Source: Phlegmacium glaucopus (Eukaryota; Basidiomycota; Agaricomycetes; Agaricales; Cortinariaceae). From it: 64,000 nucleotides of DNA. Location: contig MU130569.1 of assembly GCA_015039465.1 (NCBI GenBank), positions 51,968-115,967 of the forward strand, written 5' to 3'. Under the pieces are notes generated by a model. That model was not told where the DNA came from. It did no database searches and saw nothing but the letters and a program-made list of their open reading frames with translations. A program made the position numbers and the translations under genes. Positions 1-64,000 of this stretch are shown one piece after another; position 1 is the first letter of the stretch, and each line of letters starts with the position of its first letter.

Positions 1-350
1 GCGGCAACAACGTTCGAGCCACTCAATAGACTGGTGAATCCCTTTAACAGTCCTACCAGCTGATGTCCTGTCCAACAGCCTCAGTCTATGTCGCCCGGCC
101 CCCAACGTTCAAGTTCATCCATTAAAAATAAGATCAAGGCCCCGCGTCAATGTGTGCTTCAAACTGTATGCTTTAGCCTGCCAGCGGTATTGGTAGCATT
201 CATATAAATGATCCCCGCGGATTGAGGCGTGAACAACCCATCAATGTGCGACTACTAGGACAACTTCCTAAAAATCCCAAATCCAAGAAACAGCAGTAAC
301 AGACTGAGTTGACTGGGCCGTAGTAGTTCAGTGTGTAGTTCCTGAGATAG
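1..350 (-). pseudogene. Degenerate fragment of an unrecognised gene (copy of 7190-7700)
   Basis: Read on the minus strand, the first ~120 bases give a peptide with GIHQ.IEWLERCCR. The same peptide occurs in the longer copy near 7190-7510, so this is one of two related fragments. Frame is lost further along and no start or complete domain is visible. I do not recognise the family. It marks the left edge of the first tandem unit, next to a 7-TM gene. Confidence 0.4.
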
Positions 351-751
351 AGTGACAATCGGCGCACTGGCACCAGTCGCTAGCAGCTGCTTTTCCTCGT
401 GCTCCCTTGTCGTGGGTCCTGGGCTTAGGACTTACAGATATGTGATGTCTGACGAATGCACGTTAACGTTGAGCCACAGTCTTGCGTGTGATATACAATT
501 TTCATGGCAATCAAAATTAAAATCGACCTCCGTAACCTTCGTGTTATATTTCCGACTCACAGGGGTTGTATCCTGGCAGTCCAAGAGTCGTTTTGTGGAA
601 AATACACCCAGCCACAGCCTCAAAATTAAATCTCGCTTTCCATTACTAGTGACTTCCAGGATGAGAAAACACCAAGAAAACACATAACCTCTGCGAGAAG
701 TTCAATTCATCTTCCGCCATGTGTACATTATCTATTAATAGCTTCATCTCT

Positions 752-2028
752 CTACAACAAATCATCACTTCGTCGCAAACCACCATCTCTGCTCTCCTGA
801 CGCACAGAACCTCTCATTTCCGAAATTGAATTCGAATTGTCATCCGACACACGATGAAAACCTCCTGCAACTTCAAGTTCTACCATGGATATCATCGAGC
901 TCTCATCGTAGAAAGACAACCCCATCGCGACCCGCACCTGGATGATAGTAGGCGCTATTCCCTATCCAGATCCCATATCATCATCCATGTTCATCAGTAA
1001 AAACAAAAAGTACCAATTTGACTCGCATTAACCATTTGGTGGGTCCCCATGATCATACCAACAGCTTTAGTAGCAGCCGTCGTCAGCACCAAGGCACACA
1101 CAACCCAAACTATTTGGCAAGCAAATAAGGCCATGCCAGATTCGATGACTATGAATATGATCGACCGAAGTTTACTCCCGCCAGTGGCGCCCAAAGTGTT
1201 CTTGTTCAAGGTGTTCTTGACATTCCAATACACCTTGGCAATCCTGAATGCGATCAAGCCCGTCACGAGAGCATTCACAGTTAAGGACATGAAGAGACTT
1301 GTCAGAGCCACAACTCCCCCCCATTGATTATCAACATCTTGTATTTGTTCTAGTCCCAATGCAACGAAGTACAGCGAACCGGTGGATGATAACCAAATAG
1401 CTAGAGGCAATAAAGTTGAAGTTAGTGAATGAAAAACTAAGTTTGATCTCACGTAAGAATGCGAATGTCAAGATTGAAGGAATGATTACGACATAGATAT
1501 TGCAACTCCATACAATCCAGCAACGGTAGATCTTGCGAAAGATTTGGATGAACAACAAAAAAGAACGATGATAAGGCAAGTGGTTTATGCGTACTAGGAT
1601 AAATTGAGCGATAAAGTCGCAACAACCATACAATATGACCGTAGTCACAAAAATATGGTACAATAGGGCGGTCTGCACGACTGATTAGCGCAAAGAAATT
1701 TTGTTATTGACAGTTACAGACAGAATAATGACTCACTGGGATCATGATAAATGCTATATCACTGGCAAAAGTAGCAACAGACAAGACATATAGAGCACAG
1801 TGACAATAGAAAAGGATGTTGTTCGTCTTGTCGGTGCCTTCTTTCGATGCCTGGTATTGTAAATACATGACAAATATACCAGAATAGATTCCTGGGCCGG
1901 TGTAATATTGGACTGCTTTAGCCGGGGGAAGGAGGCTCTGAAAGGGTGTAGAAGAGATAAATTGGCGTACCACACAAGAAACCTTCGACACATAATCCAA
2001 TTATGTCAACAGAAGTGATAGTAGGCAT
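752..2028 (-). CDS. 7-TM receptor-like membrane protein, tandem copy 1
   Basis: Multi-exon minus-strand gene of the agaricomycete-expanded 7-TM family, usually annotated as hypothetical. The start used is the ATG giving MPTITSVDIIGL. In order, the exons carry QYYTGPGIYSG, CDFIAQFIL joined to YRCWIVWS, ALVTGLIAFRIAKVYWNV, GSKLRSIIFIVIESGMAL, and a last exon with RVAMGLSFYDESSM running to the stop at 752. Hydrophobic segments are spread through all exons, as expected for seven helices. Relative to copy 4 there is a ~15-base insertion plus a frame change after IYLFYT (near 1920-1960). This could be a frameshift or an extra intron. Function is unknown; a sensing role is inference only. Confidence 0.65.
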
Positions 2029-2745
2029 GAGGTCGTATCTGTCGGATGTCCTACGGTGGCCCCTCATCAGTCCTCGCTTATATATGAGTTCTAGCATAGA
2101 TATAACGCCTGAAATAAAACATAAGGGTCCGCGACCGATCTTCAAGAACAAAACTGTCGCTTGTCAAATTTTTTTGGTTCAGATAACAAAAATGGTTCCG
2201 CATACGGAGTGAAAATCGCCGATAACATAGCTGACCATCTGGCATGTGACAAATGGCTCAGGTACGACAATCATACCCGCCACCAAACCTAAAAAAAGGC
2301 CAGCATTAGAAGAGATACTCCGGGGAGTCAGGAACATTTACAAAAGGATATAGGATTTTTTTTTTTTCGTCTTGGTGACTCTGAGGTAGTCTCCCTTATC
2401 AGTGAAAAAAACCATCATTCAGTTATTATTGTAATTAACATTCATGGCAGTACCCATCCATCAATAGTGCGACAGTGACGGCGCCTATCAAAGGTCTTAA
2501 AGTTTCATAATAAGTACCAGGCGAGATGGGGTTTAGCAATGATACAGATCGAGGCTGTCGTCGTTCGATCAGTGTAAGAACCGAGGGATATATGACTATG
2601 GCTTCCACTGAGTTTCTTTGGTTAGGCAAAAAACACTAGTTAGAGAAACGTACTGTGGAAGAACACGCCTATGACTTCTACACGTCATCTTAAATCAGGC
2701 CTACATGCGCAACGCAAAAATGTACTCCAAAAGCAAAAGCAACCA
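2029..2745. other. Intergenic repeat-unit spacer
   Basis: No gene is seen. The stretch carries phrases that recur upstream of the other 7-TM copies, for example the ccatcattcagttatt and gcagtacccatccatcaat blocks, also found near 9540-9600 and, degraded, near 16380 and 20630. It is therefore part of the duplicated unit. Confidence 0.5.
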
Positions 2746-2749
2746 AAGA

Positions 2750-3115
2750 TTATCTTTCAATATCAAAAGTTTTTCGCTCCTCTGCCGTCCACGAAAACAC
2801 CGGGAAAGGATATGCCTCCGTATTAAACACCCATTTATCCAATGTGATCGACTATCATGGAAGAGAAGGTATACATATTGTAATGTTTCAGCTAGGAACC
2901 AACTACGAGAAGAAAAAAAGATAAAGTTAATACAAAGTAATAGGGAAATTAACATGGACATTTACCTTGGCATGTCGTCAAGTTTTAACACCCCCATTAA
3001 CCCTATGAATACTTGCATAGCCATATTGTGTACGTTCGATAGCTTGAAAAATGGCATAACCACGTTCTCTTCATTTAACATCCTCAGTAGTCCAGTAGGT
3101 TGGTGCATCGAACCC
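2750..3115 (-). pseudogene. GH47 alpha-mannosidase 3' fragment 1
   Basis: The minus strand reads the last part of a GH47 class I alpha-mannosidase: a helix around NTCIAIL/FDSLKNGI in opposite-strand view, then FLAETLQYVYLLF, and a terminal [15 protein letters not shown] followed by TAA at 2750-2752. The same order occurs in the complete gene at 26275-28549. Everything upstream of the penultimate exons is missing, so there is no catalytic domain. The 5' side runs directly into a chitin-synthase-like start (3120-3242). Confidence 0.7.
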
Positions 3116-3119
3116 TGTT

Positions 3120-3242
3120 ATAAGGTAGGTTTACACGGAAACGAGCTTCAAGGACGGCGATGGCATCGTCAGAGCCTGAGGAAGGGACGAGGTCGACGAG
3201 GTCGCCAGAATATATGGGCAGAGTATTCTGGTTGGCAGCCAT
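3120..3242 (-). pseudogene. N-terminal scrap of a myosin-motor chitin synthase (copy 1)
   Basis: From an ATG at 3240-3242 the minus strand reads MAANQNTLPIYSGDLVDLV, a serine/glycine stretch, then DDAIAVLEARFRVNL. The DD-AI-VL-ARFR-DLPYT pattern is what I associate with the very start of fungal myosin-motor (class V/VII) chitin synthases. Only about 40 codons are present before similarity switches to the GH47 tail. Three more copies lie at about 6800, 17405 and 22965. Family assignment is by remembered motif. Confidence 0.5.
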
Positions 3243-3800
3243 GACCGTTGAAGAAGTCTGTCGTCGCTGTCGTAAACGACGAGGAGTAAAGAAGCAAGCA
3301 GTGATACCGTTTGTGGCGTGATTATGTAATTAAGTCTAAGCTCAAAGGTCACTATGACTAAGTATTTGTTTCCTATTTTAGTTTTACACGTGACGAAGAC
3401 TGCATCTCTAACGACGGTTCCCTAACAAAACGTGAGTATCTCCATAAGCCCAAATGCCAGGCTTAGGGCTCAAATATATGTGATGTCTGACCAATGCACG
3501 TTACAATTGAGCGCCACAGTTTTACCTGTGATATACAATTTTCATTGAAATCAAAAATTCAAATCGACCTTTGATCGACCTCGATAACCTTCGTGTTACA
3601 TTGCCGACAGAAAAGGGGTTGTGTTGTGGCAGTCCAAGAGTCGTTTTTTGGAAAACACGCCCAGCCACAGCCTCAAAATCAAATATCGGTTTCCAGTGCC
3701 AGCGACATCCAGATTCCAGGGTAATGAGAAAACACATAACCACTGCGAGAAGTTCAGTCTACCTTGCGCGGCTATGGTGTACATTATCGTTCTAATAATA
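3243..3800. other. Intergenic spacer of the tandem unit
   Basis: No gene is seen. It contains the gtgagtatctccataagc block and the atatatgtgatgtctgacca block that recur ahead of copies 3, 4 and 5 of the 7-TM gene, near 7220, 17640 and 23300. The conserved gtgagtatctcc run may be remains of the gene fragment best seen at 7190-7700. Confidence 0.45.
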
Positions 3801-3803
3801 GTT

Positions 3804-5075
3804 TCATCTCTCTACAACATCAATACCATCACTTCGTCGAAAACCACAATCTCTACTCTCCTGACGCACAAAACCTCCCATTTCAGAAATGGAATTCGAA
3901 TTATTATCAGATACACAATGCAAACCTCCTGAAACTTTAAGTTCTACCATGGATATCATAGAGGTAGCATCGTAGAAAGACAACCCCATCGAGACCCGCA
4001 TCTGGATGATAGTAGGCGCTATTCCCTAACAAGATCCAATATCATCATCAGTAAAAACAAAAAGTACGAATGTGACTCACATTAACCATTTCGTGGACCC
4101 CCTCGCTCACGTCCATAGCTTCAATGGCAGCCGTCGTCATCACCAAGGCACTCACAATCCAAGCCATTTGACAGGCTAATAATGCCATGCCAGATTCGAT
4201 GACTATGAATATGATCGACCGAAGCTTGCTCCCACCAGCGGCGCCCAAGGTATTTTTGTTCAAGGTGTTCTTGACATTCCAATATACCTTGGCAATCCTG
4301 AACGCGATCAAGCCCGTCACGAGAACATTCACAATCAAGGACATCAAGAGACTTGTCAGAACCCCAAGTCCGCCCCATTGATTCTCAACATCTTGTATTC
4401 GGTTTTGTACCACTGCAATGAAGTACGGCGAACCGCTAGCCGATAACCAAATGGCTGGAGGCAATAAAAGTTGAAGTCAGTTAGTGAATGAAAGCTAAGT
4501 TGACCTCACTTAAGCTTGCGAAGGTCAAGATTGAAGGAATGATCACGACATAGATATTGCGACTCCATACAATCCAGCAACGGTAGATCTTTTGAAAGAT
4601 TTGGATGAACAACAGAAACGAATGATAAGGCAGAGTGGTTTATGCGTACTAGGATAAACTGAGCGATAAAGCTGCAACAAGCATATAATACAGTGTCTGA
4701 AATCATAAAAAAGGAGTACGATGGGTCGGTCTGCACAACTGATTAGCTCCAAGGGAATTTGTTATTGAAAGTTACTGACGGAATAGTGACTTACTGGGAT
4801 CATGATAGTACCTGCTATATCACTGGCAAAGGTAGCAACAGATAAAACATATAGAGCACAGTGAGAATAGAAAAGGATGTTGTTCGTCTTGTCGGTGCCT
4901 TCCTTCGATGCCTGGTATTGTAAATACATGACAAATATACCTGAATAGATTCCTGGTCCGGTGTAATATTGGACTGCTTTAGCCGGGGGAGGGTATTAAA
5001 GAGATAAACTGGCATACCACACAAGAAACCTTCGACACATAATCCAATCATCTCAGCAGAAGTGAGAGTAGACAT
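3804..5075 (-). CDS. 7-TM receptor-like membrane protein, tandem copy 2
   Basis: Same family and exon order as copy 1. The start MSTLTSAEMIGLCVEGF is at 5075. Exons carry ATFASDIA, FIAQFIL/YRCWIV, VLVTGLIAFRIAKVYWNV, GSKLRSIIFIVIESGMAL and the last exon RVSMGLSFYDATSM to 3804. After VYLFNTLP the frame shifts relative to copy 4, because a short CTCC/AGCC-rich stretch near 4985-5000 differs. The copy may therefore be broken, or use a small intron there. Function unknown. Confidence 0.6.
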
Positions 5076-6418
5076 GAGGTCGTTGTCTACCCTCTATGGC
5101 CCACACATTAGTCCTTACTTATATATGAGTTCTACCATAGTAAGCATAACCCCTGAAATGAACATGAAGGGTTCGCGACCGACCTTCAAGGACAGAACTG
5201 GCGCTTGTCAATTAATTTTCCGTTAGATTAATCATTAAAAAGGGATAGGCTCCGCATATGGAGTGAAAATCGTCGACAACTTGAATACAACTGACACTTC
5301 GTAGCGGGACCCCGGATAATGCCAGCCCTATCTGGACAGGATTTGACGTTTAGGCCAGTCCAATTCGGATAAAAATCAGCCAAAAAGCGGAAAAGGCCAA
5401 AGTCTCAATTTGGCAAATGCCAGATCCGTTATCCGGAATGGAAATTTTGGTGGGAGGCCAGACTGAGGCCAGGTGCCATCCGGACAAAGCAGCCAGAGCG
5501 TGTCCGAACGAAAACCCCATCCTCCGAGCTCGGAATCTTACATTGTCCGGTATTTCCCGGGGTCCTATGGTAGCGTCATGCACCCATGTGACCAATGGCT
5601 CTGGTCCAGGTACGACAATCAGTAAACAGCCACCATCAAATCGAAAAAAAAGACAAGCATTATAAATTATAATATAAGAGAGATTGGGACCGTTTACGAA
5701 AGCATAATATGATCTATTTTGTCTTTGGAATCTGTCATTGAAAAAAAAACCTCATCCAGCTATTGGTATTTGAATTAATATACATAAAAGTGCCATTGCG
5801 ACGGCCTATCAAAGTTCTTCAAGTTCCATGATAAGTATCAGGGGACAGGTTAGCAATCGAGACGTTCCCGTCCTTCGATCGGTACTAATGTAAAACCCAT
5901 CATTTTATGACACTTCATGGGAGTACCCATCAATAGTGTGCCGGCGTCTATCAACAAATTCAGTGATAAGTATCAGGCAAGATTGGATTAGCAAGGGATT
6001 AGCAACGATACAGATCAAGGCGTTGTCGTCGTTCGATCAGTGTAAGAACTGAGGATATTATATATGACTATGACTTGCACTGAATTTCTTTGGTTAGGCG
6101 AAAAAAAAAGCTTAGAGAAATCGTACTGTGAAAGAACATGCCTGTGACTTGAAACTTCTACATGCCAAGATCCAACCGCATATATACTCCCTAAGATGTC
6201 GCACCTGGGTGTGTCAGGTTAACTATGGTACTTAACCATGGTAACGTTCACATCAATAGTTGAAGAGAGAAGTTGTTTACAAGAACTTTCAAGCGTAGTT
6301 CTTTTTGCACTTTATGGTGTTGTTGATTCCAAGTTCCCTTCACGCTTTTCTATAGAGTTCAACATTCATTCAACAGTCAGTCCAAAATGTGCTCGAAAAG
6401 CAAAAGCAAAAGCCACCA
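5076..6418. other. Intergenic spacer with an internal degenerate repeat
   Basis: No supported gene. The 5290-5620 stretch (accccggataatgcc, gacaggatttgacgttta, gtattccccggggtcct-like phrases) recurs at about 19340-20290 and 25110-25490, so it is a shared repeat of the array. The 5640-6130 part repeats the spacer seen upstream of other units. Confidence 0.45.
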
Positions 6419-6422
6419 AATA

Positions 6423-6790
6423 TTATATTTCAATATCAAAATATTTTCGCCCCTCCGCTGTCCACGAAAACGCCGGGAGGGGATGTGCTGCCATATTGAA
6501 CACCCATTCATCCGATACGACCGACTATCATGGAAGAGGAGGTATACATATTGTAATGTTTCAGCTAGGAACCAACTACGAGAAAAGAAAAAGAAAAAGT
6601 TAATACAAAGTAATGGGAAACTAACATGGACATTTACTTTGGCATGTCGTCAAATTTTGAAACACCCATTAACCCCATGAATACTTGCATAGCCATACTG
6701 TAAACGTGTAACTTGTTCGATAGCTTGAAAAATGGCATAACCACGTTCTCTCTATTTAATATCCTCAGTAGTCCAGTAAGTTGGTGCATC
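6423..6790 (-). pseudogene. GH47 alpha-mannosidase 3' fragment 2
   Basis: The minus strand ends in FSWTAEGRKYFDIEI then TAA at 6423-6425, matching the C-terminus of the complete GH47 gene at 26275. Only the last exons are present. The 5' edge is fused to the chitin-synthase-like N-terminus (copy 2). It cannot encode an active enzyme. Confidence 0.7.
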
Positions 6791-6799
6791 GAACACTGG

Positions 6800-6944
6800 T
6801 ATAAGGTAGGTCTGCACGGAAACGAGCTTGAAGGACGGTGAGGATGGCATCGTCAGAGGGGTGAATTGTGACAGAGCCTGAGGAAGAGACGAGGTCGACA
6901 ATATCACCAGAAGATATGGCCAAAGCATTCTGGTTGGCGGCCAT
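6800..6944 (-). pseudogene. N-terminal scrap of a myosin-motor chitin synthase (copy 2, best preserved)
   Basis: The minus strand from the ATG at 6942-6944 reads MAANQNALAISSGDIVDLV, then SSSGSVTIHPSDDAI, then LTVLQARFRADLPYT. This is the clearest of the four copies. After DLPYT the sequence changes to a short linker and then to GH47 codons (MW-TTGDIK region). That makes it a chimera of one gene's start with another gene's end. Confidence 0.55.
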
Positions 6945-7189
6945 GACCGTGAAGAAGTCTGTCGTCGCTGTCGTAGGAGTAAAGAAACAAGTGATGGGTG
7001 ATGATTATGTAATCAAGCCAACAAAGTAAGTAATTAATTAATTCTCAAAGGGTTGACGCGTTGACGCGTTGACGAGTCATTGTGTATGAACTATGACTAT
7101 TTGGACAACGCTTCCTATTTTACACCAAAAAAGAGGCTGAGTATAAAAATACTCGTGGTGAATGCAATTTAACACCCCCCGTCTCTCTC

Positions 7190-7700
7190 ACCTTACCTTC
7201 ATACCCTCCACGACCCGAGGTTCAATCGCTAACAAAATGTGAGTATCTCCATAAGCGCCCAAATTTAACGTCGTGAGCTCACCGTGCTGTTGGTAGTTGC
7301 GGCAACACCGTTCAAGCCACTCAATAAACTGGTGAATTCCCCCAAAAGTCCTGCCTTTCCAACAGCCTCGGTCTACGTGGCTCCCGGACATCATGACTGG
7401 CCCTCAGACCTCGGCGTTCAAGTTCATCGATCCAAAACAAGATCGAGATCCCAGCGTTAATTTGTGCTTCGAACTGTACTCTTGAGCATTTCAGGTGTGG
7501 TGGTAGCATTCAGAGCACTGACCCCCGCGAGTTGGGGCGTGAACAACCCATCGACGTGCCACTATAAGGATAACTTCCAAAATTCCAAATCCAAGAAACA
7601 ACAACAACAGACTGAGTTGACTGGACCGTCCCCGCCTGGGCCATAGTAGTCAGTATGTAGTTCCTGGGATAGGTGAACGCCGCGCACTGGCATCAGTCAC
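7190..7700 (-). pseudogene. Frameshifted fragment of an unrecognised gene
   Basis: Two overlapping minus-strand frames carry DELERRGLRASHDV followed, after a shift, by GIHQFIEWLERCCRNYQQHG and LNLGAYGDTHIL. They look like parts of one protein broken by a frameshift near 7380. A second, worse copy opens the window (1-350). I do not recognise the family. Confidence 0.35.
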
Positions 7701-8190
7701 TGCTTTTCCTCGTGCTCCGTTGTCGTGGGTCCCAGGTTTAGGATTCGCATATATCATATATGTGATGTCTGACCAATGCACGTTAAAGCCAAGCGCCACA
7801 CTTACTACATAGTAGCCTTGCATTGGGATAGACAACCTCTCATGAAATCGACTTCGATAACCTTTGTGTTATGTTTCCAAAATAAAATAGGTTGTGTTCT
7901 GGCAGTCCAAGAGTCGCGTTTGAACAAAACAAAAGAACACCCAGCCCCAGCCTCAATATTAAATCTCGCTTCAAGTTACCAGTGCGGCAGTGCCGGTGAC
8001 ATCCAGCAAAAACATTTCAGCAACATTCCAGTCTACGAGAGAATGCTAAGTTCAAAATCAAAGATCATGGTATGAATCGTTCGTTCTTGACTTTCTAGCT
8101 CCAACTGTCCAAGGCGTGAGACTGGAAAGATATGAAACGAAGAATGGGTGGCACGTTTTGTACATTCTATTAATAGCTATCTCTCTACAA
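7701..8190. other. Intergenic spacer of the tandem unit
   Basis: No gene is seen. It corresponds to 351-750, 3480-3800 and 23340-23630 (shared tgtgatgtctgacca and ttggcagtccaagagtcg phrases). Confidence 0.4.
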
Positions 8191-8192
8191 CA

Positions 8193-9477
8193 TCAAGACT
8201 CAATATCATAACTTCGTCGAAAACCACCATCCCTACCCTCCTGAAGGGCAGAACCTCCCACTTCCGAAATTGAATTCGAATTGTAATCAGACACACCATG
8301 AAAACCTCCTGCAACTTCAAGTTCTACCATGGATATCATAGAGTTCTCATCGTAGAAAGACAACCCCATCGCGACCCGCACCTGGATGATAGTAGGCGCT
8401 ATTCCCTATCCAGATCCAATATCATCATCATGTTTTATCAGTAAAAAAAAGTATTAAATTTGACTCGCATTAACCATTTGGTGGGGCCCCATGATCATGC
8501 CAACAGCTTTAGTGGCAGCTGGCGTCAGCACCAAGGCACACACAACCCAAACTATTTGACAGGCCAATAATGCCATGCCAGATTCGATGATTATGAATAT
8601 GATCGACCGAATTTTGCTCCCGCCAGTGGCGCCCAAAGTATTCTTGTACAAGGTGTTCTTGACGTTCCAATACACCTTGGCAACCCTGAATGCGATCAAG
8701 CCCGTCACGAGAGCATCCATAGTTAAGGACATGAAGAGACTTGTCAGAACCACAACTCCCCCCCATTGATTATTAACATCTTGTATTTGTGCTAGTCCCA
8801 ATGCAAAGAAGTACAGCGAACCGGTTGATGATAACCAAATAGCTAGAGGCAATAAAGTTGAATGACAGTCAGTGAATGAGAAGCCAAGTTTGATCTCACG
8901 TAAGAATGCGAATGTCAAGATTGAAGGAATGATAACGACATAGATATTGCAACTCCATACAATCCAACAACGGCAGATCTTTGTGAAATATTTGGATGAA
9001 CAACAAAAAACGAATGATGATAAAGCAAGTGGTTTATGCGTACTAGGATAAATTGAGCGATAAAATCGCAAAAACCATACAATATAATCGTAGTCACAAA
9101 AACATGGTACAGTATGGTGGCCTGCAGGACTTATTAGCGCCAAGAAAATTTGTTATTGAAAGTTACAGACAGGATAGTGACTTACTGGGAGTATGGTAAA
9201 TGCTATATCACTGGCAAAGGTAGCAATAGACAAAACATACAGAGCACAGTGGCAATAGAAAAGGATGTTGTTCGTCTTGTAGGTGCCTTCTTTCGATGCC
9301 TTGTATTGTAAATACATGACAAATATACCAGAATAGATTCCTGGGCCGGTGTAATATTGGACTGCTTTAGTTGGGGGAGGGAGGCTCTGAAAGGGTGTAG
9401 AAGAGATAAATTGGCATACCACATAAGAAACCTTCGACACATAATCCAATTATGTAGATAGAAGGAATAGTAGGCAT
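8193..9477 (-). CDS. 7-TM receptor-like membrane protein, tandem copy 3
   Basis: Start MPTIPS.YIIGLCVEGF at 9477. Exons then follow as in copy 1, its closest relative in the window by shared indels, including the extra CTTTCAGAGCCTCC run. They carry QYYTGPGIYSG, DFIAQFIL/CRCWIVWS, ALVTGLIAFRVAKVYWNV, GSKIRSIIFIIIESGMAL and RVAMGLSFYDENSM to 8193. It has the same possible frameshift after IYLFYT as copy 1. Role unknown; a membrane location is clear from the hydrophobic segments. Confidence 0.6.
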
Positions 9478-9965
9478 GAGGTCGTATCTGTCGGATGTCC
9501 TATGGTAGCACCTCATCAGTCCTTGCTTATATCTCCCCTTATCAGTAAAAACAAACCATCATTCAGTTATTAACATTCATGGCAGTACCCATCCATCAAT
9601 AGTGCGGCGGTGGCGTCGCCCGCTGGTCAAAGGTCTTGAAGTTTCGTGATAAGTATGATGGGGTTTAGCAATGGTACAGGTCGAGGCATTGTCGTCGTTT
9701 GATCAGTGTAAGAACCGAGGGATATATGACTATGACTTGCACTGAATTTCTTTGGTGAGGCAAAAACCACTAGTCAGAGAATCGTACTGTGCAAGAACAC
9801 GCCTGTGACTTCTACACATCATCCTAAATCAGGCCAATACTCCTATGGGAAAAATCGAGATTGACATGTACACACAGATATGAAGAAGTCAGCGCATATC
9901 AGTCCATCAGCTTTTTTTTGGGGGGGAGTTGACATGTTTCAGTAATCAATTATATTATTGTATGA

Positions 9966-10030
9966 TGAAAATGACCGCCTTGATGAAAAGACCGCCATGA
10001 TGAAAAGACCACCTTGATGAAAAAGACCAC
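9966..10030. repeat. Short minisatellite, ~17-bp unit
   Basis: About four copies of a gaccgccttgatgaaaa-type unit run head to tail, with one or two substitutions each. The flanking 10030-10140 stretch has looser copies of ctgatgggaataatca. Confidence 0.6.
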
Positions 10031-10139
10031 CACTGACGGGAATGATTAACGCTGTCAAGTAAGACAATAGGCCAGCGCTGATGGGAATAATCATTAATCA
10101 TTACTGACAAGATAAATCAATACTGATGGGAATAATCAA

Positions 10140-10820
10140 TAAGTTACAACCACCTAGTCTGCATGTAGTCGCGCCCACCAAACCGTACTAAAACCAAACT
10201 GATCACGTGTTGCTTCCCACGTCCAACGTGTCTTCTAATTAATGCCTCTGTTCTCTTATCGTAGACGCGTTATCCATCGTTATGTGCGGTACATAAGCTG
10301 GCCATAAGCCCAATCCAAGTCATCGTGCAAGAAAACAAAGAAATGGGTTAATTTATGATTTTCGGCATCAGTTAAAGCTACGGAATTGTTGCCTAGAGAT
10401 GTATTTGGGTGATTGGCAGGATTTATATCGAGTTCAGATGCCGTTGTCGTCGATAATAGCCGCGGTGCACTACCAATAGAGGGGCCAGCAATTTTCCAAG
10501 GTCTTTTTAGGGGCTAGAGTATCTGGGTTTTCGTCATTTGGCCGTTTTTTGGTCCGTTTTTCTGGCCGGAGTACGTAATTTCATTTGGAGCTTGCTGGGG
10601 TCGATGAAACAAGTGTGGTGAAGTTGGGCGGGGTGTGAGCAGCTGCTGTGCCATAGTGTTGGTATATATGTTTGTTGCCAGGTAGTAGGGAATGGTGATG
10701 CTGTATCCCGAAGAGAAGTTTCTTAAATGTGTTTTAGATGCATATTGGAATGTTTCGTTGTGCGATAGAGACCAAAACACCATTGAATTCTCAATAATCA
10801 AACGACGCGTCCCTGTTCAA
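10140..10820. other. Spacer left of the KDZ element, no recognised gene
   Basis: An unassigned minus-strand frame (10514-10801) has a proline- and glutamine-rich end but no motif I recognise. Codon use and lack of splice context give no support for a gene. Confidence 0.3.
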
Positions 10821-11253
10821 CTAGGTCACGTGATATTTTAGTACGGCGCGACTAAGACTCCATATGAAGGAGATCGACTCATCATCAACTGATAGTTTAC
10901 GAAGTCTGCCTACAACCACCATCAAATTTTAAAAACAGGTCAGCATCAAGATAGGATAACTATAGCATTTGTTCCACCAATGAAAGTGTGGATGATAGAG
11001 ATTTGAAAGGGAATTATGCTGGAGAGTCAATTGTAATGACAAGATAATCTGATATAGATTTTCTTGTTTTGTGCGGAGGGCTTTCACGGGCGGTGCGATT
11101 TGCGCGAAAATTCCAGTACATTTGGGAATTAGAAAGTGCGGCATGAACTGCGGCGATCATGTGCGGCGGTAATTTCCATGACCGCGATAACGTGACTTCG
11201 TCGCCTACTTTGGATGTCGTCGCGACATATCTATAATATAAGATTATATAACC

Positions 11254-13476
11254 ATGAGTCTCCTCAGCATGCTTGTAGGACTTCAGACACACCTAGTACT
11301 CAAGGATATTACCCTTGAAGGAATTATTTTATTTTCACGATTAGCTTCACACCTCAAAAGGGACATTCTCCAGCCCCAACCGATATATGAAAGCAACCCC
11401 GAAACAGCACCTATGGTGCTTCCACACAGCATTTCAATGTTTCTGGCGACCTGTATTGGTGTTCCACTAGAAAATATGGGAGACCTCTGGGATATACTCA
11501 AAGATTACATCTGGTACCTTCCAATAGCACCGCTGCATGTCAATGATTATCTACTGTTTAAAGAACATGGATGGCCGCTTGGCTTGAGTGAGTACTCAGG
11601 CTTTATCCATCACAAAGACATCTCATAATGTAAATTGAAGCTGCCATTACATTATATCCACCCAATAATACATGTCCCAATCAAGATTGCCCTAATGAAA
11701 ACCCGCTGAAGAAAGAATATCAACAGAAGGCTGTGGTTTACACACAAGCGGCTGGAGCTCAGCCAGCTTGGAACATACACACATATTGTCCTGGTAAGCT
11801 CTTACTGTGATATATGTAAGGCATAGATTTATTCACCCGGAAATAGATTGTTGCACTAGCTATTTCAACAATTACGCTGTTTGGAAGGGAACACGGCGAT
11901 ATTACCCTGGAATACCTGAATATATTCAGGTTGGCGAACACCAGTATGTTGAAAGTATTCTGATACATCGATGGCGCATAGATATGCTTTTTGGATGGTC
12001 GGTCAACAGTTATTGAATTTCTGAATTCTTCACAACTTATTTCCCATTAGGTTTTCAGCCTCAAACCTAAGCCGGGAGTACGAAGCAGCCTTAACAAATC
12101 ATGATTATTTCCAAAGAAGTGAATGGAGCCTCAGCAATCGTCTCACAACAAACCATGTGTGGGATGGCTTCCTTATTTATTCATTACTTGAAGACCGTGA
12201 GCGCCAGGCAGTGCCGCTTGATGTGCCACACAATGGGACCCAGGCGAAAAGATTCAAGGCAGCCATGCAAGAGCGTAATCGATACATTGTTTTAAATGGA
12301 CAGCCTGATGCCGTTCAGCATGTTTGCAATAGATGTATGCGCGTGTTTCAAAACGAAGATGGTACCTATGGCGAGTTATTCCTCTTCTCAAACAACAAAT
12401 CCTATCAAACTTGAATAAACGCTAAAGTTCACCTATGTATAGGTAAATGTCAAGCTATTGTTGGCGATGGGCTCAGCATGGGCCATCCCTGCTGCGGTAT
12501 TTTTAGATGCAGGGATCCCCTAGCAAATAACCGACATCGCTTCTGCGAAAACCATACAGATCTGCACAATGTCTGTGCAATTGTGGGATGTGAAAATCCT
12601 GTAATTGAAGAAGAGGTGGTTGATCAAAAGGAAGGCCAGCCGAAGAAGAAAAAAAAGAAGACTTGTTCGTTGCAGCTGCACCAAGATATTGAGAAGAAAC
12701 ATCATGAGCGAAGCGCCGGCTCATTCCTTTACAAGGAGAGATTGAAGCACGCACAGGTCTCTCAACTTGTTGACTCCTTCTCCAATAAACAACAAGTTCC
12801 TGAGCAAGATATTCAAGAGGACTTCGAAACATATTCCATGCTCAACAACACTGTAACAATTCTCATAGAGGAGAACGCAGGTACTGTCGGGGTTGCTGAT
12901 GACACATACGAGCCCTGTGGATCAAAATCTGCAGAAGGGAACAAGACTTTCAAGGCACAGTTTGGACGACGCCGCACCCACAATGAACAAACCCTTGTTC
13001 GCCCATGTGGTGTTATCTTTGCCCGTGCCACAATGTTTGGAGCCGAGGCTGTTTCAAATTTCCTCGTTATGGTCAAGAATGCATTCTCAGTGCCAGGAGC
13101 ACAAAAACCGGAGCACATATTTTATGACACCAACTGTGATGCGAGACAGCAAGCAGAGAAGGACCCCTGGTTTAAAGGTATCGGGATGTGTGTTGACACA
13201 TGGCACTTTCGAAACAAGCATGCGGTTACACACAAGTATTGCCAGCTAAACTGTAACCCTGCAAAATATCCAGAGCTTATGGATGCCTTTGCTGGTTGGT
13301 TCTTCAATACTTCAATAGCCGAACAGACCAATGCATGGCTTGGAGGCTACCACTCGATTGTTAGAGAAATGTTGCCAGAGAAGTTCAACTTTTTTTTAGA
13401 TGAAATGATTCGGCTTCGAAACATTGAAGTCATTAGACGGCTAAGGGAGGAGGGACATAATCCTCGAGAATATTAA
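11254..13476 (+). CDS. KDZ transposase with CxC zinc cluster
   Basis: Start ATG at 11254 (MSLLSMLVGLQTH). The gene has about five exons. Exon 1 ends near 11586, followed by the Cys-cluster exons (NNTCPNQDCPNENP, AWNIHTYCP, then DCCTSYFNNYAVWKG, YIQVGEHQYVE, LIHRWRIDML). Next comes CNRCMRVFQNEDG, then the large last exon 12478-13476 with IGHPCCG-like MGHPCCGIFRCRDPL, FYDTNCDARQQAE, GIGMCVDTWHFRNKH and TSIAEQTNAWLGGYHS. The Asp of YDTNCD, the Asp and His of CVDTWH and the Glu of IAEQ are the residues I would take as catalytic or structural for KDZ. It cuts and pastes the element in the nucleus. The frame is intact, so the copy may be recent. Confidence 0.85.
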
Positions 13477-13599
13477 TCAATAACACTTTATTAAAGCTAC
13501 ATTAATACAAAGGAGGTATAGTAAAGACGTCAAGATGGGAAGTATTGGGTATCGCTACGGAATCAAAGTATTAGGTATCACTACAGAATCCGAAATCAA

Positions 13600-15698
13600 T
13601 TAGCTTTTTAATGGAATAGCCTTGGAAAAGAGAGACCAATGTCCAGCACTAGTTCGGCCTGCCTTAAGTGCTGCATCACGGAGAGCAGGGGGGGCTGAGT
13701 TCCATTTTCGAACCTGATCATGATACGTGTTTGTTTTTGGAGTGTCCTGCTTGAATACTTCACAGAAGCGTTTGTCAAATTTACCATTGCCCAAGCGTTT
13801 CAGCTCATCCATCTGTCGAAAGCCGTAGACCATGTCAATGACATACATGTTACTTGGCCATGGTTTGCCTGGCATGAAAGGAGGTGGACCGGTTATCGGA
13901 GAAGCGATATCAGCAAATTTGAGGGCTGGAGATGACATAGCAGGCGGTGGAGTGGGCCTTGGCAGAATAGGGGGTGTTGTGGACCGTGAAGATAATGCCG
14001 AAAGAGGGAAAAATGACTTTGTAGACAATGCAGATGTAGTGGTTGAAGACGATGGAGGGGAAAGAGGGGACGAAGGTGAATCAGAAATTCTCAGAGGATT
14101 GTTGATTGAAGAGCCGGCTGAGGGACCAGGGATGATAAGAGGTGAGAGGCGGGGTCGTTTGGAAAGGATGGTGTTGGTGATGGGTTCCTGGTTGATGGAA
14201 CGCTTCAATGGTGAAGCCTGGCGTCGTCGCAAGACTGTGGTTTCAATGATTTCTACTTCACCATCGGAGCTTGACAGATTAGCGTCTGCCTTCTTCTTGA
14301 TATTGAGTGCGGTCTTCACAGACTTCCGTTCATTCGTCATAAAATATCGTGCGTGGGGTGTCTTGTGTATTGTGATTGTGAGTTGCTGTTCAAAATCCTT
14401 ACATTCAACACCAGCACGACGTAAAAAGAGATATCCATCTGTTCTGACGGTGTGAGAGTATGTAGGTGCACATTCAATCCAGATAGGATGCGCAAAGTCG
14501 TAGAATTGGACAAGGCCTGCCCCCAAACGCGTGAGTGTTGTTGGAGAGTCGGCTATCTTCCACTTTGGCCAATGAGGACACTCCTGTACAACAAATACTG
14601 CCGGATCTTGATTGGACTACCGTTTTATTAGTATATACACATAAGAAACAAGATGACTGCAGTAACATACCTGACCCCACCATACAATACGAAACCTACA
14701 TGTCAACTCATGATCAATCTGACTACGACCTCGTCTAGGTTGCACCTCCTTAGTCCGATCCTCATAATCCCTCATCCAATCATCATTCATCTGCGTTGTA
14801 ATTGTAGGGCGATTCTTGGATGTCACCTTCGTAACTGGAATGCCAGCTATAAAAGTTGAAGCGACCGCAGGAGTGGAGGCCACTTTAAGAAGAGGCTCTG
14901 GCGGAGGGGTATGATGGTGCAACGAGCTTGAGGCCACATTAACCAAAAACGATGACTCGGATGACGGTAGTGCCAGCATCTCTGCTCGCGAGGCCGCTAT
15001 AGCCACCTGAAAATCAAGCTCCTCCCACTCTTCCTCACGCTGAGCTGCCTGTCGCTCTGCCTCGTCTGCAACCAGACGATTGTTGGTCTCTTCTTGTAGT
15101 TGCCGAAATGGATGGTTGTTAAGTTGGTCTTGAAGAAATGCAGCGAACGCTGGTGTTAGATCACCAGCATCACCAGCTGACAAAGGTTCGGGTGGATGGG
15201 GTGTTACTGTGGTTTGTTTCGCAGTGCGTTTGGTGACTGGGTGGACCGTATGGAGCAGCTTGATGCTTTGAACTTTTCGCTGCTGCGCTTCTGATAAAGA
15301 ATCGGATGTGTGATCCTTGACCGTTGTACAGCCTCCTTGCATAACGCAGCACAGGCGGCAGCAGCCATTATTACACGATCCATGTGAGATTTTCGTGCAG
15401 GGTTTCCGGGCACAAGTCTGTGCAGGTTTCTTGACCAACTTGGTTGCTGCGGAGACCCGGTCCATGGACACAGTCATGCTGGGAGCGATACCAGGGGGGA
15501 AAGTATAATGCCAATGGCATAATTTACACTGTAGTGTAAAGATATCAGAAGGAAATCAAAATGAGAGAGAATACGCACATGCATATAAAATTGCCCGATG
15601 AATTTGCCTGTTTTCGCAGGAGCATCACTGACTTTGAGGGAATTTCCACAAGAGCCACATTGGCATGGACCGTTGACATTAGGAATTGAGGGAAACAT
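13600..15698 (-). CDS. KDZ-associated companion protein
   Basis: Minus strand, three main exons. Exon 1 from 15698 (MFPSIPNVNGPCQCGSCG, a small Cys cluster). Exon 2 near 15477-14690 (CTKISHGSCNNGCCRLCC, a second Cys-rich cluster; then a charged coiled stretch with EAERQAAQREEEWEEL). Exon 3 runs 14610-13600 (ECPHWPKWKIADSP, LGAGLVQFYDFAHPIW, TDGYLFLRRAGVECKDFE, then a long Ser/Pro-rich linker and a C-terminal MYVIDMVYGFRQMDEL module). Such genes accompany KDZ transposases in mushrooms; the biochemical role is not established. It converges on the transposase, with their 3' ends ~120 bp apart. Confidence 0.75.
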
Positions 15699-15874
15699 TA
15701 TAAGACGACGTAGAATAATTATAAGTTAAGGAGAGGTTTCACGAGTGAGGGGAAGCAAGATGTATACGCGTCATATTGTGCGGCGGAGATTGCCGCCGCA
15801 ACTTTGATGCCGCACTTTCCAACTCACGAATGCCCTCGAAAATTCGCACTTGCCAGTTGGCTGACCAACAGGTC

Positions 15875-16495
15875 ACGTGATCCAAGCTTTCAAATCAAAA
15901 TCTGAAAGTGAGCCCGAGAAAGTCCTGAGCGTCTGGACAACTCGATTATTTGGCAGATGAATGCCGAAATTCAAACTAGCTGTACCAAAGACTGAGGGGA
16001 GCAGGTGGGTGGGTTGAAAAAGAATACTCTAAGGCATTGAAAAATTGTTTTCGCGGCTGAACCAACTATCTAGAGTGAGGACGACGAATAGTGTTATCGA
16101 GGGAAGTTAAGTTTGTTTGTGTAAGTGAGGTTATGAGTGCCATGATTGGTTCTGCCGCCTTACCATTATCATATCCTAAGAGGAGCCTTTCAGGCTCATC
16201 GCGGAGTAGGTTCATCAAAACTCCCATCCACTCACATTTCACGTGCGAGGGTTTTGTGTTGAGACAAGGCTCTGGAGGGCTCTGGGAGTCGGGACCGTTT
16301 ACAAAAGGATATATCATTTATTTTTTTGCCTTGGTGACCTACGAGTAGCTTCTCCTCGTTAAAAATTTCAGTAAAAAAAACCATCAAACCGTCATTCAGC
16401 GATTAACGTTCGATTAACATTCAATGGCAGTGCCCATCAATCAATAGTGCCAGTCCAAAGTATGATATCATACATACGTAACGCAAAAAAAGTAA
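15875..16495. other. Spacer right of the KDZ element
   Basis: No supported gene. 16290-16450 repeats the array spacer (gaccgtttacaaaaggatat, then ccatcaaaccgtcattcag), showing that the tandem unit resumes here. Confidence 0.4.
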
Positions 16496-16499
16496 GCAA

Positions 16500-17400
16500 A
16501 CAAATGTTATATTTCAATATCAAAGCTTTTTGCTCCTCTGCCATCCACGAAAACACTGGGAGGGGATGTGCTTCCGTAGTGAACGTCCATTTATCCAATG
16601 TGATCGATGTTTGGAGGTAGCTCAGTATCAGGGAGTGTGAATGTTCCTAAAGCGAGTACTCCGGGGAGCCAACCGTGAGAGATGTTCAAGGCGGTGGCCG
16701 AGTGATATCACCGACGTAGAGAATACCTCGTGTTGGAGTTTGGTATAGGAGGTTGTTGAACATTCAATTAGCCAATGTTAGGTCTAAAAGTTCAATGAGT
16801 GAGACGATGTGGCGGATGGAAGGTTAGGCTTAAGTTATACATACATTATTTACGAGCTTTGGATCATCACTTTATTTGAACTCGAGGGAGGAACTTACGA
16901 CCATTGAGTGTTCCGTCTTCCATGGACCATTCATCATGAAATAGAAGTTTGCTCTATAGAATACTTCCAACGCCGTCTGAACCTAATAACAACTATCAGC
17001 CTTGAAAAATTGGGAAAGATCTCATTCAAGCCAACCCTTTCATAATAGTCCTTAATCCCAGTCAATTTGGCAAGATACTTGAATTCAGGTTGACAAGTAG
17101 TTACAAAAAGAACAGTCTATTATTTTCATCGGACAGGATTTTACCACTGTAAAATTGGATCAGATGATGGACGAATTAAGGGAATGATTGTATACGTAGG
17201 TATCAACATTTACAGAGTAAGCAAGGAGTCCTGAATCAGTGCCGTTAAAAGCAGGAAGAAGAATTTGACCAATTCTTTCTGCGTGGCAAAGGAGAACTGG
17301 CTTGGCGGAAAGACCGTAGGTGGAGAGCAAGCCCCCAGAGTAACGAATTGTGGTATTGAAGAAAGGGCGAAGGCGATTAGACTATAATTTTCAATAAATG
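16500..17400 (-). pseudogene. GH47 alpha-mannosidase fragment 3
   Basis: The minus-strand tail reads FPWMAEEQKAL and then shifts out of frame before the expected DIEI end. Central pieces follow: exons matching LPGILALGAF/GVHS-like text near 16640-16750, FYRAN/FHDEW-like text near 16900-16960, and a stretch equal to the ATTCQLEF and LLPAFNGTDSG exons near 17040-17340. Segments present in the complete gene are missing between 16620 and 16640 and elsewhere. The copy is clearly dead. Confidence 0.65.
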
Positions 17401-17404
17401 GAGA

Positions 17405-17493
17405 TTTGGGGAGGCACGGAAACAAGCTTGAAGGATGGCATCGTTAAATTGTGGCAGTACCTGAGGATGGGGTGAGGTCGATGAGGCGCCATG
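17405..17493 (-). pseudogene. N-terminal scrap of chitin synthase (copy 3, degraded)
   Basis: The same LEAR-like AILQACFR end and GSGTATI-type core can be traced on the minus strand from the gccatgaccgctg block, but internal deletions remove most of the serine-rich part. It is identified by alignment to copies 1, 2 and 4. Confidence 0.4.
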
Positions 17494-17913
17494 ACCGCTG
17501 TCACAAATATTGAGGTAGCTTGTTAATTATGTAATTATGCAACTAATTTAATTAATCAATTCTCTAAGATCACACCTGGATAACTTGGGACCATGACTAA
17601 GTATTTGGACAAAATTTTATCCCAAAAATAAAAACTCTAACCAAATGTGAGTATCTCCATAAGCGCCCAAATACCGGGATTAGGACTGACATATATGTGA
17701 CGTCTGACTAATGCACCCAGCCACAGCCTCAAAATGAAATATCGCTTTCCAGTGCCAACGACATCTCACATCTGTCATCGGGTAATGACAAACCACATAA
17801 CCACTGCGAGAAGTTCAGTCTACTTGCGCCACTATGCTTTGTACTGTATACATTATCATTCTATTAATAGCTTTATCCCTCTACAACATTAATTTAATAT
17901 CATCACTTCTTCG

Positions 17914-19148
17914 TCACGGTAAACCACCGTCTTTGCTCTCCTGACGTACAGAGCCCACTTCCGAAATCGAATTCCGAATATTATCGGACACACAATGAAA
18001 ACCTCCCGCAACTTCAAGTTCTACCATGGATATCATAGAGGTATCATCGTAGAACGATAACCCCATCGAGACCCGCATCTGGATGATAGTAGGCGCTATT
18101 CCCTAACCAGATCCAATATCATCATCAGTAAAAAAAATAATATCAATTTGACTCACATTAATCATCTCGTGGACTCCCGAGCTCATGTCCATAGCTTCAA
18201 CAGCAGCCGTCGTCAGCACCAACGCACTCACAATCCAAGCTATTTGACAGGCTAATAATGCCATGCCAGATTCGATGACTATGAATATGATCGACCGAAG
18301 TTTGCTCCCGCCAGTGGCGCAAAAAGTGTTCTTGTCCAAGGTGTTCTTAACGTTCCAATACACCTTGGCAATCCTGAACGCGATCAAGCCCGTCACGAGA
18401 ACATTCACAATTAAGGATATCAAGATACTTGTCAGAACTCCATGTCCGGCCCATTGCTTCTCACCATCTTGTATTTTGTGTAGTACCATTGTGATGAAGT
18501 ACGACGAACTGCTAGCCGATAACCAAACACCTGGAGGCAATAAAGTTGAATTCAGGTAGTGAATAAAAGCTAAGTTGACCTCACTTAAGGATGCGAATGT
18601 CAAAATTGAAGGAATGATGACGACATAGGTATTGCAACTCCATACAATCCAGCAACGGTAGATCTTTTCAAAGATTTGGATGAACAACAAAAACGAATGA
18701 TAAGACAAAATTGGTTTATACGTACCAGGATAAACTGAGCGATAAAGTTGCAACAACCATATAATACAACGGCTGTAATCATCACAATTGGGTACGTTGG
18801 GTTGGTCTGCACAACTGATTAGCGCCAAGACAATTTGTTATTGAAAGTTACAGCGGAATAGTGACTTACTGGGATTATGATCGCACCTGCTATATCACTG
18901 GAAAAGGCGGCGACAGATAAAACATACAGAGCACAGTGAGAACAGAAAAGGATGTTGTTCGTCTTGTCGGTGCCCGCCTTCGATGCCTGGTATTGTAAAT
19001 ACATGACAAATATACCAGAATAGATTCCTGGACCGGTGTAGTATTGGACTGCATTAGCGGGGGAGGTGTAGAAGAGATAAAGTGGCATACCATACAAGAA
19101 ACCTTCGACAGATAATCCAATCATTTCAACCAAAGGGATATTAGGCAT
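17914..19148 (-). CDS. 7-TM receptor-like membrane protein, tandem copy 4 (best preserved)
   Basis: Start MPNIPLVEMIGLSVEGF at 19148. The first exon is open without interruption through YTSPANAVQYYTGPGIYSG, ALYVLSVAAFSSDIAGAII to a GTAAGT donor near 18868. Exon 2 has NFIAQFIL, with a clean intron (GTACGT ... AAAG) before YRCWIVWSCNTYVVIIPS. Later exons hold GVLTSILISLIVNVLVTGLIAFRI (split here), GSKLRSIIFIVIESGMALLA and RVSMGLSFYDDTSM, ending at TGA 17914-17916. Because exon 1 is unbroken here, the indels in the other copies are probably lesions. Membrane protein, function unknown. Confidence 0.75.
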
Positions 19149-19259
19149 GAGGTCGTTGTCTTCTGGTGGCACACATCAGTCCTTGCTTATATATGAGTTC
19201 TGGCATGATAGAAATGAACATGAATGGTTCGCGAAATCTTCGAGAACAAGACTGTCGCT

Positions 19260-20960
19260 TGTCAATTGTTTTGGGTTCGGATCAAAAAGATGAGATTCGC
19301 ATACGGAGTGAAAATAGGACAACACAACTGACGCTTGGTAGCAGGACCCCGGACAATACCGGAAAATGACAGATCCCTATCCTGACAGAATTTGATACAT
19401 TTTGACGTTTAGGGCAGGTCCAATTCAGACAAGAATTGGCCTAAAAACGGAGAAGGTCATAGTCAAGTCAGAGTCAATCCCAGATACATTTGGTCTTGAG
19501 GTCAATGCCAGATCCGTTATATGGACCATAACTGGTTTGAGTGGGCCGTTGCCTTCAGCACGGCAGATCCGAGTTCTGTCAGATCAAGTGTTGAACAAAT
19601 ACAATACTATTACAGAGCTCACTTATCTGCATGTCCATTGTAACGTCAAGACTTTTATTTTAATGCTGATCCAGGGATGCAGTTGTGGGTGGATGTGGTC
19701 GTTCGTGTTCCTCCAAGCTTTCTAACTCAATTTCTAGGGCTCTGTAGATGACGCCTGTTGGTGTCGAGTCTTCGACGCCAACTGTCGGCACGTCGGCTGA
19801 GTTTGAAATACAATTGCCTTCGCAGTGCAAAGACCGAGATCCGAGGACTATTCAGAAGCCGACCGGCTAAACCCGCACGAATAGATGCCAACCCGTTCGA
19901 TTTTGCAAGCCCAAGCTGTAAAGACCGAGAACTTGGAAATGGCGCAATGGGTTAATTTGTTAGTCTTCTATGGTGCACCAAACTCAGTCACTGTCAATGG
20001 TACTTTTGTACAGCGACCAATATGAGGCCTACCGACGTCGATTATCCGCTTCCGATGCTCAATTCGGTCAAACAGTTCAGCTCAAGGAAATACATTTTGC
20101 ACCAAGTGATTTTATTATTAATCTTATCATATCTTATCGCATCCATATGTACATACCTTACGTTATCAAGTCCGGCAAATAATCATTTTTATCTAATAGT
20201 TCAGACCAGGACGATCTTGGTACGGAAACCCCCATGCTCTGGAGAGTCTGGCATTTCTGGTATTCCCCGGGGTCCTTTGGCAGCCCGTCATGCATCCATG
20301 TGACAAAAGGCTGTACGACAATCGGTAAACATTGACAGCCACCATCAAAATTTAAAACAAGGCCAGCATTACCACAGTCGAACCCGAGGCTCTTAAGTTT
20401 TTAACCCTATACCCGCCAGTGGACAAGGAATAGGTTATGGGAGGTTATGGGTTATGAGAGGTCAGTTTTGGTGTAAATTTCGGTTTGGTGCCCGCCAAAA
20501 TCTACAGAGTATGGGGGGGGGGTTCGACCGTATACTCTGGTGAGTCAGGACCGTTTACGAAAGGATATATGTTGTGTCTTGGTGACTCCGAGTAACTTCC
20601 CCTTAATAATACTTATCAATTAAAAAAAACCATCATTCAGCTGTTAGTACTAGTATAATGAACATTCAAGGCAGTATGCCCATCTAGAATAGCAGTTTGA
20701 CGGCGCCTATCAAGAGTCTTCAAGTCCCGTAATAAGCACAAGGCGAGGATCGAACGAGTCGGAACGACGACAACGCCTCGATCTGAATCATTGTTAATCC
20801 CATAGTGTAAGAACCTGGCTATGACTTCCACTGAATTTCGTTGGTTAGGCAAAAAAAAAAATATTAGAGAAATCGTACTATGGGGGATTGGTGAAAGAAC
20901 ACGCCTGTGACTTTGCATATACTCCTTGAGATGTTCCACCTGGGTGTCAGATTAACTATG
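19260..20960. other. Long intergenic spacer with array repeats
   Basis: No gene supported. 19330-20300 and 25090-25560 share phrases (caggaccccgg, gccagatccgttat/attgtatggacc, cttatcgcatccat, gtcctttgg.agcccgtcatgcaccatg-like), as do 20380-20960 and 25590-26060 (gggttatgggaggttatg; gtttacgaaaggata). Confidence 0.45.
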
Positions 20961-21156
20961 GCAATTATGGTAACGATTACATAGGTAGTTGAAGGGCAAC
21001 ACCATAAAAGACAAAAAACAACATTCCTTCCAAGTTTCCATCTACCACAACGCTGTCTCTAGGCTTCAATGTTTCAACGTTCAACAGTCAGTCCAAAATA
21101 TATTATACATAAACGCAACAAAATTGTACTCGAAAAGTCTAGCAAGCAACCAAACA

Positions 21157-22960
21157 CTATATCTCAATATCAATATCAAAAGCTTTCTGCTCCTCCGCCG
21201 TCCACGAAAACACCAGTAGGGGACGTGCTTGCGTATTAAAAACCCATTTATCCAATGTGATAGACTTGGTATCATCGAAGAGAAGACATAGATATATTAA
21301 TATTTCAGCTAGGAACCAACTAACAAGGAAAAAAAAAAGATAACGCGTTTGTAATAGAGGAAATTAAACATGTGTGACAATTCACCTTGACATGTCAGGT
21401 TTTGAAGTACCTCCATTAACTCCATGAATACTTGCATAGCCATATTCTGTACGTGTGTGTTTTTCGATAGCTTGGAAAACCGCATAATCACGCCCTCTCC
21501 ATTTAATAACCCCAGTAGACCCCACATGATGAATATACTCTCAACAGTCTGTCAAAAGAAAGAAAAAAAACATCAGCGACCTCGAAGAAAGAGGACAAAA
21601 AAAGAAGGGGGGATAAAAAAAGATTTTTACCTCGGGTCTGAGAAGTTAAGCATTTGGCCATGGGGTGTAATAATCTCGTTTTCCAGGCTCTTTCTCTGGC
21701 TCCGGTTCTCCGATTCCAGGTGGAACGTCGCCTTGTCTACCTCCCGACTTCCATTCATCAACCACTTCCATCCACCGTCTTCCCTGCTTCGGCATCGTCA
21801 TCTGATCGGGACCTAAACCCGTCTCCTGATCCGCATACGAAACAGCACAGGTATACGCAAGACCGTGCGCAGCCCATCTGTGGATTTTTTGTGTTTCAGA
21901 CAGAATCGGGGAGTGTGAATGCTCCTAAAGCGAGTATTCCAGGGAGATAACATGAGAGATGTTCAAGGCGATGGTCGAGTGTACCTCCTGCGATGTCGCC
22001 GGCGTAGGGAAGACCACGTGTTGGAGTTTGGTAGACGAGGTTCTTCATGATTCCATTAGCTGACGTGATGTCTGATTAAAAGTTAAATGAGTTGAGAAAG
22101 GATGGACGGGATGGAAAGGTTAGGCGTAGGTTATACGTACATTGTTTACGAGCTTTGGGATCGCCACTTTGAAACCATTGTTTGAGGAGATACTCATAAC
22201 AGTAGCGCCGATGGTGAAATGTTCTATATCCCAAAAGAAGTCAAGATTTAGAATGATTTGAATCCGGGGGAGGAACTTACGACCGCTAGGTTTTCCGTCT
22301 TTCATGGACCACTGGTCATGAAATAGACCATTCGTGACGTTTGCTCTATAGAACACATCCATCGCCGTCTCGACCTAATAACAACTATCATCAGCATTGA
22401 AAAAGAAACTGGGAAAGAAATCAAAAACCGTAGCTAACCCTTTCATAATAGTCCTTAATCCCAGTCAATTTGGCAAGATGCTTGAATTCAAGTTGACAAG
22501 TAGTCGCTTCTGCGAACAGAACAGTCCTTTTATTTCCATCGGAAAGGATTTTACCACTGTAAAAAATAAGATCAGATGATGGACGAATTAAGAGAATGAT
22601 CGGATACGTACGTTTCAACATTTACAGAGTAAGCCGGGAGTCCTGATTCGGTACCGTTGAAAGCAGGAAGAAGAATTTTTCTGCGTGGCGACCGAGGACT
22701 GGCTCTGCGGAAAGAGCGTAGGCAGAGGGCAAGCCCCCGAGGTAACGAATGGTTGTTTCAAAGAAAGGAGCGAAGTGATTAGACTATAAGTGTATAAGTC
22801 GAAAGTCTGTTGAATATATATTACTGTTCACCTTTGATGCATGGAACTGTAAACCTCGTATGTTATCTACTGCTTGTTTGAACTCGTCCGCAGATCTACT
22901 ATCCCCATTGTATCAAGGGAGTTACACCCCAATGATTGTACCTTTGTTAAATTTCAATGA
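21157..22960 (-). pseudogene. GH47 alpha-mannosidase fragment 4 (lacks the N-terminus)
   Basis: This is the longest broken copy. The minus strand from the 3' end reads [17 protein letters not shown] with TAG at 21157-21159, then the IFQ.IEKHT-type exon near 21390-21480, and the GPDQM/WMEVV-equivalent and GILALGAF-type exons. FYRANVTNGLFHDQWSMKDG follows near 22300, then ATTCQLEFKHLAKLTGIKDY near 22480 and the LRDE-type exon near 22850-22910. It loses all sequence upstream of the FDSLDT exon: the transmembrane anchor and start are replaced by the chitin-synthase-like scrap. Several frames are disrupted, for example a deletion near 22690. Confidence 0.7.
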
Positions 22961-22964
22961 ATGG

Positions 22965-23084
22965 CGATTTGGAGGCACGGAAACGAGCATGAAGGATGGC
23001 ATCGTTAGAGGGGTAAGTTGTGACAGAACCTGAGGATAGGAGGAGGTCAACGAGGCCGTCAGAAGCTATGGCCAGAGTGGCCAT
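22965..23084 (-). pseudogene. N-terminal scrap of chitin synthase (copy 4)
   Basis: From the ATG at 23082-23084 the minus strand reads MATLAIASDGLVDLL, LSSGSVTTYPSNDAI, LHARFRA. It has the same layout as copy 2 with small deletions. It directly abuts GH47 fragment 4. Confidence 0.5.
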
Positions 23085-23631
23085 GACCGTTGTCGTTGCT
23101 ATGGCTTGCTAATTATGTAATTATGCCAACTAATTAATCCACTAATTCCCCAAAGTCACACGGGTGGATAACTTGGGACTATAACTATTTGGACAAGGCT
23201 TCCTATTTTACAGCAAAAATATTAAACTTAAAGTCATGTAGAGCGAACTATATCTCAAATATTAACTTCATCTTCTCCTCCGCCCAATGTTCAATCCCTA
23301 ACAAATGCGAGTATCTCCATAAGCGCCCAAATGCCAGGCTTAGTTGGGCTTAGGACTCGCATATATGTGATGTCTGACCAATACACGTTACAGTTGAGCG
23401 CCACAGCTAATCGACCTCGGTAACCTTCGTGTTATGTTTCCGACACAAAAGAGGTTGTGTCCTGGCAGTCCACGAGTCGGTTTTTTGGAAGAAAAAAAAA
23501 AACAGCCTCAAAATTAAAGCCAGTACCAGTGACATCCAGGGTAATGAGAAAATACATAACCATTGCGAGAAGTTCAGTCTATTATGCTTTGTACTTGTGT
23601 ACATTATCATTCTATTAATAGTTTCATCTCT

Positions 23632-24894
23632 CTAAACATCAATATCATCACTTCGTCGCAAACCACCATCTCTGCTCTCCTGACGCACAGAACTTCCAAT
23701 TTTCGAAATTGGATTCGAAATATTATCAGACACACAATGCAAACCTCCTGCAACCTCAAGTTCTACCATGGATATCATAGAGGTATCATCGTAGAAAGAT
23801 AACCCCATCGAGACCCGCATCTGGATGATGGTAGGCGCTATTCCCTAATAAGATCCCATATCATCATCAATAAGAACTAAAATTTTCAATCTGACTCACA
23901 TTAACCATTCCGTGGATCCCCGAGCTCATGTCCATAGCTTCGATGGCAGCCGTCGTCATCACCAAGAAACTCACAATCCAAGTTATTTCACAGGCTAATA
24001 ATGCCATGCCAGATTCGATGACTATGAATATGATCGATCGAAGTTTGCTCCCGCCATTGGCACCTGGGGTGTTCTTGTTCAAGGTGTTCTTGACGTCCCA
24101 ATACACCTTGGCAATCCTGAACGCGATCAAGCCTGTCACGAGAGCGTTCACAATCAAGGACATCAAGAGACTTGTCAGAACTCCATGTCCGCCCCATTGA
24201 TTCTCAACATCTTGTGCTTTGTGTAGTACCATTGCGATGAAGTACGACGAACCGGTAGCCGATAACCAAATAGCTGGAGGCAATAAAGTTGAATTCAGTT
24301 AGTGAATGAAGGCTAGTTTGGCCTTACTTAAGGATGCGAATGTCAAAATTGAAGGAATGATGACGACATAGATATTGCAACTCCATACAATCCAGCAGCG
24401 GTAGATCTTTTGAAATATTTGGATGAACAACAAAAACCAATGATGAGGCAAAAGTTGTTTATGCGTACTAGGATAAACTGAGCAATAAAGTTGCAACAAC
24501 CATATAATACATTGTCTGAAATCATCAAAATGGGGTACGATGGGTCGGTCTGCACAACTGATTAGCACCAAGATTTTTTTTTAATTGAAAGTTACGGACG
24601 GAATAGTGACTTACTGGGATCATGATAGTACCTGCTATATCACTGGCAAAGGCGCCGACAGATAAAACATATAGAGCACAGTGAGAATAGAAAAGAATGT
24701 TGTTCGTCTTGTCGGTGCCTTCCTTCGATGCCTGGTATTGTAAATACATGACAAATATGGCAGAATAGATTCCTGGACCGGTGTAGTATTGGACTGCTTT
24801 AGCCGGGGGAGGTGTAGAAGAGATAAATTGGCATACCGTACAAGAAACCTTCGACACATATTGAAATCGTGTCGATAGAAGTGATATTAGGCAT
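23632..24894 (-). CDS. 7-TM receptor-like membrane protein, tandem copy 5
   Basis: Start MPNITSIDTISICVEGF at 24894. Later exons: AVQYYTGPGIYSAIFVM, VGAFASDIAGTIM, NFIAQFIL with an intron before YRCWIVWS, ALVTGLIAFRIAKVYWDV, GSKLRSIIFIVIESGMAL, RVSMGLSFYDDTSM to 23632. One extra G near 24798, compared with copy 4, changes frame after IYLFYT. This could be a lesion, or an intron that copy 4 no longer needs. Role unknown. Confidence 0.6.
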
Positions 24895-24899
24895 GAGGT

Positions 24900-26270
24900 C
24901 GTTGTCTGCCCTCCGGTGGCCCACATCAGTCCTTGCTTATATACAAGTCCTGGCATAAATATAACGCCTGAAATGAACATGAAGGGTTCGCGACGATCTT
25001 CAAGAACAAAACTGGTCGCCTGTCAATCTTTTCTTCAGTTCAGATAAAACACAGATCAGTTCCGCATACATAGTGAAAATCGTCGACAACACAAATTGAC
25101 CCTAGCAGGACCCCGGGCAATGCCAGATCCCTATCACTAGTATCAGGACAGGATTTGATGAGGTTTGACAGGTCCAACTGACTCCAACACGCTTGGTCTT
25201 GAAGTGAAATGCCAGATCCATTGTATGGACCCTAATGGCGCATTGGGATAATTTATTAGTCTTCCATGGTGCAGTGAATTTTGTACAGAAGCCAATATGG
25301 AGCCGACCGGATTATCTGCTCGCCATGGAAGGTCAAACAGATTTTAATCTTATCTTATCGCATCCATTTGTTACCTAAGGCTAATGGCTGTGACCGCCAT
25401 GTGCCAACTTGGACAACCATCCACGCGTGGACGATCTTGGTACGAGACTATGAGAAATTTCTGGTATTGTCTGGGGTCCTTTGGTAGCCCGTCATGCACC
25501 CATGTGGAAAATGGCTGTACACGACAATCAGTAAACATTGACAGCCAGTGTCAGCCCATCAAAATTTAAAACAAGGCCAGCATCATCAAGAGGTATATTA
25601 TAGCCCATACCTGCCAATGGGTTATGGGAGGTTATGTTATGAGAAGTCACCAGTCAGTTTTGATGTAAATTTCGGTTTAGTGCCCGCCAAAATGTATGGA
25701 TTATGGGGGGATTTTATGGGTTATGGGTTAAGAGGGGTTCGACTGTATACTATGGTGAGTCAGGACCGTTTACGAAAGGATAATATGCTGTGTCTTGGTG
25801 ACCCCGAGTAGCTTCCCCTTAATAATACTTGTCAGTAAAAAAAACCATCATTCAATTAGTACTAGCATAATTGACATTCAATAGCAGTGCGACGGCGCCT
25901 ATCAAGAATCTGAATCGCATTGCTAATCCTAAAGTGTAAGAACTGGCTACGACTTGCACTGAATTTCTTTGGTTAGGCAAAAAAACAAAAAAAAGCCTAT
26001 TAGTACTGTGGATAATTGGTGGGAGAACATGCCTGTGACTTTTGCATATACTCCCTAAGGATGTCCCACCTGGGTGTCAGGTTAACCTATGGCAACGATT
26101 GTAACGAGTACATAAATAGTTGAAGGGCAACAACACCATTAAAGACAAGAACAACATTCCTCCCAAGCCACCGCAACACTTTCTCTACGGTTCAACAATC
26201 AGTCCAAAAAATATATTATACAAACGCAACAAAAAATTGTCTACTCGGAGAGCAACCAAAGCAACCTACA
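24900..26270. other. Intergenic spacer, second copy of 19260-20960
   Basis: No gene supported. It is a sequence-related but shorter version of the spacer upstream of 7-TM copy 4. Confidence 0.45.
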
Positions 26271-26274
26271 AACA

Positions 26275-28549
<2,275 letters not shown>

Positions 28550-28739
28550 GGTTGGCAAGGACAAAACAGCGCTGGCACAGGGAATTAATGTCCAATGTCG
28601 GAAAACTCCGAAATGCATTGACTTTGTCACATGTTCTTTGACTATACAAGTAATGCTCGAGTAATACCCCTCCTTGTCTGTTGACGGATGGGCAGATGTT
28701 ACCCCGTTCGCTGCAATCACTCTCAATCCCATGGCCACT

Positions 28740-29430
28740 ATCAGACCAAATATAAAACAAAATTCACCTCGGTGATAGCCCTAATCATCGATTAATCATC
28801 AGAAATAAAACATGTGCTTCTTGAACATTGCTGCGTTGTCACTACTACGAGGATTCTCTTAGCACCACCGAGGGATGTTTTATTTATTTATTTTATATTC
28901 ATTCGAGCGAACGGTTCTAGGAGTCTGTGTTTCGTGTACCACGTTTGCACAACATCAATATTTACAACTTGTTTACAACTAATAATAATACCAACTTCAT
29001 CATGCATCTGCTTCGACGAAAGTTTTGGCTTCCATTGGTGCCTCATATCTATAGATATCTTGGACCCTGGTGAATTTCATAATAAAGGTGGTCCCAGAAA
29101 TGCTCAGCCTATTATTGTTTTTAGTTCAATTAAAATGTGACGTTTTTGTGACAACTCAAAGGTCCTTTTTCAAAGCTCTTGCAGTGAACTATCTTTATCA
29201 CGAACTGCGATTGCCATGTCTTCATATATATACAGACTCTCACGTAAGATTATCTAGCGAATGTAAATCACATCCACCCTTGTAAAACGATCATAACGCA
29301 CGTTAAGAAAAGAACAAGTAATGGAATTACTTGGTATCCTAAAAAGAAAAGTATATAAAAAGAGGTAACGTCAACGACACATAAAAAACCCCGCCATAAT
29401 ATGTTCCTAATTGTCAATGATCTCCATTGA
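28740..29430. other. Intergenic region between GH47 and MFS genes
   Basis: Nothing recognisable; AT-rich. The GH47 promoter should lie at its left end, and the MFS gene 3' end and terminator at its right end. Confidence 0.4.
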
Positions 29431-29436
29431 CTACTA

Positions 29437-32260
29437 CTAGTACCTCCCAACGACCTTGGAGTTTTCTCCTGTCTGATCATGCATTTTCGAGTTTCTCGAC
29501 ATTTTCATGTACCTTGAAATGAAAAAAAAAAAAGTCAGGATATCTTGTTTAATTCTTGGATAATAAAGAGACCAGTGGACACGTACAGCTTTTTCTTGTT
29601 CAATGTTACTTGTAAACGTTTCGTTCTTCTCTATCATTTGTCTACGGTATGCGTCGGATCCAATGACTATAAAAGCGGGGTGTGTGAGCGTCATCAACAA
29701 ATGTGTTGAGAAAGGGGTGAAGAAAAGAAAAACGTACTCGAAGATTCACGGTACAGAATATCAATCTGTTCCAATGATAATCCTTTCGTTTCAGGAATGA
29801 AGAAGTACCTATAAGCAAAGGATTAGAATCAATTATGGACGGGTTTCCAACAACAACGACGAAACTCACGTGAAGACGAAACATCCAACACAAGTTCCAC
29901 CCCAAATGAAGAATACTTTAACACCTAGGTTCGCAGCCTTGACTGCGTTTACACCGGTGGTAGTTGCGTCGACGAGGTAAGGAGTTGCGTAACCGATACC
30001 AAAGTTCCATAACCAGTTGCTTGCGACAGCTAGTGACATTCCTTTTGCTCGGATGGCGAGAGGCTGGAGAGAACGTGGAATGAGCGGGTTAATGGGCGGG
30101 ATAGAGGAAGAACTTACGAAGATTTCTCCAGTTACTACCCATGCAACAGGTCCCCAAGAGGTGGCGAAGAAACTAATATAGCTATGGAAAAAGAAAAACC
30201 AAACATGAGCATTGAAGATAATGAAAATTAAGAAAGAAAGAAAAAAACGTACAAGCACACAAACGCAATCAACACTTTCTGGGCGGGCACATTAACGGAA
30301 CCATCAGCTTTGACATGACCAACAGTAACTCCGACAATGGCGACGATAAATTCGCAAACACACATCCCGACGGCACCGATGAGTAGGAGACGACGACGGC
30401 CGACTCGGTCGATAAGTTGAATTCCGACCATGGTCATTACGGTGTTTACTACATCAGCGATGATTCTGAAAAAGGGGGAGTGTTAGAGTGAAGTTTTGGT
30501 TGCAGGGGTAAAGGAAGGTTTTACGAACTGGATGGTGAAACCGTTTTGGATACCGGCTTTGAGGAAAAAGGTCTGGACGATTTGTTGAGTATAGGTAATT
30601 TATGTGATGACTGATGAGGAGGAACTTACTGTTCCGTAATAGACTGAGAATCAAGGAACTGTCAAGTACTTGAAAATGAAAAGATGAAAATTTGAAAACC
30701 CACAAATGAAATTAATGCCCGTCAATTGTTGCCACTATAAACCAGTCAATAAAGAAAGAAAGAAAGAGAGAAGAAAACACAAACCCCTTGCAATAAAATT
30801 CCAGTCCAAGTTCTAAACCCATTCCTGTTCTCAGTGTTTCTAAAGCAATCTAAATAACTAGATGCCCCAAGGGCTTGTTCTTCCACCAAGGCAGTCGCGA
30901 TCTCACGTCTTTCTGCTTCGACTTCCGGTGAATCAGGAGCACGCGTTAGGAGTCTGCCGAGAGATACACGCGCTTCGGCTTCACGGCCTTTGAGGAGGAG
31001 GTAACGGGGACTTTCAGGAAGGCACATCTATTTATAGGAAATGTCAGCCATCTACGCTTCGGAAAACTAGGGGGCAGAAAATAAGCACCATTCCACCACT
31101 TAGGATAGCGGCCCATGCGAATTGGACGGCAATAGGAGTCTGAAAGAAAATGTCAGTACATCACTTCATATCGATGACGAATAACTCCATATTGATGACG
31201 AAGGGTAAAGGGAAATGCGGCGGCAGCCATCAGATGATAACAATAGCGTTGCAGACCCAGGGTAATATGTTGTTGCATATGAAAAAAAGACATACCCTCC
31301 ATGCCGAGTGATCGTTGCGATTTTTGGTTGCATTCAATACGACAGCTGATAGTAAAGCGCCGATAGTAACTATTTTTAGAAACGCGAGAAGTATCATGGG
31401 TTTTGAGAAAAGATCAACGAGAAAAAATTAAGTTGAACTGACTCGCGAGCTGGTAAAGTCCGACAATGAGACCACGGATGTTTTTAGGAGCACACTATGA
31501 TGGTTATGATAATCGATGGTCAGGTTTCAACGAGTATGGATAACGCGTCCTTTTTTTTTACCTCTGATTGATACATTGGGACTAGACAAGAGACGAGACC
31601 CTGAAAAAAACATGATAGTTTGAGCAATTGCACATGGTGTTACAATTATCTGTACCTACCACGCCAATTCCGGCGATAACTCGCCCTACGATAAAAGTTT
31701 GCCATCTGGCATCGAGTTGCAGACCAACACCAAGAGAGAAAATTACGCATGACGCGACAATTCCCCATTTACGGCCGACTCGGTCTCCCATTGGGAACGC
31801 GAGAAGCGCACCAAAGAAAGTTCCAGCAGAGAGAATAGATACCTATTGAAAAAGGCCGACATTTAGATAAAGTGATATAGAAATAAGTGCGATAGGAACT
31901 GACCACAAGACTTTTCTTGTTAACCGGGAGGTAATAGTCATCGACTCCGAGACCTGGTGCTAGACCTGGTTGGAACACCCCAAATACTTTCAACCAATCT
32001 CCCATGGCAATGATTCCTCCAATTGTTCCTGTATCATACCTATTCTCAGAGGTGTAATCAGACGCCTTGAGAAGGTGAAGCAGCTATACTTTGACGAACC
32101 CGAACAGGATGCCTCCAAACGCTGAAAAAGAAAAAAAAATTAGCCCGCTGGCATAAGAAAAAAATTGGGGGGACGCACCGGCGAACGCGGACATAATGAC
32201 TGCCCATACGAGTGAATCCGACTGGACACCACCCCCTGTACCTCCTGGACCGCCTGCCAT
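29437..32260 (-). CDS. MFS sugar transporter (hexose-transporter-like)
   Basis: Start at 32258-32260 (MAGGPGGTGGGVQSDSLVWA). About ten introns are visible. Motifs in order: AFGGILFGFVK / YDTGTIGGI, GDRVGRKWG (loop 2-3 signature), RVIAGIGVG, PMYQSECAP, QLAITIGALLS, CLPESPRYLLLKGR (PESPR signature before the central loop), WQQLTGINFIFYYGTTFF-type exon, DRVGRRRLLLIGA, WGPVAWVVTGEIFPLAIRAKG, NWLWNFGIGYATPYLV, FVFTYFFIPETKGLSLEQ. The cytosolic tail ends at 29437. This is the full 12-helix plan of the sugar porter family in the plasma membrane; the sugar taken up cannot be told from sequence. The frame looks intact. Confidence 0.88.
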
Positions 32261-32399
32261 TGTGTATAGTAGGTCGAAGAGATGTACTTCAACAATTGAG
32301 GAAAGTGAAAAAAGTCACAGAGACTAGGCTGGGGAAGGAAAGTGCGACTCGGAAGAACCAACCACCCTTGACTTATAAAGGTCCGACCGAATAGAAGAT

Positions 32400-33655
32400 C
32401 TAGTCATTTTCCAGTAAGCACACAACGGTTACGCGAGGTAGCACACCTGCCTACCAGTATGTAACCATCTTCGCGGGAGTGTATGCCGCCATTTTATGGA
32501 GTTAGGTAATTCACCCCCGCTAAGGGTCCATTCTGATCACACTTATCGGCCAGGACAGAATCATCTGACCGAGAATGGTGGGGGGCATTATTTTGACTGG
32601 TAAGTACATGAGTGAGGATTTGTCAATTAATGGCAAAGCCGATGGTTACGAAGCCGACCTGCGTGGAAAGGATATAAAAGTGAGGTCAATACTGCAATGG
32701 GAATGTCTAAGTTCTGCTATATATTTGGTTTACCTCACTAATAACCAACTCCGGCGTAAGCTTGGATCCACAAAGGTATTCGAGTAATTAATTGACTGCT
32801 TCTCGAACGTTTATTTAGCAAATTCCTGCCAGAGATGTGTAACACAAACGCCTGGTGCTGCAAATAATTTTATCTGCCAACCGGAGTATACTCGTCAAAA
32901 TCACCCCTCATGGCTGTCATTTGACCTGAAGAAAAATAAACCTTTGATGACGAGTAGTGAGGAGTCGGCCCATAGAAGGCTCCTAGATCTCATCCTTCAT
33001 GATAAATCGTTTTCATTGGTGTAGCACGAAAGTATATGCCTCCACACTCACCGGACCCCACATGCACACCGTTGTCCCCATCATGCATCATGTTTCATAT
33101 GCTGGCCCAGATCTAAGCTGATCTAAGCAGGTAGCGCGCGGGGAGGATCGAAAAGTGCCCCTGTAGCAAGTTACATCTCCATCCATCATTGATCCAAGGT
33201 GATGTGATAGTGGTCACTGGAAATGGCATGGTGCAGTGGTTAAGAGTACGTCGAACCACGCAACGAGTAGAGTCACGAGGTAATCAGGAATCGGCCCACC
33301 GGCCGCCAACGATAGCATCAAATTTATGAATACATCAAATATTTTATAGAGTAAATTTACTTGGGCAATTGGGTGTTGCAACAAGTCCATCCGAAGATAT
33401 TTCTGAGAGTTGAGAACTACAAAGTTGGATTTTCCGACTCAGAGAGTAAGCCGCATCGCTGGCCATGAAAACTCCGACCGTCCGGCTGCCGTCCGCTGTT
33501 TGGGTACTGAGATATTGAATAATCCCAGTTGAACCCTGAAAAAACCCTTTGAAACGCCCGAAAGTAGTCCGAAATCTGGTCTTGAATAAGTTGAAGGTCA
33601 ATGCAACATTTTCAAGTTGACATGTTGATAATTATTAAATTAAATAAAACTAAGC
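32400..33655. other. Intergenic, with one tRNA A-box-like phrase
   Basis: No supported gene. gcatggtgcagtggttaaga at 33226-33245 resembles a Pol III A box but I find no convincing B box within ~60 bp, so no tRNA is called. An 85-codon minus frame (33344-33601) has no recognised motif. Confidence 0.3.
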
Positions 33656-33659
33656 TTGC

Positions 33660-34600
33660 TCGGGGGTTTTGTGTCCCCGGTGATCAAACAAAGCCAAATC
33701 TCACTATCAGACGAGTTCAAAGTTGACCTTGTTTCGACCTAAAATTTGTTTTCGGCATCTGGCTTTGTAACTATGTAACTTTTCCGTTTGAATCGGTTTA
33801 AAATCTTCTTGCACAAACGGATCATTCTGAAAGCATCGACAGTACAGAGTTTGACATACTCAAACAACACGATATATCCATCCATCTCGCAGTTCATTCT
33901 CTGTCCTATCGCCAAGTACTGGGAATATATTTGGGATTCACCTTTCGCGTTCCATCCAATTAAAAAAGAAGCTGGTTGGTCTCTCCAAACTTTGCGAAAG
34001 ACCTTAGGCGGAGGATGGAGGGACCATCCGACATCAATAATGTGGGCAAGGAAGAAATGGGAGCGAAAAGGTCAGTTTACATTGGAGCCTGTCGCTATTC
34101 ATTCCCTTTAATAACATAATTTCATGAGTATTGGGGTTGGATGAAGTATGGATATCAACAAGTCCTGCTCTAACGACGCAAAGAAACGCTCAACTCTTGT
34201 CCCATCAATGTGATCCGGAAGTTTATAAATCGGCCCTGGTTGCTTTACGAGCGCTTGCCGTATCGGGTTAAGCAGCGGTGTGCATCTCATAATGATGAGA
34301 ACGGTCGGTGGGACTGGAGAGACTGGGGGATTGACGGATGGCTTGCCAGTCAGTCGGTCACCCGGTAAACAGAGAAAGAAATGCGAGCATAGCCTTCCGA
34401 AGGAAAAGAAGTTATAAACGGAGCAGGGTAGGATGAAGGAAGATTGCCTATTGTAAATCCTCTTGTGAAGGTATCGAAACCCTAGGCACGAATTTTTTGG
34501 GTGCTCCGATATATTTTGACCGGCAACTACGTAGATACAAGTGTCCGAGCTATCTCGGAACAACGCCCAGAAGTACAAGTCAAATATTCAATCACGAGAC
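33660..34600. repeat. Dispersed ~1 kb repeat, copy A
   Basis: It shares long near-identical stretches with 44270-44995 and 45055-46050: caaagttgaccttgtttcg, the tttgtaactatgtaactttt block, cagtacagagtttgacatac, gaccttaggcggaggatgg, cgcttgccgtatcgggttaa, gaacggtcggtgggac. Minus-strand peptides such as LR.FPKLWRDQPAPPLIGWN (seen best in copy B) suggest it derives from a protein gene I do not recognise. Confidence 0.65.
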
Positions 34601-35273
34601 AACTCTGGCCGCATCGAGTCTGGTTCAATACGCGCGAGATAGGATGGTTCACGTCGATCCAAGTGCCTAGAAACTAACGAAGTACTTATCTCATAATAGC
34701 GCACCCTGACAATCGGAGAATTTCGGAGTGAGCGTTACCGTCTCACTCTCCGAGATTTGCGATTGATGATGCGGAGAAGATTTTTATGACCATGAAAGTG
34801 GCCAGTGAAGGCGGAACAGACCAAGGATGTGAACGAGGGGCGGTGGCGACGCTTGCGTAGATGGGCAGGATAGTTGGTTCTAACCAGATTAGTAAATAGA
34901 TAATGAAAACAATGTCTCGGCTTACGAAAAGGTCCCCAGCGGGATATCGCTAGTGGGCTTTGTGGGCAAAGTTGAATTGGAAACTGTATCCATGCATCTA
35001 TGTAACCCCTTCTCCTTGGTAATGTAGTATCCTTAATCCTCGCCATAAAAATCAGAGAGAAACACCATAGTGATCTTCCAATAACGGATCATCGATGTCT
35101 TGCCATACTCAAGCATGCTTGGAAGAAAATAATTATAATTCAGAGAGAAGGAGCTTTCTGACCCTTGTGCCTTGTGTAGGTAGCCAGTAGCCTATTGGTT
35201 CCATCTAAGCACTCCACGTTCCCGATGACGAAGATCGACAGCCGGATTGAGATGGCCGCGCGTCGGTGATATA

Positions 35274-36030
35274 AGGTAGAGGACATCCATCCCACCAACG
35301 TCACGTGGCATTACTTTTGTGTGACGCTCAGCTCCAAATGAGGAAATTTAAGTTAAAAAAGCCTCTGCTGAGTCGAACAGATGCATTTTATCAGTTTTGC
35401 CTTATAAAATCTCTTTGAAATCATGTTAAGATATTATATCCCCGACGGTTTACTCGAGCGATCAAAATTAAGTGAGCTGAATTAAGATTACGATGAGAGT
35501 AACGGTACTACCAACTACCATGACTGATAACAAGGTAATTACAAACTATGTACACACTATATGAAGACTATATACTGTAAATGGCCTATTGACTACATAC
35601 TGATTAAAATAAGCTTTGTTAATAAATGGGTTGTTCATCAGAATTAAGGTAGGTTAGCCCTCTCAAGATCATCCATTAAGCTTTCAGGAAGTATGCGATG
35701 GCTGGCCTTTCTTAATATTTTCCATCCTCCACAGAGCAAATTTGCGTTTACATGCCATGTTCAACACGGTCGGGCAAGGCTTTCGAGACGCATTGTGCCA
35801 ATATGCACGCGTTTGGCTCTAAAATTAGATTCAGCACTTTCAGATCAAACAGTATAGTATTATTTACTATCTAGGGACTAAAATTAATCATTTAAGTACA
35901 ACTTTTATAAGATAGATTTGTGCTAAAGCACATGTAGCGGCTACAAAGTCAATTTTTAAGATTTTTTACCGGATTTGGGTGTGTCACAGCCATGCACGTG
36001 ACATTGGTGGGATGTGGATGTCCTCTACCT
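35274..36030. mobile_element. Non-autonomous inverted-repeat element (MITE-like), 757 bp
   Basis: The left end aggtagaggacatccatccc then accaacgtcacgtg is matched in inverse at the right end (cacgtgacattggtgggatg, then tggatgtcctctacct). A TA dinucleotide flanks both sides (35272-35273 and 36031-36032). There is no ORF inside. TA duplication with such ends fits a Tc1/mariner-type or related derivative; the family is inferred. Confidence 0.7.
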
Positions 36031-36034
36031 TACG

Positions 36035-37070
36035 TTGAGTTGGATGTCACAAAGGTGTCACAGATCCTTGCAACAGTGTCTGCTATAAAAGATATATATA
36101 TTACATCAATTGATTACAGTTGACAATATTTTTCACTCCTCACTCTGCATCTGAGAACAGTATGGGCCTTGAAATGAAAAGATGACAATCAAAACTGCCA
36201 GCTCTGAGGTTTTACCCTTGCAGTGCCTGAAGTTTGAATCCCAGGTCCCCAGCAATCCTTGGAAAGCAGCCCCATCCTTTTAGAAGCACCTTGAGGGAAT
36301 TGGTAACTACATTTAACTCCAGTATATCATAACATTTACTATTAAATTAAGCATGCTGTTGACAAAATAGTCCCTAACCCTTCAAACCCTGGAGTTTACC
36401 CCTGCTCATCACTTGCCATGCATTGCCTCAGTGCTCACTCTTCTTGGTTTCTCATCATTTCTATGCTTAGGCATCCCTTCACCATGTCCAAATCATGTGC
36501 AATCAATTTTATTGTTACCTGGATACCAATTATTCCTCTTGGCCACCTTTTATTTTATGGTGTGACTTTTTATATTTTCTCAACATAACTCTATGCATTT
36601 TTGATTTGATTTACTCCACATACCTTGTATTTCATTTCCCTACTTGTTCCAATCACCTTTACTATAAAAACCATGTACCTTAGTTACAAAGTACCCACCT
36701 TCATGTCAGAGTTCAGATTCAAGTTTCTCATTGCCTCCATCATTCTCCTGTATTCCACTTTTTTGCAACCTAATTTTCTAATTGCAGTCACCTCTCATTG
36801 CACTTACTTGTTGCCTTGTACTTGTTGCCTTGTACCCATTGGTACTTTTTTGCAACTACTTGACTCAGTGATTAGGCCATTGAAGCCCCAAGGTTCATAA
36901 ACACCAATAATTAATCCACCTATAGCATACTGACAGTGTATCAATATTTCCACATTATTATTGTTAAGGTGAATGTTTAGCCTTTACAACTAGGGATCAT
37001 AGGCTTACTATAAGTCCATTGCTACATTGAATTTTATTAATAACAAGATGATGGGCCATTGGGCCTGTCT
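36035..37070. other. AT-rich intergenic region 3' of the NLR gene
   Basis: No gene. A phrase resembling a Pol III B box (gaagtttgaatcccaggtcc near 36227) hints at a decayed SINE; an A box is not clear. Confidence 0.3.
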
Positions 37071-37076
37071 TCCTGT

Positions 37077-38860
37077 TTAATACCTTGCCATTTCTTCCAT
37101 GCCAAGCAACTTCTTTCTTATGTCCATGATTTGAACTTCTAGTTGCTCAGCTTCAGTCAACCTTCCCTGATTATAGTACATGTTTGTTATATATTCCATG
37201 CTTGTGAGGGTGAATGGATGTTCTGTGCCAAACAGCTTCTTGCTCATGTGCATGACTTGAGCCTGTAGCTTCTCTGCCTCATTCCACCTTCCCTGATTCC
37301 AGTATGTGTTTGCTAGACTTCCCATGCTTTTGAGGATAGATGGATGTTCTGCACTAAGCAACTTCCCCCCCATGCTCATAACTTGAAACTCTAATTGCTC
37401 TACCTCATTCCACCTGCCCTGATTACAGTATATGTTTGCTAGATTTCCCATGCTTCTGAGGGTATCTGGATGTTCTGCACCAAACAGCTGCTTCCTCATA
37501 TCTATGACTTGAACTTGTAGCTTCTCTGCCTCATTCAACCTTCCCTGATTCCAGAAGGTGTTTGCTAGATTTCCCATGCTTCTGATGGTCTCTGGATGTT
37601 CTATACCAAGTAGCTTCTTCCTCATGTCCATAACTTGGTCATGTAACTTCTCTGCCTCATTCCACCTTCCCTGATTGCGGTATGTGTTTGCTAGATTACT
37701 CATGCTTCTGAGGGTGTCTGGATGTTCTGCACCAAGTAGCATCTTCCTCATGTCCATGACTTGAACCTCTAATTCCTCTGCCTTGTTCCACCTTCCCAGA
37801 TTACGGTGTGTCTTTGCTAGATTTGCCATACTTGTGAGGGTGTCTGGATGTTGTGCACCAAGGAGCTGTATCCTCATGTCCATAACTTGAACCTGTAGTT
37901 CCTCTGCCTTATTCCACCTTCCCTGATTCCAGTATGTGTTTGCTATATTTCCCATGCTTCTGAGGGTATCTGGATGTTCTGCACCAAGCAGCTTCTTGCT
38001 CATCTCCATAACTTGAACCTGTAATGTTTCTGCCTCATTCCACCTTCCCTGATTAGAGTATGTGTTTCCTAGATTCCCCATGCTTCTGATGGTGTCTGGA
38101 TGTTCTGCACCAAGCAGCTTCTTTCTCATGTCCATGGCTTGAGCATGTAACTGCTCTGCCTCATCCCACCGTCCTTGATTGTGATATGTATTTGCTAGAC
38201 TTCCCATACTTCTGATGGTGTCTGGATGTTCTACACCAAGTAGCTTCTTGCTCATGTTCATAACTTGAATCTGTAGTGTTTCTGCCTCATTCCACCTTCC
38301 CTGATTCCAGTATGTGTTTCCTAGATTTCCCATGCTTCTAATAGTGTCTGGATGTTCTTCACCAAGCAGCTTCTTTCTCATGTCCATGACTTGGGCATGT
38401 AGCTTCTCTGCCTCATTCCACATTCCCTGATTGCGGTATGTGTTTGCTAGACTTCCCATGCTTCTGAGGGTGTCTGGATGTTTTGCACCATGCAGCTTCT
38501 TGCTCTTGTCCATGACTTGAACCTGTAGCAGCTCTGCCTCATCCCACCTTCCCTGATTGCGGTATGTGTTTGCTAGACTTCCCACACTTCTGAGGGTGTC
38601 TGGATGTTCTGCTCCAAACAGCTTCTTGCTCATGTCCATGACCTGAACCTGTAGCTGCTCTGCCTCATTCCATCTTCCTTGATTATAGTATGTCTTTGCT
38701 AGATTTCCCATGCTTGTGAGGGTGGATGGATGTTCTGCACCAAGTTCATTCTTCCTCATGGACATGACTTGAATATCCAGCTGCTCTGCATTGTTCCAGT
38801 CTCCATTCTCTCTCATGACTAGTGCAAAATTGGTCCATATATCATCATAGTACTGCTTGT
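37077..38860 (-). repeat. Tandem TPR-coding repeat, 126-bp unit, ~14 copies
   Basis: Head-to-tail 42-codon units are very similar at DNA level (ttccctgattrcggtatgtg, cttctgagggtgtctggatg and the gttctgcaccaa block recur almost unchanged). High DNA identity points to recent expansion or homogenisation among units. Confidence 0.9.
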
Positions 38861-40562
38861 TGAGTCCCATCTGGCTTCCATGTAATTCATTTGCCTTGAT
38901 ATGTGGAAGAATCAACCGTCGCAATGCATAATCCTGAGTTGCAAATCTCCCTGGAATTGCACAGGACAAAATTATTCTTCCTATCTGCCACATTCTTTGC
39001 TGCTCAGATTTCAACATTTGCTCCCGGCTCCAGCAGTGGACCAAAGGATGAATAGACAACATTTCAGATGATTGTCCTCCTTTCATCAAGGAGAATGACA
39101 GAAGCACACTGACACCTTGCCCAAACATGAACTCATCCCAGTGACCATCATTATCTAATGCAAGCAAGGTGTGATCTAATGAGTTAATTGCCAGGGGAAG
39201 CTTTTCAGCTACCTCACTATCAACAATGTATTCTCTGGACTCCTCAGCAGCAGATTGAAATATCTCTTTAGAAATATTACTATGATGATAGAATGCACAT
39301 ATCTGAAGAATTAGGATTGCAGCCCTGGCTGCTTGTGCATTTCCAGTGTCAGATTTCCCACCGGCTCTCTTTTCTATCTCTTTAAAAGATAAATCCCAGG
39401 TCCCATACACTGTTTGATCATAGTTTGATGCTCCTCTGTATGCAGCATCTGACATAAGAGTCTGACGATGTAAAGAGAACTGTCTCAGATATTTGTTGAG
39501 ATCACATTTCCCAGCTTCAATATAAGCACCAGCATGATCAACAGCCAGAGGAATATAGCCAAGTTCTTTGACAATCCCCTTAGCAGCTTGTTGATGCTCA
39601 GGCAATGGATCCAAACAATCCAAACAACTAGACCTGAGAAGGAGAGTTATAGCATCTGACTCCTCCATTTCAGTGATCTCAATTCTGTTCTCAAATGATA
39701 CAATCCTTCTCATGGATTGGTTTCTGCTGGTAATCAGAACATTACCTCTGTTACCTGGGGGAATGAAGTTGGCTATCACCTCTGGTGAAGGATCATCAGC
39801 ATTATCAAAGACAATCAACCATTCCTCTTGAATGAAAGATATCCACTGGAGGACAGACTGGACTGAGCCATCCACACCAGAAGCTTGTGCAGCAGGCATG
39901 GCAGATATGCCCTTGAAAGACATTCTAATGCTCTCATGAGAGGAGGAATCAACTCAGAATATATGTGAAAACCTAGAGCAAGAAATGAATCCAAAATGAT
40001 GTTGTCAATGGAAATGTGAAGACCTTACCTGTCAGATATTTCTTCTGTGAACTTGAGACAGATCTGGGTCTTTCCAATCCCTCCCATTCCCCAGAGGAGA
40101 CAAGAGCACCTTGACATCAGTTTATCACGATGAACAAAAATCTTCTGAAGTTTGTCAAGTACACCTTTCCGTCCAGTAAAGATTGGGCTGGAGTTTGGTT
40201 TTTGAGGTACAGAGATTGTCATTTGCCCTTCACCAGGATTGGTGGGGAGCATATTGACATTATAGTTCTAGGAGATAAAAATTATTGCTAAATCATATGC
40301 AGCATACGAGCAAGACTTACAATAGTGCCGCCAGTAATGAGTAAACTCTGGACGTTCGGAAAGAAACTTGAGCCAGAATGAGTCTGTTGATCATCAGGAA
40401 TAGCTGAGAAACATGGGTATCAACAACTCACTGAGGGATTTTGTTCTGATTCCGTAGATCCCAAGTTGGCTTGCGTTATGGCAGCAGGAGAAGAGAGCGA
40501 AATTTCTTCCGGATGGGCTACAGGGGTAACTACCAAAGCGGAGACTTGGGGTTCATGAGCAG

Positions 40563-40932
40563 CCTAATTGACAATTGAGTAATTACGGATGTGGGGAGGT
40601 TAAGTTGAACGCTTACCTGAGCAAGATCATTGGTCCCGAAGGCAGAAACTGGGGCGGAGACTTGGAGTTCATGAGCAGCCTAATCGACCACAATGATTGA
40701 GTAATTACGGGTGTGATGGGCTAAGTTGAGCGCTTACGGGAGCAAGATCATTGGTCGCCAATGCAGAAACCGGGGCGGAAACTTGGAGTTCATGGGCAGC
40801 CTAATCAACAATCATGATTGAGTAATTATGGATGTAATGGGGTAAGTTGAACACTTACAGTAATGACGACTGCTTGAATGCGAGCAAGGTCATTGGCCTC
40901 CAAGGCGGAGGCTTGGAGTTCATGGTCAGTCT
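40563..40932 (-). repeat. Tandemly duplicated exon-intron units in the NLR gene
   Basis: Exons at 40861-40932 (72 nt), 40738-40800 (63 nt), 40617-40679 (63 nt), and a fourth beginning at 40563, all start with an (A/T)(A/D)HE(L/P)Q-(V/A)SA peptide. They are separated by 53-60 nt introns that are also alike (gtaagcg..cttagccca; ..taatcaat..ttag). Each 63-nt exon is a whole number of codons in phase 0, so units can be gained or lost without frame damage. Confidence 0.8.
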
Positions 40933-41280
40933 GTTTGACGGCGATGGCTAAGTAATTATGGATCCGATGGGCAAAGTTGAACACTCACAGTAATGCTATC
41001 GGGTTGATTGACTTGAGCGCTTGTGGCCGCAGCACTAGCAGGAACGGATGGGATGCGATTGGCCGTGCTCGTTATGACTGTCGGCGTCGAAGATGCTGCT
41101 TCAGGGCCTGAACCAACAGCATTGGTGGTGGTCAGAGACAGGCGCTTTCCTGTGTTGGACTTGCGAGATTTCTTAAAAAGACGCTTCATATCGCTGGATA
41201 TTGGGTTGTGGTGCTCGATGCGCAGCGATCAAGGTAAGGGTGATGAGAGACAAAAAACAAAAAACGTCCTGATTACATAA

Positions 41281-41350
41281 GAGCTGTGTCCGTTGCAAGA
41301 GGTGGTCTTTTGGTGTTAAACAGAGCAATACAAAATCTCGTGCTAGGATG
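41281..41350 (+). repeat. SINE-like tail, copy 1
   Basis: ttgcaagaggtggtctyyt then tggtgtt..., followed by gcaataaaa-like and tctcgtgctaggat, matches 54350-54440. The two copies 13 kb apart share both block order and spacing, apart from an insertion in the second. Confidence 0.55.
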
Positions 41351-41534
41351 AGAATTGGTTGTCAAAGATATGAACATCAATTTACTTTTCACTTTCCGTC
41401 AAGTCCCCGTGACGTATCCACCTCTACCGGGCTCAGCACCGTTTGGACAACATCTATTGATCACTTGATATAATATCTTCTGGGTTCTGCTATTGTTTGG
41501 TGTTCGACCACAGGAAGTTCGATTTTAGTAGAGT

Positions 41535-42706
41535 AGGTGGTGCGCTCGCACGTAATCCCACCTGGTAGATCACTTGAAAATAGCGACAAAGCTCTATCTG
41601 GTGAGTTGTTCTGGCACATTTCTGATTTATGTGGTGCAGAGACATATGTGGACAAAGAGGGCAGCGCTATTTCCCGCGTCAAAGAAGTCTGGTTTGCAGG
41701 GTGCCACTCAGACATGTGCGTTTCCTCATTTTCCCGGCTCCACCCATATGTCTAACGTTTGTTGGCGCACAGCGGTAAGCGGAAGCGAGAAGAACGCAGA
41801 GTTGCCGCCGTCCCAGTTCTCTGGATGGGAAACGAAACTCTCTTTGCTGGTCTCAAGCTTAGGCATTCCGAAGTGGTTTGGAAGTGGGACAAGCTAGCAC
41901 AAACTCGCCCCAACGAATCGTTGGTATATGTATGGCACCTTTTTCAACTTTTGCCATTCAAGTGGCTTCTGTATGACAAACCGGGCAATACCTGGTAATG
42001 ATCTTTTGAGCACGTTGTTTTCGTTCTAACAGGATCCTCATAGGTGGCCGCATGTTTGGGAAGGTCGCGTAATCAAGCCTGGCCAGAAGATTCACGCCTC
42101 TGTCAGTTTCATAAAGGATTACAAATCTAAAGCGAAGTTTTCACCTGGGATGGTCGATGGAGATTGGAGTAGCGTCGTCAACAAGGGCCGGCAAGACGAT
42201 ATTAGCTGGATGAAGGGCATCGAGAACCTCTTAGAGTTGGACCTATTCGACTATTCGAATGTGAAAAAGATCATTGATGATGGCGACGTCGCCCGCTTGG
42301 AATTCGTCGCTTTGACTCGTAAGTTTGTCTCTCTGTGTTGTGATGGTCCACTGCTTCTGATCTAGGGTTATTTTCTTAAGGTGAAGGGAGACAAGCAATC
42401 GCCGATGAGATCAAGTTTTTTCGCAACATGCTCGAAGACTCAAATGAGGGGGAAAGTCGTTGCTTGTATGGCGATACTGTCGAAACTAGCTACTCACGGT
42501 AGGAGTATTTCATGTTCGTCTTTAAAGACGATGTTGATCGCATTATAGATGCTGTCAGGTCGGCAATTACGGAGACAAATTTGCTCCAACACACGAAGAG
42601 TAAGAGTTCCGAAGTCAGAATCAAGGGCCGGGAATTGATGAGGGAGCTTCTCAAATATGGCCAGCTCGTCATATCTCTACTCAACAACCCTCCTGACATA
42701 TTATGA
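41535..42706 (+). pseudogene. 5'-truncated DUF2235 paralogue
   Basis: It is close to 47760-48800 of the complete gene. CGAETYVDKEGSAISRVKE, then VWFAGCHSDM, an intron, LWMGNETLFAGLKLRHSEV, PGNTW, an intron, VIKPGQKIHASVSFIKDY, DISWMKGIENLLELDLFDY, and the SAITETNLLQHTKSKSSEV exon at ~42560. The whole N-terminal half, with the nucleophile motif GFSRG, is missing. The GGGSEKN stretch after HSD reads GKRKREERR instead. A ~50-bp insertion interrupts the later exon near 42500. Not functional as a hydrolase. Confidence 0.75.
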
Positions 42707-44265
42707 AGATGACGTCCGGGGTAACTTCAGCCGGAAGGGATAGCAGAAGTTCTTAGCTCCTTCAAGAACAATAGTGAAGCGGCGAGTGAACTCCCCTCTA
42801 GTTGTCGCCTCCAACAACGGCTCATTCATTTTATTCGACTTCACGCAGTCGCACAGATGCTGAGGGATTTAAACCCATTGTAGAACAGATTTTCGATGCT
42901 ATGTATGATCTTTACGTCAAATGGAAGGCCAGATCTTCTCTGTTAATTGATTTCTTAGAGGTACGGTTACTTGTTCGCCAATGTCTCTCACTCATAATTG
43001 CACTGGATTGCGGGTATAAACCTCCAATTTGTAGATGGCGATGCCCACAACGTATCAAACCCCACTCCAGCATGTCCTCAACCAAATGGCAAGGTTGTTA
43101 GGTGTATTCTCGGTCAATATTCACCAACAAGACTACTTACGTTCGGAAAGAATTATTTACGGTTCCTTACAGAGTGGGATGCAGAGGAGAGCAATGTTTG
43201 AGGGATTTGTATACGATTTTAGGTTGCTTTTGTTGTGGAGACTTCGAATCATCGTTTGGCACCTCCCAAGGAAGATCCTCCTTCGACGCAAACACTGTCC
43301 CTCAGCCACCCTTGGCGTACGGTCAAAATGGATTCGACGAATTTTGCATCAATGTCACGGATGAGATGCTTCAGTCTTATGACCTTCGTCATACGTTTGA
43401 AATTTCAATTGGGTATAATGAACATATGAACTGGGTTGCCGTTGCTTTACTTATCATCGGTTCGCACTGATCACCGGTTCGCACCGTCTCAGATTGACGC
43501 CTGCGAGGTTTTGACTCGGCTGATTGGATTGTTTTCGTTCATGGAGACAGAAGCGTCAATGACGGATGGCTATACGTCAAGGGTATTTCTCAAAAGGTAT
43601 TATCTCTATTGTTAAGAGTATTGAACGGAAAATATTAACCTTTCGAAGATCATAAACGAAGGTACCAGTAGAGCGTTTCCAACAGCCGAAAGACTCCTGT
43701 CACTTATTCAAGGTTATCACTGCTGGTCCTGTAGCGACTATGCTGGCCATGTATCTGTGAGCTTCTAAGTCTGGTTTTGCATGTTTGGGGTTGAATTTTG
43801 TAAGTTTTGCTGTTATAAATTCTGGATAACGCTTGGTCCAGTATTTCTCAGCCCAGCGGCCAGTTTCGGAGGGCACGCCGGTCAAACAGGACTCCACTCG
43901 ATGAGAACCGCTTCCTCTGCGGCTGGTTTGAGAAGCCAGGTCTTCACAGCAGCTTCTCGATGTAGCTACAATTCGTTGAATTCAAGTTTCAAATGCTACT
44001 ATCACAAGAACCATTGGCCATGGTATATTTTCACCCTCCTTGTTGATGAGCCTCCAAGCTCCAAGCTTCTTGAGGTCATCCATGTGCTTGGTCCACTGAC
44101 TCCACTCTAATATAGTGGACTTAATGAGGTTGAGCAAATCTGACAGCCCAACTATGTCCCCAGAGTTGATGAATCAGTCGCATAGGCTGATCAAGTGATT
44201 CAAGCCTTGCTCTTGAGCTTTTGATATCATCACAGACTCACAGTAGAGTAAGCTAGACACAGTGC
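42707..44265 (+). other. Unresolved coding-like stretch and spacer
   Basis: Plus-strand frames at 43035-43470 contain peptides (FGTSQGRSSFDANTVPQPP, FDEFCINVTDEMLQSYDLR) flanked by plausible splice sites, so a gene piece may lie here. No family is recognised. 43700-44265 shows nothing clear. Confidence 0.3.
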
Positions 44266-44269
44266 TCAC

Positions 44270-44995
44270 TACCAGACGAGTTCAAAGTTGACCTTATTTC
44301 GACCTAAAATTTGTTTTCGGCATGTAGTTTTGTCGTTTGAATCAGTTTAAAATCTTCTTGCAGGAACGAGTGAAGTTTCTAAAGCAGATCGAAAGGATCA
44401 TTCTAAAGCATGATCGACAGTACAGAGTTTGACATACTCAAACAACACGATATATTCATCCACCTTGCAGTTCATTCTCTGCCCTATCGTCAAGTAGTCC
44501 ACTGGGAACATATTCGGGATTCACCCTCGGGTTCCATCCAATTAAAGGAGGAGCTGGCTGATCTCTCCAAAGTTTGGGAAAGACCTTAGGCGGAGGATGG
44601 AGGGATCACCATCGGCAGACCATTCCTCCTGGACTGGCAGAGCCTTTCTATCTGCATTCGACATCAACAATGCGGGCAAGGAAGAAATGGGAAGGAAAAG
44701 GTCACTTTACATTGGAGCCTTTCGCTGTTCATTCACTTTAATAACATAATTTCATCAGTATTGGGGTTGGATAAAGTATGGATATCGACAAGTCCCGCTC
44801 TGACAACGCAAAGAAACACTCGACTCTTGTCCCAGCAATGTCATCCGGAAGTTGATAAATCGGCCTTGGTTGTTTTATGAGCGCTTACCGTATCGGGTTA
44901 AGCAGCGGTGTGCATCCCATAATGGTGAGAACGGTCGGTGGGACCGGAGAGACGGGAAGATTGAAGGATGGCTTGCCAGTCACCCGATAGACAGA
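44270..44995. repeat. Dispersed ~1 kb repeat, copy B
   Basis: Same order of blocks as 33660-34600, with short indels. It lies directly before copy C, so B and C form a tandem pair. Confidence 0.65.
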
Positions 44996-45054
44996 GAAAG
45001 AAATGCGAGTATATCCCTCCCGAGGAAAAGAAATTATAAGCGGAGGCAGGGGTA

Positions 45055-46050
45055 TTTCAGCATCTGGTTTTGTAACTATGTAACTTTTCCGTTTGAGTCT
45101 GAATCGGTTTGAAATCTTCTTGCAGAACTTGAAACGGATGAAGTTCTTGATGCAGATCATCGAAAGGATCATTCTAAAAGCAAGATCGACAGTACAGAGT
45201 TTGACATACTCAAACAACACGATATATCCATCCACCTCGCTGTCCATTCGCTGTCCTATCGCCAAGTAGTCCACCGGGAACATATTCGGCACCCATTCTT
45301 GAATCCATCCAATTAAAAAAGCAGCTGGCTGGTTTCGAAACTTTGCGAAAGACCTTAGGCGGAGGATGAAGGGACCACCATCGGCAGACCGGCTTCCTCC
45401 TGGACTGGCGGAGCCTTTCTATCTGCATCCGACATCAACAATGTGTGAAAGGAAGAAATGGGAAGGAAAAGATCACTTTACATTGGAGCCTTTCGCTGTT
45501 CATCCCCTCTAATAACATAATTTTATCAGTATTAGGGTTGGATAAAGTATGGATATCGACAAGTCCCGCTCTGACGACGCAAAGAAACGCTCGATTCTTG
45601 TCCCAGCAATGTCGTCTGGAAGTTTATAATTTGGCCTTGGTGAGCGCTTACCGTATCGAGTTAAGCAGCGCTGTGAATCCCATAATGGTGAGAACGGTCG
45701 GTGGGACAGGAGAGACGGGAAGACTGAAGGATGGCTTGCCGGTCACCCGATGGACAGAGAAAGAAATGCGAGCATATCATTCCTGAGGAAAAGAAATTAT
45801 AAGCGGAGGCGGGGGTAGGATGAAGGAAGATGGCCTATTATAAAACCTCCTGTCAAGGGATCGAAACCCTAGGCACGACATTTGTGGGCGCTCCGATGGG
45901 CTTTGACGGGCAACTACGTAGATACAAAGCGTTGAGCCAAGTGTATAGGCCTGAATTATCTCAAAACAGCGTCTAGAATGTCCAGGTCAAATACTGAATC
46001 ACGAGACAATTCTGGCCGCTTCGAGCTTCGACTCTGGTTCAATACGCGTG
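45055..46050. repeat. Dispersed ~1 kb repeat, copy C
   Basis: Begins again at the catctggttttgtaactatg block and runs to the cgagacaattctggccgctt block, parallel to 33755-34615 of copy A. Confidence 0.65.
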
Positions 46051-46099
46051 AGATACGATGGCTCGTGTCGCTCCGAGCGCCTAGGAACTAGAAGTATAT

Positions 46100-46595
46100 G
46101 GCCACCATCCTTGCTCTCACATTGTCCTCTCGCTCTCCCAGGTTCTTATTCCATGTCAAATTCCAATTGCTTCAGTGTGAAGCTGAATCAAAAAATTAGT
46201 GCACATGGTAGATATGACCTGCCTCGTTCATCGTCATGACACCTTGTATCCAAGTGGTCAATAAATTTATTCAGTTACCGTCGTACCGAGAATGAGATCT
46301 GAAATGATACACGCGGTGATAGACCAAAATATTAGCAACGACCACCTGTTCTTAATACACCATTGCACCACTCTGTTGCGTAAATCCTTTGGAAGTGTTG
46401 GAGCCAGGGGGAACGAGGGAACAGCCCAAATGGTTGTCAATGTTATCTGGCTGATCGTCGTTTTGTTTGCTGTGGGAAAGTTTACACGTGACTATGAAAA
46501 CGACTTCTGCAAACGGCTAGATCGACACGTTGAAAGAGCATGCCACACCTATATGGGAATCACCTAGTACTCTTCTCCCACCCACACTGATCCTT
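46100..46595 (+). other. Upstream region of the DUF2235 gene
   Basis: A 91-codon plus frame at 46292-46567 (HCTTLLRKSFG, VVNVIWLIVVLFAVG with one hydrophobic stretch) ends just before the DUF2235 start. It has no recognised homology and may be chance. The promoter of the next gene must lie here. Confidence 0.25.
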
Positions 46596-46599
46596 TGCG

Positions 46600-49500
46600 A
46601 TGGTCTCAAACCCAGAATCTCAGCTACCTCCTCCAACCTCGAAAGTTGCCAATCAGACGTGCGTACATATAGTCTACCTGTATCGAATTTGCACTAAACC
46701 GCTATAATCTAGCGATGACACAGACGTTAATTCCAAGTGTTGCGAATTTTGTAAAGCCAAGTTGAATGGTCGCAACCTTATCCTTTGCTTCGATGGCACT
46801 TCGAATCAGTTTGGAGAATATGTTGTTTCTTTTGTCTCTCTGCCTAACACGTTTTTCTTTGTCTAACTCCAAGTCCCGCAGAACACGAACGTTATCGAAC
46901 TCTACTCCCGTATCATCAAGGATGATTCGCAGCTCACCTACTACAATAGCGGCATCGGCACCTATGCAAGGCCTTCATGGCGCTCATACACGTATTGGAA
47001 ACAAGTTTTGGATAACAAGATCGATCTTGCCATCGCTTGGTATCAGTGGTCCTTATTCTACGTCATTTCTAGCGGCTTCACATTATATTCTTTAGGAACT
47101 TTGAGAAAGTCATTCTTGCGGGCTATCGCTGGCTGTCAGATAATTATATGGATGGCGACAAGATCTTCCTTTTTGGTAAGGGATTGCTGTTAACTTCTCG
47201 GCAAATTTGGCTCACCAGACCGGTTATCCAGGGTTCTCCCGTGGAGCTTACCAAGTTCGCGTACTGGCTGGGATGATCAACAAGGTGTGATTAATGTGGA
47301 ACTCCTGCAGCGTATTTTCTAATTCCCTGTTCACGAATAAAGGTTGGACTTATCTTACGAGGAAACGAAGAACAGATTCCATTGTATGTTCTTATGGTAT
47401 TTTGTGCTCTCCTGCATTTGATGAACTTTTTCTAGCGCATACGAGCTGTATGCTGATCTTTCGCCAAAACACCAGGAGAAGACCGACAAGTCATCAAGGA
47501 TGGCCCAACGCTTCAAGACGACCTTCTCGAGGTCGGAAGTAAGAGTACACTTTATCGGTGTCTGGTGTGTTCCAACTCATGGTCGTGGTCATGGGTCTCT
47601 AACCACATTTGAAACAGGGATACCGTCTCTTCCGTCGGCGTGATCAGAGGAAAGAGCCTTCCTGGGACGGACAACTTCAATCCAAACAGTATCTGTTATT
47701 TTCGGCATGCTCTTGCTCTAGATGAGCGTCGTGTCAAGTTTCTCCCCGAGTATGTATGTGGTGCAGAGACGTATGTGGACACAGAGTGCAGCGCTATTTC
47801 CCGCGTCAAAGAAGTCTGGTTTGCAGGGTGCCACTCAGACATGTGCGTATCCTCATTTTTCCGGCTCCACCCATGCCTATATGTCTAATGGGTGTCGACA
47901 CAGCGGCGGCGGGAGCGAGAAGAACGCAGAGTTGAACAATGCCGCCGTCCCAGTACTCTGGATGGGAAACGAAGCTCTCTTTGCTGGTCTCAAGCTCAGG
48001 CATTCCGAAGTGGTTTGGAATTGGGATAAGCTAGCAAACACTCGCCCCAAGGAATCGTTGATAAATGTATGGCACTTTTTTGAACTTTTGCCATTCAAGC
48101 GGCTTCGGTATGACCGACCGGGCAATACTTGGTAATGATCTTTTGAGCACGTTGTTTTCGTTCTAACAGGATCCTCACAGGCGGCCGCATGTTTGGAAAG
48201 GTCGCGTAATCAAGCCTGGCCAGAAGATTCATGCCTCTGTCAGTTTCATAGAGGATTACAAATCTAAAGCGAAGTTTTCACCTTGGATGGCCGAGGGAGA
48301 TTGGAGTAGCGTCGTCAACAAGGGCCGGCAAGACGATATTAGCTGGATGAAGGGCATCGAGTACCTCTTAGAGTTGGACCTATTCGACTATTCGAACGTG
48401 AAAAAGATCATTGATGATGTCGACCTCCCCCGCTTGGAATTTGTTGCTTTGACTCGTAAGTTTGTCTCTCGATGCTGTGATGGTCCGCTGCTTCTAATCT
48501 AAGGTCATTTTCTTAAGGTGAAGGGAGACAAGCAATCGCTGATGTTGATGATGAGTTCAAGTTCCTTCGCAACATGCTCGAAGACTCCAATGAGGGGAAA
48601 GTCGTTACCTGTATGGCGATACTGTCGAAACTAGCTACTTCCGGTGGGAGTGTCAGGTCGGCAATTACGGAGACAAATTTGCTCCAACACACGAAGAGTA
48701 AGAGTTCCGAAGTCAGAATCAGGGGCCGGGAATTGATGAGGGAGCTTCTCAAATATGGTCAGCTCATGACATCTCTAGTTAACATCCCTCCTGACATGTT
48801 TTAAAGATGTCATCCGGGGTAACTTCAGCCGGAAGGGAATAGCAGAAGTTCTTCGCTCCATCAAGAGCAATAGTGAAGCGGCGAATGAGGCGAGCAGGGT
48901 CCTTTATGAATATGTACGATACAGTAAGTCTGTCCAATCATTGGTCGGCTCGCTCCGCTGACCTTTGTCTGAGGTGATGGGCGAGAAGCGTTCCTGAACA
49001 AGATCGCCGAAGAATCTACCTTCGAGTGCCTCTTGAAGGATGAGATATGGCATCTGCTTCTTGTCTCGATCCTCTTTACCAACGGTGAATACCTGGAGTG
49101 TGTTGTATACTAAATGTACTGATCCTTTGCATAGACACCGGCCGGCGAATCACAGAGGGCAACCCCAAGCTCCCTGACATCAAAAATATCCAGTTATTGA
49201 CGCACCTGAAAGAATTTACCGGAGAGCTTCTCAATGATGAGCACAATGCCGACGGGCTTTGTCGGTTGGTCGAACGTGGTAAAGTTAATCTCTTGCTGCT
49301 GCTTATTTTGCCAACACATCTCAAGGTTTTTTCGAGCGAGCTTCGGCAAATGATGCAATTCAATTTCTCATCGACAAAATCGGAACACAGACATATGCAC
49401 TAGATGTCTTAGCAGCATTTCTCAAACATCGTGAGCTTACCGTCTGCCATTCTAGCGAGCTTACCAATGTTTTCACCAGCTGAAGTCCCAGGGAAGATCG

Positions 49501-50182
49501 TGGAGAGCTTACTAAACCGTTGGATCGATTCGCTCCAAACAATGATTCTTGGATCAAATGATGCCGAACAATGTAGTGGACTGCAGGCATTGTGTATATG
49601 TGCAGGATATAGTAAGCAAACGAGCTTCTATCCAAGTATACCTTCCCTGAATCCACAAAGGCGCGATGCGAAAGAGGATCGTGAAAGCGGAGCTCACCTC
49701 GCGACTTATCAAACTTTTTGAATCCGATAACGACGCAGTCCGATATTGCGCTTCGCTAGCACTGATTACACTTGACGGAGGTAGTCAACTAGGTTTTCAT
49801 TTTATATTGCCGCCGCTGATGCCTCATGCAGGTGATCCACAACTTGATATCCCTGCAAAAGAGATCATTGCCTGGTTGGTCAGTACGGTTGGTCGTATGT
49901 GGAGATATCGACGGACCGTGAAGTTTCTATCAGAAATAATAAAGAATGGTAAGGTAGCCAGCCGTGCGATGACATGGGGTTTTTATATGTTTGTTTCAGA
50001 CCGTCAAAAGAACTTGATGCCAGCTAGTATAAAAGACCTGAATATGTTGACACAATTGCCTGACAGGATGTCCAGTACCAAAATATTTGTCCGCCCAAAG
50101 AATGTATGTGATCTTGTTGTTTCATATGAACCTCATGCTGAACTTCATCTTACCACAGATTGTGCGTGATCTCGTCCTATGA
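46600..50182 (+). CDS. DUF2235 alpha/beta-hydrolase with helical-repeat C-terminus
   Basis: Start MVSNPESQLPPPTS at 46600. About 17 exons join cleanly at GT-AG: NLILCFDGTSNQFGEY, NTNVIELYSRIIKDD, YYNSGIGTYARPSW, then FGFSRGAYQVRVLAGM (Ser nucleophile elbow near 47230), ADLSPKHQEKTDKSS, VHFIGVWDTVSSVG, VKEVWFAGCHSDIGGGSEK (candidate catalytic Asp). PGNTWRPHVWKGRV and DISWMKGIEYLLELDLF follow, then an ARM/HEAT-like region to 50103 (LEDSNEGKVVTCMAILSKL, GNFSRKGIAEVLRSIKS, SDNDAVRYCASLALITLDG). DUF2235 is the fold of bacterial Tle1-type phospholipases; the fungal substrate is unknown. If only the first array intron is spliced, the protein ends IVRDLVL at TGA 50180-50182. The frame also runs in phase into the 50104-53896 array. 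Confidence 0.82.
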
Positions 50183-53100
50183 GCCTGTGATCAGATGCTG
50201 ACCCCACCTCACACTGTGTCCTTCCACAGGAAGTGTGTGATCTCATCCTATGAGCCTGCGACGGGATGCTGACCCCACCTTGCACTGTCCTGCCACAGAA
50301 AGTGTGTGATTTTGTCCTATGATCCTGTGATTGGATGTTGACCCCACTTTGTACTTTGTCCTTCCACAGACAGTGCGTGATCTTGTCCTATGAGCCTGCA
50401 ATTGGATGCTGACCCCACTTTGCACTTTGTCCTTCCACAGGAAGTGTGTGATCTTGTCCTATGAGCCTGCAATGGGATGCTGACCCCACCTTGCACTTTG
50501 TCCTTCCACAGTTTGTGGGTGATCTTGTCCTATGATCCTGTGATGGGATGCTGACCCCACCTTGCACTGTCCTTCCACAGATTGTGTGTGATTTTGTCCT
50601 ATGATCCTGTGATTGGATGCTGACCCCACTTTGCACTTTGTCCTTCCACAGACGGTATGTGATCTTGTCCTATGAGCCTGTGATCAGATGCTGACCCCAC
50701 CTTGCACTTTGTCCTTCCACAGATTGTGTGTGATCTTGTCCTATGATCCTGTGATGGGATGCTGACCCCACCTTGCACTGTCCTTCCACAGTTTGTGCGT
50801 GATTTTGTCCTATGATCCTGTGATTGGATGCTGACCCACTTTGCACTGTCCTTCCACAGGGAGTGTGTGATCTTGTCCTATGAGCCTGCAATGGGATGCT
50901 GACCCCACTTTGCACTTTGTCCTTCCACAGTTGGTGTGTGATCTTGTCCTATGATCCTGTGATTGGATGCTGACCCCACCTTGCACTTTGTCCTTCCACA
51001 GTTGGTGCATGATCTTGTTGTATGATCCTGCGATCAGATGCTGACCCCACCTCACACTTTGTCCTTCCACAGGATGTGTGTCATGTTGTCCTATGAGCAT
51101 GTGATGGGATGCTGACCCCACCTTACACTTTGTCCTTCCACAGTTTGTGTGTGATCTTGTCCTATGAGCCTGTGATGGGATGCTGACTCCACCTTGCACT
51201 TTGTCCTTCCACAGTGTGTGTGTGATCTTGTTGTATGATCCTGTGATGGGATGCTGACCCCACCTCACACTTTGTCCTTCAACAGTTGGTGTGTGATCTT
51301 GTCCTATGATCCTGTGATGGGATGCTGACCCCACCTTGCACTGTCCTTCCACAGGAAGTGTGTTATTTGTCCTATGATCCTGCAATTGGATGCTGACCCC
51401 ATCGCACTTTGTCCTTCCACAGGAAGTGTGTGATCTTGTCCTATGAGCCTGCAATGGGATGCTGACCCCACCTTGCACTTTGTCCTTCCACAGGAAGTGT
51501 GTCATGTCATCCTATGAGCCTGCAATGGGATGCTGACCCCACCTCGCACTTTGTCCTTCCACAGGAAGTGTGTGATCTCATCCTATGATCCTGTGATGGG
51601 ATGCTGACCCCACCTTGCACTTTGTCCTTCCACAGTTTGTGTGTGATCTCGGTGTATGAGCCTGGGATGGGATGCTGACCCCACTTCACACTTTGTCCTT
51701 CCACAGTCGGTGCATCATGTTGTCCTATGATCCTGTGATGGGATGCTGACCCCACTTTGCACTTTGTCCTTCCACAGTGTGTGCGTGATCTTGTCCTATG
51801 AGCCTGGGATGGGATGCTGACCCCACTTTGCACTTTGTCCTTCCACAGTGTGTGCGTGATCTTGTCCTATGAGCCTGGGATGGGATGCTGACCCCACCTC
51901 ACACTTTGTCCTTCCACAGGAAGTGTGTGATCTTGTCCTGTAATCCTGTGATGGGATGCTGACCCCACCTCGCACTTTGTCCTTCCACAGTTGGTGCATC
52001 ATGTCGTCCTATGATCCTGTGATTGGATGCTGACCCCATCGCACTTTGTCCTTCCACAGGATGTGCGTGATTTTGTCCTATGATCCTGTGATTGGATGCT
52101 GACCCCATCGCACTTTGTCCTTCCACAGTTTGTGCATGATCTTGTCCTATGATCCTGTGGTAGGATGCTGACCCCACCTTGCACTTTGTCCTTCCACAGC
52201 AAGTGTGTGATCTTGTCATATGATCCTGTGATGGGATGCTGACCCCACCTTGCACTTTGTCCTTCCACAGTTTGTGCATAATCTTGTCCTATGAGCCTGC
52301 AATGGGATGCTGACCCCACCTCGCACTTTGTCCTTCCACAGTTTGTGTGTGATCTCATTGTATGATCCTGTGATCGGATGTTGACCCCACCTCACACTTT
52401 GCCCTTCCACAGATTGTGCATGATCTTGTCCTATGATCCTGTGATTGGATGCTGACCCCACCTTGCACTTTGTCCTTCCACAGATTGTGCGTGATCTTGT
52501 CCTATGATCCTGTGATGGGATGCTGACTCCACTTCGCACTTTGTCCTTCCACAGGAAGTGTGTGATCTCATCCTATGATCCTGCAATCAGATGGTGACCC
52601 CACTTCACATTTTGTCCTTTCACAGTTTGTGGGTGATCTTGTCCTATGATCCTGCAATTGGATGCTGACCCCACTTCGCACTGTCCTTCCACAGGGAGTG
52701 CGTGATCTTGTCCTATGATCCTGTGATGGGATGCTGACCCCACTTCGCACTTTGTCCTTCCACAGTCGGTGCGTGATCTCATCCTATGATCCTGTGATGG
52801 GATGCTGACCCCACCTTGCACTTTGTCCTTCCACAGTTTGTGTGTGATCTTGTTGTATGATCCTGTGATGGGATGCTGACCCCACTTTGCACTGTCCTTC
52901 CACAGGGAGTGTGTGATCTCATCCTACAATCCTGCAATTGGATGCTGACCCCACTTTGCACTTTGTCCTTCCACAGTCGGTGTGTGATCTCATCCTGTGA
53001 GCCTGTGATGGGATGCTGACCCCACCTTGCACTTTGTCCTTCCACAGTTTGTGTGTGATCTTGTCATATGATCCTGTGATGGGATGCTGACCCCACTTTG

Positions 53101-53896
53101 CACTGTCCTTCCACAGGGAGTGCGTGATCTTGTCCTATGATCCTGCAATCGGATGCTGACCCCACTTTGCACTTTGTCCTTCCACAGTTTGTGTGTGATC
53201 TCATCTTCTGAGCCTGTGATGAGGATGCTGATCCCACTTTGCACTTTGTCCTTTCACAGGAAGTGTGTGATCTCATCCTATGATCCTGCGATTGGATGCT
53301 GATCCCACCTTGCACTTTGTCCTTCCACAGCAAGTGTGTCATCTCATTCTATGAGCCTGTGATGGAGATGTTGACCCCCTTGCAATTTGTCTTTTGATAG
53401 CTTTTGGTGTGTGATCCTGTTGTGTAAGCAAAGTAATGCATGCTGACCTGATGTTGTGTTTCATCTCCCACAGCCGGTATGTGACCTAGGATGACTACAA
53501 TCTAATACTAATCTTATGTTGACCCTTGACTTTTCTCAGGCAGTCTGTAACCTTCTTGTTTCATGGTGCACAGGGATGCTGATTCCACATTGGTCTCGAT
53601 CTTTTATCAGGAAGTGTGTGATCTTATTCAATTATTTGTCATCCATTCTCATCATTTTTTTCTTTGATAGGAAGTCTGTAATTTCATTTTCTGAGTCTTA
53701 TTTTGGACCCTGACACTGCTGGAATATTTTTCATTCCATAGCAAGTATGTATTGCTGTTACATCTGCTTTTCATATCATTCTGACTCTATGATGGTTTCT
53801 ATTCACCTCACAGAAGGTAGATGATTCTGTTCCCCATAAATAGTAGATCTCCACATGACCTTGAGTATAGTTTTTTAGAAATTTTCTCATTTTCAG
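50104..53896 (+). repeat. Array of 54 consecutive intron-like units separated by single codons (putative micro-exon array)
   Basis: Each unit of ~71 bp (range 58-83) starts GTGTGT, GTGCGT, GTATGT or a close variant. It has a CTGAC branch-site-like core ~28 nt before the end, then a pyrimidine-rich ccttcc, and ends CACAG/CATAG/TCAG. Exactly three bases then precede the next GT; one gap (53401-53406) has six. GT and AG are present in every unit. The first GT (50104) follows AAG AAT of the DUF2235 frame in phase 0. The 46 regular triplets use only 12 codons (TTT 11, GAA 9, ATT 5, TTG 4, GGA 4, TGT 3, TCG 3, GAT 2, CAA 2, AAA, ACA, ACG); none is a stop. If a unit is not removed, nearly all read V-C/R-D-L-V/I-L-stop. 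Splicing is inferred, not shown. Confidence 0.85.
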
Positions 53897-54165
53897 ATGA
53901 GTTGTTGATCTCTTCCACACTGCCACTGCCATGTTTTGTAGGTAATCTTGGCCTTTTAATTAAATGGTGATCTCATGCTGATTCCCCTCTTCCCATAGTT
54001 TGTCTGTTGCACTCCCCCATATGCTCTTTATATATCTCATGTTGAAGTCCCATCATTTTGACCTTTTGACTGTAAGTGTGATCTTGTTGGCTGAACTTTC
54101 ATTGAAGATATTCAAATAAGCATGTATGCATAGAGTTTCATGTATGGATTTTTTTTGAGGTGTAG
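53897..54165 (+). other. Decayed end of the intron-like array
   Basis: After the last clean AG (53896) the frame reads ATG AGT TGT TGA, a possible final exon. Further GT..AG-like pieces follow: 53901-53941, 53941-53999, then TTT, then GTCTGT from 54003. The three-base spacing is lost here, so the array ends or decays here. Confidence 0.5.
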
Positions 54166-54440
54166 ATACCCTCAAACTGTTGTTGTACATAGCAGAAGTC
54201 TGGGTTCAAGCCTCTAGTAGTCTACCCCATTTCTATTTGATTGATTGTGTTAGGAAACATGTATGAGTGCCTACTATAATTTTTTCTTAGGCCAGTTGAG
54301 TACAATTTGGCCATGGTGTAGTATCTGGAACTCCAAATTCATTGTAATACCCTGCAAGAGGTGGTCTCCTGGTGTTGTATTAGTCCCATGTTCAGAAGTA
54401 AAGCAATAAAATTTTGTGCTAGTATCATAGTAGTATGAGA
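54165..54440 (+). repeat. SINE-like element with Pol III B box and shared tail
   Basis: A B-box-like gggttcaagcc (54202-54212) is followed by the tail block gcaagaggtggtctcctggt and caataaaattttgtgctagt, matching 41281-41350. The A box is not clear. The (ttttat)n run after it may be the 3' end. Confidence 0.5.
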
Positions 54441-55880
54441 TTTTATTTTATTTTATTTTGAATCTTTGTTTCTTGTCCTTTGTGGTGAGCCATATGGTAG
54501 ACATATACTGTAAATGTAACTACTGGGGTACACTACTTGGCCAGGATGGCTGTGAACTAATCAACTGCTATGAGAAATGTGTAGCATGACTTGAAGTGGG
54601 GTATCTGCATGAAATAATGATTGTAACAATAAGACAATGTGCTGGTGTAATATAGACTATGTTGTTATGGTAATGGTTGACTATTGTTGTGCATCTGTGA
54701 TAATTGCTTCCTGGATAGTGCCAAATCACCTGCTGCGACCTATAAACTTGAATAAATGTGGGAAAAGTTCTGGGATGGATAGGAGTTTGTTGATGTTTCT
54801 TGCATCTCTGCCTGCTTCTTGGAATAATCTATTTCTTGTGTGGTTGTGGGCTGGACATTGTATTAGGAAATGCATCACTGTGTTGTTGTGTCTGTACATC
54901 AGGACAAAGCAGTTTAGCCCTGGAGCTTCAGGACCCTCTAGGTGCCTTGGGATGCCCTAAGGCACTCAGGGCATCAAAGCACTCAGAGCATCTTGTATTG
55001 CTCTCAGGGCAAGGTTCTTTCCGCCAAATTTTCCCACAGAGCTCTAGAGCATCCCAGGGTGTCTTAGGCCCTAAAGATGGCAATGATATTATTATTAAAT
55101 AGACAATTTATTGCTTTTAATGCTTTTACAGACCCTGGAGGTGTCCCAAGGCATCTCAAAGCATCCCAAAACATCCCAAAGCATCCCAAAGCTATCAAGA
55201 ATACTCTGGTGGTCTTTAGGCCATCTCAGAACAGTGGTTGAGAACAGTCATAAAAAGAATATATTTAGGGTATTGGGTAGTAGGCTAGATATGATATGAG
55301 TTATATGAAGAGATGGGGTGTACTAGTAAATAAGGTAAGAAGTATAGATGATGAGGGCAATGAGAATTCAGGTCAATAAAATAGAAGAATCAAAAGATAC
55401 TAATGCCTTCATCTGCAATATGGTCATGATTGGCCTCCTTGACATCTTCAATATCAACACTGTTGTCTTGTTCTATATCCATAAGGCTTTCAAGATTGCT
55501 GCTTTCACTAGAACAAAGTTTTGTTAAAGAAGATAAAAGAAAACAACATAAATCATACGAAATTATCTTGAAGAGTGCTTGAGGATATGCATCAGTCCAT
55601 TTCTTTGACTTTGCAATTAAGCCTTTCCAAGTAGAATGATGGTAACCACAACTATTATAAAAATCATTAGACAGAAGTAATGATGTGACTTATAAGTCAT
55701 AAATACCGTGAGCAAGCTTGACACTCCTTAAAAAGTGCCTGGGTTTGTACTCCATTCCTATATTCTCCAATACTGTGCTCGATCTGATAAAAAGATGATA
55801 TCAATGTAGCATATAGCAAGAATAAATAAAACTGGAAACCGATGCATCAGGAAAAATGATTTTGGCCCTAGGTAGCCTTG
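54441..55880. other. TE-rich, CpG-poor intergenic DNA
   Basis: No gene supported. A short tandem repeat of ~10-11 bp (aaagcatccc) lies at 55150-55195, and gcactcagggcatc-type pieces at 54960-55010. Confidence 0.4.
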
Positions 55881-55911
55881 GGTAATTTGTTAGTATCACA
55901 TCACTACTCAG

Positions 55912-55970
55912 GACATCCCAGGACACCCCAGGACACCACCCCAGGACACCTCAGGACATCCTAGAGCAGC
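55912..55970. repeat. aggaca(cc)cc heptamer-like repeat
   Basis: Six or more copies of caggacaccc/caggacatcc occur in tandem. Related motifs reappear at 56700-56740 and 55140-55190. Confidence 0.6.
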
Positions 55971-56558
55971 ACAGGTAAAATTTTGAGTGTCACCCATTTT
56001 CTCAGGACACCTTTAGTGTATCCTGGTGCATTGACCATCTGGACCAAATCACATCAGGAGGCCCTGGGAGTCCCTTAGAATTTATGAATTTTGCTAGAAA
56101 ATCTTTAACCGCTGCGTCCAAAAAAGTATTTTGCAGTTTTCTCAATAAGGAGAGCTGCTATTAATATAATTTAAACATATTCAGGGTCCTAAAACCATTC
56201 TCTACCATCTTTAAAAAATTTCCTTTTTTGGAATTTATGTAATCTACCCTGACCCAGCACCATATGCTTGAAATCATGCTTATCTGTGATCATGTGACCA
56301 ATGGTCTGTGCACCATCCAAAAGATATATAAACCACCCACAATTTTGTTTTCTTATTCCCTACTTCCCCAGTATTATACTAATATATTTATGTATCACTA
56401 TTTTATTATTATTTTATTACTAGTACTATATATCATGTTTAGAATAATTGAATATAATTTTATTGTTATTATTATTATTCTGTTGTGTGAGACCACTCAA
56501 ATATCTGGTTTATATATGTTTTCTAGCATCAGATCCAAAGGGACTAAGGCTGCCTCAG

Positions 56559-56625
56559 GATGCTCTCAGGTTGCCTCAGGATGCTCTCAGGTTGCCTCAG
56601 GATGCTCTCAGGTTGCCTCAGGTTG
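56559..56625. repeat. 21-bp tandem repeat (tcaggatgctctcaggttgcc)
   Basis: Three perfect copies and one partial copy run head to tail. In frame the unit would give a 7-residue peptide ASGCSQV, but no gene context supports translation. Confidence 0.8.
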
Positions 56626-56833
56626 CCCCAGGACAGTCTAAGACTTTTCATACATAGGTAACTTGCACCCCAGGGCGACCTCTTGACCTGAGCGCCCTGA
56701 GCTGCCTGGGGCACCCCAGGACATTTCAGGATGGCCTAGGGCACAAGTCATTTTTCCTGATGTGATAGGACCCAGGAGACATCTAGGGATGTAAACGCAC
56801 CATTTTCACAGTTTCACAACCTTCGCAGTATAC

Positions 56834-57030
56834 TTGCAGATGTTCACAGATACTTGTGGATGCTCACATATCGTTGCAGATACTTGCAGATCATCACAGG
56901 TCATTGCAGATCATTGCAGATCATCACAGATCATCACAGATTATTGCAGATTATTGCAGATCATTGCACATACTCGCAGATTATCACAGAATACTCACAG
57001 ATCCATTGCAGATACTTGCAGTCATCACCA
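56834..57030. repeat. ~10-bp tandem repeat (ttgcagatca / atcacagatc)
   Basis: About 18 degenerate copies of a decamer whose core alternates between ttgcagat and tcacagat. It is open in more than one plus-strand frame because the unit is not a multiple of three and lacks stops; I do not call a protein. Confidence 0.75.
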
Positions 57031-57480
57031 ACATTCACATCATCATTCGCAGTTACCAGCAGTTCTCACAATCTTTAAACACACTTCCAACAAAGGTCAC
57101 TCAGGTGACTTTATTACTTATCACCTTTATTTTTATCTTGTCTCCTATGTTTCATTACCAAAATACCAGACCCATGTGACTCTGCTTTTACCCACATTTT
57201 ACATTTCTGTTTCACCTTTCCGCACTTAGCTATTTGCTAGTTACTATATTATTAGCAGTAGCAAGTAAGGTAAAGAAGGGGGAGGAGAATGGATGAATGA
57301 CCACAGTTTTGATCCCACCTTTGGAACGTCATACTAAGCTACTCTTGCACTCCTTAAAAATCATCCTGCAAACTTCGCTTTTTCTGCGCCTTATCTCGCA
57401 CTTTAAAGCGAACCTTCGCACCTCATAAAACCTCACTATCACCTATCAAAGAGAACTACATCAACCCCACAAACTATGTA

Positions 57481-57888
57481 CTACTTGCAGTCTGACCTGA
57501 CCGCAGGTACATCACCGACTGCAGATGCCACAAGAAATAATATCATGAATGGGACTTCACCGTTCTTGACTATCTGAACTGTTGTCAGTATCAGATTTTG
57601 CCTTACCATTGCTAAACCACAAGGATTGGATAAGATCCTTAATAATAGGATTCCTGAATGGCTTTGTGGAATTGAAAAAATCAAAAAATGTATCAATGAC
57701 ATGTTCAAGTCAATCATATATCTTACATTTAAGTCAAGATCGCCATATAAAAAATGTGATTTTTCAAGTAGCCAGTTGACTTTTGTTTTGATCTGGTCAG
57801 TGGTTCCATTTAAACCATAATGGCCAAGAATGCGCTGTCTGGCCTTGACAATAATGGTGTTTAATAAAGCACCTCTACCATAAGACAC
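57481..57888 (-). pseudogene. Fragment of an uncharacterised, possibly DUF6532-like, protein
   Basis: The open minus frame is preceded by a splice-acceptor-like aactag, so it looks like an inner exon: GRGALLNTIIVKARQRILG, HYGLN, NWLLEKSHFLYGDLD, CGLAMVRQNLILTTVQIVK. The spacing of hydrophobic and basic positions recalls DUF6532 proteins of basidiomycetes, which are often close to transposons. The assignment is tentative. Confidence 0.35.
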
Positions 57889-57934
57889 CTAGTTAATTGG
57901 ATCTTATTAGAGGTCTTTACACTCCCCCACCTAT

Positions 57935-58130
57935 TCCAGTCAGATTCCAGTCAGATTCCAGTCAGATTCTGGGGGAATCCAGTGGAATCCATTTTTGGCT
58001 GGTGGTCCAGCCTTTTTCAGGAATTATTCTGGTCTCAGTCCAGACTTTTTCTCTGGAATTTCTGGAATAATTCCTGTCTGGAGACCACCAGAATCCAGAA
58101 TTATTCTGAAAATTCCAGAATTCCGGCCAT
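57935..58130. repeat. Inverted-repeat-rich stretch (ggaatcc / ggattcc / ccagaatt)
   Basis: Three tandem copies of ccagtcagatt are followed by paired inverse segments. For example, tctggtctcagtccag and ctgtctggagaccaccaga partly pair with the ggctggtggtccagcc block, and attccagaattccgg is self-complementary. It may be the end of a transposon or a hairpin. Confidence 0.5.
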
Positions 58131-58261
58131 TTGCAGTTACTTATTAGTAATTAGTATTAGTAGCATTAGCAGTAATTAGTTTGTATTAGTTATTTATATT
58201 AGTATTGTAATAGTATTAGTTAGTTCTAGTTATACGGTATACAAAATAATGTAATACTACA

Positions 58262-58362
58262 ATATATATGTGTGCAGTGCCAGGAATCAAACACCTAACC
58301 TCTGGTAACAGGGTGCAGCATTAAAGACCACTAAGCCATTAGTCTGTTTCTATAAACAGAAA
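58262..58362 (-). repeat. tRNA-derived SINE head
   Basis: On the minus strand, tggcttagtggtctttaatg (A box TGGCTTAGTGG) is followed ~35 nt later by gtgtttgattcctggcactg (B box GTTTGATTCC). This is the Pol III internal promoter layout. The stem pairing of a true tRNA is not kept, so I call a SINE head rather than a tRNA. Confidence 0.65.
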
Positions 58363-58459
58363 TAATGTGCACTATATGTCACAACAGCTGTTGCTGTGCC
58401 ATGGCACACACATCACACATCACTCATTACACAATGTCACACCAACACGTCTCCTTACT

Positions 58460-58518
58460 ACTACTACCACCACAACAACAACCACAACCACAACCACAAC
58501 CACAACCACAACCACAAG
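58460..58518. repeat. (CCACAA)n microsatellite
   Basis: About eight copies of a hexamer accacaacc, preceded by cta/cca triplets. It appears as Thr- or Gln-Pro-rich frames by chance. Confidence 0.9.
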
Positions 58519-58564
58519 TCCAACCCTTGGCACCCTGTCTAAATTTTATTTCCATGATTCAAAT

Positions 58565-59068
58565 GCAATGTTCCTAATCAAAAATGATTACAAAATGCAC
58601 TTTATTTCCTTCACACTGTTTCTGATGTCTTGAAAATTATGTATTACTGGTGCCGGCTGCCAGGGTTGAATAAATGGCCAGTCCCACCATCGGCACATTG
58701 TCTGGCCTTCACTTATATGATGCCAGTGTAATTTTCCACTTTAAATACAATTAAAAAATGCATTTGATATCCCAGATATACTGTTTCTGGTATTTTTAAA
58801 ATTGTGTATTGCCAGTGCCAGTTGCCAGGGTTGAACAAATGGCTGGCCCGACCATTGGCACATTGTCTGGCCTTTACATGATGCCAGTGTAATTTTCAGC
58901 TTCAAATGCAATTAAAAATTGCATTTTATATTCCAAATATACTGTGTCTGCTGTTTTAAAAATTATGTATTGCCAGTGCCAGTTGCTGGGGTCGAACCAA
59001 TGGCTGGCCTCACCATCGGCACATTGTCCAGCCTTCATTTACATCATGCCGGTGTAATTTTCAGCTGA
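58565..59068 (+). repeat. Tandem repeat, ~165-bp unit, three copies
   Basis: Each copy has in order: aaaatgcattt..., tactgtttctg, aattatgtattgccagtgcc, agttgccagggttgaacaaa, tggctggcc, ccatcggcacattgtc, tggccttcatttacatgatg, ccagtgtaattttcagct. Copies start near 58575, 58745 and 58910. The gggttgaac/ggggtcgaacc core is B-box-like, so it may be SINE-derived. Confidence 0.75.
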
Positions 59069-59339
59069 ATCCAAGGTAAGGTACCACTGGGCTGAATGGT
59101 ATGGTTTTCAAGCTTTCCCAAGGAATGCTGAGCTGATTTGATATGCGATCAATATCTGTATCATTATAAGTGAAAGGGCAATCTGGCAATGACATAGCTG
59201 ACAGATCCTGTAGCATATGACTGCTGTCTTCATTGAACTCTTTGCATCAGCCATCTTCCATCATATTTCCACAGTACCATATCCTACATCCTTCCTGGCA
59301 TCTGCCTCCTTTGGTAAAGATTTGCTGAGATTGCTTGCA

Positions 59340-60130
59340 TCATAGCTGATTGTATTGTTTGAGATATTTTTTGAGTATTCTAAAGAAGACATGGTCATCG
59401 ACCCATTTGGTAAGGGGGCCAATACCTTCAGCTGGGCAAATATCAGTTCCAGCATCTGCCAGTTCACCATACACTCCTCCAGCTGAGCCAAGTCCAAAGT
59501 TGTCATTGGTATTGATTGCAAATTTGTTCTCTCCTTGTAGACAGATGATGAGACCTGGCCATTGATTAGGAATGACTGGAACTCTTTGATATGCCTCTGC
59601 CATGTCATGGACTGAAGCCTGGGAGCCTGGTGGTAGATTTGAGATGAGGAGAGTGACCATGTTGAAGGTGCCCCAGGTGCATGGGAAGTTATTACTGTCA
59701 ATAGCAGAATTAATAGAAGATATATATTTAGAGGGATTATGAGGCAACAAAAAGTTATGAATAGCATGAAATTTTCCAGGCTTTCCTGGTTTGGGTATGA
59801 TAGACATTGGCGATGTTTGAAAGGGCCCAATGAGGAGCTCAACCTCCTGTCGGGTACATGGGCTGATATAATGTCCTTTCTTGAATTCAACATCTTCAAT
59901 GTCTTGGTAGACTTCCAGGAAGTCATTAAGTGAGGAATTATTGGGTGGTGTGTGAGTGTATTGTAATTGGTGAATGCTGATGTCAAATCTGAATTGGATA
60001 CTATGACACAAGCTTGGGTATTGGTGACTGAGGTTATGGTACTGTAAAAGTTTGCTCCATGCTTTGTGTTTGTATGGGGTGAGGGGTGAGGGGTTCAAGC
60101 TTTCTGCGCTCGAGGGCAGCTTTGAGCCCC
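59340..60130 (-). pseudogene. Reverse transcriptase domain fragment
   Basis: The minus frame (open upstream of its first Met-like codon, ...AESLNPSPLTPYK) contains TRQEVELLIGPFQTSP, MSIIPKPGKPGKFHAIHNF, GSQASVHDMAEAYQRVPV, GLGSAGGVYGELAD and GIGPLTKWVDDHVFFRI. The FRxIH-like, AYQRVPV and VDDHVFF motifs fit RT blocks including the active-site VDD. I take it as a piece of a basidiomycete retroelement (DIRS- or tyrosine-recombinase-like in flavour). The C-terminal half is lost. Confidence 0.6.
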
Positions 60131-60298
60131 ATGATCTGGTTTTTCACATCCGGAGCAGATGTGTTGCTGGGGGTGCTCGGTGCTTGAGCAACCGACTGGC
60201 CGTTGCCAGTCTGAACATAAAGGTAGTCCCAAGGACAGGCAAATGACAGCCCATTCAGTCAAATATACGGAGTTAGTCCATGAAAGTGAAGTTGACAA
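60095..60298 (-). pseudogene. CCHC zinc-knuckle peptide upstream of the RT
   Basis: CSGCEKPDHGAQSC fits C-x2-C-x4-H-x4-C, the gag/RT-associated knuckle. It ends at a TGA four bases into the region where the RT frame continues in another phase, so a frameshift separates the two parts of one retroelement. Confidence 0.5.
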
Positions 60299-60440
60299 AG
60301 GCCCAAGGTTCTCTGTTCAGCGGATATTCAGTGGATTGTACTGGACTGCAGAGGATGTCCATTTAGCTCATTTCCAGTGAGTATTAAAGAGTCCAGGGAT
60401 GTCCGGGGAGCTACCAAGCTTCCAATATTAGGTTCCCGGT

Positions 60441-60950
60441 ATCGTGCACCAATACTGATTGGTAGCATGAGAACAAAGCTTAAAAGTTGCCATCATGAAA
60501 ATAAGCGGACTTTGAATTCACTTACCTATTTTGGAAGCAACCCTGAATCGTGTTCCTGGTCAATAAATTCATTTGTTCAACATTATCATCCTCATCGCTC
60601 ATTGTATTCTCAATGTCTCACACTATGCTATCCATCATTTACACCATCAACATGCTCCTAAACATCTACCATCCATTTGTTCCTTAGCTAGCAATATCGC
60701 GCACCAATACTGATTGGTAGTGTGAGAACAAAGCTTAAAATTTGCCATCATGAAAATAAGCGGACTTTGAATTCACTTACCTATTTTGGAAGCAGCCCTG
60801 AATTGTGTTCCTGGTCAACAAAATCATTTGTTCAGCGTTATCATCCTCATCACTCATCATATCCTCAATGTCTTCCACTATGCTATCCATCATTTACACC
60901 ATTGACATGCTCCTTAACATCTACCATCTGTTTGTCCCTTGGCTAGTGAT
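60441..60950. repeat. 255-bp direct tandem duplication
   Basis: Copies 60441-60695 and 60696-60950 align end to end with roughly 90 percent identity by eye, from atcg(t/c)gcaccaatactgatt to atctaccatc.gtttgt. No frame is kept through both copies. Confidence 0.85.
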
Positions 60951-61189
60951 ACAACAAAGCAATCAATCTACTATTTGCATTGGTCATTGGCTTGCGTTTG
61001 ATCGTATCTACGGCCCATCATTCCAAGAACGGCCCATTTATGGATGCATCAGCTACATCTCCCATTAGGCTTTGTCATTGTTGTTGTGGCTATGGACCCA
61101 CAAGTCTTTGCCTCAGCTATCTATCTTGCCATACCTCGCTCCTGGATCGCACTCAGTCCCCTATCCTCACTCATCTACCTCTTATCTCG

Positions 61190-61822
61190 GAACAACTTAA
61201 AGAACCTATGCAGCCTATCTGACTCAAGAGACTACGGACTCAGTCGGTTTTTCAGCTGCTCTTTAACCGCACGAAATTACGGGAGGGACCGGTTCTAGGA
61301 TCCTAGTTGCGAACCACCCCGACCTGGTGGTGAGTCTTCCCGTAGGAACTTACTGAACAATCCCCGCTGGCGCTCCGGGAACTGCCGACACCTCTTACTA
61401 AGCTCGACGAAAAGGTAGAGAAAAAGCTCGTGGCAAGGATCCACCAGACAGTTCCAAAATTCGAGTAGTAAGTACATCCACTCAACTAGTAAGTGGCGAA
61501 GAGATCGGTACCGACGATACCGAGGAAGAAGATAAAGCAGGTCATCCATACGACGTCGGGCATAACGAACACGGTGAAGGGAACCATAGAACAGATTGCG
61601 ACGCTGAACTTTGTCGTATCGACGGTCTCTCGGGTAACATTGACCTACGGGGAGCCCCTGATCCTCGTTGGACGAAAGGTTCTTCGAAGCTCGGTTACGG
61701 CACAGTGACTGATTTGGGCTGCCTCTTCTAAGATGCTCTCCTCTCCTGCTGGCACACCTAAGCCGTCCACAAGAGCTACGTTCCCGTCGCACCGGGTTCG
61801 AAGATAGTACACAGTAGCCGTA
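61190..61822. other. LINE ORF1 (gag-like) reading frame, mirror-oriented
   Basis: Reading plus-strand bases from 61822 down to 61190 without complementing gives an ATG in the context caaATGCC and ~210 codons without a stop. MPMTHDRSLGHAAL leads to a Ser/Pro stretch, GSLAAMLFQVAAL, YLLDEIEEGAIAAMARE, a coiled region with LEKEMEKQLESFSTAV, then DPRILAREGIKARQFLVD and LSLSDVSKKFNKAL. The AREGIKARQ-L-D signature is what I know from ORF1 of basidiomycete LINE/Tad-like elements. After NKAL the similarity stops, which places the edge of the mirrored block. The 165-codon frame on the ordinary minus strand here is its shadow. Confidence 0.8.
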
Positions 61823-64000
61823 AACAAAAAAACTCCGTTAAAATGAGCAGTAGTTGTCGCGGGACCTACCCGAATAACCAAACTCAACCATGCTAATCCC
61901 ATCCATCAAACATCCCCATCTCTATATCGATGATGAACACGAGACGCGGACGGAGGTTAAATGGCGTGACGATTACACACCCTTTTAAAAACTTCCAACA
62001 CCACACTCTTGTTCCTCGCAAGGCCAACACCATAGAATGATCGAATGGAAACCATACATCTCACACGATGATTGATCCATGAATCTACATATAGGTTCAC
62101 TTCATATAATCGTCACATAGATGACGAATATATGACAACATCTACCAGACACGTGTACGATAATCGTGTCGGGGATCTTCGATGGACCCCATCGTACACG
62201 TACTATTACTAGTGTGTACACACTACCGATAGTGTGTAACCAGGTCACCATACCTGTAGATGTGATAATCATATATTACATTAGATTAGATGTATCTCTA
62301 TTCTATTTGATGAGTAAATTGTCAGAGTTTAAACTGATGAAACTCAACTATTAACCTTTGTATATCGGGAACCATATCGGTGTTAGTGAAGATGGTAGTG
62401 TTTTCTACCCAGGTTCACGACCCAACTGTGTAACGACCAGACACCCTAATTACCCAAGTCCTACCTTTCTCTTAGTGTTTATAAATGTCTTTTGGTCCCT
62501 AAACTACTCCGTTATATTTTAAACGATGTATGCGCTAAACTCTGTACGTTACTCTTACCTCTTTACGTCTTTAAAGGGAGTAAGTACAACGTTTGCCAGT
62601 AAAAGAACGGTGTATCCTACCCGTTTTAGGCTTGCCTACTGGAAAGTTCTAGTGACGACTTGAGGTAATAAACGTCGACTCTCGTCTGAACCAAAAGTGA
62701 CGGGGGACCCCGATCGAGATTCAGGTTGAAGACACCGTACTGTAGGTGAAAGTCGTCACAACTGGTCAGCATAACCCCCAAAGTGTTATGTGTCGGTTCA
62801 GTGACATCGTTTTATTTACCCTTTATGGGAACTACACGGATCACGTTTAAGTTTACTCGTTCCACGCACAAGTCTTACGTCCACTTTAGACTTTTACGGA
62901 GACTAAACGTGACTCACGTAAGACAGGGAGGTAGTGTACTGTCCAACCAACCAAACAAAAAGTGGTCAATATAGAATGAGGACCACTGGTCAGTAACACC
63001 GTAGCTGGAAAAGGGACGGTAGGGGTTACAAAAAGAGTTATCTTGTATCTCATCCGTCGTATTTGTACTGTAACTACTCCTCCCCATCCATGTTGTAACA
63101 TATATTGAACAGAGTTTTACAAACTATTGAATGTGTCATATTTAGTAACAAACATAACATATATTGTGGTTGGTCTCTCGTTACCTGATCAGAAATTCAG
63201 TTTTCGGAGGGACAACAAGTAAATCCCTTCCACATTGGAACTGAACATAGTGTGTCTCCATCCCCCACTCTTATCTCTACTCCTCCTACTCTTACTTATA
63301 GAACCTTCCACTGACTCCCACCTCCTGTTCCTACTCCTACTTACTCTTTCTCAGAAGTCACTCTGATATCGTCCTGTCATACCTATTTAACTGTCAATTC
63401 CCGTCTTCTTCACTTGAATCTCCCTCCTTAAGTGACCTTAAGGTGACTCTTCTACTGACAACCCCTCATTCTTACTTAACCCTCTTTGACCCTCTTTGAT
63501 GGATAGGACCATGTTTTCTCGTCATAAATATGGATTCCTACTCCGATACATCTTGTTTTTTTTCTTTCTTCATGCGCGACAGTTTCCTTCTTACTACTTC
63601 TCTCCTGTCGACGTTCTTCTTGTCTTGTTACTTTTTCTTCTTCCTTGTTATTTTTTTAGACATTTCACAGTTTCACGTTCTCTTTTCTTTTCTTCCGTCA
63701 CATGTATCGGGTTATCGTTTTTATATAGTTGAGGTATCGGCACACCAGTACAGTTTTATACTTTCCAGGACTCAGTTGTGAACTTTCCGCGTCGGAACAA
63801 GGGCTCTTTTATGATGAACGGGTACTAGGGTACAGCGCGTCGGAATTATTGTGAACTGTGTGACGCTCTTATTAGGAGACGACGACTAAGTAGACGTTAA
63901 GGACGAATCAGCACTAGGAGGACCTGAAGGATTTAACAGTATTTCTCCCACCCTTCCGAAGTCCATGGCGCACTTACTACCAAAACCGTCACTTACTATT
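61190..64000. other. Block in mirror orientation (reads only when reversed without complementing)
   Basis: Neither strand makes sense here. Read right to left on the same strand, the text becomes ordinary fungal DNA: a long coding frame (see next entry), TATAAATA-like and CAAAATG contexts, and TG/CA-rich, CG-poor composition like 54-61 kb. Read as given, CG, GT and AC are over-represented instead. The left edge lies between about 61145 and 61200 and is not sharper than that by eye. The rest (61823-64000) shows no long frame in either sense. 62151-62202 holds an 11-bp inverted repeat and 62210-62223 a 14-bp palindrome, both of which survive mirroring. Confidence 0.85.

Follow-up and report, generated by a model that had tools for sequence, protein, structure and literature searches.

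A tandem array of predicted introns separated by single codons at the 3' end of a DUF2235 gene of Phlegmacium glaucopus

Does the tandem repeat that lies behind the open frame of a DUF2235 gene in Phlegmacium glaucopus belong to the coding part of this gene, as a long series of introns that enclose exons of one codon each? We analysed the locus within a stretch of 64,000 nucleotides of contig MU130569.1 (the window). When the chain was parsed from the sequence, positions 50104-53896 of the forward strand were found to hold 54 consecutive GT...AG introns of 55-80 nt, 53 of which are each followed, after their AG, by an exon and the next GT, with the last intron at 53817-53896. An earlier note on this DNA had claimed a chain of 54 introns from 50104 that starts in phase 0 after the DUF2235 frame, and both the number and the phase hold: GT and AG bound all 54 introns, and the array sits in phase 0 directly behind an open 849-codon frame that is DUF2235 (PF09994)/ARM-like. 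One-codon exons, as proposed there, make up 52 of the 53 inner exons (3 nt); the remaining one (53401-53406, CTTTTG) has 6 nt and had been overlooked. Given this exon and the terminal exon ATGAGTTGTTGA, the predicted tail has 57 residues rather than about 55, over almost 4,000 letters of DNA, and with consecutive codons joined it would read IEKTEFITIFGLLDFCLEEEEFSCCELDFQFFIIEFGSFGSFGFEQLLPAEEQKMSC. The signals ascribed to every unit were stated somewhat too strictly: GT is universal, and the fuller donor GT[G/A]NNT gives way to a GTC start in 2/54 introns, while the CTGAC-like branch core, in the form YTRAY within range, is present in 50/54 and missing from four. TRF gave a period of 71 bp with 86% matches for this array, so its core units are not independent of one another. 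The array also contains a 231-aa antisense ORF (50810-51505, minus strand), which we take as chance, because the 71-bp period moves its frame at each unit.

The splice sites of the host gene were set by hand and checked by translation of the open spliced frame, which gave 18 introns of 47-62 nt. A domain search of the 849-aa protein gave a single model above its cut-off, namely PF09994 (E 9.4e-84, residues 40-307); a model of HEAT type remained below its own, and no NACHT/NB-ARC, WD, TPR or ANK domain, such as would place the protein among the fungal NLRs, was found in it. Of two protein searches, neither the one listing its best 120 of 3531 hits nor the one listing two hits showed a deposited model for the gene of the window itself.

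Table 1 Features of the host gene, its array and the duplicated block (window coordinates unless stated otherwise).
Feature	Position	Strand	Remarks
Host gene body, 19 exons, 849 codons	46600..50103	+	DUF2235/Tle1-like hydrolase domain and helical-repeat (ARM/HEAT-like) part
Host exons 1-10	46600-46658, 46713-46821, 46882-47039, 47096-47175, 47232-47284, 47343-47383, 47436-47564, 47618-47842, 47904-48131, 48181-48455	+	
Host exons 11-19	48518-48757, 48807-48923, 48974-49084, 49135-49278, 49326-49430, 49480-49611, 49661-49780, 49832-49948, 50000-50103	+	
Array intron 1	50104..50158	+	55 nt, diverged first unit; donor right behind codon AAT, phase 0
Core array	50159..53400	+	triplets alternating with introns 2-47 (65-69 nt; 71-bp period), units homogenised
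Six-nucleotide exon CTTTTG, two codons	53401..53406	+	counterpart CTTTTG in C60, TGTTTG in C106
Diverged 3' units, introns 48-54	53407..53896	+	triplets CCG, GCA, GAA, GAA, CAA, AAG
Predicted terminal exon ATGAGTTGTTGA (ATG AGT TGT TGA, Met-Ser-Cys-stop)	53897..53908	+	counterpart AGG AGT TGT TGA in C106
Duplicated block (gene, array and about 0.5 kb)	46502..54443	+	BLASTN, unit search, 3' flank search
C60 copy of the block	about 37.7-44.8 kb (locus C60)	minus	match ends at window 54323
C106 copy of the block	about 359.5-365.2 kb (locus C106)	minus	match ends at window 54443

The gene and its array are part of a duplicated block. A unit search of the whole genome, in which counts are lower bounds, located the repeat unit at three dispersed paralogous loci only, with 54 introns in the window copy (C202), 44 in C60 (the last without AG) and 22 in C106. 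The YTRAY motif is within range in 42/44 and 20/22 of the C60 and C106 introns, and the diverged 3' units are common to all three copies unit by unit, except for the last AG in C60. The body frames of C60 and C106 are likewise open (848 and 851 codons), and dN/dS of the window gene is below 1 against both. The NG86 values give a dN/dS of about 0.17-0.43 for the N-terminal segment with the hydrolase and of 0.55-0.58 for the remainder. We do not favour C60 and C106 as allelic copies, because the homology is bounded at 46502 on one side and at 54323 or 54443 on the other; among the BLASTN matches listed (alignments >120 bases), no further long match to the window was present in the 9-19 kb compared around each copy, except for a truncated gene copy.

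The splice sites of all three arrays were scored with position weight matrices, with 51 distinct gene-body introns as the reference. Mean donor scores were 5.23 (C202), 5.20 (C60) and 4.96 (C106), as compared with 5.45 for the gene-body introns and 2.39 for random sites, and mean acceptor scores were 6.08, 6.14 and 6.26, as compared with 7.12 and 0.14. In donors and acceptors, the array introns resemble the U2-type spliceosomal introns of their own host gene. A few single sites are weak, namely the last C60 intron (CAA for CAG), the donor of C106 intron 18 (GTTGTA) and that of C60 intron 32 (GTGCCG). The diverged 3' end offers a more independent test than the homogenised core: splice dinucleotides aside, its seven introns are on average only 61% identical to the core, and in the window all keep GT and AG. 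A chain of seven introns was recovered from 53407-53905, as compared with a maximum of five in 3000 dinucleotide shuffles; with the start four bases later the chain again had seven, and six were reached in 3/3000 shuffles. When the branch motif was required, six introns were chained (maximum four in 3000), along a path that takes two unpredicted sites because intron 51 is without YTRAY. A scan outside the array, over what remains of the window and 11 of 15 retrieved stretches (5.5-9.5 kb), gave chance chains of up to six introns.

Variation among the units is concentrated in the triplets. For the 68-nt core introns (30/54 in C202, 34/44 in C60 and 11/22 in C106), non-consensus letters were counted in the triplet and in 66 intron columns without +3 and +4, giving 56/90 vs 122/1980 in C202, 37/102 vs 9/2244 in C60 and 16/33 vs 44/726 in C106. 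In C60, 30 of the 33 introns 4-36 are identical outside +3/+4, yet they come with 10 triplet types. As the earlier note had it for the window, no triplet is a stop; over the three arrays the count is 0/114 (six-nucleotide and terminal exons left aside), where about 9.8 would be expected if the three positions were independent, although in C60 alone none was expected anyway. A nearest-neighbour table of units was drawn up from the 68-nt introns only. Among pairs of triplet types one step apart, 36/103 non-synonymous, 6/44 synonymous and 0/9 stop pairs were present. The non-synonymous and synonymous pairs differ (Fisher p 0.009), but the significance of this and of the stop count is overstated because the units are related by descent, and array by array the synonymous test was not significant (p 0.15, 0.09 and 0.57). 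Glu is always GAA (25/25), Gln always CAA (20/20) and Phe always TTT (15/15). This codon-related pattern is not that of a non-coding minisatellite, with the reservation that the units are not independent.

As evidence for introns around single-codon exons we give most weight to the paralogs and to the way variation gathers in the codons, neither of which could be seen from the window, the only DNA behind the earlier note. The proposal of such introns in the earlier note also gains from the splice-site scores, which are near those of the host-gene introns, the absence of stops and the GT and AG kept in diverged units, and from the deposited models of the two paralogs, both of which need a 3-nt exon. 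With no more than two introns allowed, three reconstructions exist for the tail of BYT27DRAFT_7180260 (C60) and two for that of BYT27DRAFT_7185189 (C106), and array sites supply a 3-nt exon in every one of them. In the C60 model intron 1 is read through, and the exit is at an inner GT two bases beyond the predicted donor 2; the C106 model has array donor 1 joined over a long intron to a CAA exon, followed by an exact array intron or, alternatively, by one of 210 nt (three units). Both models omit most array units, and as models they are compatible with intron excision.

These models could also be read as a sign that splicing is real and mostly skips units. A donor near the start would then be joined to a distant acceptor, giving mRNAs with one or a few codons, and the array would be a bank of alternative acceptors and codons for a combinatorial or stochastic tail. 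The long intron of the C106 model and the single 3-nt exon retained in C60 would fit such splicing, and since every inner exon of the window copy is a multiple of three, any subset of units would hold the frame and skipping would be permitted. Gene predictors and short-read aligners cope badly with runs of 3-nt exons, so both models may be artefacts; the gene-body introns are all short, and the signals kept in nearly all units point to at least occasional use of every one. In favour of skipping, annotation in a study that covers P. glaucopus drew on transcriptomes where available, according to the part of PMC7550596 consulted. On balance we regard predominant skipping as unlikely.

A non-coding minisatellite in 3' untranslated or intergenic sequence, with translation ending inside the array just past 50103 and GT and AG amplified by accident along with the first unit, seems to us still less probable. 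In C202 and C60 the frame does indeed continue through unit 1 and meets a stop in unit 2 after 21 codons, and the GT and AG of the core prove little because tandem units share descent; in C106, however, the read-on frame stops after 12 codons, the diverged 3' units keep GT, AG and a spacing in multiples of three, and the triplets are far more variable than the intron columns, free of stops and poor in synonymous forms. The distribution of changes around the donor raises another alternative, in which directed mutation at each copying of a unit rewrites a patch of some seven bases (-3 to +4) and selection plays no part. Variation does span -3 to -1 and +3/+4 with the GT between them fixed, and position +4 of the C60 introns, which is non-coding, is highly variable (23 C, 5 T, 4 G and 2 A, n=34), which codon selection alone does not explain. 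The C60 core triplets are of the type [CG][AT][AT] in 30/33 cases, and very few triplet changes are transitions (transitions/transversions 1/36 in C60, 6/50 in C202 and 3/13 in C106), unlike the changes in the intron bodies of C202 (81/41) and C106 (33/11); the body changes in C60 (3/6) are too few to compare. Linkage to a selected codon could also keep variation at the nearest free sites, +3/+4, and the absence of stops and of synonymous codons points to selection. We know of no enzyme or template for the rewriting of a donor-site patch, and we consider directed mutation the least probable of these readings.

The array is probably a real tail of single-codon exons, in which the repeat unit is the intron, homogenised by concerted evolution while the codon diversifies. 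It would form the 3' coding part of the DUF2235-ARM gene, each 71-bp unit being one short spliceosomal intron plus one codon. The introns would be removed by intron definition, which pairs the nearest donor and acceptor across a short intron, and their removal would join consecutive codons into a C-terminal tail; from the sequence, we infer that the array is both spliced and translated. Unequal crossing-over or gene conversion would lengthen, shorten and homogenise the tandem repeat, which has 54, 44 and 22 introns at the three loci. Selection may maintain splice sites and frame and promote codon change, so that introns stay alike while residues diverge. A bolder version is conceivable, though we hold it to be rather doubtful, namely a diversification device built by splicing: the introns would be homogenised recombination spacers, single codons would be rewritten or selected singly in the short donor-site patch, units would be variably included, and the DUF2235 hydrolase of each copy (perhaps of each transcript) would end in a recognition tail peculiar to it. 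The literature search gave nothing linking the fungal DUF2235 family to immunity, and a recognition role for the tail is our conjecture.

The proposed workings would resemble those of the repeats with high internal conservation (HIC) in fungal non-self-recognition receptors. The WD, TPR and ANK repeats of fungal NLR and het genes (het-d/het-e) are described, in the parts of PMC1805685 and PMC4986451 consulted, as tandem units homogenised even at neutral positions, with change in few codons and with unit numbers that vary among family members; here the number varies among paralogs of one genome. Homogenised repeats with change at few codons are found at the DNA level in all three arrays, but the repeat is intronic: what is conserved in the unit would be absent from the protein, and the exon consists of nothing but the variable codon. 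Runs of very short exons, mostly multiples of three in length, are also known from the micro-exon genes of Schistosoma mansoni, which encode secreted proteins and, in the sections of PMC10526429 at hand, have 10-20 exons of 6-81 bp per gene (3-81 in its abstract) and introns of 100 to almost 5000 bp. The array shares their exon type (by sequence, 52 of 3 nt plus a single one of 6 nt) and differs in having 53 such inner exons between introns of 55-80 nt. The single-nucleotide exon of Fusarium CYP621A is a case of a fungal spliceosome accepting fewer than three bases as an exon, but as excerpted from PMC12940212 that exon is isolated and motif-conserved, without array or variability.

Two further kinds of fungal intron come close. 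Introner-like elements are near-identical spliceosomal introns of recent multiplication (PMC4457414, in excerpt), with hundreds of copies in unrelated genes; we reject such a spread here, where the whole-genome search led to three paralogous loci only (a lower bound) with tandem amplification. Stwintrons, or spliceosomal twin introns, are directly adjoining introns as well (excerpts of PMC8469720 and PMC9024468), but in the array no intron splits a splice signal of another: each intron of the window copy has its own GT and AG, and neighbours are at least one full codon apart (3 or 6 nt).

In the open-licence papers searched, we found no described case of an array of one-codon exons, and going by its sequence the array would represent a gene architecture of a new kind. 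If spliced as predicted, a protein segment would be built codon by codon from dozens of exons, with an exon size near the lower limit and far past the isolated micro-exons of the papers cited, and the array would put to the test how a spliceosome copes with donors that lie three bases from an acceptor. Gene annotation would miss such tails, as the paralog models already suggest by the units they leave out. A further consequence would be that concerted evolution can have a tandem intron as its unit, with diversifying codons carried along.

Parsing of the sequence gave an unbroken chain of 54 GT...AG introns at the 3' end of a DUF2235-ARM gene, opening in phase 0 after an 849-codon frame, as the earlier note had claimed. 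Its description of the exons as one-codon micro-exons held for 52 inner exons and failed for one of 6 nt; every inner exon length is a multiple of three, and the terminal exon reads ATG AGT TGT TGA. The introns are 55-80 nt long, most frequently 68 nt (35/54), and 35 of them place the A of a CTGAC-like branch core 28 nt before the end of the intron. No further AG occurs between the YTRAY motif and the acceptor in the 50 introns of this array that carry the motif; two paralogous arrays on contigs C60 and C106 have one exception each.

Features of the window in and around the intron array
Feature	Position	Strand	Description
948-aa ORF	37077-39923	minus	C-terminal part with 13 TPR_10 stretches
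Truncated DUF2235-ARM gene copy	41625-42789		without array, broken off at 42789
DUF2235-ARM gene body	46600-50103		849 codons; 18 ordinary introns of 47-62 nt
Intron array	50104-53896	plus	54 predicted introns
Antisense ORF within array	50810-51505	minus	231 aa; frame shifts at each 71-bp unit
Simple repeats downstream of array	55144-57013		several, of 10, 20 and 30 bp
Duplicated unit	60440-60946		two copies of a 255-bp unit, 90% matches

The contig carrying the window (C202) belongs to a 60.5-Mb genome. The first part of the gene product is a PF09994 domain (DUF2235, Tle1-like hydrolase; Pfam E 9.4e-84), and the rest is helical-repeat-like, with a weak Pfam match, HEAT_EZ, below the cut-off. 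At about 48640-48670 the gene is without one body intron found in C60 and C106, its frame intact; by eye, the truncated copy near 42500 has this intron too. The 948-aa ORF contains a 126-bp DNA repeat (82% matches), and the stretch before its TPR_10 part resembles the end of an NB-ARC domain. It is a putative TPR receptor of the HIC type (high internal conservation repeats of fungal recognition genes) close to the array gene. The antisense ORF is probably due to chance.

In a whole-genome search the array unit turned up at C202, C60 and C106 alone, and a search with the 3' flank returned these three loci. Each array lies 3' of the same gene inside a duplicated block, which matches window positions 46502-54323 (C60) or 46502-54443 (C106) and has flanks unlike those of the window. 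The frames are open in all three copies (849, 848 and 851 codons in C202, C60 and C106, respectively). From NG86 estimates, dN/dS of the N-terminal segment is about 0.43 (C202-C60), 0.22 (C202-C106) and 0.17 (C60-C106), and that of the remaining gene body about 0.57, 0.55 and 0.58. The arrays hold 54, 44 and 22 introns; their last seven units can be paired across the copies, unit by unit, while for most 68-nt intron bodies the closest sequence is another intron of the same locus, uniquely so for 33/36 in C60, 21/35 in C202 and 7/12 in C106. On the sequences, this within-locus likeness is the pattern of concerted evolution.

The splice sites score close to those of ordinary introns. Mean donor scores are 5.23 (C202), 5.20 (C60) and 4.96 (C106); the 51 distinct introns in the bodies of the three genes average 5.45, and random GT sites 2.39. 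The weakest single donors score 0.24 in C106 and 0.6 in C60. Mean acceptor scores of 6.08-6.26 compare with 7.12 in gene-body introns and 0.14 at random. Outside GT/AG, the diverged 3' units (introns 48-54 in C202) are only about 61% identical to the core consensus, and in C202 all seven keep both dinucleotides. Their chain of seven compares with at most five in 3000 shuffles, or at most six for a slightly different region. In C60, the acceptor of the last intron is lost, and the deposited model takes an AG upstream instead.

The earlier note's observation that no triplet is a stop extends to all three arrays (0/114), where about 9.8 would be expected with independent positions, an approximate figure as the units share descent and one to which C60 adds no power. 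Among possible pairs of triplet types one base apart, 36/103 amino-acid-changing, 6/44 synonymous and 0/9 stop pairs are present; the first two classes differ when pooled (p 0.009) and not significantly within any single array. Glutamate is always GAA (25/25), glutamine CAA (20/20) and phenylalanine TTT (15/15). A splicing preference could add to this codon use, because C is absent at donor position -1 (0/114).

Variation in the core units is concentrated at the triplets, where 56/90 letters are off the column consensus in C202, 37/102 in C60 and 16/33 in C106; the counts are 14/60, 13/68 and 8/22 at +3/+4 and 122/1980, 9/2244 and 44/726 in the other intron columns. Within C60, 30 of introns 4-36 (33 in all) are letter-identical outside +3/+4 and yet are accompanied by ten triplet types and 16 combinations of triplet and +3/+4 letters. 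Triplets that differ freely between freshly copied introns are not easily put down to drift, which should alter the unconstrained intron middle as fast as the codon. Triplet changes are mostly transversions, while non-consensus intron letters fall in CpG/TpG/CpA pairs in 72/136 cases in C202 and 20/52 in C106. This intron variation, at 50159-53400 and in the C106 array, looks as if the repeats had been methylated and deaminated. The non-coding position +4 is also variable in C60, possibly through hitch-hiking with the adjacent codon or through directed mutation over -3 to +4. In the C60 array (positions 5561-8200, minus strand, of stretch L037), 30/33 core triplets are of the type [CG][AT][AT], a set without a stop codon, as are 16/52 in C202.

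Two public gene models, BYT27DRAFT_7180260 (C60) and BYT27DRAFT_7185189 (C106), end within the arrays. Rebuilding their tails by a GT-AG path search (at most two introns, each of 40 nt or more) gave three and two paths, respectively, and on every one of them a predicted array site supplies an exon of 3 nt. For C106, the donors and acceptors on these paths are the predicted ones; for C60, intron 1 is read through and the exit is from an inner GT. In a study that includes P. glaucopus, annotation drew on transcriptomes where these were available (PMC7550596), and the same source treats this mushroom of Cortinariaceae among ectomycorrhizal Agaricales.

A described array of one-codon exons was not found in open-licence papers. 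A read-supported one-nucleotide exon is reported for a fungus (PMC12940212), and 3-nt exons are therefore possible in principle. If the short introns were removed one after another, the upstream exon would lengthen at every step, so that factors might not have to crowd on a 3-nt exon. A spliced tail of single-codon exons, with the intron as repeat unit, is the most economical account of the array; full inclusion of the units, skipping of some and read-through are all conceivable for its transcripts. HIC repeats (PMC1805685, PMC4986451) are likewise homogenised units with change acting on the codon, although what is repeated in those genes is protein and here an intron; a recognition role of the array gene would be an analogy rather than a result. 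In such a spliced tail, homogenisation would maintain the ability of the units to recombine, while the codon would be the target of selection or of directed change.
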